NCBI RefSeq assembly: GCF_003259505.1
Contig: NZ_QLLK01000010.1
Location: 1-64,000 of the forward strand
Origin: Algoriphagus yeomjeoni
GTDB taxonomy: Bacteria > Bacteroidota > Bacteroidia > Cytophagales > Cyclobacteriaceae
DNA: 64,000 nt
Reading direction: 5' to 3'
Positions 1 through 64,000 of the stretch are shown here, in pieces; within the stretch, counting starts at the first letter, position 1, and each line of letters starts with the position of its first letter. The translations under genes were made by a program, and so were the position numbers. Below the pieces are notes generated by a model, which had not been told where the DNA came from, did no database searches, and worked only from the letters and a program-made list of their open reading frames with translations.

Positions 1-50
1 TAACTATAGGTCTGGTTACCGCAAAAAACCAGTAGTGCCAGCCAATGCAT

Positions 51-839
51 TTAATGACCCAAACCATCCAAGTCTTTAAAATAATACTCCACCTTCTCAT
101 TTCCTTTTTCTTTCAACCCATCCATCTGAACCAACTCCTTCACTTCCTTTTTGATCTCCCTGAAGGAACCGATCTCAAAGCCGATCTTGAGCTGAACCCT
201 GCTTTTGTACAAACTTGACTTTTCGTCAAAAAATGGATCAACGGATCCCATCACCACAGAGCGGATTACCTTACCTATAGGGATGGCTCTACCAACCGCG
301 AAGCTGGATGCCCAAGCTTTTCCATCGAAATTCCTTGATTCATATCCCGCAGGATTGGTGATGGTCACCTGATTGCGGTTTACCGTGCCCTGAGCAAACC
401 AATTCCATTTACTGAAACGTAAGCAGGTAAATACACCGAACCCTTCTCTTCTGAGTTGTTCATCGGCATCAAACTGCTTTTTCCAAGAAACCCCTCCCAA
501 AATGGATAACTGCTGGGAAAAGGAATAGGAAAGTCCATAATCAAACAGCAACCCATCCCCAAAGGAAGTCAGCGGATCATACCAGAGAACCATACCGACA
601 CGGTGAAAAAATGGTTGTCCAGCCAGTTGATTTGTTTCAAAAAATTCTTCCTTTTTCTTATTAATGTCAGATGAAATAGTCTTAATATTCCCAAGGGAAT
701 CAACTTTCAGTTTGGAAAAATCTTTACCTGCCTTTTGAATGTATTCTTCACTGATATGCCCAGCTTTCTCGGTTGCAAGTGCTTTGGCTTGATCAAAAGG
801 CACTTCAGAAGGCAATCCATTTTTGGGCACAGCTCCCAC
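51..839 (-). pseudogene. C-terminal part of a beta-barrel-like hypothetical protein, 5' end lost
   Basis: The frame reads on the minus strand from a GTG at 839 to a TAA at 51-53 (262 residues). There is no signal peptide, and the frame upstream stays open for only seven more codons before a TGA at 861-863, exactly where the composition becomes abnormal. The true start is therefore probably missing. The first 75 residues are polar and helical. After that come alternating aromatic/hydrophobic stretches (for example VGMVLWYDPL, GLLFDYGLSYSFS, WNWFAQGTV) that look like outer-membrane beta strands. I recognise no family. The last 30 residues are charged. It lies downstream of the RHS locus on the same strand. 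Whether it is really truncated or only separated from its 5' end by bad sequence cannot be told here. Confidence 0.55.
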
Positions 840-3800
840 AACACACCTCCAACAGAAAACTCAGAAAGCGCCGAGCCTCGAAGAAAAAACACATCGTACA
901 ACACCCCAGAGATGTGCGCCCACAGTGGGCACAAGACACACACAGGGCAGAGCCCCGAGAGATTCGCAGTACTCGGAAACAACAGAGACCACAGCACACA
1001 CACACCTCAGATAGGCCAAAACCGCGCTGGAAACACACACACCCGACAAAAGGTGTTTTGCACAACATTCCAGATCGCCTCCCCGAAGATACCCACACAC
1101 AAAAACACGCTCCACAGCGTTACGCTCCCCTGCCAAAAAACCGCTGCGCCTCTCACTTGCCACAAGGAAAAGACGCTAACACGCCGGACACTCTCACGCG
1201 ATATCCCCCAAAGCTCTGAGAGCTCACACCACAGAAAAACAAAAGACTTCAAGAGAGTCAAGATCCGCGAGAGCTCACACATAAGGGAATCATGCGACGG
1301 AGGGAAAAGCAGAAACAGAATGAGAAATCCAAAGTAAGGGAAGCCTAGAATGCAAGCCACGACACAAATAGAAAGCGAAAAAAAAAGAGGAGGAAACCAT
1401 GAAGGAAAGAAAAAAAATAAACTCTGAACGCACAAAAAATAGGACGAAACAAAGAAGAAAATAACAAAAATAAAAACATTAATCAGGACAGAATTGTCAA
1501 ACCAAATAAAAATACAAAAATAATTTAAAAGAAAAGGGGAAAGTTATCTATCTGAAACGTAACAAATACGTCCAGCAAACCTTGAACTCCAACCGCAAAA
1601 CACAAGATAAAGAAAAAAACAGAAACAAAAGACAATTGGAACACACTACACATACACCGATGCACGTACCCCTACACCAACAGGGAGAAATAAAAGCCTA
1701 AATTCACATCAAGGAAGAAAAAACACACCTACCCCAACGGAACGGAACAGATCGTACAAACAACGCATTATCAAAATCAACCAAACGACTAAAATAGGAA
1801 AACAGGCCAACATCAACTCAATATAAAAAGAAAAAAAAAAAACCCTACCCAATGCAAAAAAAACCAAAACAAAGAAAAAGAAGAAAACCAACAAAATCAA
1901 AACCAAAAATAACAAGGAAAAAACAATCAGCAGCTAAAGCGTTGGCCACTACACCAAAGACCAGAAAACCAAACCAAATTGATCGACCCTTTACATCAAA
2001 TAAAAAAAATAAATTAGAGAACTCATCAAAACCAAATGCCCCCACAACAAAATACGCCATACTAAACAAAAGACCCAAAACAAAATCAACACCAACACCA
2101 ATTGAAACATCAAAGGGCGCGCCATAAGTACAAAATACTATAACAACAATGACCAATATTGAAACCCAAAAAAAACAATCACCAACAACACCAAAAACCA
2201 ACAAAAAGCATTCTAAAAAAGGACCACACAATAGGCCACTAAATGACACAGCATAACCCAACCAATCCACCAAACAGAAACAACTTAAAGCCATAGAATT
2301 AAAACCAGTCCAGACAAAGGGTGAAAAATTAGGACCTACAGCGCAAACTGATCCAGAAGCTCTACTACAACAACTCAACCTGCAAAGACTAACCCGAAAA
2401 GTATGAAAACCACCACAACCACCTCCACAAACACCATCACAAACACAAACCCTGAACCGCCCAAATATACCAAAAGCTGGCAAAACACCGCAACAGAAAA
2501 ATCGCAAGGGGGAATAAAAAGAAGAACTGAACCCAAAAAGCCACCTCACCCGACCCCAAAAACGACCCACACCAAAAAACCAAGATAAGGTACAGTCACA
2601 CCAACCCCACCTACTCCTACACAACTACCCAGCCAAAGAACACTTCCAAAATCACGTTGAAATGCAAGTAACAAAGAAAGAAAAAAAACACCAACTGCCC
2701 GGAAAAACCTGAACAAAAAAGCCGGAACAGAGGCAAAAAAACCCCCATCACGGCCCGCAACCCACATCAAAGAAAGATCAGTAAATACAACGGGGATATC
2801 AACCCCGAAATCGTAAGCGAGGAAAACACAACAAGAAAACACCAAAGGCTCAACAACAACCCAGAACACGAGAACAGAAACACAAACCCCAACCCCATAG
2901 ACAAAATACTGAACAACAAAAAACTCAAACACTTCCTCCACAAAAAAGAAGAACCGATGCAAAGGAAAAGCAAAAACACAAACTAAACCAGCTATTCTCA
3001 TCCCAAATGAATAACAACAAGTCAACTGAACAACAAGAACAAAAAGACAAACAACCACTAGAAGACCAAAAAAAACATTCGAAAAACCATCAATGACGAC
3101 AAACGACTCCAGAAAACCATTTCTCCCGACCCACAGGGGCTTAAAAAAGAGAACATCACTACCCCCTGCAGCATGAAGCACCAAAAACACTACCCACTCA
3201 GAAAAGACACCAACAAAATCGAACAAAACCGAAACTAAGAAACTATCAAGAATCTTCCTAACGTTAATCCCTGCCAAAAACAACCTTGGCACCGACAAAA
3301 GCAAAAATGAAAGAATAAGAAACCCCAATAGAAAACAAATAACTAAACCCAGAATATGACCACCAAACAACAGGATAAACCCACCTATAAAAAAACTTAC
3401 TCAAATAACAAACCCGCAGCATGCTCCAAAAAAGAGAACCACCAAACCCACCAACAAAAGAAACCCTGAAAGAACGAATTACACTCAACAAGGTCCCAAC
3501 ACCCGCACACGGCAACCCTCCAACCAAAACACCGAACCCCCCCAAAAAAGATCGGTGACCACAAAACCCAAAAGTCGAAACACAAAAATTGGCCAAAACT
3601 CCGTAAAGACTACTCCAGAAAGTACAGACACCAAAAGGCATATCACCAATCATGTCACCCAAACTCCCAGAACCAGACGGACCAAAACCAAACAATCCAC
3701 CTAGAAAAACACAAAAAAAAATACCCAAATATCAAAAAACAACATACAACGAAACACCTCGGCAAAAAACGACAAGAACACACTAAATACATAAACAAAC

Positions 3801-5542
3801 CCACCCAGAAAGACAATCAGAAAGAAAACACCAAGAGTGAAAGTCGTACAACAAAACATAACCCCCTCGGCATCAAAAAAGCACCCAATCAAATGCAAAA
3901 CCACGACAAATCCAATCAAGAGGGGCAACTCATACAAAGTGGAAGGGAGAAACCCAATCCCCGAAGTCGCCCAACAAATCAAAAACACCCCATCATCAAA
4001 CCGAAACACCATACATACAGACCCCCCAATCATAAAACCAGAACACCCCAAAGTAAAACAAATCCCATCCGCAATACAAGTAAACATATGCCCAGAAAAA
4101 CCAAAACTCAAAACCCAAACCGGACAGTAACAACCACCAGAAGAAATAGTCCCTTTCCTACACAATCACAGAACACAAACGCATCAACAACAAAATGTCA
4201 AACCAAACGACCACCGAACCAACGCCCACCACAAAGAAGTGCAAAAAGCAGCAAAAGAAAACAGAAACAACCTCTTCCAAAAATCAAAACAAGACCCAAA
4301 AATTCTCTGAAAAGAATCCCTAGCACACTTCAAATCAACCCCAGAAATAATCCCATAGAAAATACAGCAACCAAACCCAAAAACCCAAAAAATCCACAAC
4401 ACAAAAGGACAGCAAAACCGAGAAAGGAAGGAAGCATAAAGAGGAGGCAACCAAACCACGCGAGTGGACTAACAACAAACAGTCCAAAGCGCACACCAGT
4501 CTTTCCTGACCAACAGCCCCAATAAAGCAGACGAAAACCGCACGATAGTTTGTGCCAGCCAAGAATTTACCATCTACCTGAAAGCACACAATCGCTCCCC
4601 AAGAGAATAACTAGAGACGTCAAGGACATAAAAAGCTGACCCTGCTCCCACACAACCAGGAAACATAACCTCAAAACTCTGTAACAAAATGCCACGAAAA
4701 GCACACTCCAGAGTACGATACCATCGAAAACCCCAGCGATTAAGCGACTGCATCCGGAGCATACATCCTCGACAAAAAAAAAAGGACACCTCCGGCAAAC
4801 AATAACCCGCTCAAACTACCCACATGATCCTAAAAGTAAAACTCCCCCCAAAAACCATCGACGCCGGCAAATAAGCGCACAAATTAAAAGAAAAGGAAAT
4901 ACAGAACGCAGGCAAGCAACACCATATACAAGAAGGAACAAAGCCACTGGATCAAGCCGCCAAGGCTAATGAAAAACCGCTGAGACAATTTAGAACATGG
5001 GCCACAGTAGGCAAAAAGAAACTGCGCCAAACTCTAAAAAATAACCTCCCAAGGCAGACAGAGAGAGCCATAGCAAAGCACGGGAAAACCATCCACCACG
5101 AGCGACACCAAAGCCCCCCACTCATCGCAACCACAACCCGCCCTAACCCGGCACAAAAAAACTCGAGCAAGACAACGCCGACCAAGATCGTTAAACAGAA
5201 CCTAGCACAACCAACGAAAAAATATATGAAAAAAAGACCCTAAACAATCAACAACACAACAGTCCAAGGAACAGCTGAAATACATACATTCCATCCAACA
5301 GACATTAACATAGAAACCAGACGTCATTCCCGAAACAAAAAATAGAAAGGCCACACCCAAGGCAAAAAAACTCGCCCAGGACAGCCTAAAAGCACGGTCA
5401 TAAAAAGAATTGTAAGCCCTAAAAAAAAAGAGAACACCACAAAAAGCCTGCCATCCCCAGCAGACACGCGAGAAATAAACAACGAAGCATGGCCATAAAC
5501 CCCCAAATAACTAGCAAAAAATCGTCCGGGTACAACCACAAA
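840..5542. other. 4.7 kb block of extreme A/C strand bias without credible genes
   Basis: The composition differs sharply from both flanks. Positions 2161-2220 hold 38 A, 16 C, 2 G and 4 T; 3001-3060 hold 34 A, 15 C, 5 G and 6 T. The flank at 6241-6300 holds 21 A, 14 C, 7 G and 18 T. The block opens with CA-dinucleotide runs and higher GC (about 840-1340) and then becomes A-rich. Minus-strand frames of 259 and 274 residues occur, but they are built almost only of Phe, Val, Gly, Leu, Cys and Trp, as expected when A is rare on that strand and stop codons are therefore rare. I see no domain, signal peptide, repeat unit or RNA. Genes on both edges break at its borders. The simplest reading is low-quality or misassembled sequence filling the hard-to-assemble RHS region; a biological origin would be extraordinary. 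Confidence 0.85.
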
Positions 5543-6127
5543 TCAACGAACATAATAAGCGCTGGAACCAACCCCGGAAAACACGGTAACTCCTTTGTTA
5601 GATCCCGACCAAGAATTCCCAGGAGCAGAGTTTTTCAGTACCTTCCCAACAGGGGAATTCTCATAAGAAATTCTCTCAAAGAAATTGGCTTCCGATGAAT
5701 AAATTGTCGACAATCTAGAGTTATAAGAAGACCCGGGAGTCTGAACAATTTTACCGGAATTTGTTGTTGAAGGATAGGGAGATAAACCATATTTGGACCT
5801 TCCATAGGCATCATATACAAATGGCCTCACCAAATCTTTTCCTGTTGGTGAAACCTGATAAAACACCTCTTGCAGGGGTTTTCCCAGCCCATCTGTATAA
5901 TAAGTAGTAGTTAAAGCCTGCTCTTTAGTCGGGTTACTTAAAATCAATTCTATGGGAACTTTAAAGGCCCATTCTCTAACTACATTGATATTTGCGGTCG
6001 AAGAGATAGAAGGAATCGATAATGTCTCCGGACTTAAAGCAGTTGAGGTAGTAATGCTAGTGGGTAAATTCTGTCCAAGAATCAATCTAGGCAATAAAAG
6101 TAGAAACCCCATAATTAACTTTTTCAT
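5543..6127 (-). pseudogene. DUF6443-type RHS repeat protein, N-terminal fragment
   Basis: The ATG at 6127-6125 gives a clean signal peptide (MKKLIMGFLLLLPRLILGQ); a TTG two codons earlier is possible but less likely. Only about 194 residues remain before a TGA at 5543-5545. The sequence shows the family's opening region: a DGLGKPLQEV segment followed by a YD-type repeat, VYDAYGRSKYGLSPYP, and NSWSGSNKGVTVFSG near the break. Proteins of this family in Bacteroidota are usually well over 1000 residues, with an RHS shell and a variable C-terminal domain that is often a toxin. That body is missing, and the frame stops as the composition block begins. It starts 2 bases after the preceding gene, so the two are cotranscribed. 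The assignment to DUF6443 is from recall of the motif style. Confidence 0.75.
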
Positions 6128-6129
6128 AA

Positions 6130-9100
6130 TCAATAATTAAAAGCTGCTTTGTATTGATAAAAAAACTGTTTATACCGTTCATTAAAGCCGTTCTTGCTCA
6201 TCACCAATCTTCTTTGACTATCGTAGGAGTAATTGCTTGGCAACATTTCCTGTGAATTTTCATACGCCAATCCTACAAAAGGAATATATCCAAACGTTTG
6301 CATTCGAGTGTTTGCTGGCTGTAACCTAACCTCATCGACTAAAATACCCGAGCCTTGAATCAGTACAGAAGTAACTCCGGTGAATTTATACTGATAAATC
6401 AACCAACTCGAGTTAATATCCGAATTGGAGATTCCTGAATCAGAAACGGTTGTAGTGCCCTTTTTAACAATTAAATTTGGGGTTTCACTTCCATTTTTCT
6501 TAACCGCAAATGTCAATACATAGGTTAATGAAGAGTTCAAACCAGATTTGGAGATTGAATTGGAAGAAATAGCAAAAACCGTTGAACCCGTGAATGCAGG
6601 TGTATTCAAGGGAGTAGAAGGAATAGTATATGTCCATCCTCCTTTGAAATTACTTTCGAAACTGGTATAAGCCAAATCTGTATCAGTAGCATTGAAATTT
6701 GTCAGGAATACTACCGGCTTTGAATCATAATGATCATATAGAATTTTGGTTTTTACCTGATTATCCCTAATTAAAGTAGGGTAATTTTTTGTGTTGTATG
6801 ATAAAACTTCTGATACAAGCCTTATTCCTGTACTTAAAACCGGATTAGACAGATTTAAACTATAAGAGCTACTTGGATCTTGCAAATCAATAGTATAAGA
6901 TTTAGAATGAACCCTTTTACTATTAATTGATTCAAGTGGAAAGTAACCTCCTCCAACAGTATATTCAGTAGTTCCTCTAATCTTTTTATCCAAAAATAAA
7001 ATCGGCTCTTTATACAAAGTATAATTTCCTTGTGTTCCTATTTCATCCGTATAATAATAATATCTACTTTTTGCCTCTCCACTGGTATTAGTATCTCTGA
7101 ATACTGCCTTGGTGGTTTGGCTATTAAGTGAATCTATCGAAAAGAAAACATTGGTTTCAAATACTTTCCCACTTCGGAATATCTTCTTTGTTTCTTTTGT
7201 CTTTGAGACTAAAGCTGATATATACCCATATTTGAAAAGATTATAAACAGCGGGCTTAAAAAGCCATTGTTGTCCCGGTTCCACTTCAGCTCGCTCCCTA
7301 TTTAGTTTCATTCCAAAAGAATAAAAAGAACTTGGACCTGCACTTTTTTGAAACTGTGTATTATTGGTGACAAACGTTTTGTACTGATAAGCAGTCTCCT
7401 CAATTTTCTCCAAAGCCCCTCCATAACCTTTGAAGGTTTCAGTTTTTGTTGGGATTCCATAGGTCCAATCATAGTTAATGCTAGCAACAGAAACTGAAGG
7501 ATTTGGTACGATATCACCAATTTTCGAAAAATGATAAACTACCTTGCCCTGAGAGCCGTCATTCATAATCTCTTCAACTCTCGAATAAGAAACACTATAG
7601 GTTTTTCCCATAAATTGGGATAACTGATCGTCACTTGATACCATAAAAAATTGACAATCCAGCTTGTAAGGTCCCGTGTCTAAGTCATGCTGCCATTGAT
7701 TCTGAGCATCAATAAAATTCACAGAGCTTTGTAAATTATCAATGAGTCCTGAAGAATTCGATGTTCCTTCTGAAATATATTTATAGTCCTTATAATTAGC
7801 TAAAACGTTTGAATCGGTATAGGAATTAATTCTTTTTATCCTTACTCCAGGACCAACCTTATTTAAATTAGAAAAGTAAACTAGGTTCTGCTCATATTCA
7901 AATGTTGAATAACCACCTGTTGGATAATTTATTCGGTTCAACATCCCAGCTGTTACCCTACTAGCTTGCGGCTCCCTATTTGCCCCGTTGGGATTATGGG
8001 TAGAAACAGTCGGAATAGCACTATAAACATAATTGTAAATGTGATATCCGTAATAATCTTGGTCATAGGACAACCTAGGAGAAAGATTACCATTATACGC
8101 AAAAGAATAAATCTGATCAGTATCAACTGTTACCTGATCTAATTTCAGTCTTTTATCCCAGGCTGTTTGATGGTTCGGTCCCGTAGTACCTGAAGAAGAA
8201 GAATAGGAAGTTGAAAACTCGATTTTCTTAACCGGGCTTACATCACCCATATTATAAACTTCAAGATACTGAAGTGCTTTTGCACCTGGTAAATCTTCCC
8301 TGGTCCCATCACCGGTAGATTCAGTTTTATATTTAAAAATTACCTGCTCATTCTCAGAAGTCTCAATTCTGATAAGCCTTTTCCCGGAAACTGAACTTTC
8401 TTGAATGCAGTTAACATCAATTAAGTTATTATCTGCCTGGCATCCATTTCCTGTAATCCATGAATACTTTTGTTCTGTTCTGTTAATTGCATAGGAATAA
8501 TTCTCATCCTCATAAAAGAAATTAATGACTCCACCTTCCTTTGATTCTACTTTTGATAAGTAATAAGAATTATTATAGATTCCAACATTGACACATCCTC
8601 CGGATTCCAAATAAAGAGAGCCAGGGCATCCAGGAGGCAGATAAGTAGTTTCAACTACATCAAAAGTATATTGCGTATAATTTTTATCAATTACCAGATA
8701 AGAATTCCCAAGATCCACTATAGTCAATCCTGTATAGGGCACTTCCCTATAAACGTCTTGATAAACTGGAACCATTACTCCAGAATGGCTGCCAAAATTA
8801 AAATTTATAACATCAGGTTCAGTATCGACACAGTTATTCAATCCATCATGTGCCCACATGTAATCAACATTATTCCTACTATCTGGAAAGGAAGTGGTAG
8901 TCGTATGAGGATTAAACGTTGAAAAATTAGTAGGAAGCTGAACATAATCCCCCCCAATTTTATTTGCAGTATTAGCTAACACACCAGAGGCATTCAGTGC
9001 CCACCCAAGACCTACATTTGAAGAAACCTGATTCACCTTGATCCCGCCACCGTGGTAAGAGAGTCCTATATTATGTGAATACCCATTTACAGTAACAGTA

Positions 9101-9393
9101 TGAATAGGAATTCCGATGTTGGCAACCCCTGTAGAATGATTAACGGGGGTCTCACCAAACTGTCCCAAAGAAGCCATTTGAGGAGAGGGTGGGACTTGCA
9201 TCTTTCGAAAAGGTTCTACTGAACTAAATGGCTCTGAAAACATATTCATTGTCAAAGCCTCTTGTTCTTTCTTTACTGTATCAGATTTTGCCTTATCAGT
9301 TTCTTGACTAGAACTTTGCGCCCAAGATGTGCTAACACATAAGCTAAATACAATAAAAAGTGTTGCAAAAGAAAACAGTATATTCCTATTCAT
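6130..9393 (-). CDS. Large secreted YD/RHS-type companion protein
   Basis: This is a 1087-residue protein with a signal peptide (residues 1-26, ending STSWAQ). Near residues 75-145 it carries the hallmark of Bacteroidota RHS-companion proteins: GETPVNHSTGVANIGIPI, then a Gly-rich SYHGGGIKV and VGLGWALNASG. The middle is a long beta-rich region with many Tyr/Asn/Ser residues. The C-terminus has a lone YD-type repeat (YSYDSQRRLVMSKNG) ending in FFYQYKAAFNY. Such proteins are typically encoded immediately before a DUF6443 RHS gene, as here. The role is inferred as a cell-surface or secreted RHS cage component, possibly delivering a toxin. The export route is not shown by the sequence. Confidence 0.75.
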   Translation of the reverse strand: MNRNILFSFATLFIVFSLCVSTSWAQSSSQETDKAKSDTVKKEQEALTMNMFSEPFSSVEPFRKMQVPPSPQMASLGQFGETPVNHSTGVANIGIPIHTVTVNGYSHNIGLSYHGGGIKVNQVSSNVGLGWALNASGVLANTANKIGGDYVQLPTNFSTFNPHTTTTSFPDSRNNVDYMWAHDGLNNCVDTEPDVINFNFGSHSGVMVPVYQDVYREVPYTGLTIVDLGNSYLVIDKNYTQYTFDVVETTYLPPGCPGSLYLESGGCVNVGIYNNSYYLSKVESKEGGVINFFYEDENYSYAINRTEQKYSWITGNGCQADNNLIDVNCIQESSVSGKRLIRIETSENEQVIFKYKTESTGDGTREDLPGAKALQYLEVYNMGDVSPVKKIEFSTSYSSSSGTTGPNHQTAWDKRLKLDQVTVDTDQIYSFAYNGNLSPRLSYDQDYYGYHIYNYVYSAIPTVSTHNPNGANREPQASRVTAGMLNRINYPTGGYSTFEYEQNLVYFSNLNKVGPGVRIKRINSYTDSNVLANYKDYKYISEGTSNSSGLIDNLQSSVNFIDAQNQWQHDLDTGPYKLDCQFFMVSSDDQLSQFMGKTYSVSYSRVEEIMNDGSQGKVVYHFSKIGDIVPNPSVSVASINYDWTYGIPTKTETFKGYGGALEKIEETAYQYKTFVTNNTQFQKSAGPSSFYSFGMKLNRERAEVEPGQQWLFKPAVYNLFKYGYISALVSKTKETKKIFRSGKVFETNVFFSIDSLNSQTTKAVFRDTNTSGEAKSRYYYYTDEIGTQGNYTLYKEPILFLDKKIRGTTEYTVGGGYFPLESINSKRVHSKSYTIDLQDPSSSYSLNLSNPVLSTGIRLVSEVLSYNTKNYPTLIRDNQVKTKILYDHYDSKPVVFLTNFNATDTDLAYTSFESNFKGGWTYTIPSTPLNTPAFTGSTVFAISSNSISKSGLNSSLTYVLTFAVKKNGSETPNLIVKKGTTTVSDSGISNSDINSSWLIYQYKFTGVTSVLIQGSGILVDEVRLQPANTRMQTFGYIPFVGLAYENSQEMLPSNYSYDSQRRLVMSKNGFNERYKQFFYQYKAAFNY

Positions 9394-9899
9394 ATTTAGA
9401 CTTTATTGTTATACATCACAATAGAAATCAAAATCCTGATTATAAAAAAATACCCTATACAAGGTATTGGAAGTGTGAGTAAATTTACATCAAAATATAA
9501 AATGTTAAATACTGTATATATAAGGCTAAAAAGGCACTTTATTTTTAAAATGACTGCAGACTGAATTATTACATAACTCATTTGTAATCAGCGTTAAAAA
9601 TTTTAGCATTTTTTTTGTTAAATATTTATTTTCTGCCTAAAACTCAATTTTATCAAAACATTCAATTGGTAATTGAATCTCTCAACAAACTTTAGATACT
9701 TATTTTCGATTTTTCTAACTATAAAAAGCAGGAAGCTTGAGTTATACAAAAAAATTAGTTAGAGTGACAAAAATGACTTTACAAAAAATAATTGAAACCT
9801 CACAGCCCTAGCAAAAGTAAAATTGCAATAGCTACTCAATCACTTTTAATACTAAAAAGCATCAACAGAAGTGCCTATTAATTCAATAAAAAGAGAGCC
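9394..9899. other. AT-rich intergenic region upstream of the RHS locus
   Basis: Some 500 bases lie between the start of the RHS companion gene and the end of the radC-like gene, both on the minus strand. The DNA is very AT-rich with short A and T runs. It presumably carries the promoter of the RHS genes (minus strand, near 9400-9500) and separates them from the transfer operon. A 61-residue frame on the minus strand (9396-9581) is hydrophobic and has no coding character. I see no RNA gene. Confidence 0.4.
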
Positions 9900-10370
9900 T
9901 TAGAGCTCCCCTTCATCTGCAAAGGAATAATAGCCTTCAGTTGTAACAATAACATGATCTAGAACAGGCAGATCCAAAGCCTTACCTATTTCCACCAATC
10001 TTCTGGTCATTCTTTTATCCTGATCAGAGGGCAACAGGTTTCCGGAAGGATGGTTATGGCTTACAATAATCGACTGGGCACATCCTTTCAATGCCGCACC
10101 AAAAACCAGTTTGGCATCCACAACTGTGCCCGCAGTTCCTCCTTTTGAAATCGTACAAATCCCCAGTACCCTATTGGCTCGGTTAAGCAGCATGACCTGA
10201 AAATGTTCAGCCAGCTCCAGGGTATCCTTATCCCAAAAGCTATATAGCACTTCATACACCTGTCTGGAACATCCTACTTTTGGGCGTTGGGATGATTTTA
10301 CTTTTGGACTATAGCCCAGTGTAATTTCTGCTACTTCATTGAGATTGATAATTTGATTTACAGCTTCCAT
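9900..10370 (-). CDS. RadC-family JAB/MPN metalloprotease-like protein
   Basis: The 156-residue protein has the JAB/MPN+ zinc signature: H105-x-H107-P-S-G110 followed by Asp116, with an upstream Glu55 in the FQVMLLN strand. Members of this family found on mobile elements lack the N-terminal helix-hairpin-helix region of chromosomal RadC, as this one does. Despite the name, RadC is not shown to repair DNA in general; a Zn-dependent isopeptidase-like activity is suggested by fold only. It lies downstream of the tra operon in the same direction, a common place for radC-like genes in Bacteroidota conjugative elements. It is separated from the preceding gene by a terminator and 290 bases, so it likely has its own promoter. 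Confidence 0.85.
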   Translation of the reverse strand: MEAVNQIINLNEVAEITLGYSPKVKSSQRPKVGCSRQVYEVLYSFWDKDTLELAEHFQVMLLNRANRVLGICTISKGGTAGTVVDAKLVFGAALKGCAQSIIVSHNHPSGNLLPSDQDKRMTRRLVEIGKALDLPVLDHVIVTTEGYYSFADEGEL

Positions 10371-10593
10371 GATAACTACGTTTAAGTTAGAAATTATTTA
10401 GGATGCCATACACAGGTGTACCGGGAGCAAGGAAGCAGGAAACGGAATAAATAGCGCAGCGCAGCAAGCGGCTTTATGCCGTAGTCTGCTGACCGCCCCG
10501 ACCGGGACGCCTAGCTTTGTACCGAAATAATAAGAACCGGAACTTCCCTCCTATTCAACTCAGTAATTCTTGAAATCTCAAAAAAACAAGACA

Positions 10594-10620
10594 CAAAAAA
10601 ACCCGGTTTATAACCGGGCT
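10594..10620 (-). terminator. Rho-independent terminator after the transfer operon
   Basis: A perfect 7-bp stem (CCCGGTT at 10602-10608, AACCGGG at 10612-10618) with a 3-base loop is followed on the minus strand by seven T. It lies 44-70 bases past the stop of the DUF3945-related gene, and so ends the tra operon. Confidence 0.85.
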
Positions 10621-10663
10621 TTAAAGTAAAACTTCACCAACACTTAAATTAAGGCTAACAACC

Positions 10664-11392
10664 CTACACCTTCACTCCCTTCGATTTCCTCTGGGCCTCG
10701 GGGATCTTTTCAGCCACAGCTTTAGCCTGGTTTTGGACTTCTGTCAAATCACTGTTTTTCATTCGCTTTCCTTCCCCATCATAAACATTCATTGTTTTGT
10801 ACTTAGGATTGGCCTCCAGCAAAAACCTCGAATCACTGCCTATAATATCAACCTCGTGGCGGTTTCCTTTCTTCAGGCTGTAAAGTAACAGGCTAAGCTG
10901 GTCTGGTGACCCCATGTTATTTAAAGGAAGCTTCTGTACCGTATCCTCAAGTTTAAACCCATAATTCTGGTGGTATTGGGTGACCGGATGCTGTCCCTTC
11001 TCATCCTTACTCCCCAAATCCAACTGAAGCCAGGCATTGTATCGTTCCCCCTCTTTGTTGAACAGACTTTTATAAATTGCTCTTCCTTCCAATAGATTGA
11101 AGGCTTCTTTGGCTGAAACCCCCTGATTTTGGTAAAATCGCTGGGACTGCTCTTTCCCTTCAGGCGTACTTAATTTGGCATCAAAGCCATTATAATAATA
11201 CCTGCCCTCATCCGACTTTCTAAAATGTAAGCCGTACTCTAGTTTTTTATCCCCAATATCCTTGGTCAGGTTCAGCTCAAAATCGCTTTTCTTAGCCTTG
11301 ACCTGTTTCTCCAGTTCTTTGTTTAGAGTCTCTCCGAATCCTGAGTATTTCAGTCGGTCCTGTAGCTCCTGTATGTTTTCTTTGATTGTCAT
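10664..11392 (-). CDS. DUF3945-related conjugative-element protein
   Basis: The 242-residue soluble protein has no signal peptide or membrane segment. The central part contains the pattern seen in Bacteroidota mobile-element proteins related to DUF3945/DUF4099: YYYNGFDAKL, then KEAFNLLEGRAIYKSL and YNAWLQLDL (about residues 65-125). The molecular function is unknown; such proteins commonly sit at the end of tra operons or beside antirestriction and topoisomerase-like genes. It starts 7 bases after traN and is the last gene before the terminator at 10594-10620, so it belongs to the transfer transcript. Both ends are lysine-rich. The family assignment comes from motif recall. Confidence 0.6.
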   Translation of the reverse strand: MTIKENIQELQDRLKYSGFGETLNKELEKQVKAKKSDFELNLTKDIGDKKLEYGLHFRKSDEGRYYYNGFDAKLSTPEGKEQSQRFYQNQGVSAKEAFNLLEGRAIYKSLFNKEGERYNAWLQLDLGSKDEKGQHPVTQYHQNYGFKLEDTVQKLPLNNMGSPDQLSLLLYSLKKGNRHEVDIIGSDSRFLLEANPKYKTMNVYDGEGKRMKNSDLTEVQNQAKAVAEKIPEAQRKSKGVKV

Positions 11393-11399
11393 GATTGGG

Positions 11400-12236
11400 T
11401 TATTTTTGGTTTGAAATTAAAATGGGTTGAACCTGAAGTAGTTTCTTCCCTGATAGCTTCACGACCGGATTGCGGTCACCATTGCTTTCAAAAACCTGAA
11501 TGGAAAGTTCCTTTGCATCAGCTATAGTAAACCGGGGAAATGCAAAAACAGCCACACCTGCAGATTTACCGGCAACGCCTTGAAAAGGACTGAATGAAAT
11601 TGGCTCGATGGATACTTCTCTGATTGCCGTGCGTTTTGTCTGCTTTTTGTCCTGAACAGTAAACCTCCATTTTTTTGCCAGGTAGTCCACCCAACTTTCA
11701 TTTTCAACTGCCAGTTGAAAAAACAGTAACCCGTCTTTTTCAATTAGTTCTCCCAATCCCAGCCGGACCATACCCCTCTTTTTTCCCCAGAACAATCTAT
11801 TGGGAATCCACTGAGACATTTCATTGATCACAGCAGAAATATCAGCCGCATTCATAGCCGACCCTTCCAACAATGCATTGGCATATTCGACCTCTTGCTG
11901 CTTCCCGATATCTATAGGTCTGGCATCCGGATAGTCTGTGAAGTCCACTGTAAAAGGATACAGCTTTCCTTCGCTGGTTATCACATACATGCTGGTAGAA
12001 CTAAAATACCTTATTCCAGCTTTCAGCTTCAGCACGTTGGGAGCGGCCTTATCCTTTTCAGAAAGCACGGCCGGACTTCCAAAATCCGCACTGACTACCT
12101 CATAAGGAAAAACCAGCACCGTAGTTTTGTCCCATCCGATCTGAATCGGATAGGTTTCCATCTGTGCCTCCTGAACGAATTGGGCACAACAAATCGGGGA
12201 TAGCGCAAACGCTATCAATACCATAATAATTCTCAT
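11400..12236 (-). CDS. traN: Conjugative transposon protein TraN
   Basis: The 278-residue protein has a signal peptide (residues 1-18, ending SPICCAQ). The start of the mature protein, with its PIQIGWDKTTVLVFPYEV segment, is the typical TraN (DUF4138) opening, in which a beta domain binds the secretion core. TraN is the VirB9-like component of the Bacteroides-type mating apparatus, thought to lie in the periplasm or at the outer membrane with TraM. The gene order (traM directly upstream, 25 bases away) and the length agree with the family. No lipobox is evident. The AQ at the cleavage site is normal. Confidence 0.85.
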   Translation of the reverse strand: MRIIMVLIAFALSPICCAQFVQEAQMETYPIQIGWDKTTVLVFPYEVVSADFGSPAVLSEKDKAAPNVLKLKAGIRYFSSTSMYVITSEGKLYPFTVDFTDYPDARPIDIGKQQEVEYANALLEGSAMNAADISAVINEMSQWIPNRLFWGKKRGMVRLGLGELIEKDGLLFFQLAVENESWVDYLAKKWRFTVQDKKQTKRTAIREVSIEPISFSPFQGVAGKSAGVAVFAFPRFTIADAKELSIQVFESNGDRNPVVKLSGKKLLQVQPILISNQK

Positions 12237-12261
12237 AGAAAATGCTTTTAAAGTGAACAGA

Positions 12262-13494
12262 TTAATTAACAGCCTGATCAGCCAATAGCAGTGGGTGGCC
12301 TGCCTTGACCATTACCTTGACCAGTTTTGCTTTTTTAGACAGGATGCCTTTCACTGTTTCCATCCCGGCCATGGAGGCCTGCGCCTCCCAGGAGGCTGAC
12401 ATACCCATCCTATTCATGGACTGTATTCCATCACCTGCTCCCTGCTTGACTGCATCACGGGTGATGGCATTGGGAATCCTTATTCCGGGAAGTGCATCCA
12501 GATCCACCACTTCCATATCAACTGGAATGATCAAGTTCCCGGAACGGATACTCCGTACTGCTATATTCAGCCGTTCTCCGTTCAATGTGCAGACTCCGGT
12601 TATAGGCGTTCCTGCTGAAAACTCCACCCCATCTATGAATAGGGACTGGGTCAGTTCCATTTCGATGGAAGCACCCGATACCACTTCCTGATCTTTGGTC
12701 ACTTGGGCAGCAATAGCAGGCCGAACGCTTGCAAAGGCTAAGGGCTTTTTACTATCCAGTGAATAGAACCCATTTCGTTCTCTCCCAGAATAGGCAGATT
12801 CCTTAGGAGAATCCGCTTGCGTACTATGTTCACCCAGACTGACAGAAAAAACAGTTTCCCCCTCCCGTTCATGTATCTGTGACATGCGATCATGAACCCG
12901 TTGCGGATGCTGTACATCCAGTAATTTATCCAGCATGGCATCAATCCGCTTCATCTCAGGGTCTTCTATTTCAGGGGCTGTAACGGTTGCCATCAGAGCT
13001 TCCAGCTTTTGTAGATCAGGATCGGCAGAAGCGCTACCCTGCTCCGGTGATTCAGCTGAGACAACCTCCTGACCGACGGGTTCCTGCTGCATATCCGGTT
13101 GGTTGAGTAGTTTTTCCAGGACAAGCAATTTTTCCTGCACCTCGTTTTCGGTTTCCTGAAGTGTACTTTTCTGTCCTGTGTATGCAGTAGAACGATATAA
13201 AGTATCCTCCTTCTCTATTGCACTATCAGCAAAGGGATCCATCCTCCTTTGTTCCCGTACCTGCGAAGCCCTTTTTTCCGCATGTTCATAGGATTCCAGT
13301 TTATTCAGCACAATCGATTCTACTTGGGCTTCCGGCAGCGTCATGTTCAGTCCTTTCTGCTGTTCTCCTATACTTGGTTCACCGGTACCTCCTCCCATAG
13401 CCCAGAAGGCTAGGCAAAGGAATGGTAGGGTAAGGATGGGAAGTACAAGCAAAAATTTGCGTTCTTTTTTCTGTTTTTCAGTTAGCTGTTGCAT
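12262..13494 (-). CDS. traM: Conjugative transposon protein TraM
   Basis: The 410-residue protein has a short cytoplasmic N-terminus rich in Lys, one membrane segment at about residues 14-32 (LLVLPILTLPFLCLAFWAMGG), a long charged and Gln-rich linker, and a compact C-terminal domain from about residue 265 (SIEMELTQSLFIDGVEF...). This layout is the TraM/VirB10 architecture: an inner-membrane anchored protein spanning the periplasm to the outer-membrane pore. The C-terminal domain has the glycine and hydrophobic pattern of VirB10-like proteins (GTPITGVCTLNGERLNI). It is preceded by traL and followed by traN in the expected order. Confidence 0.85.
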   Translation of the reverse strand: MQQLTEKQKKERKFLLVLPILTLPFLCLAFWAMGGGTGEPSIGEQQKGLNMTLPEAQVESIVLNKLESYEHAEKRASQVREQRRMDPFADSAIEKEDTLYRSTAYTGQKSTLQETENEVQEKLLVLEKLLNQPDMQQEPVGQEVVSAESPEQGSASADPDLQKLEALMATVTAPEIEDPEMKRIDAMLDKLLDVQHPQRVHDRMSQIHEREGETVFSVSLGEHSTQADSPKESAYSGRERNGFYSLDSKKPLAFASVRPAIAAQVTKDQEVVSGASIEMELTQSLFIDGVEFSAGTPITGVCTLNGERLNIAVRSIRSGNLIIPVDMEVVDLDALPGIRIPNAITRDAVKQGAGDGIQSMNRMGMSASWEAQASMAGMETVKGILSKKAKLVKVMVKAGHPLLLADQAVN

Positions 13495-13506
13495 GGTATG
13501 GTTTAG

Positions 13507-13785
13507 TTATTGGTTTAAAGTTTTTGGTTCATAGTCAAGGGAGTCGAAGTAAATCAGCGGAGGTTCCCATGCGGGAATACGCAGGGAAGTGGTAGTTTCT
13601 ATGGACATTTCCAGTATCAAACTACCCCCTAGCACCGCTATACAAAGCAGTATAAACAGGAGTATCAATCGCTTTTTAGCGGGCTCCGGGATTCGATTGA
13701 CCTTTTTAGAAAACAGAGCAACATATTTTTCAAGAAAGGCACTTTCCTGAATTGCGGAAGAAACAGGTATCCCCAGTATTCTCAT
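13507..13785 (-). CDS. TraL-position small membrane protein
   Basis: The 92-residue protein has one clear membrane segment (about residues 41-60, LILLFILLCIAVLGGSLIL) preceded by a basic stretch and followed by a short periplasmic tail rich in Pro and Tyr. Its position between traK and traM and its size match TraL (DUF3989) of Bacteroides conjugative transposons. It overlaps the end of traK by 4 bases (ATGA), which indicates translational coupling. The role of TraL is not well defined. The call rests on synteny and topology, not on a strong motif. Confidence 0.65.
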   Translation of the reverse strand: MRILGIPVSSAIQESAFLEKYVALFSKKVNRIPEPAKKRLILLFILLCIAVLGGSLILEMSIETTTSLRIPAWEPPLIYFDSLDYEPKTLNQ

Positions 13786-14399
13786 CGCTTTTTCACCGTT
13801 ATCGTTTCGTTGGAAAGGGTTTCCCAGTTTTCAATCAGAAATCCATGGGGATTCTGATCCGTGCGGTCAATGTGCCGCAGCCTTCCTTTGGTGATTAGAC
13901 TTCTGGTCACCACCGAAGTAGGCCGGATGATCTTTTGCTTTCCATAAAACCTGAAATCAAAAGGATAGGAATCAATCGAGATACTCACACTGTCCGTCTC
14001 CACGGTCTGATTCATATTGGCTGATACGATTTGGGTGTAATAGCCCCCTTCCCGCAGGTTGTCATAAACGCTTTTGGCAGAACCATCCGCCAGATAAAGG
14101 CTCTTGGACACTTGCTCCCTGATGAAGTTTTCATCCGGACTCAGCGTAAAGAAATAATGATGGAACATCCTCACGTGATCCCTTGCCTCTACCGGTATGT
14201 TTTCTTTTTTCGTAGCAGAAAAAGCCTCCAATGCTTTTCCTTCTGCCAGGATAAAAATCCGTTCCTGTGCTGCCTGGGTTGCCTCCATTGCCCTCATCCC
14301 CAGGTAGCCTGATAGGCAGAGTGAACCCAGGGTAACTGCATAGGATAGGTATTTGACATGGCGGAAAGCAGTATCCAGATTTTTGAGATTTTGAAACAT
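13782..14399 (-). CDS. traK: Conjugative transposon protein TraK
   Basis: The 205-residue protein has a short N-terminal cytoplasmic part, one membrane segment at residues 19-35, and a periplasmic domain. The opening (FQNLKNLDTAFRHVKYLSYA) and the HVRMFHHYFFTLSPDENFI segment near residue 85 are characteristic of TraK, the VirB8-like assembly factor of this mating system. It overlaps traL by 4 bases and begins 6 bases after the traJ stop, so it is within one polycistronic message. Confidence 0.88.
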   Translation of the reverse strand: MFQNLKNLDTAFRHVKYLSYAVTLGSLCLSGYLGMRAMEATQAAQERIFILAEGKALEAFSATKKENIPVEARDHVRMFHHYFFTLSPDENFIREQVSKSLYLADGSAKSVYDNLREGGYYTQIVSANMNQTVETDSVSISIDSYPFDFRFYGKQKIIRPTSVVTRSLITKGRLRHIDRTDQNPHGFLIENWETLSNETITVKKR

Positions 14400-14405
14400 A
14401 GTACC

Positions 14406-15389
14406 TTATTTGATGACTTGATGAATAACCTGGGTTCCACCCAACGCACTGGACTTGGCTGCCCCTGTGGCAGAATTAAGCAAACTATCCCTACCACCCG
14501 GCTGCACGATAAATCCAGCCACATTGGGAACCGTCATATAACCGATAATGGCAATAACCATGAAGATCAAGTAGCCTAACGAAGAAGTGAAATCCCCATC
14601 CAGTACCATCATATTGAGTTGGATTTTGGCGATGATTGCACCAAAGATATTGGCTACCGGGAGCCACAGGGACACATTGATGTAGCGCGCAAACCAAGCT
14701 GCCAGGGTATGCTGGAACCCGTCAAAGACAGAAAGACCAAAGACGAGCGGACCAAGAATGGACAGTACGATCAGCTGAAAGGTGCGGATGGTGTTAATAC
14801 ATAAGGCAGCGGCGAAAAACAGCACCTGCAAAAACTCTGATATCAGTTTGCTGACAATGGCTCTTAGATTAAAAACAAAAACCTCGTTTGCCAAGCGCTC
14901 AAAAAAGCCCATGTCTTTCAGGTTTTCAGGGTATTTTTGCTCACCACTATCGAGCAAGTGGTTGATATAAGGCTCAAGCTGTTCAGCCTCCATTTCATAG
15001 ATATGATTGGAAATAGCTTCGTTCGTTCCTTCCACCATTTCAGCTGTAGCCCTGATGATTGGGCTCATGGTTCCATTAATCACCGCCAATACCTGCGGAA
15101 AGAGCATAATAGCCAACCCTATGGCAAAAGGGCGAAGTAAGGGATACATATCAATAGGTTCCGAGCGGGCAATATGACCCCAGACCCGCATGCTGATATA
15201 CCAGATGGCCGCAAATCCTGCCACCGCTCTGGCAACGGTAATCAGCCCATTGGCCAATGGAATCATTTCTTCGTAGAGTTGATCCAATACCTCATGCAGG
15301 CCTTCGACACTTCCGGAAATAGCCTGTGCCTGGACAGATCCGGTGAGTAGGAATACCATTCCCACCAGTAAAATGGCTTGTTTCCTCAT
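14406..15389 (-). CDS. traJ: Conjugative transposon protein TraJ (VirB6-like)
   Basis: The 327-residue polytopic protein has a signal-like N-terminus followed by several membrane segments (about residues 45-70, 85-105, 185-215, 240-265, 275-300). The segments ITVARAVAGFAAIWYIS and EPIDMYPLLRPFAIGLAI match the TraJ family, the inner-membrane channel component comparable to VirB6. The start codon overlaps the end of the third traI-like gene by 4 bases (ATGA). The C-terminus is a short Ser/Gly-rich cytoplasmic tail. Confidence 0.87.
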   Translation of the reverse strand: MRKQAILLVGMVFLLTGSVQAQAISGSVEGLHEVLDQLYEEMIPLANGLITVARAVAGFAAIWYISMRVWGHIARSEPIDMYPLLRPFAIGLAIMLFPQVLAVINGTMSPIIRATAEMVEGTNEAISNHIYEMEAEQLEPYINHLLDSGEQKYPENLKDMGFFERLANEVFVFNLRAIVSKLISEFLQVLFFAAALCINTIRTFQLIVLSILGPLVFGLSVFDGFQHTLAAWFARYINVSLWLPVANIFGAIIAKIQLNMMVLDGDFTSSLGYLIFMVIAIIGYMTVPNVAGFIVQPGGRDSLLNSATGAAKSSALGGTQVIHQVIK

Positions 15390-16036
15390 GGTTTTATTCC
15401 GTTTAATTCCAAGATTGACTTTCGTTCATTTCTAACCCTGTTCCGTTGAATTCCAAGTGAATTAATCTCTGTGTTTATATCCCGCAGAGAGACCAACAGA
15501 CCTGACATTTCCACATGCAGGCGATCAATGGCTTCCAACCGTTCGAAGTCCGACATGCGCAGCTCCCCTGCGGTAAGAATCAGTACCAGCTCATCGAGGT
15601 TACGCAGGGAAGCCTTAAACAGCCCTTCATACATTTCTGCCAGATATGCGAGCTCAGCAGCAGTAAAAGAATCTCCCTTGCTAACCTTCGTATAGGTGGA
15701 TTTATATTCGCCCAAAATCCGCTGCTGGTATTGGATGATTTCAGCTACACGGTAGTACGTTCTGACCTCAGGGCTGACTTTAAGGAGTTCATTCAAAAAT
15801 GCCTCGTGGAGCTTGAAATTACCTTCAGCTATTCCTTTCACCCTAGAATATCCCTGCTCCAGAACAAAATACCCCTTATGCATTTGGTCCAGGATTTCCT
15901 TTAGCTGCATCAGCTTTTCGTAATTCAGCAAAAGCTGTGTAGCCTCATGGGTCTGGCTGTTCCCTGGAGAGGGATGCAGCAACCCAAGCAGCAGCATCCC
16001 CAGCCCAATGACCTGTTTGATTTTACCTGACATCAT
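15386..16036 (-). CDS. Third traI-like (VirB5-like) exported coiled-coil protein
   Basis: The 216-residue protein has a signal peptide (about residues 1-27, ending SPGNSQ) and then long amphipathic helices. It is clearly related to the preceding gene: HKGYFVLEQGYSRVKGIAEGN aligns with KKGYEIAKAGWSLAGDIQAGE, and the late motif FERLEAIDRLHVEM aligns with GERLAAIDGLYAGI. The architecture of a signal peptide and helical bundle resembles VirB5, the minor pilus/adhesin component, but this is by analogy. It overlaps its upstream neighbour by 14 bases and traJ by 4. Some databases label such neighbours TerB-like; I see no metal site. Confidence 0.6.
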   Translation of the reverse strand: MMSGKIKQVIGLGMLLLGLLHPSPGNSQTHEATQLLLNYEKLMQLKEILDQMHKGYFVLEQGYSRVKGIAEGNFKLHEAFLNELLKVSPEVRTYYRVAEIIQYQQRILGEYKSTYTKVSKGDSFTAAELAYLAEMYEGLFKASLRNLDELVLILTAGELRMSDFERLEAIDRLHVEMSGLLVSLRDINTEINSLGIQRNRVRNERKSILELNGIKP

Positions 16037-16697
16037 AGAAACTGTTTAGTTGTTGGTGTTGGGTTTCTTTTCGCTTCCTATGCAAATCCAGTGACCGGAT
16101 TCTCCCGTTGTAGACATTCAAGCCTTGAAAAAGCTGTTGAATTCCCGCGTACAATCCATCTATCGCAGCCAGCCTTTCCCCATCATCCATAGCATAAGAA
16201 TCCGAAGACAGTAACTCATGGAGCTCATCCATGAGGACATCCGCCTGCGCTTTACTTCCCCTATTGAATCTATTGACAGCCATTATCTCTCCCTCTTCCA
16301 GCATGCTTTGATCAGCCAGAAATCTATCCATCCAATCCACCTCCCTGTTGATCTGCCTATATACATTCGGTATTTCCAGCGCAATCGGGTAATCCCGGAC
16401 TAGCGGATGAACTGCAACCAAATTCCCGAAGTAGTCGGTGTGCAGTGAGTATTCACCGGCCTGAATGTCACCGGCCAGACTCCATCCTGCCTTGGCTATT
16501 TCATATCCCTTTTTTGCCACCTCCAGATAGGCAGACAGTGCAGCTATCTGATTGAGTTTGTAGCTGGTCTGCAGCTTTTTCTGCTTAGTCCACTCCTCCA
16601 GAGTCTGGGCGGTTACACACGGTCCAACACTCATCATTACCAGCAGGAGAATCACCCTGCTTACTCTCCAGGAATAGTTATTTTCTATCCAAATCAT
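16023..16697 (-). CDS. Second traI-like (VirB5-like) exported coiled-coil protein
   Basis: The 224-residue protein has a signal peptide ending near CVTAQ (residue 31) and a helical mature part. The region around residues 60-100 (AKKGYEIAKAGWSLAGDIQ, then a Leu-His-rich stretch and HPLVRDY) and the later DGERLAAIDGLYAGIQQL motif align with the following gene, so the two are paralogues. The start lies 20 bases inside the end of the first traI-like gene, a long overlap implying coupling. The function is inferred as a periplasmic or pilus-associated part of the mating channel. No catalytic motif is visible. Confidence 0.6.
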   Translation of the reverse strand: MIWIENNYSWRVSRVILLLVMMSVGPCVTAQTLEEWTKQKKLQTSYKLNQIAALSAYLEVAKKGYEIAKAGWSLAGDIQAGEYSLHTDYFGNLVAVHPLVRDYPIALEIPNVYRQINREVDWMDRFLADQSMLEEGEIMAVNRFNRGSKAQADVLMDELHELLSSDSYAMDDGERLAAIDGLYAGIQQLFQGLNVYNGRIRSLDLHRKRKETQHQQLNSFYDVR

Positions 16698-17373
16698 AGT
16701 TCTGTTTTAGGTTGTTGAGTGGCAGTAATTCACGGGAACGGATCAGGCGCATATTCCTTGAATTATGCGACCTTAAATCCACGAGATTTTTGCGGATTCT
16801 GTCCTCTGCCAGATGAAGGGAAGCCAGCCGGTCAGCATCATTCATCTGGGCGGTAAATGAAGTCATCACCCCGCTCAGGTGGCTGAGATTCTGTATAGAC
16901 TCCTCCAGGATTTGTTGATATATCCCTGAGATCAACTTCTTTTCTTCCCATGCCAAAGCAGGAGAATTGTTGATCATTCCCCAGGTAGTTTGATACTCCC
17001 TGACCAACTGTTTTTGCATAGCGGCAATATCCCGCACCCGTTGAAACTGTGCGATGATCCGCTTGACTTTCCAGAGTTCCTCAAAGAGTTCATCGTACTG
17101 CTTTCGCTGATTTTCATTCCACTCTGAAATCTCTGAAAGCCTCAGCTCACTCAGTTTATTCTCCAACACCTTCTGAGCATTCTGAAGCCAGATCGTCTGG
17201 TTCTGCAGGCGCTGGATTTTCAGATCAATTGCCTGGATGACCTTTTTCACCCCAGCCTTTATTACTTCCAAAATCACAGCGATGGGAACGGCAGCTGCTT
17301 GCTGCATGGGCAATGCAGTCAGACTGATGACCAGCGGCAGGACTACCATCACAATTCGTTTTCTGATTTTCAT
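16678..17373 (-). CDS. Conjugative transposon protein TraI-like (DUF4141 type)
   Basis: The 231-residue protein has a signal peptide (about residues 1-28, PMQQAAAVP) and then almost continuous alpha-helix with coiled-coil character (KKVIQAIDLKIQRLQNQ, then WLQNAQKVLENKL). Its position directly after traG and before traJ is that of traI in Bacteroides-type elements. It shares the late ADRLASLHLAEDRI motif with the next two genes, so three related genes stand in tandem. It starts 2 bases after the traG stop. TraI of this system is not a relaxase (unlike F-plasmid TraI); it is an exported structural protein. Confidence 0.7.
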   Translation of the reverse strand: MKIRKRIVMVVLPLVISLTALPMQQAAAVPIAVILEVIKAGVKKVIQAIDLKIQRLQNQTIWLQNAQKVLENKLSELRLSEISEWNENQRKQYDELFEELWKVKRIIAQFQRVRDIAAMQKQLVREYQTTWGMINNSPALAWEEKKLISGIYQQILEESIQNLSHLSGVMTSFTAQMNDADRLASLHLAEDRIRKNLVDLRSHNSRNMRLIRSRELLPLNNLKQNYDLDRK

Positions 17374-17375
17374 AG

Positions 17376-19811
17376 CTAGTTGATTTCAAGTTCTTTCGAG
17401 AGTACCTCAATCGCCCTTTTTCGGCTACCGTATTTCTTGGTCAATTCCTCAACCCTCATTTTCTCCCGCTCCTCGGTCGTATAAGTGAGGTATTCTTCCG
17501 GGCTCACTTCCACCCTGTACACCTTTTTATAAATACTGATATATACTTCCTTGTAATTCCTGCCTGGCTCTTTGGCTTTATTCATCGATAGAATAATTGC
17601 CTTCTCCTGATCAGTCAAACCCAACAACTCCTGGATGTCCTTAAACTTGTTTTGGTACTTGCTCTGATCCAGCAGGATCTTGACATCGGCATTGTTGATG
17701 ATCGCATGTTTGATGATCGGGCTGGAGATGATGTCTTCCACTTCCTGGGTCACCACAATGGCTTCCCCAAAGAATTTCCTGACCGTCTTGAACAGGTACT
17801 TGATGTACTCTGCCATCCCTTCCTTTGCGATGGCCTTCCAAGCCTCCTCAATCAGGATGATCTTTCTGACCCCCTTGAGCTTGCGCATTTTGGAAATAAA
17901 GATTTCCATGATCATCAGGGTCACCACCGGAAAGAGGATGGGATGATCCTTGATGTTATCCAGTTCAAAGACGATAAAGCGCTGCTGCAGCAAATCAAGA
18001 TTTTCCCGTGCATTCAGCAGGTAATCAAATTCACCACCCCTGTAATATGGGCGCAACACGTACATAAAATTGTCCACATCGAAGTCATGCTCCCTGACCC
18101 CATCCCGCTTTAAAACCTCCCTGAATTCCTTACTCAGGTAGTCATAAAAAGTATCGAAGCAGGGGAAGAGCTCCAGGTCATTTTCCAACAGCTCAAAATA
18201 TCCCGACACCGCATTGGAAATTGCGACATACTCTGAGCGCCTGAATACCTCATCCTCTTTTTTCCACAATGCAATGAGCAGGGTTTTGAGACTTTCCTTC
18301 TTTTCGGTTTCCGGCCGCTTTCTTCCTTCCACATGAAAGGGGTTAAAGCGGATGGGATTGTCCTGCTCGTAGGTAAAGTAATATCCCCCGATCAGCTCAC
18401 AGAGTCCATGGTAAGAATGCCCCACATCCACCAATACCACATGTGTACCCTGTTCATAGTAAGAGCGCATCAGGTGATTGGTGAGAAAGGATTTTCCCGA
18501 TCCTGAAGGCCCCAAAACAAATTTGTTCCGGTTGGTGATCAGCCCTTGCTTCATCGGCTCATCGGAAATATCCACATGGATAGGATACCCGGTAATCCGG
18601 TCTCCCAGCCGAATTCCGACCGGACTTCGGGAACTCCTGTAGTGGGTTTCCAGATTGAAAAAGCAGGTAGCCTGTGCAATAAAGGTGTCGAAGGTTTCAT
18701 TCACCGGAAAAGCAGCTTCATTTCCCGGAAGGCCTGCCCAGAAAATCTGCGGTGCACCAACGGTTTCCTGTTTGGGCACCACATTCATTTTGGCAAGCGC
18801 ACCCGCTGCCAGATTTCGCAGCATCCCTACCTCCTGGGATCTATCAGTCCAGCACATCACATTAAAATGTGCCTTTACTGCCTTTCTTCCTGTGGCAATA
18901 GCCTCATTTAAAAACTCCGCTGTAGCATCCCGTGCAATGGCATTCTCCCTGGAATAGTTGGCCAGAGATTCCAGTCGTTGCCGCTTGGATTCCAGGGCTT
19001 TCAACTTCTTTTGGTGATCTTCAACAAACAGAAACTGGTTATAGATATGATTACAGGGTAGCAAGGCACAGACAGGCGTGGAAAAACCGATTGGAAAATC
19101 CGTCTGATCGGTTCCATAGGGTTCATAAGCTTTATGGGGACTTACTGTGGAAGGCAGATTATCCACCTCCCCCAAACTATAGAGCTGTACATACTTGCTT
19201 CCTATTTTCCACTCCGGCTTGAACTGAATATCCTGAAGTAGATCCACCTCTCCCAAATTCAGGTATTCCTCCAAAACACCCGGCTTCCACGGGGTTCCCG
19301 CCAGTTGTTCCCCATTCATGCGCCTCAACCCAATTCCTGCATCCCCAAGAATCTGGACAAGCTGGCCAAGTACATTCTGAAACTCCTCCAGTACATTAAC
19401 TTCCAACAGTTCTATCGGAACAAGCGTTTTTCTCAGCAAATTGGAAACAGCCGAATTCCCCAGCTTATTTCCCCTGGGTCTTTTGGTGATATACAGTAAA
19501 CAGCGGTGGTTAAGATGCGGCCGTTCCGCAAAGAAGCGCTCACTGGAAAGGGAATGGAAGGAATGATCCTGTCCTTCAAACTTTCCCTGATATGCGGCAT
19601 CTGTAAACCAGTCCTGCTTGTGCAGCACGGTATTTCCTGGCAGTACCCCTACAGCCTTATTCCAGGCATGATGCACCCCTTCGAATCCCGCAGCACTCAG
19701 GGAAAACAGTTCAGGCAATTCCACCTCAAAGGCCGCTGTCATGTCCCCCACCCGGGAAAGGATCAGCTCATGCTCCACTTTGTAGATTGGAAATAAATTT
19801 TCTAAATCCAT
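17376..19811 (-). CDS. traG: Conjugative transposon ATPase TraG (VirB4-like)
   Basis: This 811-residue protein is the motor ATPase of the mating channel. The N-terminal opening with LFPIYKVEHELILSRVGDMT is typical of the family. The Walker A motif GPSGSGKS is at residues 434-441, followed by the SFLTNHLMRSYYEQG helix. A Walker B-type strand KIILIEEAWKAI lies further on, then an IVVTQEVEDI sensor region. Length and domain order agree with full-length TraG/VirB4. It is flanked by traF (2 bases upstream) and the traI-like genes (2 bases downstream). It is expected at the cytoplasmic face of the inner membrane. All core motifs are intact, so nothing suggests decay. Confidence 0.95.
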   Translation of the reverse strand: MDLENLFPIYKVEHELILSRVGDMTAAFEVELPELFSLSAAGFEGVHHAWNKAVGVLPGNTVLHKQDWFTDAAYQGKFEGQDHSFHSLSSERFFAERPHLNHRCLLYITKRPRGNKLGNSAVSNLLRKTLVPIELLEVNVLEEFQNVLGQLVQILGDAGIGLRRMNGEQLAGTPWKPGVLEEYLNLGEVDLLQDIQFKPEWKIGSKYVQLYSLGEVDNLPSTVSPHKAYEPYGTDQTDFPIGFSTPVCALLPCNHIYNQFLFVEDHQKKLKALESKRQRLESLANYSRENAIARDATAEFLNEAIATGRKAVKAHFNVMCWTDRSQEVGMLRNLAAGALAKMNVVPKQETVGAPQIFWAGLPGNEAAFPVNETFDTFIAQATCFFNLETHYRSSRSPVGIRLGDRITGYPIHVDISDEPMKQGLITNRNKFVLGPSGSGKSFLTNHLMRSYYEQGTHVVLVDVGHSYHGLCELIGGYYFTYEQDNPIRFNPFHVEGRKRPETEKKESLKTLLIALWKKEDEVFRRSEYVAISNAVSGYFELLENDLELFPCFDTFYDYLSKEFREVLKRDGVREHDFDVDNFMYVLRPYYRGGEFDYLLNARENLDLLQQRFIVFELDNIKDHPILFPVVTLMIMEIFISKMRKLKGVRKIILIEEAWKAIAKEGMAEYIKYLFKTVRKFFGEAIVVTQEVEDIISSPIIKHAIINNADVKILLDQSKYQNKFKDIQELLGLTDQEKAIILSMNKAKEPGRNYKEVYISIYKKVYRVEVSPEEYLTYTTEEREKMRVEELTKKYGSRKRAIEVLSKELEIN

Positions 19812-19813
19812 GC

Positions 19814-20131
19814 TCAGCGCTTGATCAGGTTATAAAAGATTTTTCTACTTCTGATGACCACACTGGCTGGCACCTGATTTTGGGCCATTTTCTTCATCAG
19901 ACCATATTCCCCATAGGTAGCACTCAGGTGGAACACCAGTACAAAATCCGCTGTTGCCAACACTACAGCCACTGTCAGGCACAGATACATGGACACCCCT
20001 AGAACATACCCGATTGCAAAAGCAATCAGTGTAAGTCCCAGTCCTGCTGCCAGGTATCCGATGTACTGTGCTTTGAGTCCCTTAAACTCCATGGGCTTGT
20101 TGATGCCTCTATTGACAGGGTACTTGATCAT
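19814..20131 (-). CDS. traF: Conjugative transposon protein TraF (DUF4133)
   Basis: The 105-residue inner-membrane protein has two closely spaced membrane segments (about residues 24-46 and 49-70). The opening YPVNRGINKPMEFKGLKAQYI and the ending with YGLMKKMAQNQVP and a basic tail are family hallmarks. TraF of this system is comparable to VirB3 and works with the TraG ATPase. It is encoded 2 bases before traG. Confidence 0.9.
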   Translation of the reverse strand: MIKYPVNRGINKPMEFKGLKAQYIGYLAAGLGLTLIAFAIGYVLGVSMYLCLTVAVVLATADFVLVFHLSATYGEYGLMKKMAQNQVPASVVIRSRKIFYNLIKR

Positions 20132-20217
20132 GCTATAGCTTCTTAACTAAGGTTCAGAATAAGATAGAGTTGGTAATCGCAATGTGCTCAAGCGGAACGC
20201 CAGTGCTCAACAGGCAG

Positions 20218-20697
20218 CTATGGGGATTTGCGGAAGGTTATTTTCTGCGGATCTTGGAGGTCTTGTTGAAGTAGTTTTTGATTAGCCACAACAAACTCAG
20301 GCAGTCCCGATTTATCCAGTGAGGTAAGTGTAGCCTTACCCGCTTTTTCATAAGGATGCATCTTAAGGAAGTACTCGTCACTCAGTCCGTACTTTCTGGC
20401 CATCCCTACCGGATCCAGCCCCAGTTCATCCGGAATTTCCACCAAGACAGCATTCGTCGGCAAGGTTACCATGTCCGAAGAAGCATGCAGAATGGACCGG
20501 CTTTCAATATCATAGAAGAACAGGTAATGTCTTCCATTTGGAGCCGTCACCATTTCATCGAGTGAAAGCTTTTTGTTGGGCAACTCCACATTTCGGAGTT
20601 CATTGAGCCTCAAATCAACCGTATATGCGTGTCCTGCAATGTCAATTTCCGGAAGTATCCCCATTTTTCGCTGTTTGAGCAGATCCATATCCAGCAT
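20218..20697 (-). CDS. Hypothetical protein inside the tra operon
   Basis: With the ATG at 20697-20695 the protein is 159 residues (a TTG five codons earlier would overlap traE). It is soluble and has no signal peptide. The opening DLLKQRKMGILPEIDIAGH is followed by a short beta-rich domain (HAYTVDLRLNELRNVELPN), a YLFFYDIESRSILH segment, and a helical C-terminus. I do not recognise a named domain, but the gene lies between traE and traF, where Bacteroidota elements often carry such a cytoplasmic protein. It starts 4 bases after the traE stop. A 86-base gap separates it from traF. Confidence 0.6.
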   Translation of the reverse strand: MLDMDLLKQRKMGILPEIDIAGHAYTVDLRLNELRNVELPNKKLSLDEMVTAPNGRHYLFFYDIESRSILHASSDMVTLPTNAVLVEIPDELGLDPVGMARKYGLSDEYFLKMHPYEKAGKATLTSLDKSGLPEFVVANQKLLQQDLQDPQKITFRKSP

Positions 20698-20701
20698 AGT
20701 T

Positions 20702-21004
20702 TCAGACACCAAAGAAACTCTGAAGTACTGTGGCTACCACGACCAGAAACACACAGGAACCAAACCATGCGGCAGCGACTTTTCCGGTATCCGGTTCCCC
20801 GTTATTCCATTTGTTGAAAACCTTGACTGCGCCAATGAGTCCAACTATGGCACCTATGGCATACATCAATCCTGTACCCGACTGAAAATATCCACGTACC
20901 TGCTGGGTGGCCTCGTTGATGCCCGCATTTCCGTCCTGGGCTTTCACCATTCCTGCGAGTAGCAAGAAGTACATAACACTAATCCATTTAGTAATCCTTT
21001 TCAT
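20702..21004 (-). CDS. traE: Conjugative transposon protein TraE (DUF4134)
   Basis: The ATG at 21004-21002 (MKRITKWISVMYFLLLAGMV) gives a 100-residue protein with a signal peptide ending VKAQ. The in-frame extension upstream is not signal-like and is discarded. The mature part carries two membrane segments (MYAIGAIVGLIGAVKVFNKW and WFGSCVFLVVVATVLQSFF) with an NNGEPD loop, the standard TraE pattern, comparable to the VirB2 pilin. It is the first recognisable structural tra gene of the operon. Confidence 0.88.
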   Translation of the reverse strand: MKRITKWISVMYFLLLAGMVKAQDGNAGINEATQQVRGYFQSGTGLMYAIGAIVGLIGAVKVFNKWNNGEPDTGKVAAAWFGSCVFLVVVATVLQSFFGV

Positions 21005-21041
21005 CGAATGTGAGTTTAGTTGGTTTGAATAATCAGTTTGG

Positions 21042-21449
21042 TTAGGTATTGAACAGGGCCAGGAGATCCTCTTCTCCAAGATCTACCTGTTCGGCCTTGG
21101 CCACCAACAGCAGGTGGTTCAGCAGTATTTTGCGTGCCGTGTTGGAATCAGGCAATCCATAGTGCCTTACTTTTTGACGAAGGAGTTGAATCAATTCAGC
21201 TTTTGTCTCCGCATTGGCCATCAGTTCAGGGTCTATTTCATCCAACAACGCATACAGCTTATCGATGGAAGAGCGCTTACTTTCAGCCCTATTCTTACCC
21301 TGGTTACCCAGCAGTCCCATTCTTTTTCCCTTTAGCAGAAAACCGGAAATATCTGACCGGAAGTAGCGGAAAACTACAACCCCATAGTAGCAAGTCAGGA
21401 CTATTCCAAGCAGTTTAAGAAAGACTCCCCATGAAACATTTTCCAGCAT
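21042..21449 (-). CDS. Membrane-anchored hypothetical protein of the transfer region
   Basis: The 135-residue protein has one N-terminal membrane segment (about residues 8-27, FLKLLGIVLTCYYGVVVFRYF) and then a cytoplasmic or periplasmic helical domain rich in Leu, Ala, Glu and Lys (SIDKLYALLDEIDPELM, AETKAELIQLLRQKVRHYG). The family is not recognised. It lies between rteC and traE, in the operon direction, in the slot where CTn elements hold traA-traD, but the sequence is unlike the ParA-type TraA. The function is unknown. Confidence 0.6.
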   Translation of the reverse strand: MLENVSWGVFLKLLGIVLTCYYGVVVFRYFRSDISGFLLKGKRMGLLGNQGKNRAESKRSSIDKLYALLDEIDPELMANAETKAELIQLLRQKVRHYGLPDSNTARKILLNHLLLVAKAEQVDLGEEDLLALFNT

Positions 21450-21540
21450 AAGCGTTTGATTTTGTGGTTACAAACCTGCGCCGGAATCAGAAAAAATGTT
21501 CACACCGAATTCCGAAGGGGGAGAAAAAAAAGATAAAAAA

Positions 21541-22374
21541 TCAGTCTTCCCCCCTGCTGTTCAGATCTGTATTGTCCATCCAACGTTCCAGTTTATCCTT
21601 CATGCGGTCCAAAAATGTAGTCCTGCTGTTTTTTCGGATACGGATTTCCTGAAACGTACGGTAGAACTGGGAAAGATCCTGACCGAATACCCGCTCCAGG
21701 TGTGTAGCAATATCCCGGATGGAAGCATTGCCGTTGTTAACAGCCCCGGTAGCTTTCAGCGCATAGGCAAGTTCGACCAAGGCTGCCTTGGTAGCTGTCC
21801 ATTTAAGTGTTTGGCTCTCCTTCTCTGTCTTGTTTTCCAGTCGGCTAATTTCCTTTTCCAGAAATCCGTCTAGCTCACTGTATGCACGGAATCTCGCAAA
21901 GACTTTTCCAGCAGGGGTACAATGGCTATCCCCAAGCGGTAGCGGAGTCACGATCAGCAGCGGAGCATCCACTTTATCCCGGGTAAAGAACTGAATATCA
22001 AAATCCGATCTTCCAAGACTCCAGTATTCATATAGCAACTGATATCTTCGGAAAAACAACCGAATCGGAGCATACTGCTTAGCAAAATGCCTGATTCTGT
22101 CCTTCCTTCTTTTTGGCAGAGTGGAAAGAATGTAATAGAGCTCACCAAAATATAGGAGCTCGGCTTCAAAGCCCGGTCTGATCTTCTTGAAAAACGCTAC
22201 CTCTGATTCAGGAGAATTAAAGGTTTCTTCAGCTTTTACCTGGTCGCAGTAGTTACTGACAATCAGGTAGGATTGTTCTGCCGCACGAAGTGGGTTACTG
22301 GTAGATGACCCTATAGCCCCTACCTCCTCCTTCATCCTTAGATAAAGCAGGTTAAAATGTTCATTAGCTATCAT
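21541..22374 (-). CDS. rteC: RteC family regulator of conjugative element excision/transfer
   Basis: The 277-residue protein has the RteC C-terminal region very clearly: LKWTATKAALVELAYALKATG, then VNNGNASIRDIATHLERVFG and FYRTFQEIRIRKNSRTTFLD. In CTnDOT, RteC links tetracycline-responsive RteAB to expression of the excision genes. No rteA/rteB or tetracycline resistance gene is visible here, so this copy must answer to another signal or act alone. It lies upstream of the tra genes in the same direction. The N-terminal half is helical with several Tyr/Phe-rich turns. The start ATG is at 22374-22372. Confidence 0.9.
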   Translation of the reverse strand: MIANEHFNLLYLRMKEEVGAIGSSTSNPLRAAEQSYLIVSNYCDQVKAEETFNSPESEVAFFKKIRPGFEAELLYFGELYYILSTLPKRRKDRIRHFAKQYAPIRLFFRRYQLLYEYWSLGRSDFDIQFFTRDKVDAPLLIVTPLPLGDSHCTPAGKVFARFRAYSELDGFLEKEISRLENKTEKESQTLKWTATKAALVELAYALKATGAVNNGNASIRDIATHLERVFGQDLSQFYRTFQEIRIRKNSRTTFLDRMKDKLERWMDNTDLNSRGED

Positions 22375-22770
22375 GTTCTGACAATTTTATGGGAACTAAT
22401 CCCTGGTTAAAACTGCCCGCGGGTCTGAAAATCAGTAGGCCTGAGTACCCATTCAGGTACTGTACAAACATAACTTCTGCACAAAATAAACTCAAAAAAA
22501 CCCTATACAGAGAACATGAATCAGGTGATTAGCTGGATGAAATGGTATCACATCAGGATGAAAACTAAACTAGCATAGTTAATTAACTATAAAACCTCCA
22601 CACATCCCAAACAACAAGCTTTAGAAACCCGACTCCTAAAGAATAAATAATGGCTTCCAGACGGCCATATCCCAAAAAAACCAAAGAGTTTATTAACTTA
22701 TAAACTAGTACTTCCTCATCTTGGGAGGCTCACTATTGTTTATTCCGGTCTGCCAGGGGCCGCAACGCTG
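22375..22770. other. Divergent intergenic region with a 16-bp palindrome
   Basis: This region lies between rteC (minus) and the LytTR gene (plus) and must carry both promoters. A perfect palindrome ATAGTTAATTAACTAT at 22575-22590 is a possible operator for one of them. Just before the plus gene is a more GC-rich stretch (22735-22770). There is no RNA gene that I can recognise. It also marks the edge between the transfer operon and the lantibiotic-dehydratase region. Confidence 0.4.
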
Positions 22771-23586
22771 TTGATTTTGGCTAAAAAAAACATTCCCGTT
22801 AGATATAATGATCAGGTAATCCGGACTCTGCTATGCATAATCGCCGCATTTCTTGTGGGGATGTATGGGACAGGCGCACGTTACCTGGATTCACTTTCCA
22901 ACACCTCCTTTTTCATTAAGTTGTTAGCAGCTTTTTTGATAGCTGGGTTCTTTATTGAATTTGTCCACAGGGTAACGGTACAATTGGATAAGAGCTATGA
23001 TTGGAAGGAAAAACCTCTTGTCAGGTTGCTACTTCAGTTTGCTCTGGGGATGTTGCTTCCTGGGATCATCGATTTATTCTTTCTATCTATCTATCAGTGG
23101 TATTTTGGAATAAATACGATGTATAAAGATCCCAGTGCACAAAGCTCCTTTCCAGTAATGGCATTACCTGTCTTTCTATTCAATGTCTATTATCTTTTCT
23201 ACTATCACATTTTAAGAAATAAGCAGGATAAAGAACAAACACCTTCATCCAATGAAATACTGTTGGTCCAACAGGGAACAAAAACGATCCCCATCTTTCT
23301 TACAGATATCAGGTTCATTTATCATCAGAATCGCATGAACTACCTAGTCACTTGCGAAGAATCAAAATTTTATCTCAATGAGACGCTGGATGAACTGGAG
23401 AGGAACCTGCCTCATAGGGATTTTTTCAGAGTAAACCGAAAAATGATTATCCATTACAGGGCATGCCTGAATTTCAAATCTAACGGTCATGGTAAATTAA
23501 TTTTAAACCTAGAGCCCCCCTTTGCAGGAGAAGTGACAGTGAGTCAAAACCGATCCACCCAATTTAAAGAATGGATTAAACGATAA
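22771..23586 (+). CDS. Membrane-anchored LytTR-type transcription regulator
   Basis: The 271-residue protein has four predicted membrane segments (about residues 19-37, 47-66, 86-110, 129-147) and a C-terminal LytTR DNA-binding domain (about 165-268) with the typical IFLTDIRFIYHQNRMNYLV opening and DFFRVNRKMIIHYRACLNF core. It lacks a receiver domain, so signals are presumably sensed by the membrane part. The TTG at 22771 is the start used here; an ATG-initiated start would cut into the first membrane segment. It lies divergently to rteC and upstream of hipBA. Such stand-alone membrane LytTR proteins commonly autoregulate. Confidence 0.75.
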   Translation: MILAKKNIPVRYNDQVIRTLLCIIAAFLVGMYGTGARYLDSLSNTSFFIKLLAAFLIAGFFIEFVHRVTVQLDKSYDWKEKPLVRLLLQFALGMLLPGIIDLFFLSIYQWYFGINTMYKDPSAQSSFPVMALPVFLFNVYYLFYYHILRNKQDKEQTPSSNEILLVQQGTKTIPIFLTDIRFIYHQNRMNYLVTCEESKFYLNETLDELERNLPHRDFFRVNRKMIIHYRACLNFKSNGHGKLILNLEPPFAGEVTVSQNRSTQFKEWIKR

Positions 23587-23712
23587 ATACCCTGATACAA
23601 ATCTCATATCAAAGAATTACCTAACTCCTGTTTTCTTATGAACTGTAAAATCATTTTTCTCAGAAGAAGAAAGAAAACAGAGAAAATCACTAATTTATAT
23701 ATCAAAATATAC

Positions 23713-23725
23713 TTTTACTGTAAAA
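23713..23725. promoter_or_regulatory. Short palindrome in the hipBA promoter region
   Basis: TTTTAC-T-GTAAAA lies about 150 bases before the hipB start, in a very AT-rich promoter region. HipB-type antitoxins bind inverted repeats near their promoter, so this is a candidate operator. The assignment is inferred from position and symmetry only. A similar TTTAC/GTAAA palindrome stands at 39552-39581 before an unrelated gene. Confidence 0.3.
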
Positions 23726-23875
23726 AAATAATAAATGTATATATTAATAGACAAAAATAAATTTTACAGGCATCCACCTAATCTAAAGAAAAAAGTAAAT
23801 TAAAATAAACTTTTAATACAATAAAACGTATTTTTGCTTACAAAAATTAACATATTGATAAAAAAACAAACCCCA

Positions 23876-24148
23876 ATGCTTACTTTCAATTTCATAAAAA
23901 TAGAAGACCTGAAAAAGGAGCTAGGCAGTCTTATCAAGAAAATGCGAAAAGCAAATTCTTTAACCCAAGAAGGCCTTGCAGAAAATCTGAATCTCTCCCG
24001 GCTCACTATCCAAAAAGTGGAATCCGGTAAGAATTTCAACTTTGACACCCTGCTACTCATTTTTCAACATTTCAACCAATTGGAGAGCTTCTATTCCTTC
24101 CTAAAAGAAAAATCATCTGAATACAACAAACCAGACTCATTGTATTAA
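23876..24148 (+). CDS. hipB: HipB-like XRE-family antitoxin
   Basis: The ATG at 23876 gives a 90-residue protein; an in-frame TTG further upstream is unlikely. It carries a single helix-turn-helix of the XRE type (about residues 20-70): LGSLIKKMRKANSLTQEGLA, then LNLSRLTIQKVESGKNFNFDT. It is the DNA-binding antitoxin of a type II HipBA pair and is expected to repress its own promoter and neutralise HipA. Its TAA overlaps the hipA ATG (TAATG), so the two are translationally coupled. Confidence 0.85.
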   Translation: MLTFNFIKIEDLKKELGSLIKKMRKANSLTQEGLAENLNLSRLTIQKVESGKNFNFDTLLLIFQHFNQLESFYSFLKEKSSEYNKPDSLY

Positions 24149-25425
24149 TGCCAAAAAACAATCTTATCTCGCTTTATTGCTTTGGGCAGGAAATAGGTAA
24201 AGTTGGTTTCGATGAAACCAAAAACATTTCTTTTTTCCAATACAATCCAGCTTACCTCGAATCAGGTAAAATGATCAATCTATTCCCTGAAAAACTGGGA
24301 ATTATCAAAAGAATAGTCCCAACTCAGGTATTTAAAAACTATAGCAATGATACATTCCGTGGTCTCCCTCCCATGATTGCTGATTCGCTTCCAGATATGT
24401 TTGGGAATATCATTTTTAAGGAATGGCTGGAAAACACAAAAAAAAACTTTTCCAAAATCACTGTATTGGAACAATTGGCATATGTATCCAATCGTGGCAT
24501 GGGAGCCCTGGAGTTCAGGCCAGGAAAAGATATACCAAAGGATATTACAATTGACATTGACGAAATTGTTGAAGTACTTATAAAAGTTTTGGACACCAAG
24601 GAAAGAACTTCTGCAGTTATCCTGAACCATGAATCACTATTGACCTTATTTAAAATCGGATCCTCAGCAGGTGGAGCCAGACCAAAAATCCTGATTTCTG
24701 AAAACAAAGAAGATGGATCAATCATCCCTGGTGACCTTAATTATTCGGATCAATACTACCACTATCTGGTCAAACTCAATTTAGATGAGGTTCCTTATAA
24801 CCGAGAACTCATCGAATACTGTTATTACTTAACAGCAAGAAAATGCGGAATTGAAATGATGGATTCCAAAATGATTGAAGGAAAGCATTTCGCAACCCAA
24901 CGTTTCGACAGGGTCAATGGAACAAAGAAACATGTCTTGACCATATCAGGTCTAACCGGATGGGACTTTACCCAAATCAATTCAGATCAGTCTACTTACG
25001 AGAATATTTTCAACTTATTACACTATTTAAATTTACCTCAAGTAGACTCGGTACAGTTATTCATGAGAATGGTATTCAATATTATCTTCTGCAACAAGGA
25101 CGATCATTTGAAAAACCAGAGTTTAATCTATAATGAAGAAAGCGATGACTGGAGGCTGGCACCAGCCTATGACCTCACTTATTCGCTCAACCCTCAAATC
25201 AACTATAAAAAGACCTATCGAGCCCTGTCAGTCAACGGTAAAAAATCAGACATTCAATTTAAGGATGTTCAAACGGTTGCAGAAAAATTCACGATCAAAA
25301 ACTATAAGAAGATCATCCTGGAAACACAAGCATTGATTCCATTTTGGGAAAGCAAAGCCAAGGAGCTTGGAATCCCAGACTCAATTCTAACTAGAATTTC
25401 AAGGGATTTCAAAATCCTATTGTAA
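24148..25425 (+). CDS. hipA: HipA family serine/threonine kinase toxin
   Basis: This is a 425-residue full-length HipA, with N-terminal couple_hipA-like and C-terminal kinase parts in one chain. Key motifs are visible: the phosphorylation/activation loop GSSAGGARPK at residues 171-180, the catalytic N-K-D-D-H at 316-320, and the metal-binding LAPAYDL with Asp342. E. coli HipA phosphorylates glutamyl-tRNA synthetase (GltX) and causes growth arrest; the target here is unknown. All catalytic residues are present, so the toxin is probably active. It is coupled to hipB. The link to LanB, which uses Glu-tRNA, may be coincidental. Confidence 0.92.
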   Translation: MPKNNLISLYCFGQEIGKVGFDETKNISFFQYNPAYLESGKMINLFPEKLGIIKRIVPTQVFKNYSNDTFRGLPPMIADSLPDMFGNIIFKEWLENTKKNFSKITVLEQLAYVSNRGMGALEFRPGKDIPKDITIDIDEIVEVLIKVLDTKERTSAVILNHESLLTLFKIGSSAGGARPKILISENKEDGSIIPGDLNYSDQYYHYLVKLNLDEVPYNRELIEYCYYLTARKCGIEMMDSKMIEGKHFATQRFDRVNGTKKHVLTISGLTGWDFTQINSDQSTYENIFNLLHYLNLPQVDSVQLFMRMVFNIIFCNKDDHLKNQSLIYNEESDDWRLAPAYDLTYSLNPQINYKKTYRALSVNGKKSDIQFKDVQTVAEKFTIKNYKKIILETQALIPFWESKAKELGIPDSILTRISRDFKILL

Positions 25426-25745
25426 ATACTGTTCCTGGGAACCACAATCTGGTGTCAACAGCTGCCTGAAGACGCAGCCAAAAACTCTAGGACATAACAT
25501 AAATTGCCTTGGATAGAATTAATAAATCCATCTAATAAAATTGACTCCTCCAATTAAAAAACAGATCCATTTTTAAAACCACTTATTTAGGAATAATCTG
25601 TCAGCTTTTATCCCAAAAATAGAAACTTAAATATCCTACAGCTCCCTTTTCCTCTGTTAATTTCACCGAAAACCCCACCGTCTTCACCGGAAATGTCAGG
25701 CCGATTGCCAATTCAGCTAGGATTGAAGAAAATTATCAATCCACT
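25426..25745. other. Intergenic region before the lantibiotic dehydratase gene
   Basis: These 320 bases hold no credible ORF. They should contain the hipA terminator and the lanB promoter. Positions 25661-25691 form one copy of a diverged sequence that recurs at 30899-30929 (24 of 31 bases identical). Read on the minus strand the copies encode similar peptides (VGFSVKL and VGLSVKL), so this may be a degenerate repeat or gene remnant. Confidence 0.4.
25661..25691. repeat. Dispersed intergenic repeat, copy A
   Basis: TTTCACCGAAAACCCCACCG followed by TCTTCACCGGA. It matches 24 of 31 positions with 30899-30929. One copy lies before lanB and one before the MauE-like gene, that is, at both ends of the lanB/LytTR locus. 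Confidence 0.45.
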
Positions 25746-28346
25746 ATGTCATTTCTATACCGACTCCCCCTATTCCATTTTGATCATGAACAAGATGCTG
25801 TTTTAGATCAGCAATGGAATTTCATTCTCAGTGCCATTAAACTTTCCTCAATTGTTTTTCACAGGGAATTGGAAGGAAAAACAGTATCAGAGCTGACCCA
25901 TAAACAACGGGTTAAACTTCGAAAATACCTGCTCAGAGGTCGCTATCGTCCTACCCCGTTCGGTAGGTTTGCAGGCGTGGGACTAGGCAGCTGGGCCAAA
26001 GAAATAACCTTAGATTTCCCGGTTCAGGCTTCTGAAATTACTCAGGGCCACGCAGATGAAAATAGTAAACCATCCGAATTTCCTGCAGATCCTTTGCATT
26101 CCAATTATAAGCTGATTCCTGGAATTCAAATTAAACAAAAGCATTATCATGCCCTTATTTTTGACCATAAAAGCCGTAGCTGGAAAGGATGCAAGCTTCC
26201 TGTCAACCCCCTATTTGATGCCCTGCTCAAAACAATGTCCACGGATTCTATAAACTTCACTAAATTCCAACAATTGATTTCTCCCAAGCAGTCTGGTATA
26301 TCGGGCGAAGAGGCAAAGCTCCTATGGAATCAAGTCCTGTCTTCAGGTTTCCTTTTTCCAGAAAATCCAATCAAAGATCCTACTTCCGGTGTGGATACGG
26401 TGGTAAAAAACCGACTCAACTTACCCGAAACCCTAAGGGAACAGCTGCAGCTTTTTACTTCTTCAGTAGGAAGTCTATTTTCAAAGGAAGAAACTCGTTA
26501 CATCAGGGATTTCAAGAAATTCTTTACCACTCAATTTGATGACAGACATATCCTTTTAAATGAGCTAATGACCCATAATGGCTTTCTGTCGGGCCAATTT
26601 TTGCAAGACGATACAGTTGGTAAAGAAGACGATATCATTTCAGCCATTTTGTCAAAGCATACACAGGCTTCTATTGACCTACAGCAGTTCTTTCCAGCTA
26701 AGGACCTTGATACCGACATCCACGATGTACAGCTCCTTTTCCGTTTAGATACTATGGGCAATCCTATTATAGAAAATATAGTCTGTAACCGCCCCTTCGT
26801 CTATACCGGGAGGTTTAACAGAAACCCTGAAATCAAAACACAAACCCAAAGGATCAAAAACAGAATATTTATAGATCCTGAGGTAATGTATGCCCATGTC
26901 CAGCTTCTCGAATCAGCACCGATCCAGCATATCTGCAATGTCGACAACATCTTTGCCTATGAGATCACCCCCTTTGAAGCAAAGGAGCCAAGCCAACTGG
27001 CGTTTAATGAACTCTACATTGGGATTCGGGATACCCGTATCCAACTTATCCATAAGCACACTGGCAGGCAGGTAGTCCCTGTTATTTTGCACCCGCTCAA
27101 CGGTGAACAAATCACCCACCCTATCCTCAGGCTACTTTGGGAGACAGCCCATCAGTGTAGATTCAGATTCCTACCCTACCAGAGTAGTACCCTTTCCCAA
27201 CTCCCGTATTGCCCACAACTGAATTGGGGGAAAATTTGTCTTCAAAGCAGAAAATGGAAACTGAAAAAGTCCAATGTTCCCAGTCTTTCAGCACTCGGGC
27301 AACGACTGGATCAACTACAAATACCACCTCAAGTACTGGCTGGCCATACAGACAGGGAACTTTTGCTAAACCGTTACATCCCCGAAGATCTAAAAATACT
27401 CTGGCAGGAGCTTCAACGGGATAAAATGCTTACCCTGAATGATCCGGCATGGTACCCCTCAGGCCTTTTCCATTCCGATGACGGTACCGCTGCCTTTCCA
27501 CAGTTTGTGTTCCAGCTTTCCAGACCCCAGCCTTCGCACCAACCTTTAAGCTCATTTAATCCTATAACCCATACCCGGAAAAATTGCATTTGCTTTACAA
27601 GCACAGTAAACCCTACTGAACTCCCTGAAGCCTTAGAGCGACTAGTCTACTTCATGGGTGAACCTCAGGTCCATTCCCGATCCCCCCTGTGGTTCTATTT
27701 ACTCTATGGGAAAAACGGAGCCACCGAAATCCGTCTACGGGTGCTGGATATAAATGAAGAAGATAGAAAGGTCCTACTCCTCCTTTTTTCCGAGTTCTTT
27801 TTCCAAAATGAACTGAATTGGAAAACAGCTCCTTATTTTCCTGAAACAGCTAAATACGGCGTTAAGGGATTGGAAACTTCGCACCAACTTTTTCACTTGG
27901 AATCCCTATTTCTATCCGATAAATCCAGCGGAATGCTTTATCTAAACTATCCGGCAAAGTACAGGGAAGATCTGCTTGTCCAGTTATGGAGAAACATATT
28001 TTCACAATCCCCTTATCTCTCCAGCATATTTGAATCGCTTAAATCGGATGTAAAACGCATGCCTTTTGAATCAGTAAAGGAGTATAAATCATCCTTTAAC
28101 CCGTATAAAACGATGAAAACTTCGGAGTTTAATTCATTTAAATACCTTGAGATAATTACCGGCCATGAACATTTTCATGCCGAAGAAGATTCATCCCTAT
28201 CCTTGGTTTTCAACCACCTGCACATGATGGTCAATCGGTTTTTTCCTCTGGAAACACTGAATTTTGAACGTAGAATAAAATATAGGCTTTACAGGGAAAT
28301 TGGAAGAGAAATTTATGCCCATGAACAAGGTGTACAGGCAGAATAG
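25746..28346 (+). CDS. Lantibiotic dehydratase family protein (LanB-like)
   Basis: The 866-residue protein shows the family's N-terminal signature RYRPTPFGRFAGVG at residues 67-79 (canonical R-x-TPFG-x-FAG) and, near the C-terminus, features of the elimination domain (SpaB_C type): WFYLLYGKNG-x-EIRLRV, PYFPETAKYG at 696-705, and NHLHMMVNR at 823-831. LanB enzymes activate Ser/Thr of a precursor peptide with glutamyl-tRNA and eliminate glutamate to give dehydroamino acids. It is therefore a RiPP-modifying enzyme, although no LanC cyclase or transporter is near. It is flanked by HipBA and, convergently, a LytTR two-component pair. The 48-residue ORF at 30197-30343 is the only nearby candidate substrate. 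The whole chain is shorter than typical LanB but not truncated. Confidence 0.85.
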   Translation: MSFLYRLPLFHFDHEQDAVLDQQWNFILSAIKLSSIVFHRELEGKTVSELTHKQRVKLRKYLLRGRYRPTPFGRFAGVGLGSWAKEITLDFPVQASEITQGHADENSKPSEFPADPLHSNYKLIPGIQIKQKHYHALIFDHKSRSWKGCKLPVNPLFDALLKTMSTDSINFTKFQQLISPKQSGISGEEAKLLWNQVLSSGFLFPENPIKDPTSGVDTVVKNRLNLPETLREQLQLFTSSVGSLFSKEETRYIRDFKKFFTTQFDDRHILLNELMTHNGFLSGQFLQDDTVGKEDDIISAILSKHTQASIDLQQFFPAKDLDTDIHDVQLLFRLDTMGNPIIENIVCNRPFVYTGRFNRNPEIKTQTQRIKNRIFIDPEVMYAHVQLLESAPIQHICNVDNIFAYEITPFEAKEPSQLAFNELYIGIRDTRIQLIHKHTGRQVVPVILHPLNGEQITHPILRLLWETAHQCRFRFLPYQSSTLSQLPYCPQLNWGKICLQSRKWKLKKSNVPSLSALGQRLDQLQIPPQVLAGHTDRELLLNRYIPEDLKILWQELQRDKMLTLNDPAWYPSGLFHSDDGTAAFPQFVFQLSRPQPSHQPLSSFNPITHTRKNCICFTSTVNPTELPEALERLVYFMGEPQVHSRSPLWFYLLYGKNGATEIRLRVLDINEEDRKVLLLLFSEFFFQNELNWKTAPYFPETAKYGVKGLETSHQLFHLESLFLSDKSSGMLYLNYPAKYREDLLVQLWRNIFSQSPYLSSIFESLKSDVKRMPFESVKEYKSSFNPYKTMKTSEFNSFKYLEIITGHEHFHAEEDSSLSLVFNHLHMMVNRFFPLETLNFERRIKYRLYREIGREIYAHEQGVQAE

Positions 28347-28369
28347 ATTCAGGTTAATAGTGAAGCCTC

Positions 28370-29098
28370 TCAGTTAATTCTTCTGTTTTCAAAAATCCGT
28401 CTCACATCTTCCTTATAACTCCTGCTCATGGCTATCCTATCCCCCGAAACAAGCTCACATTCCTCCGGGTAAAGGTTTTTAACTTTTAGAATATTGACTG
28501 CATAAGATTGGTGTACTCTAACCATATACCTGTTACGTAGCTTTTTGAGACTTTCCAAAAATGGGGAAGTCAGCACGAATTCACTTCCATCTTCCAGTTT
28601 AACTGTGGACTTTTTGTTTTGCTGCTCCATATACAGGATTTCCGACGGCTTGTATACCTGTTGCCTATAACCCAACTTATCCCCCACTACATTATAGTTG
28701 TCCTCCATCTCCTTTCTGACCCAATACAGGGAATCCAATTTCTTTTTAGCCTTTTCCAGCACTTCTGCTAGCTCAACAGATTCAGGTGGTTTGGTCAAAA
28801 AACCTAATGCATCCACCTTATACCCAGACAAAGCATATTTGGAATGTCCCGAACAGATAATCACCGGAATCCCGGAATCTATCAGCTTTCTGGATAATTC
28901 CAATCCACCCAGTTCAGGCATCAGGATATCTGTTATCAGGATGTCCGCCATTCCATCCCGGGCATATTCCAGCCCCACGAGGGGATCAACGGTAGCAAAC
29001 CCTACCTCAAAACCCGGAAGCATGGAGATTTCTACGGCCAAGAGTTCCAGGACATGCTCCTCATCGTCAATCAGACCAATTTTATACTGTTGTTCCAT
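28370..29098 (-). CDS. LytTR-family response regulator
   Basis: The 242-residue protein has an N-terminal receiver domain with acidic pocket D11/D12, phospho-acceptor D57 (DILITDILMP), a CSGHS switch residue and TKPP lysine. The C-terminal LytTR DNA-binding domain spans about residues 140-238 (SEILYMEQQNKKSTVKL, ...YMVRVHQSYAVNILKV). It is the output of a two-component system with the kinase encoded just upstream. The two overlap by 17 bases (29082-29098). It runs convergent to lanB, 24 bases from its stop, so it may control the lanB locus; that is inference from position. Confidence 0.92.
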   Translation of the reverse strand: MEQQYKIGLIDDEEHVLELLAVEISMLPGFEVGFATVDPLVGLEYARDGMADILITDILMPELGGLELSRKLIDSGIPVIICSGHSKYALSGYKVDALGFLTKPPESVELAEVLEKAKKKLDSLYWVRKEMEDNYNVVGDKLGYRQQVYKPSEILYMEQQNKKSTVKLEDGSEFVLTSPFLESLKKLRNRYMVRVHQSYAVNILKVKNLYPEECELVSGDRIAMSRSYKEDVRRIFENRRIN

Positions 29099-30176
29099 AG
29101 TTTATAGTCAGTAAAAGGGAATAATTTGATTCATCCGATACTACTTTGTTATAAAATCCATCGCCGAATTCATGTCTCAGCACACGAAAAACAGAAGAAG
29201 CTCCAAAGCCTGTACGGGGTTTTTCCCTACTGTTTTGAACCTTATTGGTGATGCAAACTGTAAACAGCCAATTTCGGGTAGCTTTTTCCCGGACAAGCTT
29301 AAACTTAATCAAACAAGGATGCTCTTTATCGGTATAGTCCGCGTGAAAAAATACATTTTCAACCAAAGTTAGCAGGCATAACTTGGGCATGGGTAACTCC
29401 TCTGAGATAGGAGGAACCTCAATAGCTGCATCTAGTGAAAGCTGAGGGAACCGCATGCGTTGAATCTGAAGGTATTCTTCCACTGCTTTTATTTCTTCAT
29501 TGAGAAAATTAGGCTCTTCAAATTCCTTGAAACTGTACCTGAGCAAAGATGTGAGCTTGGAAAATTCAGCGGCCAGGGAAGGAGAAAGTTTGATGATTTT
29601 TGACAGATAAATACTTAATGAATTCAATACAAAATGGGAACTCAGCTGCATGGATCTGTGCATAACCTTCAATTGTTCGTGCTTTATTTCTATTTCATAT
29701 TTACTCTTACCCAGTTTAAGGATGTTATAAAACGCCCAGACCACGGAAGTTAAAATCAAGAAATTAAATAGCCGGTTAAATTCACCTACGAGAAAACCTT
29801 TGGTTAAGGGGAGGGTCCCCAAAAACACATTATGCACCAAAAGCTTTATCCCTACCAATAGGATAAGCAACAACAGAAAGTATATTATCGCCCTAATTCG
29901 CCTTTTCAGGATAAAGTACTCGGGAAGGACGAGTTTAAAATAAACTGCGCAGATCAGATATCCCGCTATAAAATGGTACTGAGCCATTAACCAACCGTCA
30001 ACCTCACCAAATTCTATAAAGGTTGATAGCAAATCAAGCAGCGCGTAACTAAGAAAAATTAGAAAAAGTAAATAGAGTGGCTGTTTGCCAGGCTTGAAAA
30101 TTAGGTCAATTACACCCAAAACCCTGCTCTTTTCACCTAAACGCCCAGAGTTCAGCTGGGATTTACTAGTTTCCAT
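29082..30176 (-). CDS. LytS/YehU-type sensor histidine kinase
   Basis: The 364-residue protein has four membrane segments (about residues 33-54, 65-85, 96-115, 137-155) and a cytoplasmic kinase part. His181 in LSSHFVLNSL is the phosphorylation site (family consensus NPHFLFN, here with altered flanks), and LVENVFFHA is the N-box. The C-terminal GFGASSVFRVLRHEFG matches the usual G-box region. It has no extracytoplasmic sensor domain, so sensing likely occurs within the membrane. Its start at 30176 faces the divergent 48-residue ORF at 30197; the two starts are only 21 bases apart, so their promoters must overlap the coding starts or lie within them. Confidence 0.88.
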   Translation of the reverse strand: METSKSQLNSGRLGEKSRVLGVIDLIFKPGKQPLYLLFLIFLSYALLDLLSTFIEFGEVDGWLMAQYHFIAGYLICAVYFKLVLPEYFILKRRIRAIIYFLLLLILLVGIKLLVHNVFLGTLPLTKGFLVGEFNRLFNFLILTSVVWAFYNILKLGKSKYEIEIKHEQLKVMHRSMQLSSHFVLNSLSIYLSKIIKLSPSLAAEFSKLTSLLRYSFKEFEEPNFLNEEIKAVEEYLQIQRMRFPQLSLDAAIEVPPISEELPMPKLCLLTLVENVFFHADYTDKEHPCLIKFKLVREKATRNWLFTVCITNKVQNSREKPRTGFGASSVFRVLRHEFGDGFYNKVVSDESNYSLLLTINYGTTV

Positions 30177-30196
30177 CGTACAAAAAATTACATCTT

Positions 30197-30343
30197 ATGA
30201 TCAACAAACAAACAATGGAGGAATGTCAAAAAGCACTGCTCTCCATCCGCAAAATCAGTTATCAGGAAAGTAACAACAATGCCCAAGGCCGCGTGACCGG
30301 TAGCTTCTTCAGGGAATGCCGTACCACCATTACTCGTGTATAA
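30197..30343 (+). CDS. 48-residue ORF, candidate RiPP precursor or small regulator
   Basis: ATG at 30197, TAA at 30341-30343. The N-terminal half is charged and leader-like (MINKQTMEECQKALLSIRK), the middle is Asn-rich, and the C-terminal part holds Ser, Cys and four Thr (TGSFFRECRTTITRV), the residues a LanB would modify. A strong rho-independent terminator follows at 30453-30480. It is divergent from the sensor kinase and 1.85 kb from lanB. No double-glycine or FNLD-type leader motif is seen, so precursor status is a hypothesis. It could also be a non-functional reading frame within a kinase leader region. An ORF this short can arise by chance; the terminator is the main support. Confidence 0.4.
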   Translation: MINKQTMEECQKALLSIRKISYQESNNNAQGRVTGSFFRECRTTITRV

Positions 30344-30452
30344 TTACTACATCCTAACTGGATTGATTAAGAAAGACTTCAACTGAAGTCGCCAGCTGTA
30401 CCGGAAATTTTGAAGGTAAACCACTATCCAAAAAATAATCCGGCCCTCAAAG

Positions 30453-30480
30453 ACCTGCCTCAAGGCAGGTTCTTTTTTTA
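30453..30480 (+). terminator. Strong rho-independent terminator
   Basis: A perfect 7-bp GC-rich stem (ACCTGCC at 30453-30459, GGCAGGT at 30464-30470, loop TCAA) is followed by TC and seven T. It ends a plus-strand transcript; the only plus-strand ORF upstream in this gap is the 48-residue one at 30197-30343. Confidence 0.85.
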
Positions 30481-30898
30481 CACGACCTTTAGCCCAGCTG
30501 TTGCCTTGCTAAAAATCCCCATATACTTTTAGACAGCAAATGGAAAAATCCAAAAGCATTTGAGTTTATTGTTTTGCAGCTTCATCCACCAATACAGCTT
30601 GATTCCGGCAGACATATCAACCTACTGCAAACATAACCACCTGATCATTAACTGGAAGAATCACGCTTCTATGAAATGACTAGTGCAAAAATGTATATGT
30701 GCTTTAGAGTAACTAAGTTAATCATTATAACTTAGTATGCAATACTACCTCCCCAATTCCTGACTTTTTACAAAGAACTAATCCACTAACCGTGAAACAA
30801 TTACGAGTGCACCCCCGAAAACCGGACTTATCTCCCAAGCCATGAATTACCCTAAAAAACAGTTCAAATAGGAAGAAAGATGACCAATTGCCTGCAAG

Positions 30899-30929
30899 TT
30901 TCACCGATAACCCTACCATGTTCGCCAAA
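30899..30929. repeat. Dispersed intergenic repeat, copy B
   Basis: This matches 25661-25691 at 24 of 31 positions (differences mostly transitions). Confidence 0.45.
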
Positions 30930-31085
30930 TTCTTGCTTTTGAAATCTGATTCTCCCGACATTTATCATAGTACAAAAGAGAATAGACAAGCAGGTTTACT
31001 TATTGATTTACAGATTATTAAATCAGAATACAAACGTATAAAAACCTAGTATTCAAACCAGCCATCACGGATTATACCCAACAAA

Positions 31086-31517
31086 ATGGACTTACTCTCA
31101 AAATTACCTTCGGCACTCCTCATTCTACTCTGGATCTATACCGGGCTGGACAAAGTCTTGCGTTGGGAGGCAAGTAAAAACGCTTTTCACAATCAGACCT
31201 TTCCTGTAGAGCTGGCAGATGTATTGGCCTATGCAGTACCAATCACTGAGTTGCTGATTGCCTTACTCCTACTCTTTTCAGTTACTAGATGGTGGGGACA
31301 CCTCGCAAGTATCCTCCTCCTCACTGTCTTCACTACCTATGTGGGACTGATCTGGGTAGGGGCTTTTCCCAGAGTCCCCTGCAACTGCGCAGGGATTCTA
31401 GAAAGTCTGGGCTGGTTAGAGCACTTGATTCTAAACTTACTATTCATCGCATTGGCAGTAGTCGGACTCAAGCAGTCCCAAAACAAAAAGCCCGAGGCAG
31501 TTGCCCCAGGCCTTTAA
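31086..31517 (+). CDS. MauE/DoxX-like redox-associated membrane protein
   Basis: The 143-residue protein has four membrane segments. The opening (SALLILLWIYTGLDKVLRWE) and the PCNCAGILESLGWLEHLILN motif in the third loop are typical of Bacteroidota proteins labelled MauE/DoxX. The Cys-Asn-Cys pair (about residue 98-100) may take part in thiol-disulfide exchange. These proteins often accompany a small exported peptide and a SusC/SusD/TlpA set, all present here. The end of the gene overlaps a GC-rich inverted repeat (31488-31515) that may act as terminator. The function is inferred from the family. Confidence 0.75.
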   Translation: MDLLSKLPSALLILLWIYTGLDKVLRWEASKNAFHNQTFPVELADVLAYAVPITELLIALLLLFSVTRWWGHLASILLLTVFTTYVGLIWVGAFPRVPCNCAGILESLGWLEHLILNLLFIALAVVGLKQSQNKKPEAVAPGL

Positions 31518-31742
31518 CAAGTTGTTAAGCTTTAACTAGTGCAGAAACATTAATTTCTGCGCAACAAATTTAAACTAAAATTCTAATAATCTATACATAA
31601 CCACAAGAAAATTAGAACAATAAAGGGCGACGGTGCTGAACCCGCCGCCCACAGCCCACAAATTCTAAAGCACGGGCTGCAAAAAATACCAAAAAGACAA
31701 AACCTAGTACCACAAGTCAAAGGAAATTAAATCATTAGTACC

Positions 31743-31954
31743 GTACTGCTTCTTCCTAACGCAGGGAGCTGGAAGACCTGCAAACACTCGGCAGTACAGG
31801 GATCCGAACCGATTCCCAAAACCGGGACTACCCGGACGGTTCACAGACTGAACCGGAGTTCTTGGGTGGCTTCCTCATGGAGGATGATGCCCTCGGAAGG
31901 AACTCCTGATCAGTGGAACTGAATACAACCATGTTCAACCGGGAGGCAACTCCC
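31743..31954 (+). promoter_or_regulatory. Highly structured leader of the small exported peptide gene
   Basis: A series of perfect stems lies in about 210 bases before the ATG at 31970: GTACTGC/GCAGTAC (31743-31749 with 31791-31797), CCGGG-ACTA-CCCGG (31822-31835), GGTTCA-CAGAC-TGAACC (31838-31854), GGAGTTC/GAACTCC (31855-31861 with 31900-31906, extended inside by CTTCC/GGAAG), and GGGAG-GCAA-CTCCC (31941-31954), which has a GNRA tetraloop. So many nested helices in a row suggest a folded RNA, either a cis-regulator or an independent RNA. It matches no riboswitch class I can recognise. Confidence 0.45.
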
Positions 31955-31969
31955 TTAACCAACACGATT

Positions 31970-32260
31970 ATGAAATCAATAACAAAAATGCTCCCTGCAC
32001 TGGGATTAGTATTCGGGGCAACTCTGGCTATGGCCATGAATTTCGCAGATCCCTCCAATGCCAATGATCCTAAATTCGGATCGGCAAATGGTGAGGTTTA
32101 TAATGTAACCACCCGGACTATGGGGCCGGGAGCGCTACAGTACCAATGCAATCTTTCGCAAAGCGATTGCCTCTATGAGGATTCTGATTTGATCACTCCT
32201 ATTCCTAGCAGTGAAGGTCAGTTTGTTCCGGGTAGTGGTCTGACTCCAATTGAGGATTAA
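31970..32260 (+). CDS. Small exported Cys-containing protein (DUF6520-like)
   Basis: The ATG at 31970 (MKSITKMLPALGLVFGATLAMA) starts a clean signal peptide; the longer in-frame reading from 31913 is not signal-like. The mature part is about 75 residues, with a C-x6-C pair (CNLSQSDC) followed by LYED, the arrangement of DUF6520-type peptides that accompany MauE-like genes in Bacteroidota. The function is unknown. It is the partner of the gene at 31086, from which it is separated by a 450-base structured leader. It ends at a 14-bp stem terminator shared with the convergent susD gene. Confidence 0.65.
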   Translation: MKSITKMLPALGLVFGATLAMAMNFADPSNANDPKFGSANGEVYNVTTRTMGPGALQYQCNLSQSDCLYEDSDLITPIPSSEGQFVPGSGLTPIED

Positions 32261-32266
32261 TTCAAT

Positions 32267-32299
32267 AAACAGCCATTGGATTGTTTCCAATGGCTGTTT
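32267..32299. terminator. Bidirectional stem-loop terminator
   Basis: A perfect 14-bp stem (AAACAGCCATTGGA at 32267-32280, complement at 32286-32299) with a 5-base loop lies between the convergent stops at 32260 and 32307. The plus-strand side is followed by a T-rich run. It can serve both directions. Confidence 0.8.
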
Positions 32300-32306
32300 C
32301 ATTCTT

Positions 32307-33686
32307 TTATAGGGCTTCATTTCTTTCTTGTTCATTCAATGGAATTTCCAGGAAGTAATTTTCGGGTGAAGTTCCGAGATCATAGGTAACTCCCTCAACT
32401 ACCCGAGGAGCAACCCCGGACCAATTTTGATCTTTCAAGAACCTTCGCATATCGGTCCATCTCAGGATTCCACGGTAGATCATTTCTTTTCTTCTTTCCT
32501 CTAATACTATTTTTAAAACAGACCCCACATTTTCAGCCGTGTAAGGGATAAACGTATCCTCATAAAACCTTGATTCAAGAAGGATATTAAGCGTTTGAAG
32601 TGCCTCTTCTTCCCTTTCCTTACGTGCAAGTGCCTCAGCTTTTATGAGATAAAGTTCCCCGGTGGTGATCCCCGCAAACACCAGATATTCCCCTGAGAAA
32701 TTACCCGCAAAATTCACTCTTCCCAGTTGATCAGGAGCTGTAAAATAGAGGTATTTACGGATATCATTTTCGTCATAGGAATCATAAACCACCTGATTTA
32801 CAAATGTTAAATTCGAATACATGTAGCTTTGGGAACCAGCTAAGATATGAAGTACGACTTCTTCATTAAATCTCGGTATGGGATAAGTATAGAGTGTAAT
32901 GGGAAGATTCGACAAATACGAATTTGAATTCAAATTCATGAGATCAGATTTGATCGAAAGCGCTTGATTGGCAAAATTGAGCGCTTGATCGTATCCACCG
33001 AGCTGAAGGTAAATCCTTGCCAACAAGCCATAACTGGCCACCTTGGATGGGCGTAGGGCATCCACAGGAACTTCCGGCAGTAAATCCAGCGCCTTAATCA
33101 AATCTTCGATGATTTGATCATATACTTCCCCGACTGTTGATTTGCCTTTTGGTGCTGAAAAATCAGGCGTAAGCATCAGGGGAACTCCATCTTTCCCAAG
33201 ATCTGCCTGAGAAATCAGAGGATGGGTAAAGATCTGAAGCAACTCAAAATAATTTTGGGATCTGAGATAAAGCGCAGCCCCTTTTATTCTATCCAGTTGG
33301 GATTTTTCAGCTTCATTGGCGGGAGTTATTTTTTCAGCTTCTTCCAGCACCACATTAAACTTGAAGATATTCCCATAAGCAAAAGACCAGGTTGGCATTG
33401 ATCCCTGAGCATCACTCAGCTGCCTTTTCCACAGGTATCCATCCCTAATATTATCCGGTAAAGCCAACAAGCCATCATCCGTAATGAAGATATCGTCGGA
33501 TAGTATCAACCCGAAACTATCTGAGATATTCACCCCATCTACTGCATTTAGAATACTTTGCAAGTCTTCAACAGATTTAGGAACTACAATAGTTTTGGAA
33601 GGTTTTTCATCCAGAAATCCCGAACAAGATGCAAAGGAAAACCCAAAGATTATCACTAGTAGTATGTTAAGTTTATACGTTCTCAT
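32307..33686 (-). CDS. susD: RagB/SusD family outer-membrane lipoprotein
   Basis: The ATG at 33686-33684 (MRTYKLNILLVIIFGFSFASC) gives a 459-residue lipoprotein with Cys21 as the lipidation site; the upstream in-frame extension is discarded. The opening CSGFLDEKPSKTIVVPKSVEDLQ and the TPR-type helix ELYLIKAEALARKEREEEAL are family hallmarks. SusD-like proteins sit on the outer surface as a lid over their SusC partner and capture ligands. The gene follows susC at a distance of 62 bases. The neighbouring tlpA-like gene suggests a thiol-dependent role rather than polysaccharide use; no glycoside hydrolase is near. Confidence 0.92.
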   Translation of the reverse strand: MRTYKLNILLVIIFGFSFASCSGFLDEKPSKTIVVPKSVEDLQSILNAVDGVNISDSFGLILSDDIFITDDGLLALPDNIRDGYLWKRQLSDAQGSMPTWSFAYGNIFKFNVVLEEAEKITPANEAEKSQLDRIKGAALYLRSQNYFELLQIFTHPLISQADLGKDGVPLMLTPDFSAPKGKSTVGEVYDQIIEDLIKALDLLPEVPVDALRPSKVASYGLLARIYLQLGGYDQALNFANQALSIKSDLMNLNSNSYLSNLPITLYTYPIPRFNEEVVLHILAGSQSYMYSNLTFVNQVVYDSYDENDIRKYLYFTAPDQLGRVNFAGNFSGEYLVFAGITTGELYLIKAEALARKEREEEALQTLNILLESRFYEDTFIPYTAENVGSVLKIVLEERRKEMIYRGILRWTDMRRFLKDQNWSGVAPRVVEGVTYDLGTSPENYFLEIPLNEQERNEAL

Positions 33687-33748
33687 GTTTGTAGTATTTA
33701 GATAGTTTGATCTGAAGCTGTGTCGGTTAGCAATCTTCATATCAGTAA

Positions 33749-36700
33749 TTAAAAATTGACTCTAAGCCCAAAAGCGATACTCCTGGCCGGGGGAATATTC
33801 TGAAAGTCCGGGTCGATATCGTGTTCGGTTTTCTTCCAGATTATCCCAAGGTTATTGACATAACTGTAAAGTTCAGCGTTGAAAAAAGGTAACCATGGGT
33901 GTGTACCTCTATCAAGTCTATAAGCCAGGCGGATATCCTGAAGGCGTATATGATCACCTCTTTCGGCTAAGACTTCGGCGTTGTTATAAATGAATTGTCT
34001 GTTGGCATTGACTCTCAGGTCTGCAGGTAAACCGGGGATGGAAGTGGTTACTTCGTCACCAGCGTTCTGCCATCTCGTATCGAAATCAGCATGTGTTATT
34101 CTACCATTGAGCAAAGCGGAATAGTCAACCGAGTTTCGTCGGAAGTAGTACCCCAATCGATAGGAAACATTCACTGACAGGCTGATGCCTTTGTAGGAAA
34201 GCGTATTCCGAAGGGCACCAAAAGAAGTTGGTCTTGTAGACCCATGAAAAATTAAGTCTTCGGGACTAGTTCCCCTTCTGATTCCCCGATAATCGGTACT
34301 GGGTTCGTCGTCAAGAATTCCTCTGGGTTGCCCGGTATCTGGATCGAGTCCCCCCCATGGAAAGCTGTATAATCCAAAAAGCGGATTGCCAGTGACCGGA
34401 ACAGTAAATAGACCCGAGACCATTTGATCGACTTGGGGTTGGATTTCATAGTCAGTTACTTCTTCCTTGAGGTGGCTAATAAAGAAATTGACATCCCATT
34501 GGATTGCTCTTTGAAGAGGCCGTGCATTAAGGGCAATGTCAAAGCCTTTGGTTTGGGTACTGGCAAAATTCCCTCTGAAGATACTCTCACCCAAGGAAGG
34601 CGCCACCGGGATATCTCCAATGAGATCAATCCCATCTTTGATGTAGAATTCGATAGACCCATCCACTACATCATTTTTGAGGCTAAAATCCAGCGCTGTA
34701 TTCCACATCTTCACGCGCTCCCATCTCAGGTCAGGGTTGGGTGGATTCTGGATAACCGCTGCCCGTTCACCCGGGTTTTGGGAAAAAGAGGCGGTGATGA
34801 AATAATTAGCCGTAGTAAATGCCGAGGTGGACCTGTCCACGTTTCCATTGTATCCGAAAGTAGATCTAAGCTTCAGGTAAGGAAGGAACCCTGATTGAAA
34901 GAAATTCTCTTCCGATAGCACCCATCCCAAACCTGCTGACCAGAGCGGCACAGCCCTCATATTGGTATTGACCCCAAAGAGGTTTGAGGCATCCCTTCTG
35001 GCACTTGCCGATACGATATACTTTTTTTGATAACTATATGAGGCATTGGCGAATAAGGAAATAAACCGGTCAATGGTACCTGAATGGCTGTCCCCTCTTG
35101 GAATGGTTGAGGAGGAATTGGGATTAATCTGAAATCTGGTTTGGTAATCAACCGGTAGGCTTAACCCAAAATCATCATCGTAACCATAAAAAAGGGACCC
35201 GGTGGACAGGGTTGAAACGTCCTTCATTTCCCCACCAACAATACCATTGAGTTGGTGCACTCCATTCCAACTTGGGCTGAAGGTTAACTGCCCTCTTAAA
35301 TAATTTCCGGTTGACTTTGTTAACCGTTGATTTAAAGTTCCTCCTAAGGGCACTGGGTAAGATGGGGATCCCGCATCATCAAATTGTGTGAATCGATTGA
35401 TCAACCAACGCACATCATAACTATCACTTGGTTTCACCAGCCGGGTTTCTCCTGTATTGTTCCAATATTGATGCAGTAAACTCGCCTTTATCCAAGGGGT
35501 AATCCGGTATGCCAACGTAGTATTCAACCGAAGGTCAAGTTGGTCTCCCCTATCCGAGATTAACCCGATTTCATTGAGGGGAACAAAGCTGCCGTCCAAG
35601 AAGCCTTGTTCCGGAAGAGCAGAAACATAACGCGTATTGAAATCCCGGATTACCGGCAAAGGATTTCCCGATTCATCGACGAGTCTTTCATAAGGCCCCA
35701 TGTCCGGTAGGGTATTGCCAGTTTGGCGGCTGGATTGTACCAGCGAAACGGAACTTCCTATTTCCAATTTATCCTTTAGAAGTTTCCAGTCATTTTGGGA
35801 ATTCAGGGTAAACCTTCGGTCTTGGTTTCCCGGGATTTCGTGCAGGTTGAAATCGGTACCCAAAGAAATATTGTAGCGATGTTTTGCTGATCCCCCATTG
35901 ATATTGAGACTATACTGTTGATTTTGGGAGGGTCTATAGAAATGGCTTAATAGCTGTTCCCTACTGTCATATGTATTGTAAGCTTCCAGGAAATTGTTTT
36001 TCTCCTGTTCGGTAATCTGGCCTTCCCTAAATGCCAACATAGCCTCTACTCCCGGAGAAAGAGGCGGTCGTGCTGACTGGTTAATTCTGCTGTTGTATGA
36101 GCCATTGTCAAAGAGTTGTTGCTCAACAGCAATAAAATCACCAATAGCCATCTGCGGTCTTGCAAAAAGGTCTGGCTTCTCTGTTATGTTGATATTGGCA
36201 TTGAGGCTAATATTCATAGGACTGTTGAAGGCCCCTGACTTTGTTTTGATCACAATGACACCGTTGCCGGACCTAGCTCCCCAAATAGAGGCTGAAGCCG
36301 CATCACGGAGCACAGTGATGCTTTCCACATCGTTGGGATTGATGTTTTCCAGGGGTCCATCGTAAGGAAAATTGTCTATGACGATGAGGGGTTGAGTCTC
36401 AGCGAACAGGGTGCTTCTTCCCCGGATACTTATCGCATCATTACTGGATCTATTTCCCCTGTTGAAAATGAGACTGGGAGTAACATCCTCTAATCTGTCA
36501 AGTAGATTGGTGCTGACTTTCCGGTTAATCAGCTCCTTATCCACAGAAACATAGGAACCTGTTGCCCGCTCCTTGGGGATCTGTTGATACCCGGTGGACA
36601 AGACAGTGACCTGATCCATGTCGGTTATAGCGTTTTGGAGATACAGTATCCCGTCTTCCATTGCCTGGAGTTCGGATGCTGTCAACTCCACTGTTTCAAA

Positions 36701-36937
36701 ACCTATAAAAGACACGACCAGCACGGAATTGGGAACTAGTCCAGACAATTCAAAGCGGCCATTTTGATCTGAAATGGCAGTCTTTGTCCCTTCTTTTTCT
36801 TTGATTACTGCTCCGGCAAGCGGGGTATTCCCTTCTAAAGAGAACACTTGGGCGACAATGTCAACCTGGTTTTGCTGAGCCCAGACGGCTCCCAGCAAAA
36901 AGGTCAATAGAATGGTGAGGTATGTTGTTTTCATCAT
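33749..36937 (-). CDS. susC: SusC/RagA family TonB-linked outer-membrane transporter
   Basis: This is a 1062-residue TonB-dependent receptor. It has a signal peptide (residues 1-20, AVWAQ), a carboxypeptidase-regulatory-like beta domain (about residues 28-105, SDQNGRFELSGLVPNSVLVV), and a plug with the SusC signature (IRGRSTLFAETQPLIVIDNF, DVESITVLRDAASASIWGAR). The rest is a beta-barrel ending in the Phe-terminated strand FGLRVNF, which is the recognition signal for outer-membrane insertion. It lies between the tlpA-like gene and susD in one minus-strand operon. The substrate is unknown. Length and domain order are complete. Confidence 0.95.
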   Translation of the reverse strand: MMKTTYLTILLTFLLGAVWAQQNQVDIVAQVFSLEGNTPLAGAVIKEKEGTKTAISDQNGRFELSGLVPNSVLVVSFIGFETVELTASELQAMEDGILYLQNAITDMDQVTVLSTGYQQIPKERATGSYVSVDKELINRKVSTNLLDRLEDVTPSLIFNRGNRSSNDAISIRGRSTLFAETQPLIVIDNFPYDGPLENINPNDVESITVLRDAASASIWGARSGNGVIVIKTKSGAFNSPMNISLNANINITEKPDLFARPQMAIGDFIAVEQQLFDNGSYNSRINQSARPPLSPGVEAMLAFREGQITEQEKNNFLEAYNTYDSREQLLSHFYRPSQNQQYSLNINGGSAKHRYNISLGTDFNLHEIPGNQDRRFTLNSQNDWKLLKDKLEIGSSVSLVQSSRQTGNTLPDMGPYERLVDESGNPLPVIRDFNTRYVSALPEQGFLDGSFVPLNEIGLISDRGDQLDLRLNTTLAYRITPWIKASLLHQYWNNTGETRLVKPSDSYDVRWLINRFTQFDDAGSPSYPVPLGGTLNQRLTKSTGNYLRGQLTFSPSWNGVHQLNGIVGGEMKDVSTLSTGSLFYGYDDDFGLSLPVDYQTRFQINPNSSSTIPRGDSHSGTIDRFISLFANASYSYQKKYIVSASARRDASNLFGVNTNMRAVPLWSAGLGWVLSEENFFQSGFLPYLKLRSTFGYNGNVDRSTSAFTTANYFITASFSQNPGERAAVIQNPPNPDLRWERVKMWNTALDFSLKNDVVDGSIEFYIKDGIDLIGDIPVAPSLGESIFRGNFASTQTKGFDIALNARPLQRAIQWDVNFFISHLKEEVTDYEIQPQVDQMVSGLFTVPVTGNPLFGLYSFPWGGLDPDTGQPRGILDDEPSTDYRGIRRGTSPEDLIFHGSTRPTSFGALRNTLSYKGISLSVNVSYRLGYYFRRNSVDYSALLNGRITHADFDTRWQNAGDEVTTSIPGLPADLRVNANRQFIYNNAEVLAERGDHIRLQDIRLAYRLDRGTHPWLPFFNAELYSYVNNLGIIWKKTEHDIDPDFQNIPPARSIAFGLRVNF

Positions 36938-36955
36938 ATTTTAGCTTTTAAAATC

Positions 36956-36985
36956 CAACGCAGCCCACCAAGGGCAAACTGCGCT
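36956..36985 (-). promoter_or_regulatory. Stem-loop between tlpA-like gene and susC
   Basis: The gap of 57 bases holds nested complementary arms (CGCAG/CTGCG enclosing CCC/GGG), without a T-run. It may stabilise or attenuate the message between the two genes. The assignment is tentative. Confidence 0.35.
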
Positions 36986-36994
36986 GCATCCTGT

Positions 36995-38635
36995 TTATTT
37001 GGATTGGTTGGGTTTTGATTCTGCATTGATGGACTCCAGGTAGTGGATTAGCTCCTCACTTAAATCAGGGATATTCCCGATATTTTGGACAGTTCCATCC
37101 TTGTCCACCACCATGAAGGTTGGGAAGTAGCGGATGTTGTAATACTCCATAAAAGGATGAGGTGGCCCAGGAGCATTGAGGTTTAGACTTTCTTCGGTGG
37201 AATAGTTGCCTGATTCAATGTTGTTGTTCCATCTTTCCGGAAGTCTATCATGAGATATGTACACAAATTCAATGTCTTCATCTTCGGTAAAGTACTGTTC
37301 GGTTGGCTTAATGAGCGATTGATATGCATTGGAGGAAAACTGACAACCGGGAAGCCAGAAGCTAATAAGTAGCGTTTTACCCTGAAGTGAGTTGAGCGAG
37401 ATTTCATTGCCTTGTCGATCAACCAGCGGGATCTCAGAAATCGTCTGGCCTATGCCTTGGGCCGAATAAAGCCTGTTGATCTCCTCCTTTACCCAAGGCG
37501 TTTGAATCTGATCCAATGCCAATTCAAATTGCCTGTTGCTATTCTTAAACAGACGGTAATTTTTAATGATGTAGATGGCATAGACCTGGTCATGGACTTC
37601 CTGCGGCAGGTGACCCAAAAGATGCCGGAAGGGCTCTTTGGAAAGTGCCGACTCAATGGCAAGTTTCTGGTAGATATACTCAGGAAAATAAGCAGAGTGC
37701 TTTGCTGCTGCAGGTATAGGAATATTTTTGCCCAGGATCTTTTCCTGAAAGAATTCCCGATGGGAACTGTCTTCCATGTAATAGGTGCTGAATTTGAAAA
37801 CCTGGTCAAAATGCAGTCTGCCTATCAGGTCAGCCCGGAGGATTTCAAGGAAATCTTCCCCTACTTTTCCCTGATAGAAATCCAGGATATCAAATCCCGG
37901 ATGGGAACTGATGTCCATGGAGAATATATTTTCCAAATGGCTTAAGCCAACCGGCCCGGGACTGACAAACTCCATTTTCCTACGAATGGAAGACTGCTGA
38001 TTTTTTATATTGAGAATAGAAAGGGAATCTTCCGTGCTATAGCCCCAGTAATCTGAATCCCCTGTAAACATGGTAGGATTCTGATCGTAGCGGTAATTTT
38101 CATAGGCATTGGCGAGTTCGTATTGAACCCTAAATTTCTCCGCAGCAGGACCGGAGAAAAGCATACGGGCATTAACAAAATCCAATCTGATACGAACGCT
38201 GTCACCCGGCTCGACCAGGAATCTATCCAAATAGGTAAACTTATTGAACCTGAGACTGAGTCTGCCATAGCCACTGATGGGTTTGGATTCCCATTGTCCC
38301 CGCATCGTAGCCCTGGAACCATCGTACATGGTGCCTTGACTTAGTTCAAGTTGGGCTACCTCAGGAAGCGGAAGATCATTCTCATTGAGGTAGGGATCCC
38401 AAAGCTGGAATAGCAGGGAATCAACAGACTCGATTCTCTTGGTTTCCACATAGACCACCACCGGGGCAGCTTCCCCCAAAGAGGCAGAAGAGCGAAAGCT
38501 CTCCTGCCCTGGGAATCCAGACTGATAAACCAAATCCTTGTCTGGGGGTGAATCCGCACCTTTACTTTGTGCTGTGAGTGTGCTTCCGTATAGGCATAGC
38601 GATGCCAGGAAGCATGTGAATAGATGTTTTTTCAT
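36995..38635 (-). CDS. TlpA-like exported thioredoxin-fold protein with a CxxS site
   Basis: The 546-residue protein has a signal peptide (TLTAQ at about residue 23), a long N-terminal domain of unknown fold (beta then helical, residues 40-400) and a C-terminal thioredoxin-like domain from about 405 (VDRQGNEISLNSLQGKTLLI). The active site is Cys431-Gln-Phe-Ser434, so the second cysteine of the usual CxxC is missing and only a single thiol remains. The cis-proline strand YNIRYFPTFMVV is intact. Monothiol versions act in isomerase- or mixed-disulfide-type reactions, or only bind. It is the first gene of an operon with susC and susD. The role with these is inferred. Confidence 0.8.
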   Translation of the reverse strand: MKKHLFTCFLASLCLYGSTLTAQSKGADSPPDKDLVYQSGFPGQESFRSSASLGEAAPVVVYVETKRIESVDSLLFQLWDPYLNENDLPLPEVAQLELSQGTMYDGSRATMRGQWESKPISGYGRLSLRFNKFTYLDRFLVEPGDSVRIRLDFVNARMLFSGPAAEKFRVQYELANAYENYRYDQNPTMFTGDSDYWGYSTEDSLSILNIKNQQSSIRRKMEFVSPGPVGLSHLENIFSMDISSHPGFDILDFYQGKVGEDFLEILRADLIGRLHFDQVFKFSTYYMEDSSHREFFQEKILGKNIPIPAAAKHSAYFPEYIYQKLAIESALSKEPFRHLLGHLPQEVHDQVYAIYIIKNYRLFKNSNRQFELALDQIQTPWVKEEINRLYSAQGIGQTISEIPLVDRQGNEISLNSLQGKTLLISFWLPGCQFSSNAYQSLIKPTEQYFTEDEDIEFVYISHDRLPERWNNNIESGNYSTEESLNLNAPGPPHPFMEYYNIRYFPTFMVVDKDGTVQNIGNIPDLSEELIHYLESINAESKPNQSK

Positions 38636-38653
38636 GCTTTTACGATTTTAAGC

Positions 38654-38880
38654 TGGAAGACCGGAGACGGGAGACGGAAGCTTGTCTCGCTAAGCGGATT
38701 CGAAGCGGGTTAGCTCCTTTACGCAAGGATGGAAGTGGGAAGTCAGAAAGCTCAAGGATGAAAGCTGAAAGTAGATCTTCAAACTCTTGACTTTAGCTTC
38801 TTGGCTCTAACTTCTTAACTCTTGGCTCTAACCTCTTGATACCTGCTACTAGCTACTTGTTACTTATCACAAGACATAGT
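38654..38880. repeat. Purine-rich and pyrimidine-rich intergenic repeats
   Basis: Upstream of the tlpA-like gene there is a purine-run with repeated GGAGACGG/GGGAGACGG words (38665-38680) and further on a pyrimidine run in which a 21-base unit is repeated in tandem (CTTGGCTCTAACTTCTTAACT at 38800-38820, then a diverged copy at 38821-38841). The two halves are partly complementary. Similar low-complexity stretches are common between genes in this group. I see no coding capacity. Confidence 0.5.
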
Positions 38881-39035
38881 TTTTCCACCTTAGCCTAAAT
38901 GGCCAACCAGCAATAAATAAATACTAAGAAATGTGTCAGCTCTACCAGCTATTCTAAGCTTGCTGACGTGAGTGTGTAGTAACCGATCTGCTCAGGGATG
39001 TGCACCTCCCCTTTCACGGTCTGAAAAATGAATCC
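38881..39035. other. Intergenic region between repeats and a small ORF
   Basis: The remaining part of the 400-base gap upstream of the tlpA-like gene shows no ORF or RNA that I recognise. The promoter of the tlpA-susC-susD operon probably lies near 38640-38660 or within the repeats. Confidence 0.3.
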
Positions 39036-39248
39036 TCAGATCGGATTCTTGGGCTTCAGGGGATACAGGCGATCTGATGCGATGATGCCCTGTACCTCTG
39101 GAAGGACGTAATAGGTATTCTCTCCAATACTGAGCCGGGGAGAACAAACTGACCCGCTTACCCTCAGAGCATACCCTTCCACCCTGTGGATCTTACAGGA
39201 TACTGTCTGCAACAGAAAAGGAAGTAAATCAATCATGCTCGTTTTCAT
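39036..39248 (-). CDS. 70-residue hypothetical protein
   Basis: ATG at 39248, stop at 39036-39038. The protein is of mixed composition with three basic patches and two Cys (SCKIHRVEGYALRVSGSVCS), and has no signal peptide, membrane segment or named motif. Its codon use looks normal, and it lies directly after a folded element (39293-39378) that could be its leader. It may be real but no family is recognised. Confidence 0.4.
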   Translation of the reverse strand: MKTSMIDLLPFLLQTVSCKIHRVEGYALRVSGSVCSPRLSIGENTYYVLPEVQGIIASDRLYPLKPKNPI

Positions 39249-39292
39249 TAGAAATGAAAAATGGTAAAACGAGTCTTTGAAGATTGAGGGGA

Positions 39293-39378
39293 AGCTATGA
39301 CGGGGCTCCTATCAACCGCATCGCAGGGTTCCGACACCTCATGAAACGGAATATCGATAGGTGCCCACAGTCATAGCT
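39293..39378. promoter_or_regulatory. Folded inverted-repeat element, possible leader RNA
   Basis: The outer arms AGCTATGACGGGGCTCCTATC (39293-39313) and 39356-39378 pair with one mismatch and two unpaired bases; an inner stem TTCCG/CGGAA (39329-39333 with 39347-39351) fits between them. On the minus strand it ends 45 bases upstream of the start of the 70-residue ORF. It could be a leader RNA, a terminator-like structure, or the edge of a mobile element. No known riboswitch consensus is recognised. Confidence 0.45.
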
Positions 39379-39594
39379 ATGCAAATATAGCATAACAAGA
39401 CTATGAGCAGTTACCTACCGTCTCGTTCATGATAACAAAGGTCGGAATTTGCGATCGAGACTCTTTAATAATTGCTCTTTTAATACTCCAAGAAATTGAT
39501 TCTTAGAATTATGATGATCTAAATTTCTAAAAATAAAATTTATCAATCAAGAAAAAGTTTACTTTTTACAGTAAACTTTTTTATCCCTTCGGGG
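39379..39594. other. AT-rich promoter region with a 12-bp inverted repeat
   Basis: This region precedes the plus-strand gene at 39595. A perfect 12-bp inverted repeat (AAAAAGTTTACT at 39552-39563, complement at 39570-39581, spacer TTTTAC) ends 13 bases before the ATG. It may be an operator for the HTH-like protein encoded next, or a terminator of an upstream transcript (it is followed by T). Confidence 0.45.
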
Positions 39595-40167
39595 ATGGGA
39601 AATAGTAACGAATTAACTCATCAACAGAAAAAAGAAAGATTATTGGAATTAATCGATCTTACTGGATTTACTTTCTTAGGATTTGAAGTGTTTCTCAAAT
39701 ACAAGAGCGAAGGGAAATATATGAGTGCGATAAAAAGTGGTAATAAAATAGTTTCCAAATTTCTACCTAAAAAAATTGAAGATGCTTTTGGCTTTGAAGA
39801 AGGAACATTTTTCGATTTAACTAAAGAATTTGATCAAGAAAAGATACAAGGGCCTATTAAGAAATTTTTAAAGAATCATTCCAAAGCAGATATTTCAAAA
39901 TATTTAGCCACTGAAAAAGAACATGTAATGGTCATAAAGAGACTGATAAAGGAAGATTTCTTTAATACCAAAAGAACTTCTCAGGAAATTCTTCAAAAAT
40001 TTGAGGAATTAGGATACTTCTATACCAGTAATGACCTGTCTTATAAGTTAGTAAACTTAGCCAAAGTAAAGATGCTCCAGGTAGAAAAATCTATCAAAAC
40101 TCTTAAAAGTGGGGAAGAAGGTGATAGGCCTATAAACCATTATTGGGTGAAGAAGGAAAGGGAATAG
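39595..40167 (+). CDS. Hypothetical protein with a possible N-terminal HTH
   Basis: The 190-residue protein is Lys- and Glu-rich and has no signal peptide. Residues 12-75 (LLELIDLTGFTFLGFEVF, ... KKIEDAFGFEEGTFFDLTKEF) are reminiscent of an XRE-like helix-turn-helix fold, but the match is weak. The rest is helical with no known motif (STYR-like words absent). It begins the defence-like island and lies 13 bases after a perfect inverted repeat that could be its operator. AT content is higher than in the tra region. The function is unknown. Confidence 0.55.
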   Translation: MGNSNELTHQQKKERLLELIDLTGFTFLGFEVFLKYKSEGKYMSAIKSGNKIVSKFLPKKIEDAFGFEEGTFFDLTKEFDQEKIQGPIKKFLKNHSKADISKYLATEKEHVMVIKRLIKEDFFNTKRTSQEILQKFEELGYFYTSNDLSYKLVNLAKVKMLQVEKSIKTLKSGEEGDRPINHYWVKKERE

Positions 40168-40329
40168 GTATTAGTTCTTTATATCACGTGATTGGATAAA
40201 TCGGGGAAATATTTTGGCACAAAACTGTATTTTAACCATTAAAAAGAAAATAATATTGGTAACTCAAATGAGTGCTTATGAACTTTAATCAAACACCTTT
40301 TTCAAAGATTTTTCCTATTTTTAAATAAA

Positions 40330-40656
40330 ATGACTCTTCAAGAATTAATTGATCTCAAAGTAAGGTTTGAACCTTACTTAAATGATGGTGACTACACTTT
40401 TATTGGACCTAATGACTTAAATCTATTGTCTGGGTTTATTGCCAATGTAAATTTTCTCGCCCCTGCAAACTTTTTTGCAACCACATTCGGCAATTCCCTT
40501 AGAAACCAAGATGCAGTATTGATGGCTCTTTCACAACTTCAATCCCATACTCAATTTCGAATATTTGTGGTTCTTGGCGACATGGAAAAATCAGGAGTTT
40601 TAATACACTCTACAATTGAAGAATATTGTAACCGCAATAAGATCGAATTCCTATGA
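40330..40656 (+). CDS. Hypothetical protein paired with an AlbA_2-type protein
   Basis: The 108-residue soluble protein opens with TLQELIDLKVRFEPYLNDGDY and has a helical C-terminal half ending in HSTIEEYCNRNKIEFL. No family is recognised. It overlaps the next gene by 4 bases (ATGA), so the two products probably act together, for instance as a regulatory or effector partner. Codon use and AT-richness match its neighbour and the rest of the island. Confidence 0.55.
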   Translation: MTLQELIDLKVRFEPYLNDGDYTFIGPNDLNLLSGFIANVNFLAPANFFATTFGNSLRNQDAVLMALSQLQSHTQFRIFVVLGDMEKSGVLIHSTIEEYCNRNKIEFL

Positions 40657-41675
40657 ATTATTCTCAAATCTATTTTCAAAAAGACCTTGATGTTCTTACT
40701 GCTGAAGACTTAATCTATTTTTTCAGCACACCACAGAAGGAAACTCAATTCCTAGAATTTAAGAGCTCAAGAGAGCGGAATCCAAACAAGGTTTTCTCTA
40801 ACACACTAAAGCCTGGAATTTGTTCTTTTTTGAATTCAGAAGGGGGTATCTTAATCTATGGAGCTCCAAAAGAGAACAAGAAAAATCCAGACAATCCATT
40901 TCAAGGCGAGATAGAGCCATACGAAAATGGATTTCTCGGCGAACACGATACTATTATCCGTAAAATATCCGGAGGTATTGTTCCTATGCCTGTTGGTGTC
41001 CGATTAAAAGAGGTGGAATTCCCTGACGGATTTGTAGGTGTTTTTGAGATTCAGCAAAGCCAAACAAAGCCTCATCAAACGGACAATGTTTACCAAATTA
41101 GAATCGATGGGCAAAAAACACCTGCTCCGCATTATTTAATTGAAGCAATGATGAAAAGAATTACATTTCCCGATATAAAAGCTTATTTAAAGATTGATAG
41201 TGCTATTCATCAAAAGGAAAACACCTTTATTTTTTTCAATGTTTATTTAATTAATTTTTCGCCATTCCAAAATGGAAAAAAAATAAGAATTAGAATAGGT
41301 GTGGCAGGAAGCGTATTTCTTTTAAAAGCCCCCGAATTCGATATAAAAAAGAGGAGAAAATCATTAGATTTCGAAGAATTTCAAACAGTAACACTAGGTG
41401 AACCAATTCAAATTTCTCACCAGATGATAACTAGTTTAAGGGCTCTCCAAGAGGAACCGAAAATTGAAATTATAATAACTTTTCATGGTGAAAATATCCC
41501 AGCTAGATTAACATCTTACATTTTAGACGCTTCAAATCTAATGAATGCTGAATCCCTTTCTCAAAAAAGCAGTCTTAAACTGGAGGTGAATAATATGTTT
41601 TTCTCAGATTATCAAAATTCTATTGGTGTTTCTCATGAAGAAGCCTTGAAAAAATCTCTCGGAATTGATTTCTAA
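40653..41675 (+). CDS. AlbA_2 (Schlafen-like) domain protein
   Basis: The 340-residue protein carries an N-terminal AlbA_2-type domain (about residues 20-150): ETQFLEFKSSRERNPNKVFS, then ICSFLNSEGGILIYG and a YENGFLGEHDTIIRKI segment. In the family this fold binds nucleic acids and in Schlafen proteins and some bacterial defence proteins it is an RNase. The C-terminal half (about 165-340) is beta-rich and unrecognised. It is coupled to the 108-residue protein and converges with the DUF3883 gene. A defence role is likely by context only. Confidence 0.65.
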   Translation: MNYSQIYFQKDLDVLTAEDLIYFFSTPQKETQFLEFKSSRERNPNKVFSNTLKPGICSFLNSEGGILIYGAPKENKKNPDNPFQGEIEPYENGFLGEHDTIIRKISGGIVPMPVGVRLKEVEFPDGFVGVFEIQQSQTKPHQTDNVYQIRIDGQKTPAPHYLIEAMMKRITFPDIKAYLKIDSAIHQKENTFIFFNVYLINFSPFQNGKKIRIRIGVAGSVFLLKAPEFDIKKRRKSLDFEEFQTVTLGEPIQISHQMITSLRALQEEPKIEIIITFHGENIPARLTSYILDASNLMNAESLSQKSSLKLEVNNMFFSDYQNSIGVSHEEALKKSLGIDF

Positions 41676-41842
41676 AAAATCAATACAAGGGGAGCGTTCC
41701 AAGAAATTTAAAAACTGCTGGAATATAATTGAGAAAAAGCAACCTACGAGAGCCTAATAAGATAGTTTAAGAGATCTGTTCCACCCCGCATTTCCATATA
41801 GGGTTAGGTCGATTGAGGGTGTAATCTGAACTTTACTCATAT

Positions 41843-43300
41843 TCAATTTCGTTTCTTTAAGTAGACCTTAAATGTTGTCGGCCTCATTAATACTTCTTCT
41901 TCCAACGCACTTATGACAAAGAAGTCTGCTGTATTGGTTTCTTCATCGTAGTTGTAAAGCCTGTAAATGAAATACGACTCTTGGTTCTGTTCGGCAAATG
42001 TCTTTTCATTGATTGTATAATCGAAAGGTGTCAGACTTTTACCCGATGTTGTCTTAACCTCAATGTATTTTGGTTTCCGCTTTTCGTCAAAAGAGAGAAT
42101 ATCATAGCCCTTTCCATCTTTCACAATTTCTACTTGTTCGGATAAATCCTTATAACCAATATTCTTTAGGCGCTGGATTTCATATTGTTTGACAAGTGAT
42201 TCACCTGCATCACCGATTTCCTTTTTGTCAATGGACTCTTGAATAAAGTCTTTTTCAACTCCACCGAAACTTGGACTGTATTCCGGTAAAATTAAATGTC
42301 CATTTTTCGGAGGTTCTTGAGGTCTTAAAAAATTTGAGAAAATTTCTTCAGGTTGTGAATCACCCCAAGCTAAATTGATCAGCTTGTCGTAAACATGTAG
42401 GTGTTCGGAAATAAATGAAGCTGTTAAGTTTAACAAGGTATCCCAATCGTGGCTTTCTAATTCAGCAGCTGGAATAGATTGCCATCGTAGTTCCTTTGGA
42501 ATGTTCTTGTCAACAATGTCTTTTTGCTTAGCACTTAAATGGGAATTCTTTTCGAAGTAATAATCTAGCTTGTAAACCAGTTCCTTATTTTTGCCATCAG
42601 CACCAATAGTGAAGAAAATGTCCTTATTATCGTCTCCTTTACGATAAATTCTAGCCCAAGTGTAGGGTTTGAAACGAGCAACACGAACTTTGCCATTTGG
42701 TGTGTCTTCCCAACCCTTCTGACTCCACATTCGCCAATTAAAAGTATCTAAGCCAGGAATTGACTTGGCTAAGTGATTAGACCAATATTGGGTTTTTGTA
42801 CCGAGCGAGTTCATGATGTAATTCTTGGCGGCCACATGCTCTGTGTCGTCTTTGTCATAAACTCTATCTCTCCAATCTGCTAAGAAGTCAATTTCTGATT
42901 CTGTGAAAAAACTAAGCTCATGAACTATCTTTTCATCGGCTAATTCTGCAAAGGCCTTGTAGTTTTCTGGTTTCTGCCAAAAGCGCTTACATTCCTCAAT
43001 CTGCGTGAAGCCGTAAAGTTCTTGACTGAGTCTAGAGGCTTTACCGATTTCTAGCTCTTCACACAGATTGTAAAATCCGTAACCGTGATCATTCTTTTGT
43101 TTGTAAATTGCAATAGAGCTGATTAATGGTCTACCATGTTCATGCTCAAAAGCCGAAATCTCGCCAAGCGTTTTACTTAGAATCTGTCGTTGTGACTCCA
43201 AATCCAAGTCCAACCCCAGTATTTGGCCAATTGCTTCATAATAGATTGGCTGTCCTTTAACGCATTGGTCAATTAAAAACTTCCTGACTTCCTGATTCAT
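41843..43300 (-). CDS. DUF3883 domain protein (nuclease-like C-terminus)
   Basis: The 485-residue protein is the last gene of the DUF4062 / AlbA_2 / DUF3883 unit. Its C-terminal domain (about residues 355-480) contains GDAGESLVKQYEIQRLKNIG, KGYDILSFDEKRKPKYIEVK and YTINEKTFAEQNQESYFIYR, the DUF3883 pattern: Asp then Glu-x-Lys suggests a PD-(D/E)XK-type nuclease fold. The N-terminal part (about 1-120) is helical (YEAIGQILGLDLDLESQ), possibly winged-helix. The start overlaps the end of the AlbA_2 ATPase gene by 4 bases. DUF3883 proteins are common in restriction/defence loci; the target here is unknown. Confidence 0.75.
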   Translation of the reverse strand: MNQEVRKFLIDQCVKGQPIYYEAIGQILGLDLDLESQRQILSKTLGEISAFEHEHGRPLISSIAIYKQKNDHGYGFYNLCEELEIGKASRLSQELYGFTQIEECKRFWQKPENYKAFAELADEKIVHELSFFTESEIDFLADWRDRVYDKDDTEHVAAKNYIMNSLGTKTQYWSNHLAKSIPGLDTFNWRMWSQKGWEDTPNGKVRVARFKPYTWARIYRKGDDNKDIFFTIGADGKNKELVYKLDYYFEKNSHLSAKQKDIVDKNIPKELRWQSIPAAELESHDWDTLLNLTASFISEHLHVYDKLINLAWGDSQPEEIFSNFLRPQEPPKNGHLILPEYSPSFGGVEKDFIQESIDKKEIGDAGESLVKQYEIQRLKNIGYKDLSEQVEIVKDGKGYDILSFDEKRKPKYIEVKTTSGKSLTPFDYTINEKTFAEQNQESYFIYRLYNYDEETNTADFFVISALEEEVLMRPTTFKVYLKKRN

Positions 43301-44793
43301 GAGCGTATGATTTTTTTCATTTTTTCAGTAATGAAGTACCCGCCAGTTTGAGCTGCAGATCCTTTAAACTCAATAAACCCGGCTTCACGTAACTGTTCTA
43401 CATATCTTTCCATAGTTCTTTCGCTACCTAGTTTGGTAGTTTCTTTGTAATCAGGTATTCTTTTACCTTCATTGTTAACTATGGCTTGAAGAAGAACGGA
43501 AAGTTTACCTTTTGTAGCTTTCGTAGCTCCGTCAATAGCTCCGTCAATAGCTCCGTCAATAGCTCCGTCAAGTTTAGAATTGAGAGAATCGTCAAAAGCT
43601 CCGTCATGTGCTCCGTCAGTAGCTCCGCCAAGTTTCACATTAAGAGGAAAAGCGAGCTTTACACTTGTTTCTGTAGTAGTCCATTTAGGTACTTTAAGCC
43701 CGGCAGCTTTACAGGCATTCATAATCTTTATAGTACCTCTGCCAATCTTCTCTATGTAGCCTCTTAAAAATACCATGTGGGCTATGTCAGGGTTTACCGG
43801 AAGCGATAAGTGACTCTTTTTAAGCTCTGCCGCTTTCAATGGGGATTTACCTGAATTGAAGACTTCAATTCTGTCGCTGTAAATGATAACAGCCATAGAG
43901 GCTGAGGGAAAACTGTAATCCCGATGCACCAAGGCATTCATCACGGCTTCACGTAATGCCGACATTGGCACCACATAATCATCCTGCCGCTCCCATTCCT
44001 TTTCACTGAATTTTCTGGTAGTTCGTAAATGCTTCTCGAAGAAGTCCTGAACGTTCAAGATGTTCTTAAAAAGATTACCATCCAGAATTTTATCATCCAC
44101 AAACTCATCAGCCGTTTTTCCTTTTTCGAGAAATGCTACTCGAACACGCGTTTGGGGAATAAACCGAGCAGGATTCTTAGCAAAAAGTACCACGGCTGCA
44201 TTGGTAAAATGTCCATTTTGAAAAAGGCCGAAATGGCTTAGGAAGTCAATCGGATTCTTTTTGCTTTCATCCAATTTACTTTCATTGATGGATCGGTCAA
44301 TTGTCTTTTGGATTTCGTTAATATCCAGATCTTCCAATTCCACACCCAATGCCATCTGGCGCTCCCAGTGCAATTCGTCTATCTGACGATTGTGGATCAA
44401 GTCTGAAATCTCTTGTGACGTGGCTTTAACGGTGCTTTGCCCTCTGCGGAAATAGATACTTCCGTCAAAAATGTAGGGTTGCTTCGAGCCAGCCCATACT
44501 TTTAGCAATAAGACTTGCTTGCCACCCACTTGCTCTACAGAAACCATTACCGGTGCTTCCGGAATGATGGTCGTGTTCAGATATTGGTTAAGTTCCTTTT
44601 CCCAATTTTCAGCATCAGTAATGCCGATCACTTTTTTATCGTCAGAAATCCCTATAACCACCTGACCACCTTCATGGTTGAGAAAGCCACAAATGCTTTT
44701 GCCTATAGCATCTTTGCGAACAACCTGTTTAAACTCAAGCTGATCGCTCTCCCCTTGTTTCAGGAGGCTTTTTATGAGTTGTTCGCTATTCAT
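43297..44793 (-). CDS. AlbA_2 plus ATPase-like DNA-binding protein
   Basis: The 498-residue protein has an N-terminal AlbA_2 domain (about 5-130, SDQLEFKQVVRKDAIGKSIC, FLNHEGGQVVIGI), a middle HATPase_c_4-like region (ALREAVMNALVHRDYSFPSA, DRIEVFNSGKSP) and a C-terminal winged-helix part with a Thr/Gly/Asp-rich linker between them. The linker (about 398-430) encodes a GAID-type tandem repeat (see 43525-43632). Such proteins are often annotated as transcriptional regulators, and many lie in defence islands. It overlaps the DUF4062 gene by 8 bases and the DUF3883 gene by 4, which marks a tight operon. Confidence 0.8.
   Translation of the reverse strand: MNSEQLIKSLLKQGESDQLEFKQVVRKDAIGKSICGFLNHEGGQVVIGISDDKKVIGITDAENWEKELNQYLNTTIIPEAPVMVSVEQVGGKQVLLLKVWAGSKQPYIFDGSIYFRRGQSTVKATSQEISDLIHNRQIDELHWERQMALGVELEDLDINEIQKTIDRSINESKLDESKKNPIDFLSHFGLFQNGHFTNAAVVLFAKNPARFIPQTRVRVAFLEKGKTADEFVDDKILDGNLFKNILNVQDFFEKHLRTTRKFSEKEWERQDDYVVPMSALREAVMNALVHRDYSFPSASMAVIIYSDRIEVFNSGKSPLKAAELKKSHLSLPVNPDIAHMVFLRGYIEKIGRGTIKIMNACKAAGLKVPKWTTTETSVKLAFPLNVKLGGATDGAHDGAFDDSLNSKLDGAIDGAIDGAIDGATKATKGKLSVLLQAIVNNEGKRIPDYKETTKLGSERTMERYVEQLREAGFIEFKGSAAQTGGYFITEKMKKIIRS
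43525..43632. repeat. Seven copies of a 12-base in-frame tandem repeat
   Basis: AGCTCCGTCAAT is repeated four times without interruption at 43525-43572 (the last ends AAG). After a short diverged stretch there are three more variants at 43597-43632. On the minus strand it encodes a repeated Asp-Gly-Ala-Ile/Thr/His block. Units are a multiple of 3, so a change of copy number would lengthen or shorten the linker without a frameshift. Confidence 0.85.
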
Positions 44794-45358
44794 TGTTATT
44801 CAATTTATTCAATTCATTCATGCGTCTGCCCATATTGCTGAACTGGGTCTTTAGAAAATCATATGTCTCAGGTGTTTTAAAAAAGGGATGAGCCCAATGC
44901 GATCTCCTTTTGTCAGAGTCCAAGTGATTTTGAATGGCCTCATTGTACATGTCAATCACTTTGATACTATCTAAAACTGATGTACGCTGAATTTCAAAAC
45001 CCTTTCGATTTCCTTCGGTATCAAACATGAATTGTTTCATTAATTGCCGAGTGTACTCGATGTAATGGTGTGAAATAAACCATCTTGGCTTATCAAGCTC
45101 TATGGCCTTTGAAAACTCCTTATGAGTAATGCCTGAGCCATATCTGGGAAAAATGATACCGAGAAACAAGTCACAATCTTCTACTGCTTGCAAGCAAGCT
45201 TCCTCATTAGAAACTCCGATTGGCACATAAACCGTCCCATTTTTTGACATCACCACTTCATAGCCATATCCTTTTAAAATGGCATGTATCTGATCCAAAT
45301 CACTTTCTGAACCATATACCGTAGAAGACACCATTATTTTTAGTTGTGCTTCAGGCAT
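44786..45358 (-). CDS. DUF4062 domain protein
   Basis: The 190-residue protein is the first gene of a three-gene unit. The DUF4062 domain is almost the whole protein: KIMVSSTVYGSESDLDQIHA at the start, then YVPIGVSNEEACLQAVEDCD, LFLGIIFPRYGSGITHKEFS and a helical end. The domain has a Rossmann-like fold, related in shape to nucleotide-sensing TIR/SLOG domains, and occurs in bacterial defence contexts. It overlaps the AlbA_2 ATPase gene by 8 bases. Together, a sensor-like DUF4062, an AlbA_2-ATPase and a DUF3883 nuclease-like protein could form a defence system; that is an inference. Confidence 0.8.
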   Translation of the reverse strand: MPEAQLKIMVSSTVYGSESDLDQIHAILKGYGYEVVMSKNGTVYVPIGVSNEEACLQAVEDCDLFLGIIFPRYGSGITHKEFSKAIELDKPRWFISHHYIEYTRQLMKQFMFDTEGNRKGFEIQRTSVLDSIKVIDMYNEAIQNHLDSDKRRSHWAHPFFKTPETYDFLKTQFSNMGRRMNELNKLNNNE

Positions 45359-45627
45359 GGCTTATATTTCTGTTTATTCATTCTCTTTTATTTCTGTCCA
45401 GAGTTGGCAAAAAATAGCTCTTTTGGCTTTTCTATGATGGCTTTCGTGTTGGCAAAAACCAAATGTGCTATTTTTGCGGTCGGCTTTTTCTGCATGGCCT
45501 ACAATCGGGTCAGGCAAGGGAATTTCACCCTCACCTTCCCACAGAACCTTGCTTGAGACTCTCACCTCACACGCCTCTTCATGTTTATAAATCGCCTAGA
45601 ACTAAAAGCACTTAAGGTTGAACCAAT
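45359..45627. promoter_or_regulatory. Promoter region of the DUF4062 unit with repeats
   Basis: There is an inverted repeat GCAAAAAATAGC (45407-45418) / GCTATTTTTGC (45467-45477) and a direct repeat GTTGGCAAAAA (45403-45413 and 45448-45458). Such paired repeats upstream of an operon fit regulator-binding sites. A 63-residue minus-strand frame here is not convincing. The operon promoter reading on the minus strand should be in this region. Confidence 0.45.
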
Positions 45628-46323
45628 TTAAAATAGTTTAACAACCTTAATTTTAATTACCACACCAACATAGTGAAAGTTTTCTCTTATTAACTCCCCT
45701 AACTCAAATTGGTCTAAACCCTTCATGTCATAGGTATTTTCAAAATTCGAGAATTCGCCGATCGATTCACAAAAAAAATCGTAAGCTAACCTGCTTTTAA
45801 TTTCATGGCTAAAATTACAAATCACATTTTTAGCTCTGACTTTCGCTGAATCAATATCCTTCTGTATCTGCTCTAAACTTTCAAATATATTTTTTTTGTA
45901 AATGTAGACAAAGTAGGCACTTGTGATCGAAGATCTATCAAACGCCTTTAGATAATCTAACAATCGTATCAAATCATCTTCAACTAATATCTTTTGTGGA
46001 TTTATCAATTTGACTTCTATGGGGCAAATTGCCTTGAAATCCGAATTATAAATTGCGATGTCGATAAAACCAGATCTTTCTATTTCCCATTTGTTGTAGA
46101 AACTTGGTTCTGTTATGAAATCCCCAATTTCATAACTTCTCTGATGAAATTTTTCAGTTCTTGCTTCTAATTCAATCTTGTAGTCAGGAAAATCAGATTT
46201 GATTTGGGTTGCAATTTTATATTTTAATAAGTATTCTGGTTTCAGATTAGCATAATCAAAGCCTCGCAACTCAATATTTACAGTAAATGCATTCCTTAAT
46301 CCTTTTAAAATAGACACTTCCAT
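45628..46323 (-). CDS. PD-(D/E)XK nuclease-like hypothetical protein
   Basis: With the ATG at 46323-46321 (MEVSILKGLRNAFTVNIELR) the protein is 231 residues; the longer in-frame reading from 46464 is discarded. The central region has an Asp (SGFIDIAIYN) then PIEVKL (Glu-x-Lys) as in PD-(D/E)XK folds, followed by helical segments (LLDYLKAFDRSSITSAYFVYIY). The nuclease call is by motif only. It lies among defence-related genes and reads in the same direction as the DUF4062 unit. It may be a stand-alone endonuclease or a RM accessory. Confidence 0.5.
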   Translation of the reverse strand: MEVSILKGLRNAFTVNIELRGFDYANLKPEYLLKYKIATQIKSDFPDYKIELEARTEKFHQRSYEIGDFITEPSFYNKWEIERSGFIDIAIYNSDFKAICPIEVKLINPQKILVEDDLIRLLDYLKAFDRSSITSAYFVYIYKKNIFESLEQIQKDIDSAKVRAKNVICNFSHEIKSRLAYDFFCESIGEFSNFENTYDMKGLDQFELGELIRENFHYVGVVIKIKVVKLF

Positions 46324-46597
46324 ATATATTCGATTTTTAAGAGTTGGGATATTCAAATCGCAATAAATGGCGGAGTGGGATTTGTATTTCCAAATTGATA
46401 TCCGAAGCAATTTGTAATTGGCTGTTCTATCCCATCCTATCCTTCTTCCCGATTTTCGGAACAAGCTCTGAAGAAAAGGGCACTTGTTTATTATTCATCA
46501 AGATATCAGAATCAAAAGGTATTTGATACTTCCCGGATTTAAGCCCGAATGTGAGATAAAAACTTGAGTAGTATCCACATCATTTCTTGAAGATATG

Positions 46598-47515
46598 TCA
46601 TGTATTTGGAAATTTAATGTTCTTTGCGAGATGTGGGTACAAAGCATGAATTCTTTCCTTTTTTTCCTCTGTATCTGCCTTGTCAAGCATTCTTTGATAC
46701 ACATTAGACCTTAAATAGTGAGTATCGGCACCCATGTAATAATAGTCAGAAATAAAATCAGCAGTTAGTTCAAGCAGGTATGTCATTTCGATCAATTTTG
46801 GCACTTCGAATAGAATTACTGTATCATCTTGAGGATTATCATCATATTTAATGAAATGTTCTTTAAAGTCTCCTGGAATTTTACCAAGATGTTCTACAAA
46901 ACTATAAAGTGGTTCAAGTACCGATATTTGAAAGAGCGAATCATTGTGGCTGTTGCTAATCATCGCTTCTACAGTTTTTTGGTATAACAAAGATAATTTA
47001 TGGGATTTTGGAGCTTGGGTACCTGTTAACGATAAATAAGCCTTGCAGAAAACTTCCACATAGAAAGCTAAGTTGTGATAGATAGCTGGCGACAAATTGG
47101 CAAGAAGCCCAAAATTATAGGAATCGATATCATAAACCCTTTCGTCTTGAACGACTTCAATAGACTCTTTTAGAAGCATTGATATTACCGTATGTTGATT
47201 TAAACACGAATTTACAGCGCGGTTGGTAGTCGACTTGTTTTTTGCAATTAAACCCACGGTACTTATCCATACATAGCCAAATTCGCTTTCACTTATGTGA
47301 AGTTTTCTATTTGCATCGAAATGATAGTACTTGGTCGTAAAGTCTTCATAATTAATCCTTAATGATCCCAGTAGCTTAATAAAAAAATCTCTTTCGGAAA
47401 ATTTAAATTGATATGCAAATTGTTCTCCCTCAGAAATTCTGGTAATTAATTCTTCCAAATGGGTTTGATCAGATACCAAAATAAATTCTTCTCCCTTTTC
47501 CGTTATGAACTCCAT
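46598..47515 (-). CDS. Hypothetical protein next to a HEPN-type gene
   Basis: The 305-residue protein is soluble and largely helical, without signal peptide or known motif. A Tyr-rich segment (FISDYYYMGADTHYLRSNVYQR) lies near the C-terminus. It starts 23 bases after the stop of the preceding 238-residue HEPN-like protein and runs in the same direction, so the two are likely a two-gene unit. It could be an antitoxin or sensor for that protein. Confidence 0.5.
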   Translation of the reverse strand: MEFITEKGEEFILVSDQTHLEELITRISEGEQFAYQFKFSERDFFIKLLGSLRINYEDFTTKYYHFDANRKLHISESEFGYVWISTVGLIAKNKSTTNRAVNSCLNQHTVISMLLKESIEVVQDERVYDIDSYNFGLLANLSPAIYHNLAFYVEVFCKAYLSLTGTQAPKSHKLSLLYQKTVEAMISNSHNDSLFQISVLEPLYSFVEHLGKIPGDFKEHFIKYDDNPQDDTVILFEVPKLIEMTYLLELTADFISDYYYMGADTHYLRSNVYQRMLDKADTEEKKERIHALYPHLAKNIKFPNT

Positions 47516-47538
47516 TTAATATAATTTGTCATGTGTCG

Positions 47539-48255
47539 TTACTCTTTACCAGTCAATGCCATATGCACACTCTCAGTCACAAATTCGAATTGAGAAATGG
47601 CTTTGTAAGCATTTACTTTAGTACCATAAGCATAATCAGCTCCATGGAGGATCTTATTCCTACTTAGAACATTTGGATACCTCAGGTATTCGTCGTTAGA
47701 GAAGCGAAGTCCAATAATGTCGCCATTGCTCACTGCATCAATAATATGGGTCATCATTGGAACGACTTTCAGTTCTTGACGCCGTTTAACTACTCCTGCC
47801 ATCTTAGATTTAGGTTTTTTTGAAAAAAGGTCTTCACCGGTTAGCTCCCTAAATAGACCTTCCGACAATGTTAGAAAAAGTGGAATCGATGCCAAATAGT
47901 TGCCTTGCCAATGTGCGTTGAAAGCACTGTTGATCATCTTCCGTCTATGGGGAAATCGTTTTCCAGCTTGCCATTGGATTCTAAGAGCGGCCCAGCGTAG
48001 CTTTCTGACAAAGTATTTGTCCACCTCATCATCCCCGAGTTTAATAAAAGGGATCAGATCATTAGGATGCATCCATAAACGAATGTGCCAGCCATAATCT
48101 CTAAGAAGAACATCAGAAGCCTCACCCCATTCTTTAGGCCACTTGTGATGAACAGCGTTATGAAATAACAACAGGGTACTCTTAAAGTTGCTAATTTCCT
48201 CTTCAGTCAAAGTATCGTAGCCGTCTTTTTCTATTTGAGCAAATGTCCTACTCAT
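47539..48255 (-). CDS. HEPN-like hypothetical protein
   Basis: The 238-residue helical protein bears a HEPN-type R-x4-H motif in the C-terminal helix, R199-N-K-I-L-H204, within SRNKILHGADYAYG. HEPN proteins are often RNases that cut RNA during phage infection, or toxins controlled by a partner. The partner here could be the following gene (46598-47515). The N-terminal half (LLLFHNAVHHKWPKEWGEAS) is not recognised. The catalytic call rests on this short motif plus the helical frame. Confidence 0.55.
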   Translation of the reverse strand: MSRTFAQIEKDGYDTLTEEEISNFKSTLLLFHNAVHHKWPKEWGEASDVLLRDYGWHIRLWMHPNDLIPFIKLGDDEVDKYFVRKLRWAALRIQWQAGKRFPHRRKMINSAFNAHWQGNYLASIPLFLTLSEGLFRELTGEDLFSKKPKSKMAGVVKRRQELKVVPMMTHIIDAVSNGDIIGLRFSNDEYLRYPNVLSRNKILHGADYAYGTKVNAYKAISQFEFVTESVHMALTGKE

Positions 48256-48735
48256 ATGTAATATATGGTTTTGAAGTTAAGGCCGGTGGGTAATAATAGT
48301 TAATATATCCTGAGATCTTAAAAACCTTAGAAAGGAGAGCTTTGGTAGATAAGAACAGCTACACGAAGGGGGAAATATTAAAGATTTGAAACCCTTTATT
48401 AAGGTATTTTTCAAAATCCAATCGCGGAATCATTTACTTTCCCTGCTTATGCTTATGTGGCTTCAATGAAGGGGTATTCCTAGGAGTATCCTTATTATCT
48501 CGTTGCCGTCTGTCGGGTTTTCCTGTTGAATCTGCGATTCTCTTTGGTCCTGGTTTGATACCGTTTCTAGTTTCCATGATTTGTGTGATTTGGTACAGTT
48601 TACCTTTCTGATAATGATAAAGTTATGGGAATCTGTAGAGGAATTTGTAACTCAATTCACTTATAATGACAATTACTGTCTCACAATCAGTTTTAAAAAA
48701 GCAGCTTTTCTACACTCAGGTATAATCCGGAGACC
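48256..48735. other. Intergenic region with a small basic ORF
   Basis: Some 480 bases separate the HEPN-like gene (end at 48255) from the 218-residue gene. The only supportable reading is the 47-residue ORF at 48434-48577. The rest is AT-rich and could contain the promoter of the genes on the minus strand. Confidence 0.35.
48434..48577 (-). CDS. 47-residue strongly basic hypothetical protein
   Basis: ATG at 48577-48575, TAA at 48436-48434. The peptide (METRNGIKPGPKRIADSTGK at the start) is rich in Lys, Arg, Pro and Gln and ends KHKHKQGK-like with several His. It is too short for a domain call but has a coherent composition unlike its neighbours. It could be a nucleic-acid-binding micropeptide or chance. 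It was found by direct translation of the minus strand. Confidence 0.4.
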   Translation of the reverse strand: METRNGIKPGPKRIADSTGKPDRRQRDNKDTPRNTPSLKPHKHKQGK

Positions 48736-49392
48736 TTACCATTGAATGTCATACACTGCATCATCCTCATCCATATCAAGTTCACCCGGATCACATCCCA
48801 ATTCTTTAGCTTTTACTATAAGTTTGTTTCTAATAGTCTTGTATGCCACAGTTCCCTTTACTCCCCCTTTCATCAGTTCCGGCAATTGATGAAATGCTCT
48901 TTTACCCCCTTTGAGCTCAAAAAATTTAAGATTGGCCAATCTCATAAAATAATATAGGTAGGGATTTGAACCATCAAGAGATTTGCCCACATAAGTCAGC
49001 ATCAGTTGACCCGTTTTACCATCGTATTCAACTAAAGCCATCTCTGTCCAATATTCTAATTGAAGAATTATTGCGTCCACGAGTTTATTCATTGGATGGA
49101 GGGATTTCTTTTGATTGACAAAAGCTATAAAATATAGTAGCTGGACCCAAGAAATTTGACAACCAAAATGTGACTCTCTTTCAATAGAAAAATGGCTGTT
49201 CTCCCGGATTAATCTATCTCCTTGTTCCGCATGGCGAACTTCATATAAAAAAGCACTTAGAATATTCTCGGTTAATTTGTCATCATCCAAATCCCACAAG
49301 TCTGAAAAAACCTGGTACATTATCCTCAAATCAGCGGAAGTCCCCCATAGTTCTACACCTACACCTCTTTTGGTCGGATTTAAATAAAACAT
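48736..49392 (-). CDS. DUF6904-like hypothetical protein
   Basis: The 218-residue protein opens with MFYLNPTKRGVGVELWGTSA, a pattern I associate with DUF6904-type proteins of unknown function; this is a recall-based and moderate call. The rest is helical, with DGKTGQLMLTYVGKSLDGSN in the middle and an acidic C-terminus. It starts directly at the base after the stop of the 120-residue gene, so it belongs to an operon with the ApeA-like gene. No catalytic motif is seen. Confidence 0.5.
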   Translation of the reverse strand: MFYLNPTKRGVGVELWGTSADLRIMYQVFSDLWDLDDDKLTENILSAFLYEVRHAEQGDRLIRENSHFSIERESHFGCQISWVQLLYFIAFVNQKKSLHPMNKLVDAIILQLEYWTEMALVEYDGKTGQLMLTYVGKSLDGSNPYLYYFMRLANLKFFELKGGKRAFHQLPELMKGGVKGTVAYKTIRNKLIVKAKELGCDPGELDMDEDDAVYDIQW

Positions 49393-49755
49393 CTATCTAT
49401 TAATTGAAAATTTAGACAACAATTTTAATCTGGAAAAGTACTTCTTCCAATCCTCGGTGCTCTTGGTTTTGGTAGGATTATTAAGATCATTATAAAAGAA
49501 GACCCGGCGAATTAAATCAGTATTATCCCTTTGAACCATTTCAAGGCCGCATGCCATCCCAATCAAGTCAGAATCCTCAAGACCAACAAACTTACAACCC
49601 AAGCGATGTTGTAATATGGGGAGAGAATCATGATCAACAAAAGTCAGTTTTTGATCCTCCAATGTCTTGAAATAATTATTGAATGATGTCCAATAACCTT
49701 GATCTGATTTTTCTATCCCAAAAGGCATATTACTTCTAAAGAACCGCGACTTCAT
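49393..49755 (-). CDS. 120-residue hypothetical protein in the ApeA-like unit
   Basis: A soluble protein of mixed composition (GYWTSFNNYFKTLEDQKLTF, ... LGCKFVGLEDSDLIGMACGL). No known motif. It begins 38 bases after the ApeA-like gene and is directly adjacent to the 218-residue gene. By position it may be a small regulator or antitoxin partner. Confidence 0.5.
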   Translation of the reverse strand: MKSRFFRSNMPFGIEKSDQGYWTSFNNYFKTLEDQKLTFVDHDSLPILQHRLGCKFVGLEDSDLIGMACGLEMVQRDNTDLIRRVFFYNDLNNPTKTKSTEDWKKYFSRLKLLSKFSINR

Positions 49756-49793
49756 AACACGTGTAAATTATTTAAGACCATACCGCCTGTGAT

Positions 49794-51143
49794 TCAATTT
49801 TTCAAATACCTATTTTCTCCTTTCAATACAAAAAAATGAAGATACTTTTTAAATCTCTCTTTAAGAATTTCGGCGGGAAGCCCAAGCTGTATTAATAGGC
49901 ACAAACTACAAATAAGCTCTATCCTCTTGGAGTAAACGCCTAATAAGCGCTGTGGAATAATTAGAGGATCATTATCTCTTGATTTTAAGTTATAGTGTGA
50001 AAAATGGTTTCTAGTCTCTATGACTTTCTTTAAAAAGATTTCATTATCAGGAATAACTTCCCAAATAATGTCATTAAGAATTACAAGCATTGATTCAAAC
50101 TTCTTCCATAATTCACCCTTTTTTTTTCCACCTGTGGACTTTGGATCGATTTTGACTTTTATCTCCAAAATTTTATAAAACATTTCTACACCATGTATGG
50201 CATTCATAAAAATTTCACGTTGATTGACTAGCGTTCTCTCACCAGAAATCCTGTAATATTCATTAATAGCAATTTGATTTTCACTGAAAATTCTAAACCA
50301 ATTGTCGAGAATTGAATTTGAATATGACATAACCACTTCCATATTCAGAAAAATATTGTGGTCATTGAAAGAATTGTAATTCAATTTCAATTTATTCTCG
50401 TAAGTAAAAATTTCCTGGATTTGATAATCCCCAGTTTTAACTGTTGTTTCTACTATCCCACATTCATTACCTATAAAGCATTTCAAAAGATGCTTAACCG
50501 CTTCTCTAAGTTCTAAAGCCTTTACCAAAAGGATCGGAGAACTAAATACTAATGCAAGCCTTGGCAATGGATAAAGAACCATTCTATTAACTTTCTGCAA
50601 TGAGTATGAAATTTCATGACCTAAAAAAACTTCCATTTCATCAGACTGAAATAGAATCGTTTTCTCCGGCACATCTACTTGAATATCCAACCTTCCGAAT
50701 GTACCATCATCAGACTGCTTAACATCAATTGGAGTTTTGTTACTCCATTCATCTATATATTGTTGCCTAATATAAAGAGCCTCAATTTTCTTCTCTTTTT
50801 CAAGTAAATGAATTCCTCTCACCAAAAATTTACCAAATAAGCAAACATATGGTATCCCACTTCCCAAACGGAAATTCTCAAGCTGCAAATAAAACAAGGA
50901 GAAGTCTCTTCCATCTTCGAATTGCCCATGCAAACAATCCACAGGATTATGAAAATTTAAATCAGAAAACAACTGACCAAATGCTGCGATATTCTTCCAA
51001 CATTCAACCTTAATTGGTTTACCATTAACAACTGATATTGTACAGGGAGCTTTTTCTTCTGGATCATCAGGACTCCATAAGTAGGCTCGCCATTTTTTAT
51101 CAGGCTTTTCGTAAGCCTTCGATAAATCAATCTTTGAGCTCAT
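49794..51143 (-). CDS. ApeA-like HEPN anti-phage protein
   Basis: The 449-residue protein has a beta-rich N-terminal domain with WRAYLWSPDDP, CLHGQFEDGRDFSLFYLQLE and FLVRGIHLLEKEKKIEALYI, comparable to the ApeA N-terminal domain, and a helical C-terminal HEPN domain with the R-N-x3-H motif at R378-N-H-F-S-H383. ApeA is a single-gene anti-phage protein reported in a defence-gene survey; HEPN members cleave RNA. The match is from recall of the layout. It is followed by two small genes in the same direction. All elements of the HEPN motif are present. Confidence 0.65.
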   Translation of the reverse strand: MSSKIDLSKAYEKPDKKWRAYLWSPDDPEEKAPCTISVVNGKPIKVECWKNIAAFGQLFSDLNFHNPVDCLHGQFEDGRDFSLFYLQLENFRLGSGIPYVCLFGKFLVRGIHLLEKEKKIEALYIRQQYIDEWSNKTPIDVKQSDDGTFGRLDIQVDVPEKTILFQSDEMEVFLGHEISYSLQKVNRMVLYPLPRLALVFSSPILLVKALELREAVKHLLKCFIGNECGIVETTVKTGDYQIQEIFTYENKLKLNYNSFNDHNIFLNMEVVMSYSNSILDNWFRIFSENQIAINEYYRISGERTLVNQREIFMNAIHGVEMFYKILEIKVKIDPKSTGGKKKGELWKKFESMLVILNDIIWEVIPDNEIFLKKVIETRNHFSHYNLKSRDNDPLIIPQRLLGVYSKRIELICSLCLLIQLGLPAEILKERFKKYLHFFVLKGENRYLKN

Positions 51144-51250
51144 TTATTCAAATTATTAGAGTTAAACCCTCCCTCAACTAAACTTAATATACAGCCAACC
51201 TCTAATTAGAAGATTTCTAAACCTTAACTAAAAAGCTTCTAAAATTAAAG

Positions 51251-52255
51251 TCAATCAAAAAAGTATAGTCTCTTCTTACTTAAAACCAATTCAAATTCTT
51301 CCCTTAAACTTTTAATTTTTTGATTTGTAGTATGGAACATATCTTGAGCATAAATCAGGGGCTGAATTGTTCCTCCACGAACAACATCAGCTTTATAATT
51401 CGCATGGGACTCACGGTACTCTCTCCACCTATCCATACATTCATCAAATAAGTCATGATTAAAATCTAACATAGGTTCATCTTCAAAACTTTTAGATTTT
51501 ATTTCCGAAATAAGTTCCTCCAATTCGACTTCCTTCTCCTCGAATCTTTGTCCGGATAGAATATTCATGTCCGTCTGCGTCTCTGGAGCGTCGGGATACA
51601 AAAACTCATTGATCAATGAATTAGATTGCTCTAAAAAAGCCTTACAATTTTGGTAGTCTTGGATTATTTCATCATAATCCACTTTGTAACCAGTAGGCGA
51701 TTCATGGCAAAAAATATGTCTAATTTTATACACCCGATCAACGCTTTGAAAAATTTCACCCGCTCTATCAACAAAATCACTTCTAAATGCATTTTCTGAT
51801 TCAAATCGCGATTTCTTTTTGAACTTTTTCAATTCCGAAATAAAATCCTTCCCTATCAAAGTAGTAATGTTTGAATTAACATCCTGCAAATTGTTAAACG
51901 GCAAAATATGAGCAATCAACTCACCTATGGTAAGAGATTTGGCTTGCATAGCCCCCAACACGTCAAAATCAAGTTTGATGTTTTGGGCTTGGTTAAATTT
52001 TTTAACATTATCACTGAATGGGCTGCCAAAATCAACCAAATCCCGAATTGCTGATTTAAAAAATGCTTCGAAACAGGCAACCATTGAAATAGGGATATAG
52101 CGAAGGAGTTCATTTTTAAATCTTCCATTATTTTCTTCTAAATCCTGTATTGCACCATCAATCCTAAATACCCTCTGCATATAGTCATATCTAGAATTAT
52201 GAAAAGATCTAGATTTTACTGAATGAATCTCATTTATCAGGTTTCTCTTTGACAT
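51251..52255 (-). CDS. HEPN-type protein with LprI-like C-terminus
   Basis: The 334-residue protein starts with a helical N-terminal part (YIPISMVACFEAFFKSAIRD, as in RiboL-PSP-HEPN/MAE_28990 proteins) and carries R179-H-I-F-C-H184 as an R-x4-H motif in RVYKIRHIFCHE. The C-terminal 60 residues (about 275-318: MDRWREYRESHANYKADVVR, then GGTIQPLIYAQ) look like the LprI/DUF1311 pattern, normally an exported lysozyme-inhibitor fold, here in a cytoplasmic chain without signal peptide. This is an unusual fusion. It is separated from the ApeA-like gene by 107 bases and may be a second defence unit. Confidence 0.55.
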   Translation of the reverse strand: MSKRNLINEIHSVKSRSFHNSRYDYMQRVFRIDGAIQDLEENNGRFKNELLRYIPISMVACFEAFFKSAIRDLVDFGSPFSDNVKKFNQAQNIKLDFDVLGAMQAKSLTIGELIAHILPFNNLQDVNSNITTLIGKDFISELKKFKKKSRFESENAFRSDFVDRAGEIFQSVDRVYKIRHIFCHESPTGYKVDYDEIIQDYQNCKAFLEQSNSLINEFLYPDAPETQTDMNILSGQRFEEKEVELEELISEIKSKSFEDEPMLDFNHDLFDECMDRWREYRESHANYKADVVRGGTIQPLIYAQDMFHTTNQKIKSLREEFELVLSKKRLYFFD

Positions 52256-52427
52256 AAATAATTTTTAAAAAACAATTTCAAACTTAAACTCTACTTCTTA
52301 ATTCTTACCCTTGAAATGGATAATCTCTTTGGACTGAAACCACTTAGTTGTCTAAATAAAATACTAGCAGCAAGTTGTTAGAGCTACTTTCCTCAATCAA
52401 GCCCATTCCTAAACGTCCCATCCAAAT

Positions 52428-53408
52428 TCAATCTACTCTAACCTCCCAAATAATTTCATCTAGTCTATCAGCCAAAATTTTCATAGAAGCCAATACATCC
52501 TGTGGTAATGGAAAGTCTCCATAAACCAATCCGCTAAAATCTCTAGAATAAGTAGGCTCCAGTTCTTTCCATACCTCCTCTACATCCGCAAAAATCAAAG
52601 CCTCTTTAGGGTGAAGATTCAGCCAGGAATTGTTACTTCTATATCCTATCACATCGTCCTGCCCTACCCTATTGATCATCACTTCAAAGTCCGAGGATAG
52701 TATAAAAGCCCTGATATTTTCCTCCCCCAATATTCTATGTAAATCATAAAGATGACGAATCTTCATTTTCAGATCAGCTATGGGGTTTTCAGAATGGCTA
52801 AAGCGGACTAAACTCAATATCTTTTCGCACACGGTTCTTTTCACATCCAGTACTTGAACAGTAAATGGTTCTAGACGATACTGAGTAATCAATTCATTTT
52901 GATTAGTACTCCTCATCATATCATAGATAAAAGAGTTTATTGTCTGCTCGTGAAATGGTTCATAGTGACCTAGTGTAGAAGACTCCAAAATTACTTTGTC
53001 TCTGACCTGCCCAAATTTCCCTGAAAAAATCATCGGATATTCATGGGCAGTCTTTCTGATCATCCCCAGCTTATTGGTTACTCCCACAATCTCAACTTCA
53101 GGCATCACCCTCTCCACAACATTATAAATAGCTTTCAGTTTGCCCTTCAACTTACTGCCCGACTCCCCTTCTTTAGAAAGAACCACCAAATCTATATCCT
53201 CAGAGAATCGCTCTATCAACCCATAACATTTTGAAAGTGCAGTACCTCCTTTAAAAACCACCTCTGTGCCGATTGGATCAGAAAAAATAAGACTCAGTGC
53301 TTTAGTCACCCAGTAGTCTTTTTCCACATAGATATCCAATATCCCCATTTGCTCTGCTGTAAACCGAACAGCCTCTCGGAATAATGACGGATTTTCATGA
53401 AGATTCAT
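52428..53408 (-). CDS. abiEii: AbiEii/AbiGii-type nucleotidyltransferase toxin
   Basis: With the ATG at 53408 (MNLHENPSLFREAVRFTAEQ) the protein is 326 residues. The nucleotidyltransferase core is VVFKGGTALSKCYGLIERFS followed by EDIDLVV: the G-G-T motif at residues 54-56 and catalytic Asp71 and Asp73. This is the toxin of a type IV toxin-antitoxin pair; AbiEii-type enzymes block growth, and some modify tRNA 3' ends. The start overlaps the stop of the antitoxin gene by 4 bases (ATGA), and the two lie downstream of a palindrome at 54157-54194. All key residues are intact. Confidence 0.88.
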   Translation of the reverse strand: MNLHENPSLFREAVRFTAEQMGILDIYVEKDYWVTKALSLIFSDPIGTEVVFKGGTALSKCYGLIERFSEDIDLVVLSKEGESGSKLKGKLKAIYNVVERVMPEVEIVGVTNKLGMIRKTAHEYPMIFSGKFGQVRDKVILESSTLGHYEPFHEQTINSFIYDMMRSTNQNELITQYRLEPFTVQVLDVKRTVCEKILSLVRFSHSENPIADLKMKIRHLYDLHRILGEENIRAFILSSDFEVMINRVGQDDVIGYRSNNSWLNLHPKEALIFADVEEVWKELEPTYSRDFSGLVYGDFPLPQDVLASMKILADRLDEIIWEVRVD

Positions 53409-54130
53409 ATAATATTCCAATTTTGAGAAGTGGACAAAACATTTCCTGCACCAGGAAGCTGATATTGAGTAATCGGATTGAGCGATTTCTTAAGCATATT
53501 CAAATATTCAATACGTTTGAGTTGTTCCAAAATAGCCCCCAATAGCGCCCGGCATGAGGGAGGGTATTTTTGAGACAGGCGAACCAGTGTTTTCACTTCC
53601 GATTCATTCAATTGCGAAATCAATTCAATAAATCTGAAACAGGATTCAGAGATGGTGGCATCAGGGATTTTTTTGACATTGCGCATTGCATCCAATATCT
53701 GTAAAAGAGGGATGTTTTCCTTCGTAATGGTATTCCGCTGACGAACGAAGGAAATTTTATATCTCCCTCTTTTGAATTCAGGCCTCACCTCATTCTTACC
53801 GATCTGAATAAGATTTCCAATCTGGGTGGACAATCCGAGTTTCGCATAAATACTATACCCCGTCAGATACCCTGTGACCTTTCCGTCTTCCTCCAACAAA
53901 TCTTTGACAATCTGATATTGAGGAGGTGCCAATTCTCCAAAAGCTGTTTTCTCGGGCTTGAAGTATTTTCCTTTCGATAGTTTGTTAATTCTACCTGCGG
54001 ACACCATCCGATTCAATGCTTTGATGACAGCCTCTTTACTTTTCACCTCCCCCATAAAATCAGCATAGGTGAACACATACCCTTTAGAGAGCCTATCAAT
54101 GCTATCTGCTATATAATCAGTGATTTTCAT
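53405..54130 (-). CDS. abiEi: AbiEi-type antitoxin / DUF6088 family
   Basis: The 241-residue protein has an N-terminal winged-helix domain (about residues 1-60: SKGYVFTYADFMGEVKSKEA, then ALNRMVSAGRINKLSKGKYF) and a C-terminal domain (LTGYSIYAKLGLSTQIGNLIQI) as in AbiEi/DUF6088 antitoxins. These repress their own operon by binding an inverted repeat. A perfect 38-bp palindrome at 54157-54194 is 27-64 bases upstream of the ATG, which is the expected place. It is coupled to the toxin gene by an ATGA overlap. Confidence 0.85.
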   Translation of the reverse strand: MKITDYIADSIDRLSKGYVFTYADFMGEVKSKEAVIKALNRMVSAGRINKLSKGKYFKPEKTAFGELAPPQYQIVKDLLEEDGKVTGYLTGYSIYAKLGLSTQIGNLIQIGKNEVRPEFKRGRYKISFVRQRNTITKENIPLLQILDAMRNVKKIPDATISESCFRFIELISQLNESEVKTLVRLSQKYPPSCRALLGAILEQLKRIEYLNMLKKSLNPITQYQLPGAGNVLSTSQNWNII

Positions 54131-54156
54131 AAGTTTTATACACCATCAAAAATACA

Positions 54157-54194
54157 AAAATGTCCAGTTTTTTAATTAAAAAACTGGACATTTT
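54157..54194. promoter_or_regulatory. 38-bp perfect palindrome, candidate AbiEi operator
   Basis: The arms of 19 bases (AAAATGTCCAGTTTTTTAA and its exact complement) meet at 54175/54176. It lies directly upstream of abiEi. AbiEi antitoxins are known to autorepress through inverted repeats in the promoter. A short AT-rich spacer (54195-54239) separates it from the abutting palindromes at 54240-54339. Confidence 0.65.
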
Positions 54195-54239
54195 AACATT
54201 ACAATTAAAAATAAAAATCATTTTTGGAACTTTTTCCTC

Positions 54240-54285
54240 AGGAACATCTTTATACCGACGCAAGCGTCGGTATAAAGATGTTCCT
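54240..54285. repeat. 46-bp inverted repeat (21-bp arms, 4-base loop)
   Basis: AGGAACATCTTTATACCGACG is followed by CAAG and then by the exact complement. The end of this structure is also the start of the next palindrome (54286). It lies 137 bases downstream of the stop of the 133-residue gene at 54423, on the minus-strand side, and could end that transcript. Confidence 0.9.
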
Positions 54286-54339
54286 ATTGGTTACCAAACA
54301 CCGGGCTGGTCTAGACCAGCCCGGTGTTTGGTAACCAAT
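54286..54339. repeat. 54-bp perfect palindrome without a loop
   Basis: The arms of 27 bases (ATTGGTTACCAAACACCGGG then CTGGTCT, and complement) meet at a TCTAGA centre at 54310-54315. It directly abuts the 46-bp repeat. Perfect palindromes this long are normally attacked by SbcCD-type nucleases and lost, so either selection or an artefact would explain its presence. Confidence 0.9.
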
Positions 54340-54422
54340 GAAGCTTAATTCTAAAAGTGTACGAGAATAAGTTAATATTTTTTCTCTGCTTCATCACTTG
54401 AAATCCTTATAAATCTTCCAAC

Positions 54423-54824
54423 TCACCCTCGTAAAATTTCCCATTTATCCTTATAATCAAGAATTTTACCCTTCATTATTCGTTTTTGCCCACTGAAGTC
54501 TGTCAATAGTGTTACCACATCTTGGCTTGGAACAATAAATATTTCTGGAATTACTCCAACCTCATCAAACTTATTGTTATAAACTACAAACACTATAAAG
54601 TGATTGTCTCGCGCTATTACATTGTTGACAATTAATGATGAGTATCCTCTAACCGATTTAACATCGATAGATAAAGTTTTTTGATCGTTAAGAACAACTC
54701 TGATATCAATTGACTTTTTATTCCCTTGACTTAAGTGTGCCTCTAATCCTAGCCGATATAATTTATGGAGAACCAAGTATTCACTAGCAATTCCTGTATT
54801 AAATGCATTTGCTCTTTCTATCAT
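54423..54824 (-). CDS. Small nuclease-like protein downstream of hsdR
   Basis: The 133-residue protein has a core of SIDIRVVLNDQKTLSIDVKS, that is Asp then Asp-Val-Lys in the order of a PD-(D/E)XK fold, after a helical start (NAFNTGIASEYLVLHKLYRL). It resembles small Holliday-junction-resolvase- or DUF4365-like proteins. It overlaps the hsdR stop by 4 bases (ATGA), so it is a cotranscribed member of the RM operon. Its role could be an accessory nuclease or an adaptor. A single motif supports this. Confidence 0.5.
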   Translation of the reverse strand: MIERANAFNTGIASEYLVLHKLYRLGLEAHLSQGNKKSIDIRVVLNDQKTLSIDVKSVRGYSSLIVNNVIARDNHFIVFVVYNNKFDEVGVIPEIFIVPSQDVVTLLTDFSGQKRIMKGKILDYKDKWEILRG

Positions 54825-57800
54825 CTCTGATACCTCTTAAAATTCTCCGCCTGCTCAAAAATCTCTTTGTAAACTTCATCCCGATCTACAGGAGGATAGT
54901 CGTTTTCTGCCAATAGAATAATCAGATCCACCTTCAGCTCTGCCTTGATATCATCCCGCTTGCTCCAGTCGGTGTATTTGGCTTTGTCATCGACTACATC
55001 CTTGACCAACTGAGCCAGGTGAACCAGCTTATCCTCGGGATAGACAAAATCATACTTTCTGGCCAATTCCTTGAGAATATCATAAAATGCCTTTTCCTCA
55101 AAGTCAATTCCCAGCTCGGTAAATGACTCCTTCTCCTTTTTCATGGCATAGTACAGGTCGATAATCTCATTGGTAAAGTCTTCCAATACTTCACTTCGCA
55201 AGACATCATCTTCCTTCCGCTCATTATATTTCTCCACCAGATGCTGCATCTTTTTGGAAAAGTCCACCCCCTTGATCTTATTGATCCGCTTGAAGTCATC
55301 TATGGCTTTGGCCAATAGCTTTTGCAGCAATTTGATCTTGGTATGGGGCAACTTGATCTTATCGATCTTAGCCAGGTAGTCTGCCTCAAAAATATCCACC
55401 TCTTTCTGCTCATCTTCTTCCAACTTAAAAATCTCTTCTACTCCTTCGCTCTGTATTGCTTCCTGAATCATTTCCCGCACTTTGGCATTCATCTGATCCG
55501 TATCCGGAGCTTCGCCCTTGGTGAGTTTAAAGACGATGGAGCGCACGGCGATAAAGAAATGAATCTTGTCTTTTTCTTCATTGGTAAAGGCTGCAGAACC
55601 TGAGCAAATATCATAAGCCGCCTTCATCCGCTTCACCAGATTCATAAAGCGCTTTTCCAGCTTTTGTGTCAACTGAACAAACTCAGCAGCTTTATTCAAA
55701 GTATGCAATTGCTCCAGCGGTGAACCACTAAAGTATTGCTTGTAATCAAAGGAATGAAAGATCGCTTCCAACAAGTCCACATGATCTTTCACCACAATGA
55801 TGGATTGCTGTATATCCTCAAAGTTCTGGCTGTCAATCGTAGAATACTGCTTCAGGGCCAGATTCATCTGCTTCTTGATCCCGATGTAATCCACCACCAA
55901 ACCTTTTGACTTTCCTTCAAATTTCCGGTTAACCCGCGAAATCGTCTGAATCAAACTGTGTTCCTGTAGCGGTTTATCGATGTACATGGTATCCAAAAAT
56001 GGCACGTCAAAACCTGTGAGCCACATATCCACCACAATGGCAATCTTGAAATTACTCTTTCCATTCTTAAACTGACGGTCAAGTTCCTTACGGTAATCCT
56101 GCGTACCCAAAAGATCCCAAAGATCTTTCTCATCATCCTTGGTTCGGGTCATAACCATATTCACCCGAGCCATTGGCTTCAATTCTTTACGGTCTTTTTC
56201 TGTCAACTCCACTCCTTGCTCTGCGAACAAAACTTCTGCCCAAGCTGGTCGCAAACCAATGATCTGCTGATACAGCTGGTAAGCAATCTCCCGGGTGCTA
56301 CAGACAAACATCGCTTTACCCAAAAGTGTACTTCCCTCTTCTATTCGAGTTTCGTAGTGTTTGACAAAGTCTTTTGCGATAGCTTCTATTCGTCCAGAAT
56401 CACCGAGAATCGTCCGCATCTGCGTGATCTGTCGCTTGCTTTCATCGATCTGGTATTCGTTCGAGCCAGCTTCGGCGACACTGGCGTAGTAGTTCTCGAT
56501 TTCCTGAAGCTTTTGATTTTCCAGCAAGACCTTCGCTGCTCTTCCTTCATAGACAATCCTCACCGTGATCTCATCCATCACCGACTCGGTCATAGTATAG
56601 GTATCCACGATCTCCCCAAACACATCCATCGTCGCATCGATTGGCGTACCGGTAAAGCCCACATAGGTGGCATTCGGCAGGGAATCATGGAGGTGCTTTG
56701 CAAAGCCAAAACTCTTCTTCACGCCTATCTCCGTCACCCGAACCTTCTGATCCAGATTGGTCTGACTGCGGTGTGCCTCATCCGAAATACAGATCACATT
56801 GCTTCGCTCGGTAAGCAGTTCGGTATCTTCATTAAACTTATGAATCGTGGTCAAAAACACTCCCCCGCTGTTTCTTCCCTTCAGTTCTTCCCGCAGCTCT
56901 ACCCTACTGCTCACTGACTTGATCACATTATCTCCGATAAAACCCTTGGCATTGGTGAACTGTCCGCTCAACTGATCGTCCAGATCGGTGCGATCCGTAA
57001 TCAACACAATCGTAGGACTGGCAAAGTCCACGCTCTTCATCAGCAGTCTGGTGAGATAAAGCATGGTAAAACTCTTCCCGCAACCCGTCGCACCAAAGTA
57101 AGTTCCTCCCTTGCCATCTCCATGGGGAAGCTGATGCAACTTGATATTCTCAAAAAGCTTAGTCGCCGCATAGTACTGGGGATAGCGGCAAACAATCTTC
57201 TCATCCTTCTTGGAGCTATCCGGCAGGTAAATAAAATTATGGATAATGTCACAGAGTCTATGCTTGTCCAGCATTCCCTGAATCAGCGTGTACATAGAAT
57301 CTATACCATGCACCTTGGTGGAGAGACCAGTCTTGGGATCGATCTCCTGATCCAAACCTGCAATCTTCCGCCAGGCATAGAAGAACTCATACGGAGCAAA
57401 AAAACTTCCTGCCTTGGTATTCACCCCATCCCCGATCACGCAAAAGGCATTGTACTTAAATAGATCCGGGATATCCTTTCTATACCGAACCGTCAGCTGA
57501 CGATAGGCTTCATGGATTCTTACTTCCTCCCGTATGGTTGACTTAAACTCAAAAACCACCAGTGGTAAACCATTTACATAGAGGATGCCATCTGGGATAC
57601 GCTTCTCAAATCCCTGAATCTCCAACTGATTTACTATCTTAAAAATATTATTATCAGGATGCTCGTAATCGATCAGGGAGATAAAAATATCCTTCTGCTT
57701 GTGATCTTCCCGCTTCAGCAGAAAACCATCCCGCACCCAATTCATGATCGTCTTATTCGTCTCATAGAGATCCGAAGCTGGCAACTTCTCCAACTCCCGG

Positions 57801-57991
57801 ATAATCCCAAAGATCTCCACCGGAGTGATCTTCTGATCTGCATACTTCTTCTGTAGAAATGCCTGCAAATCCACCCGAATCAGAACTTCCTCTTTGCCCC
57901 TGCTAATCTCCTCACCCGGCACATAGGGATAACCCTGCACTTCCAAAAGCGAGATAAAGGCCTGTTCAAGTTGGGATTCGGTGAATTTCAT
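54821..57991 (-). CDS. hsdR: Type I restriction enzyme subunit R (HsdR)
   Basis: The 1056-residue protein starts with the nuclease domain (Asp134 in DGILYVNG and Glu148-Phe-Lys150 in FEFK) and continues with a superfamily 2 helicase: Walker A GATGCGKS at 300-307 and DEAH at 404-407 (ICISDEAHRSQ), followed by VGFTGTPI and the RVNRKFEGK motif VI region. A helical C-terminal part follows. It cuts DNA after ATP-driven translocation in complex with HsdM and HsdS. It is the fourth gene of the operon, 27 bases after the YobI-like NTPase. All core motifs are intact. Confidence 0.96.
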   Translation of the reverse strand: MKFTESQLEQAFISLLEVQGYPYVPGEEISRGKEEVLIRVDLQAFLQKKYADQKITPVEIFGIIRELEKLPASDLYETNKTIMNWVRDGFLLKREDHKQKDIFISLIDYEHPDNNIFKIVNQLEIQGFEKRIPDGILYVNGLPLVVFEFKSTIREEVRIHEAYRQLTVRYRKDIPDLFKYNAFCVIGDGVNTKAGSFFAPYEFFYAWRKIAGLDQEIDPKTGLSTKVHGIDSMYTLIQGMLDKHRLCDIIHNFIYLPDSSKKDEKIVCRYPQYYAATKLFENIKLHQLPHGDGKGGTYFGATGCGKSFTMLYLTRLLMKSVDFASPTIVLITDRTDLDDQLSGQFTNAKGFIGDNVIKSVSSRVELREELKGRNSGGVFLTTIHKFNEDTELLTERSNVICISDEAHRSQTNLDQKVRVTEIGVKKSFGFAKHLHDSLPNATYVGFTGTPIDATMDVFGEIVDTYTMTESVMDEITVRIVYEGRAAKVLLENQKLQEIENYYASVAEAGSNEYQIDESKRQITQMRTILGDSGRIEAIAKDFVKHYETRIEEGSTLLGKAMFVCSTREIAYQLYQQIIGLRPAWAEVLFAEQGVELTEKDRKELKPMARVNMVMTRTKDDEKDLWDLLGTQDYRKELDRQFKNGKSNFKIAIVVDMWLTGFDVPFLDTMYIDKPLQEHSLIQTISRVNRKFEGKSKGLVVDYIGIKKQMNLALKQYSTIDSQNFEDIQQSIIVVKDHVDLLEAIFHSFDYKQYFSGSPLEQLHTLNKAAEFVQLTQKLEKRFMNLVKRMKAAYDICSGSAAFTNEEKDKIHFFIAVRSIVFKLTKGEAPDTDQMNAKVREMIQEAIQSEGVEEIFKLEEDEQKEVDIFEADYLAKIDKIKLPHTKIKLLQKLLAKAIDDFKRINKIKGVDFSKKMQHLVEKYNERKEDDVLRSEVLEDFTNEIIDLYYAMKKEKESFTELGIDFEEKAFYDILKELARKYDFVYPEDKLVHLAQLVKDVVDDKAKYTDWSKRDDIKAELKVDLIILLAENDYPPVDRDEVYKEIFEQAENFKRYQR

Positions 57992-58018
57992 TATTTATTG
58001 AAAGAAAAGCTCCAGATA

Positions 58019-61000
58019 TTAATAATTAGCAATAACTCGATATTTGTTTTTGTTCCAGCGACTAGTGTCAAAACTCCGTATAAAGGATCTTTTCTCTAAT
58101 AATTCAAAGAATTTTTTGTTCAGTGGATGTATATCATATGTTGGTTTGTGTTGTTTTTCGAACAACTCAGAATAATACCCATCAGAAGTTAACAATTTAG
58201 AAAGCGAGCGAATTTCAGCTATATCGAGTTTTTCCATGTGAATGATCAATAATTTGATTTTTGACTCCCAATAAAAATTATATTTAAACATAAATTCAAG
58301 TTGAGAAAAACTTAAGGGATAGTACACGGAGTTAGCCAAAATATCACATGCTCTTCTAGCTATTTTAAGGTCTTCTATTAAAAGACTTTGGTCCATTTCT
58401 TTGATTATTTCAAATTTTATGCTTAAATCTAGATTATTTGATTCTAAAAGCTGTACAATTTCTTCTGAAGAAACATCCAAATCAGAATAGCTTTTTAGGA
58501 AATCAATTTGAGATCCTTCAAAAAGCCTTATTCTAAGCTCGGGATATATTTCAGACAATTTTTCAACTCCATCAATATCTAAGTATATTAATTTTGAATC
58601 AATTGCAAGTTTTACTTTCTCTTCAGAAAGACTCCCATAATCAATCCAAGAATATTTAAAAGGAATAGATTTCCTAATTGCCGCAAAACTTTCAAAACTT
58701 AGGTCTTTTGAATTAAGAATTGTTTCTGACAAACTTTCAATCTCATCATTTGTTACATTACTAACAGAGTTAATTTTTGTATCTGCTAATTTTTCAAATA
58801 CAACTGGATTATTTAGATAAGTCACCAATACATCATCTAAACCTTTATCTTTTTCCAGAAATTTAAAATAGTCAAAAACATTTACCCAATAGGGAATTAT
58901 TTTTAATTCATTTAATAATAGTTTCTTTACCTCTAAATTAGAAATATCAGAAAGTTGTTCAATAAAACCATTTTGTTTATTAATAACAATATGTTTTAAA
59001 TCGAGATATAAATCAGGGTTATTTAAAAGATCTAAAATTGCAACCACAGATTCTTGAACAGATTCACTACTAATTATTAAAACATTTTTCACAAAACTAT
59101 TTATATTCACCTTAACGTAATGCAACAATGAAAGCAAATTGGAATTAAAAATAGATGTATAAACAGAGTCTATATATAAATCTTTATCTAATAGGACTGA
59201 AATATTATAAATATTAATTTCATAGTAATTATTATCATAAATATAATCAAAAATCCATTTATTTTCCGAGCTTTGTTTTTCAATCTTAAGAAACTTAAAA
59301 TCTAAATCATCTATAATTTTTTTAACTTTTTTCGTATTCTCAGACTCACTAACAAGCTTAAAAAAATTACCTCTTTCTTGAATATAGTCAATCAAATTAT
59401 AAGACCCACTATTGAATCTTATTATATCATCTATTTCACCATACTCAATAATGTTTCCAAAATAACGATCTTTTGTTTCATAAGAAAAGTTACTACTTAT
59501 TATATTATCCCAGAACCCTTTCCAGATTGCGCACAAATGATAAAAGAACTCTTTAAGGTATTTACCTCTATTTATATATTGATATATAAAGCTAATACCA
59601 TCTTTATTCTCGCTACTTAAAAATATGAATATATTTGATCTTTGATTATCAAAATTATTCTTAGAAAGAAGTTCATCTAAAATTTCAAAATTTAGTATAG
59701 ATACTCTTTTAAAATACTTAAAATTAATTTTTTTTATTAAATTTTCAATTTTATTTAATTTATAATCATAAGGAAGTTTTCCTCCGGTTAAAAGGGTATT
59801 GTAAAATTTAAAGTCACTTTCTGTTATGCTTACATCGTGAAAAATCGAAATGTAATTTTGATAGTTTTCATTTAAATATCCATTGATAATCAAATTCTTT
59901 ACTAAATCATTAGCAGTGCATCCAAACAAAAAATCTTCTAAAGATATTTTTTGAAAAATATCTGCCAAACTTAAAGATTCAAAATCAATTATATCTTTAT
60001 TTAATGTTTCTAGTTTATTCCTTAAATTGATAAGATTTTTATCTTTATTTCTAATTACTTCCATCCTCCCCTTGTAGGATTTCTCAGAGTTGATTGAGTT
60101 TTCAATCTCTGAGAATCTTAAGGCACCTCTTTTTTTTCTGTAATGAGTGTCAGAATGAAATTGAGTAAAATAATAGGACACTTCATTTGATTCAAGTAAT
60201 TGGTTGAAATTTTCTTCTTTAAGTAAATCTCCTATTGGAATCAAAATTGACAATGATATCTCAGAAATATTTGGATAGGTTTCTATAATTTTTGAAAAAT
60301 ATAATCTTTTCAAATTCTCCACACTCTCAATTTTCTCCTTTTCTATTTCAATAATTTTGTTTTCAACAGATTTAATTTCGTTTATTACCTCTGTTTTTAT
60401 AGAATCAAGATATATATTTTTATCCGTTAGTACTTGATATAGATCACCTTCATTTCTATATAATTTTGCAAAGTCTTCAGGGAATAGATTTTTATATGTC
60501 ACCAAAGCGAACAATTGATCTTGATTTAAATCAGGACTCATACTTTCTTTAAATACATTATATTCTAAAAAGATATTTATCAATAGCCTCATGTCAATAT
60601 CATTAATAAAAGTCATTACATCATCAGTAAATTCAGAGGAAAGTGAATTCTCCAATCCACTTTTCCGAATTAAAGTAGTTAATTGTTCAGAAGCATTTGA
60701 CTGATTAATAAATGGGATTATTGGAATAATTAAGTCAAAAAATTTAACCCTTAAAGTTTTATCAGTTAGGACTTCGTCTTTAACTGCATAGATAAATTTT
60801 ATATTTCTTTTGTTTTTAATAGATTCAAAATTATTTAAAAGTGTATTTATTTCTCTTAATTTTGTAAATATTTGTGTATTTTCAAATCTATCAAGGTCTT
60901 CGAATATTATAGTATTAAAGTTTGTTTTCTCAAAGAAATATAGAATTTCCTCTAAATGCTCATTAAATATTGATTTTATTGTTTTCTCTCCAATCTCAAA

Positions 61001-61711
61001 CTCTCCTTTTATATTCACTTTATTTATCTTTGAATTCGACCATATTCTAATAATATCCTTCATTATAAATATCACACCTATAATAAAAATAGTATAAAAT
61101 AGAAATGTTGTCCATTCAAAGTTATCATCAAATTTCCAGTTTATAGGGTTTAGCCACTTTAACAAGTCAAAGTTAACTATAGCAAACGCTGAATAAATCC
61201 AAAAAATTAACATCGATGAAACAAAGCTTAGTTTTCCCCATCCATATGTTTTAATTCTTTTAAATTTGGAATCTGGGATTTTTGACGGATCTACGTGATA
61301 AAATATTTGTTGTAGAATGCTTATTTCTAACTTTTTCTCAAGTTCATCTTTATTTGAATCCTCTTTAAATGAAGCTAAAGAAATATTCAGATATTTAAAT
61401 TGTGGGTTTAAGTGTTGAAAAGTTTTAATTATTGTACTCTTTCCTGAGCCATAATTGCCTGTTATAGCAATATTTAATATATCCTTGTCCAACATTGCTT
61501 TCTTCAAATGCGACAAGTATGGATTAACTAATTTTAGTTCCTTTTCTTCCAATAGTATCTTTGGAGCCATTGAGAGGATTGGAGGATTTTCTTCGATCTC
61601 CTGTTTTAGAATGGGCTCATTTAGATTTCTTGCTATTTCAAAGGTGTTTGTCGCTAGAAATTTTCTTACATGGAAATAAAGGGTATTAAAAAATTTCTTC
61701 ATATCTGACAT
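58019..61711 (-). CDS. YobI-like P-loop NTPase embedded in the type I RM operon
   Basis: The 1230-residue protein is very AT-rich in codon use (many Ile, Asn, Lys, Leu), unlike hsdS and hsdR. The N-terminal region holds a P-loop GNYGSGKST at residues 85-93, then a Walker-B-like IIFEDLDRFEN, typical of YobI/KAP-like NTPases. Two membrane segments (about 161-182 and 200-220) sit between the Walker motifs, as in KAP ATPases. The rest (about 400-1230) is a long helical Leu/Ile-rich region of no known fold, possibly a repeat-type sensor. Its ATG overlaps the hsdS stop (TAATG), and hsdR follows at 27 bases. In prr loci the anticodon nuclease PrrC takes this place, so a linked effector role is possible. 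It is inferred, not shown. Confidence 0.75.
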   Translation of the reverse strand: MSDMKKFFNTLYFHVRKFLATNTFEIARNLNEPILKQEIEENPPILSMAPKILLEEKELKLVNPYLSHLKKAMLDKDILNIAITGNYGSGKSTIIKTFQHLNPQFKYLNISLASFKEDSNKDELEKKLEISILQQIFYHVDPSKIPDSKFKRIKTYGWGKLSFVSSMLIFWIYSAFAIVNFDLLKWLNPINWKFDDNFEWTTFLFYTIFIIGVIFIMKDIIRIWSNSKINKVNIKGEFEIGEKTIKSIFNEHLEEILYFFEKTNFNTIIFEDLDRFENTQIFTKLREINTLLNNFESIKNKRNIKFIYAVKDEVLTDKTLRVKFFDLIIPIIPFINQSNASEQLTTLIRKSGLENSLSSEFTDDVMTFINDIDMRLLINIFLEYNVFKESMSPDLNQDQLFALVTYKNLFPEDFAKLYRNEGDLYQVLTDKNIYLDSIKTEVINEIKSVENKIIEIEKEKIESVENLKRLYFSKIIETYPNISEISLSILIPIGDLLKEENFNQLLESNEVSYYFTQFHSDTHYRKKRGALRFSEIENSINSEKSYKGRMEVIRNKDKNLINLRNKLETLNKDIIDFESLSLADIFQKISLEDFLFGCTANDLVKNLIINGYLNENYQNYISIFHDVSITESDFKFYNTLLTGGKLPYDYKLNKIENLIKKINFKYFKRVSILNFEILDELLSKNNFDNQRSNIFIFLSSENKDGISFIYQYINRGKYLKEFFYHLCAIWKGFWDNIISSNFSYETKDRYFGNIIEYGEIDDIIRFNSGSYNLIDYIQERGNFFKLVSESENTKKVKKIIDDLDFKFLKIEKQSSENKWIFDYIYDNNYYEINIYNISVLLDKDLYIDSVYTSIFNSNLLSLLHYVKVNINSFVKNVLIISSESVQESVVAILDLLNNPDLYLDLKHIVINKQNGFIEQLSDISNLEVKKLLLNELKIIPYWVNVFDYFKFLEKDKGLDDVLVTYLNNPVVFEKLADTKINSVSNVTNDEIESLSETILNSKDLSFESFAAIRKSIPFKYSWIDYGSLSEEKVKLAIDSKLIYLDIDGVEKLSEIYPELRIRLFEGSQIDFLKSYSDLDVSSEEIVQLLESNNLDLSIKFEIIKEMDQSLLIEDLKIARRACDILANSVYYPLSFSQLEFMFKYNFYWESKIKLLIIHMEKLDIAEIRSLSKLLTSDGYYSELFEKQHKPTYDIHPLNKKFFELLEKRSFIRSFDTSRWNKNKYRVIANY

Positions 61712-63015
61712 TAGTTAAAATTTTGAACACGCAACCTCCCACTAATCAACTCAAGCAATAATCTATCTCGAAGTTGAGTAAGGGTTTCTGATTGGAAGTT
61801 GTTCCCCTCTTTTTTTGAAAAATACTTTGAAATTAATGCTTCGAATTCTGAAAGAATTTTTGAAGTAGGAAGAAGAATATCCATAGCATTTAATTGTGCA
61901 GTTGTCATACTCGGCACAGCGGAACCTTCATTCATTTCACTAAAATTCAGTTTATTCACTACGTAGAAAAAGTACTTCACGAAATCCTTCTGATTCATTT
62001 CAGTATAGAACATTGTATCAACAGACCAGAACGGTTTGTTGACATACATTACATTATCTAAGGTGCCTTTTCGAGGAATTAGAACTGATTCATTCTCAAA
62101 TAATGCCTTTTCAACATATCTCATTATACCACCAGAACCAAAGCAAGGAATATCTCCTTCTTCAAGTTTCTTGTGATCTTTGCCATACTTGACTTTTACT
62201 AATTCTTGAAGCTTCTTCACCTCCCACCCCTCAGGAATCCATTTCCCCAGCGTTTCATTAAAGACAAAAGAAGACGGAAAGAGTGCGGCGAGCTCAGGGG
62301 ACTTTGTGATTAGTTTCTTTGAATTTGGAACAAGCGCTCGCTTCTCCGCCATCGCCTGCAATTCATCAGGGATTTCTTGATTTGATGCCAGTGCATTATC
62401 CAGCACCGGATCGAAGTCCACAAACCAGCTTTTAAACAAGGCTTGCGCCATGGCTTCCAGCGTTTGATTCATCTGACGGTTTAGCTCAATCTTATCATCC
62501 AAAGTCCCTAAAATATGGGCTATGGCTTTTTGTTCGGGGAGAGGGGGTAATGGAACTTTTAGTGTCGATAAATCAGAACCTCTTATTCCAGATTGACCTG
62601 CACCTTGCTCTGTAATCGTATAAATTAACCCTCGACCATAAGGACTTTTAAAAAGATAATGATAGTATAGTGGGTATGCTTTTTCTTTAATTAAACGCAC
62701 TCTTATTAGATGTGATTCAAAGGTAATATCTTCATCATCTCGAATAAAAATCGAACATTTTCCAGCCCCACTCAAGACCAATGACTGTCTGGCAAACAAC
62801 AAGTCCCCTTGTTCTAAAAGAGAAGTTTCACATTCCTTTTCCGTAATAGGAACTCTATCCGTTGGAGTATTTACAAATTGGTCATAGGCAAAAATCTCGC
62901 CCATATTTATGAATTTAATCCCTTCTCCTCGAATTTTGGACGGTTTGGATAGACCATTCCTAGAAGGAACTAAGTAAAGCTCCCCGAATTTAATATGATT
63001 AGAAACTTCACTCAT
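61711..63015 (-). CDS. hsdS: Type I restriction enzyme specificity subunit (HsdS)
   Basis: The 434-residue protein has two target recognition domains separated by the conserved helical spacers. TRD1 covers about 1-165 and is followed by PLPPLPEQKAIAHILGTLDD, the central conserved region (with KIELNRQMNQTLEAMAQALF and KSWFVDFDPV). TRD2 begins near residue 245 (LGKWIPEGWEVKKLQELVKV) and a second short coil ends the chain (NNFQSETLTQLRDRLLLELI). It sets which DNA site the RM complex recognises. It overlaps hsdM by 8 bases and the NTPase by 1 base. No frameshift is seen. Confidence 0.94.
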   Translation of the reverse strand: MSEVSNHIKFGELYLVPSRNGLSKPSKIRGEGIKFINMGEIFAYDQFVNTPTDRVPITEKECETSLLEQGDLLFARQSLVLSGAGKCSIFIRDDEDITFESHLIRVRLIKEKAYPLYYHYLFKSPYGRGLIYTITEQGAGQSGIRGSDLSTLKVPLPPLPEQKAIAHILGTLDDKIELNRQMNQTLEAMAQALFKSWFVDFDPVLDNALASNQEIPDELQAMAEKRALVPNSKKLITKSPELAALFPSSFVFNETLGKWIPEGWEVKKLQELVKVKYGKDHKKLEEGDIPCFGSGGIMRYVEKALFENESVLIPRKGTLDNVMYVNKPFWSVDTMFYTEMNQKDFVKYFFYVVNKLNFSEMNEGSAVPSMTTAQLNAMDILLPTSKILSEFEALISKYFSKKEGNNFQSETLTQLRDRLLLELISGRLRVQNFN

Positions 63016-64000
63016 ACCCCAATACCTTTAAATTCTCCCGAATAGCCAGATCTAATTCTTCAGCTTGAGCCATTTGCTTTTTCAGTGTTACAGTTAGCTC
63101 GGTCATTTTATCCTCGAAGTGTATGCCGTCGTCGTCTTCCTCGGCTACGCCTACATAGCGACCGGGAGTCAGGACGTAGTCGTTGGCTGCGATTTCGGAG
63201 AGGGTGGCGGATTTGCAGTAGCCGGGGATGTCTTCGTAGGATTCCGTCATTGCGAGCGCAGCGCGGCAATCTGTTCCATCGAGAGATTGAGATTGCTTCG
63301 CTCCTTCGTCGCTCGCAATGACGTTTCTCCAAGAATGGTAAGTAGAAGCAATATGCTCGATATCCTCTTTGGTCAGTTCTTTTTGGGTGCGGTCAATCAT
63401 GCTGCCGATTTGGCGGGCATCGATAAAGAGGGTTTCTCCTCGCCTATCCCGAAATTCCTTTTCCGGATCTTCTGGATGTGGTCTTCTTGTCTTGTTCTTG
63501 GTCACAAACCAAAGACAAACCGGAATCTGGGTGGTATAAAATAATTGTCCTGGCAAGGCGATCATGCAGTCCACCATATCCTTTTCTATCAGTTCGCGTC
63601 GTATATCTCCTTCCCCTGAAGTATTGGTACTCATAGAACCATTGGCAAGAACAAAGCCGGCAGTTCCGTTTTCGGAAAGCTTGCTCAGCATATGCAGAAT
63701 CCAGGCATAGTTGGCATTCCCAGCCGGTGGCGTGGTGAATCCCGCCCAGCGTGAATCATCTTCCAGTTCGCTTTTTTCCCGCCACTGACTTTGGTTGAAA
63801 GGTGGATTGGCCATGATGTAATCGGCCTTAAGATCAGGATGCTGGTCTTTGAAGAAGGTATTGGCAGGCACATCGCCAAGATTGGCAGAAATGCCACGGA
63901 TGGCAAGATTCATCTTAGCCAGTTTGTAAGTAACTGCGGTATATTCCTGTCCGTAGATGGAGATATCCTTGGTATTGCCCTGATGGCTTTTGACGAATTG
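63008..64000 (-). CDS. hsdM: Type I restriction enzyme methyltransferase subunit (HsdM), 5' end outside window
   Basis: The frame is open to the window end (the first codons seen are QFVKSHQGNTKD), so the N-terminal part is missing. The DNA adenine methyltransferase motif IV NPPF is in YIMANPPFNQ, after GQEYTAVTYKLAKMNLAIRG. It is paired with the motif ANGSMSTNTSGEGDIRREL. The C-terminal part ends ENLKVLGYE. About 30 residues (IASDEGAKQSQSLDGTDCRA, then ALAMTES) in the middle are encoded by a palindromic repeat inserted in frame (see 63245-63323). The insertion is near the catalytic-to-tail junction, so activity is probably kept. Confidence 0.93.
   Translation of the reverse strand, partial: QFVKSHQGNTKDISIYGQEYTAVTYKLAKMNLAIRGISANLGDVPANTFFKDQHPDLKADYIMANPPFNQSQWREKSELEDDSRWAGFTTPPAGNANYAWILHMLSKLSENGTAGFVLANGSMSTNTSGEGDIRRELIEKDMVDCMIALPGQLFYTTQIPVCLWFVTKNKTRRPHPEDPEKEFRDRRGETLFIDARQIGSMIDRTQKELTKEDIEHIASTYHSWRNVIASDEGAKQSQSLDGTDCRAALAMTESYEDIPGYCKSATLSEIAANDYVLTPGRYVGVAEEDDDGIHFEDKMTELTVTLKKQMAQAEELDLAIRENLKVLGYE
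63245..63323. repeat. Palindromic repeat element inserted in frame in hsdM
   Basis: The terminal inverted repeats CGTCATTGCGAGCG (63245-63258) and CGCTCGCAATGACG (63310-63323) are exact complements, and the 79-base unit is partly complementary inside (GATTGCTTCGCTCC / GCGCGGCAATC-like). It has the look of the CGTCATTGCGAG-type palindromic element seen in many bacterial genomes. Here it lies inside a coding region, and the reading stays open with peptide SDEGAKQSQSLDGTDCRAAL, as in RPE-like insertions in Rickettsia. Confidence 0.8.

What the first reader, a model, noticed from the sequence alone, without database searches (positions are those of the whole stretch)
840..5542. A 4.7 kb block of near-two-letter (A/C) DNA
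The plus strand is made almost only of A and C for thousands of bases (for example 54 of 60 at 2161-2220 and 49 of 60 at 3001-3060), while both flanks are ordinary. Genes break at both borders and no repeat unit or gene is visible. Explanations: low-quality read or assembly filler inside a difficult RHS gene; a contaminating or synthetic sequence; or a real region shaped by strand-biased mutation. The first seems most likely. If real, it would be a very unusual kind of DNA.
Basis: seen in the sequence. Interest (0 to 1): 0.72.

Follow-up and report, generated by a model that had tools for sequence, protein, structure and literature searches.

The report
Two gene copies merged by assembly
The strange A/C-rich stretch is not real DNA: it is what results when two different copies of a duplicated bacterial gene cluster are laid over each other in a genome assembly and the alphabetically first letter is kept wherever they disagree.

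Summary
In detail: window 828-5584 (4,757 bases) is 75.8% A+C on the plus strand, against 51.6% in window 6001-64000. It is an assembly artefact, but not low-quality filler. Two ordinary sequences are superimposed without gaps. The L layer continues the left flank (N-terminus of an unnamed companion protein, then an RHS core). The R layer continues the right flank (DUF6443/RHS gene, then a second companion gene). Where they disagree, the base earlier in A<C<G<T was kept: 660 of 720 differences from a same-genome RHS paralogue go to the earlier letter, the best of all 24 letter orders. Overlaying two tandem copies from Algoriphagus chordae by this rule gives A/C/G/T .474/.288/.133/.106; the block has .472/.286/.136/.107. 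The borders are sharp: the R layer begins at about 821-828, 2 nt out of step with L; the L layer ends at 5583, opposite the contig's own first base. Most likely (inferred) a repeat of about 0.8 kb was collapsed, both of its right-hand neighbours were placed after it, and their overlap was merged. Interest is low, apart from its use as a quality-control signature.

The parts
828..5584 (.). The A/C-rich block: ungapped overlay of two sequences (L and R layers), first letter kept at each conflict
   Evidence: maximal A+C segment; letter-order tables; composition reproduced by an overlay of A. chordae copies; borders
1..827 (.). Inferred collapsed repeat R; its first 374 bases are identical to the last 374 bases of contig C7
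   Evidence: that the genome holds R at least twice is inference
51..839 (-). Intact C-terminal part of the unnamed companion protein (no Pfam match); the last few codons at the 839 side already lie in the block
828..1433 (-). L layer: N-terminal part of that companion protein, in frame and without gaps with the intact part
   Evidence: tblastn residues 16-470 of the G024 homologue at 1433-69, 253 of 455 identical, no gaps
828..1531 (-). R layer: N-terminal part of a second companion gene, 2 nt out of step near 828 and a further 51 nt beyond about 1275
   Evidence: tblastn from residue 1 at 1531; A. chordae diagonals 16706 to 16655 and 10757 to 10706
3855..5583 (-). L layer: RHS core
   Evidence: tblastn 5579-3855, 171 of 575 identical, no gaps; L029 ungapped over 4406-5583; ends at 5583 in a free scan to 5760
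2328..5584 (-). R layer: DUF6443/RHS gene running on from the right flank; the alignments start at 2077-2999 and end at 4037-5584 depending on the homologue
   Evidence: gapped alignment to 7 of 7 RHS genes tried; tblastn
5585..6133 (-). Intact N-terminal part of the DUF6443/RHS protein (right flank)
   Evidence: PF20041 DUF6443, E 1.6e-30, for ORF 5543-6133
6130..9393 (-). Upstream RHS-associated protein, 1087 aa; no Pfam match itself, its G024 homologue ends in an RHS repeat

Best explanation
The block is an assembly artefact. In the living genome an RHS/companion cassette is repeated in tandem; read from left to right: C7 - R - L - R - B, where R is a repeat of about 0.8 kb (window 1 to about 826), L is the rest of one unit (about 4.76 kb) and B is the next unit, leading into the right flank. 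The assembler kept one copy of R. Both L and B follow R, so B was placed straight after R, on top of L and 2 nt off, and the 4,757-base overlap was merged without gaps. At each disagreement the first letter in A<C<G<T was written (a tie-break, or an ambiguity code resolved to its first letter). Shown here: the two layers, what they are, their registers, the letter rule, the borders. Inferred: that R was collapsed, the scaffolding step, and the program that applied the rule.
For: Two registers of the same protein over the same bases, each continuous with one flank. The same-genome paralogue L029 over 1,178 ungapped bases: A stays A in 223 of 247; G is read as A/C/G/T 84/46/118/1; T as 108/87/60/117. 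660 of 720 differences go to the earlier letter and ACGT is the best of 24 orders; ACGT is also best in 5 of 5 further, partly overlapping pieces (87-89%). L-type alignment: 8 of 8 loci score 178-1,221 against 44-58 reversed and 43-56 shuffled. R layer: 7 of 7 RHS genes score 158-326 against 56-86 codon-shuffled and 57-89 reversed. Composition reproduced by overlaying A. chordae tandem copies. Borders: the R register is at chance level left of 828 (8-14 of 50 same) and from 828 on follows the rule (0-5 of 50 later letters); the L layer has 0 of 150 later letters in 5434-5583 and 37 of 100 in 5584-5683. L ends opposite L029 base 5389, and L029 base 5390 is the contig's base 1, though L029's own RHS homology goes on to 5409. 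A. chordae holds the same kind of unit in tandem, 5.95 kb apart.
Against: No reads, depth or assembly record were available, so the collapse of R is not shown. R is seen once in full plus 374 bases at the end of C7. The R layer is known only through diverged homologues: a fixed-register scan gave no positive score among those printed, and 6 of 7 gapped R-layer alignments stop before 5584. The joint rule test (min explains 2,882 of 4,484 disagreeing pairs; where homologues agree the block matches 1,114 of 1,624) pools six homologues and uses alignments made with the rule. A mild lean to earlier letters exists in the intact flank too (66 of 105).
Confidence: 0.93

Rival explanations
1. Same overlay, different cause: two contig ends that are not tandem neighbours (copies from mixed strains, or ends merged by hand or by a gap closer) were forced together and merged by letter order.
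For: The two layers and the letter rule do not depend on how the ends came together. Reads are not available.
Against: The block's two borders coincide with positions that the repeat model predicts: both layers are the same gene at nearly the same position at the left border (2 nt apart), and L ends opposite the contig's own first base. A. chordae has such units in tandem.
Confidence: 0.06
2. Bitwise merging: a software fault combined two sequences held as two-bit codes by AND (or OR on the other strand).
For: It gives a similar bias; AND explains 2,686 of 4,484 disagreeing pairs.
Against: With A=0, C=1, G=2, T=3, AND turns C/G into A, so a true G could not be read as C. Observed 46 of 249 (.18), near the background share of C, while G read as T is 1 of 249.
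Confidence: 0.005
3. Real DNA shaped by strand-biased hypermutation (deamination of one strand) of an RHS locus.
For: RHS homology is kept without gaps over long stretches in the L register and one strand is depleted of G and T.
Against: Transversions are as marked as transitions (T read as A 108 and as C 87 of 372; C read as A 98 of 310). A second register of the companion gene and of RHS lies on the same bases. The bias starts and stops at sharp borders where one layer begins or ends.
Confidence: 0.003
4. Low-quality base calls or one noisy long read used as filler.
For: Position close to a contig end; the region is repetitive.
Against: No gaps over 1,178 bases against L029 and 0 of 150 later letters next to the right border; noise would not carry a second gene.
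Confidence: 0.002

Closest known systems
Collapsed-repeat misassembly with overlapping contigs placed on top of each other (general knowledge; not read in a paper here)
   Same: Repeat at a contig end, two neighbours competing for the same place, genes broken at both borders
   Different: The overlap was written out as a letter-by-letter merge over 4.76 kb without N or ambiguity codes, which gives a two-letter look
RHS / DUF6443 genes of Bacteroidota with companion genes
   Same: Right flank carries DUF6443; both layers align to RHS genes of relatives
   Different: The block itself is not a gene; only its two layers are
Strand-biased hypermutation (for example deamination, repeat-induced point mutation; recalled)
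   Same: One strand loses two letters
   Different: Changes here follow alphabetical order, include transversions, and two registers are superimposed

Membership tests
Assembly overlay of two sequences | Two different homologies in different registers over the same bases, each continuous with one flank | tested here: met
Assembly overlay of two sequences | A fixed rule for conflicts between the layers | tested here: met
   660 of 720 differences to the earlier letter, best of 24 orders; G to T 1 of 249
Assembly overlay of two sequences | Sharp borders where one layer begins or ends | tested here: met
Assembly overlay of two sequences | Raw reads do not carry the block; depth raised over the collapsed repeat | not testable with these tools
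   no reads available
Strand-biased hypermutation | Changes limited to one or two base types (transitions for deamination) | tested here: not met
   C to A, T to A and G to C are common
Low-quality read or filler | Random errors and indels, no second coherent sequence | tested here: not met
RHS genes (right flank) | DUF6443 / RHS_repeat domains | tested here: met
   DUF6443 in window 5543-6133; RHS_repeat in L029 and in the G024 homologue; the block itself was not scanned for domains

The most novel reading that the evidence does not exclude
The A/C block is an artefact, but beneath it lies real and perhaps undescribed biology: tandem arrays of RHS core, variable cassette and an unnamed companion protein (open frames of 462-473 aa, no Pfam match in the two forms tried; by eye its C-terminal part looks like an outer-membrane barrel) in some Algoriphagus species, which may spread and diversify by recombination at the conserved companion/RHS borders.
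Probability: 0.25. Interest if true: 0.35.

Novelty: not a real feature. Interest (0 to 1): 0.12.

Why it matters
It explains a very odd sequence and gives a diagnostic that needs no reads: composition A>C>G>T on one strand, a triangular A<C<G<T table against homologues, and two genes in two registers at the same bases. A block with these marks in a public genome should be read as two merged sequences, not as exotic DNA, and genes predicted in it should be discarded.

Tried and rejected
Bitwise AND of two-bit codes: contradicted by G read as C in 46 of 249. Deaminase-like hypermutation: contradicted by the transversions. Base-calling bias or filler: contradicted by the second layer. Tandem-repeat DNA: one 38-base array only. 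Promoter- and terminator-like sites in 500-6500 are no more than in shuffles (5 against 5.6; 11 against 12.1).

Fixed-register scan for the R layer with L029 and 9 loci from relatives: no printed score was positive. Six peaks at z 5 or more were printed for the relatives; by their coordinates five run off the end of the homologue, where fewer positions count. The sixth (L032, z 5.3) lies at the register that the gapped alignment also finds, within 3 nt. I then used gapped alignment.

A second block in the same genome: a run of 26 A/C letters gave 29 overlapping hits: 3 in the block, 15 in C13, 6 in C12, 4 at C8:27309 and 1 at C8:78291. Five stretches around the hits outside the block were fetched. 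C8:78291 and C12 hold no A+C segment over the threshold; C13 and C8:27309 hold segments of 126-333 bases. TRF was run on one of the five (C13:19000-37000) and shows 7-base-type arrays there; the others look like short-period arrays by eye. The pattern finds a single place in the 4.7 kb block, so a smaller block elsewhere could be missed.

Papers: four searches, listings only (15 of 18, 3 of 3, 10 of 12 and 0 papers shown); none was opened.

Confidence in the artefact was not lowered by this.

Full report
WHAT IS THERE. The window begins at base 1 of contig C10 (143,987 bases) of a 4.97 Mb, 30-contig genome. Named relatives of the left-flank protein are from Algoriphagus chordae (83% identity) and A. 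locisalis (77%). Three other genomes with a relative are in the window's own genus, so the organism is most likely an Algoriphagus (inference). The A+C-rich block runs from 828 to 5584 and is the only A+C segment over the threshold in the window. The first 374 bases of the contig are identical to the last 374 bases of contig C7.

THE BLOCK IS NOT GENE-FREE. Proteins of related genomes were compared with the window by tblastn. The companion protein, intact at 51-839, continues through the border to 1433 without a gap (253 of 455 residues identical over 1433-69, intact part included). RHS core lies at 5579-3855 without a gap (171 of 575 identical). In another frame the same bases carry the companion protein again, from its residue 1 at 1531, and the continuation of the DUF6443/RHS gene of the right flank (5929-5039; also 3301-2726). 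Two proteins in two registers at the same bases point to two superimposed sequences.

THE LETTER RULE. The same-genome RHS paralogue at the end of C7 (L029) aligns without gaps to window 4406-5583. A homologue A stays A in 223 of 247. C is read as A/C/G/T 98/198/7/7, G as 84/46/118/1, T as 108/87/60/117. Over two pieces (1,598 bases), 660 of 720 differences go to the earlier letter; of all 24 letter orders ACGT does best (91.7%; next 84.4%). In 5 of 5 further pieces from A. chordae and A. locisalis, some overlapping, ACGT is again best at 87-89%. This is what the alphabetical minimum of two bases gives. AND of two-bit codes would forbid G to C, seen in 46 of 249. As a control, the intact left flank has 66 of 105 differences to the earlier letter, so a mild lean exists outside the block.

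TESTS WITH CONTROLS. A score that assumes min(x, background) aligns the block to 8 of 8 loci tried at 178-1,221; reversed loci give 44-58 and shuffled blocks (3 per locus) 43-56. With the L layer taken into account where known, the R layer aligns to 7 of 7 RHS genes tried (from 4 genomes) at 158-326, against 56-86 for codon-shuffled genes (3 each) and 57-89 for reversed ones. One of the seven alignments (L032) reaches 5584; the others stop between 4037 and 5360. A simpler fixed-register scan had no positive score among those printed. Where both layers have homologues, min explains 2,882 of 4,484 disagreeing pairs, AND 2,686, L alone 2,272, R alone 1,291, max 681, OR 583; where the homologues agree the block matches 1,114 of 1,624. 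These counts pool six homologues at the same positions and the alignments used the rule, so they support but do not prove it.

THE BORDERS. A. chordae (L067) has two companion genes 5.95 kb apart and a 4.8 kb stretch duplicated at 85%. Each copy appears in the block on two diagonals 2 nt apart (16708 and 16706; 10759 and 10757); the second of each pair shifts by a further 51 nt near 1275. One search looked inside the block only, so one search repeated this across the borders. In the R register 8-14 of 50 bases per step agree left of 828 and 22-31 of 50 from 828 on, with 0-5 of 50 later letters; a free scan puts its start at 821-822. The L register agrees in 38-45 of 50 left of 828, and drops to 21-28 of 50, with 1-4 later letters, inside. 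At the right border the L layer has 0 of 150 later letters in 5434-5583 and 37 of 100 in 5584-5683, and a free scan to 5760 ends at 5583. Window 5583 lies opposite L029 base 5389. L029 base 5390 is the first of the 374 bases shared with the contig's start, although the RHS homology of L029 to A. chordae goes on to 5409. So L ends where a copy of the contig's own beginning would follow. That is expected if window 1 to about 826 is a repeat R held at least twice in the genome, as C7-R-L-R-B, and once in the assembly, with B placed straight after R, over L.

QUANTITATIVE CHECK. Overlaying the two corresponding A. chordae stretches (4,065 bases, 25.5% identical without gaps) by the rule gives A/C/G/T .474/.288/.133/.106; the block has .472/.286/.136/.107; independent draws at the composition of window 6001-64000 give .503/.263/.142/.093.

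WHAT IS INFERRED. The collapse of R, the scaffolding step and the program are inferred; reads would show the first. Two literature searches (listings only) showed no title or abstract that describes such letter-order merging; no paper was opened, so this is weak evidence of absence. No second block was found in this genome by a pattern of limited sensitivity.

WHAT REMAINS OF BIOLOGY. Beneath the artefact lies an RHS array with an unnamed companion protein. The companion was found in 4 of 58 genomes searched, the own genome included, and has no Pfam match for the window fragment or the G024 homologue. In G024 and on two contigs of G018 a companion gene lies about 8-13 kb downstream of a relative of the right-flank DUF6443 protein on the same strand. 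That is a lead for ordinary annotation and not part of the reported anomaly.

Noticed in passing
window 58019-61711 (-): A 1,230-aa YobI-like P-loop NTPase (PF20693, E 7e-108) in DNA of only 23-30% GC sits between the specificity gene (61711-63015) and the restriction gene (54821-57991) of a type I restriction-modification locus; the methylase part is at 63008-63913.
   Followed up: partly
window 1-374 and G000:C7:300389-300762: The ends of contigs C10 and C7 share 374 identical bases, so the two contigs are probably neighbours or share a repeat.
   Followed up: partly
   Followed up: partly
window 9900-12236 (-): A RadC-like JAB protein (PF04002) and a DUF4138 protein (PF13595); DUF4138 is recalled as a conjugative-transposon TraN family, so a conjugative element may lie next to the RHS locus.
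   Followed up: no
G000:C13:19000-37000 (L063): Many short tandem arrays with units of 7, 14, 21 and 29 bases (for example AACAACC, ATTTTAAATTCTAC, a 29/58-base unit).
   Followed up: no
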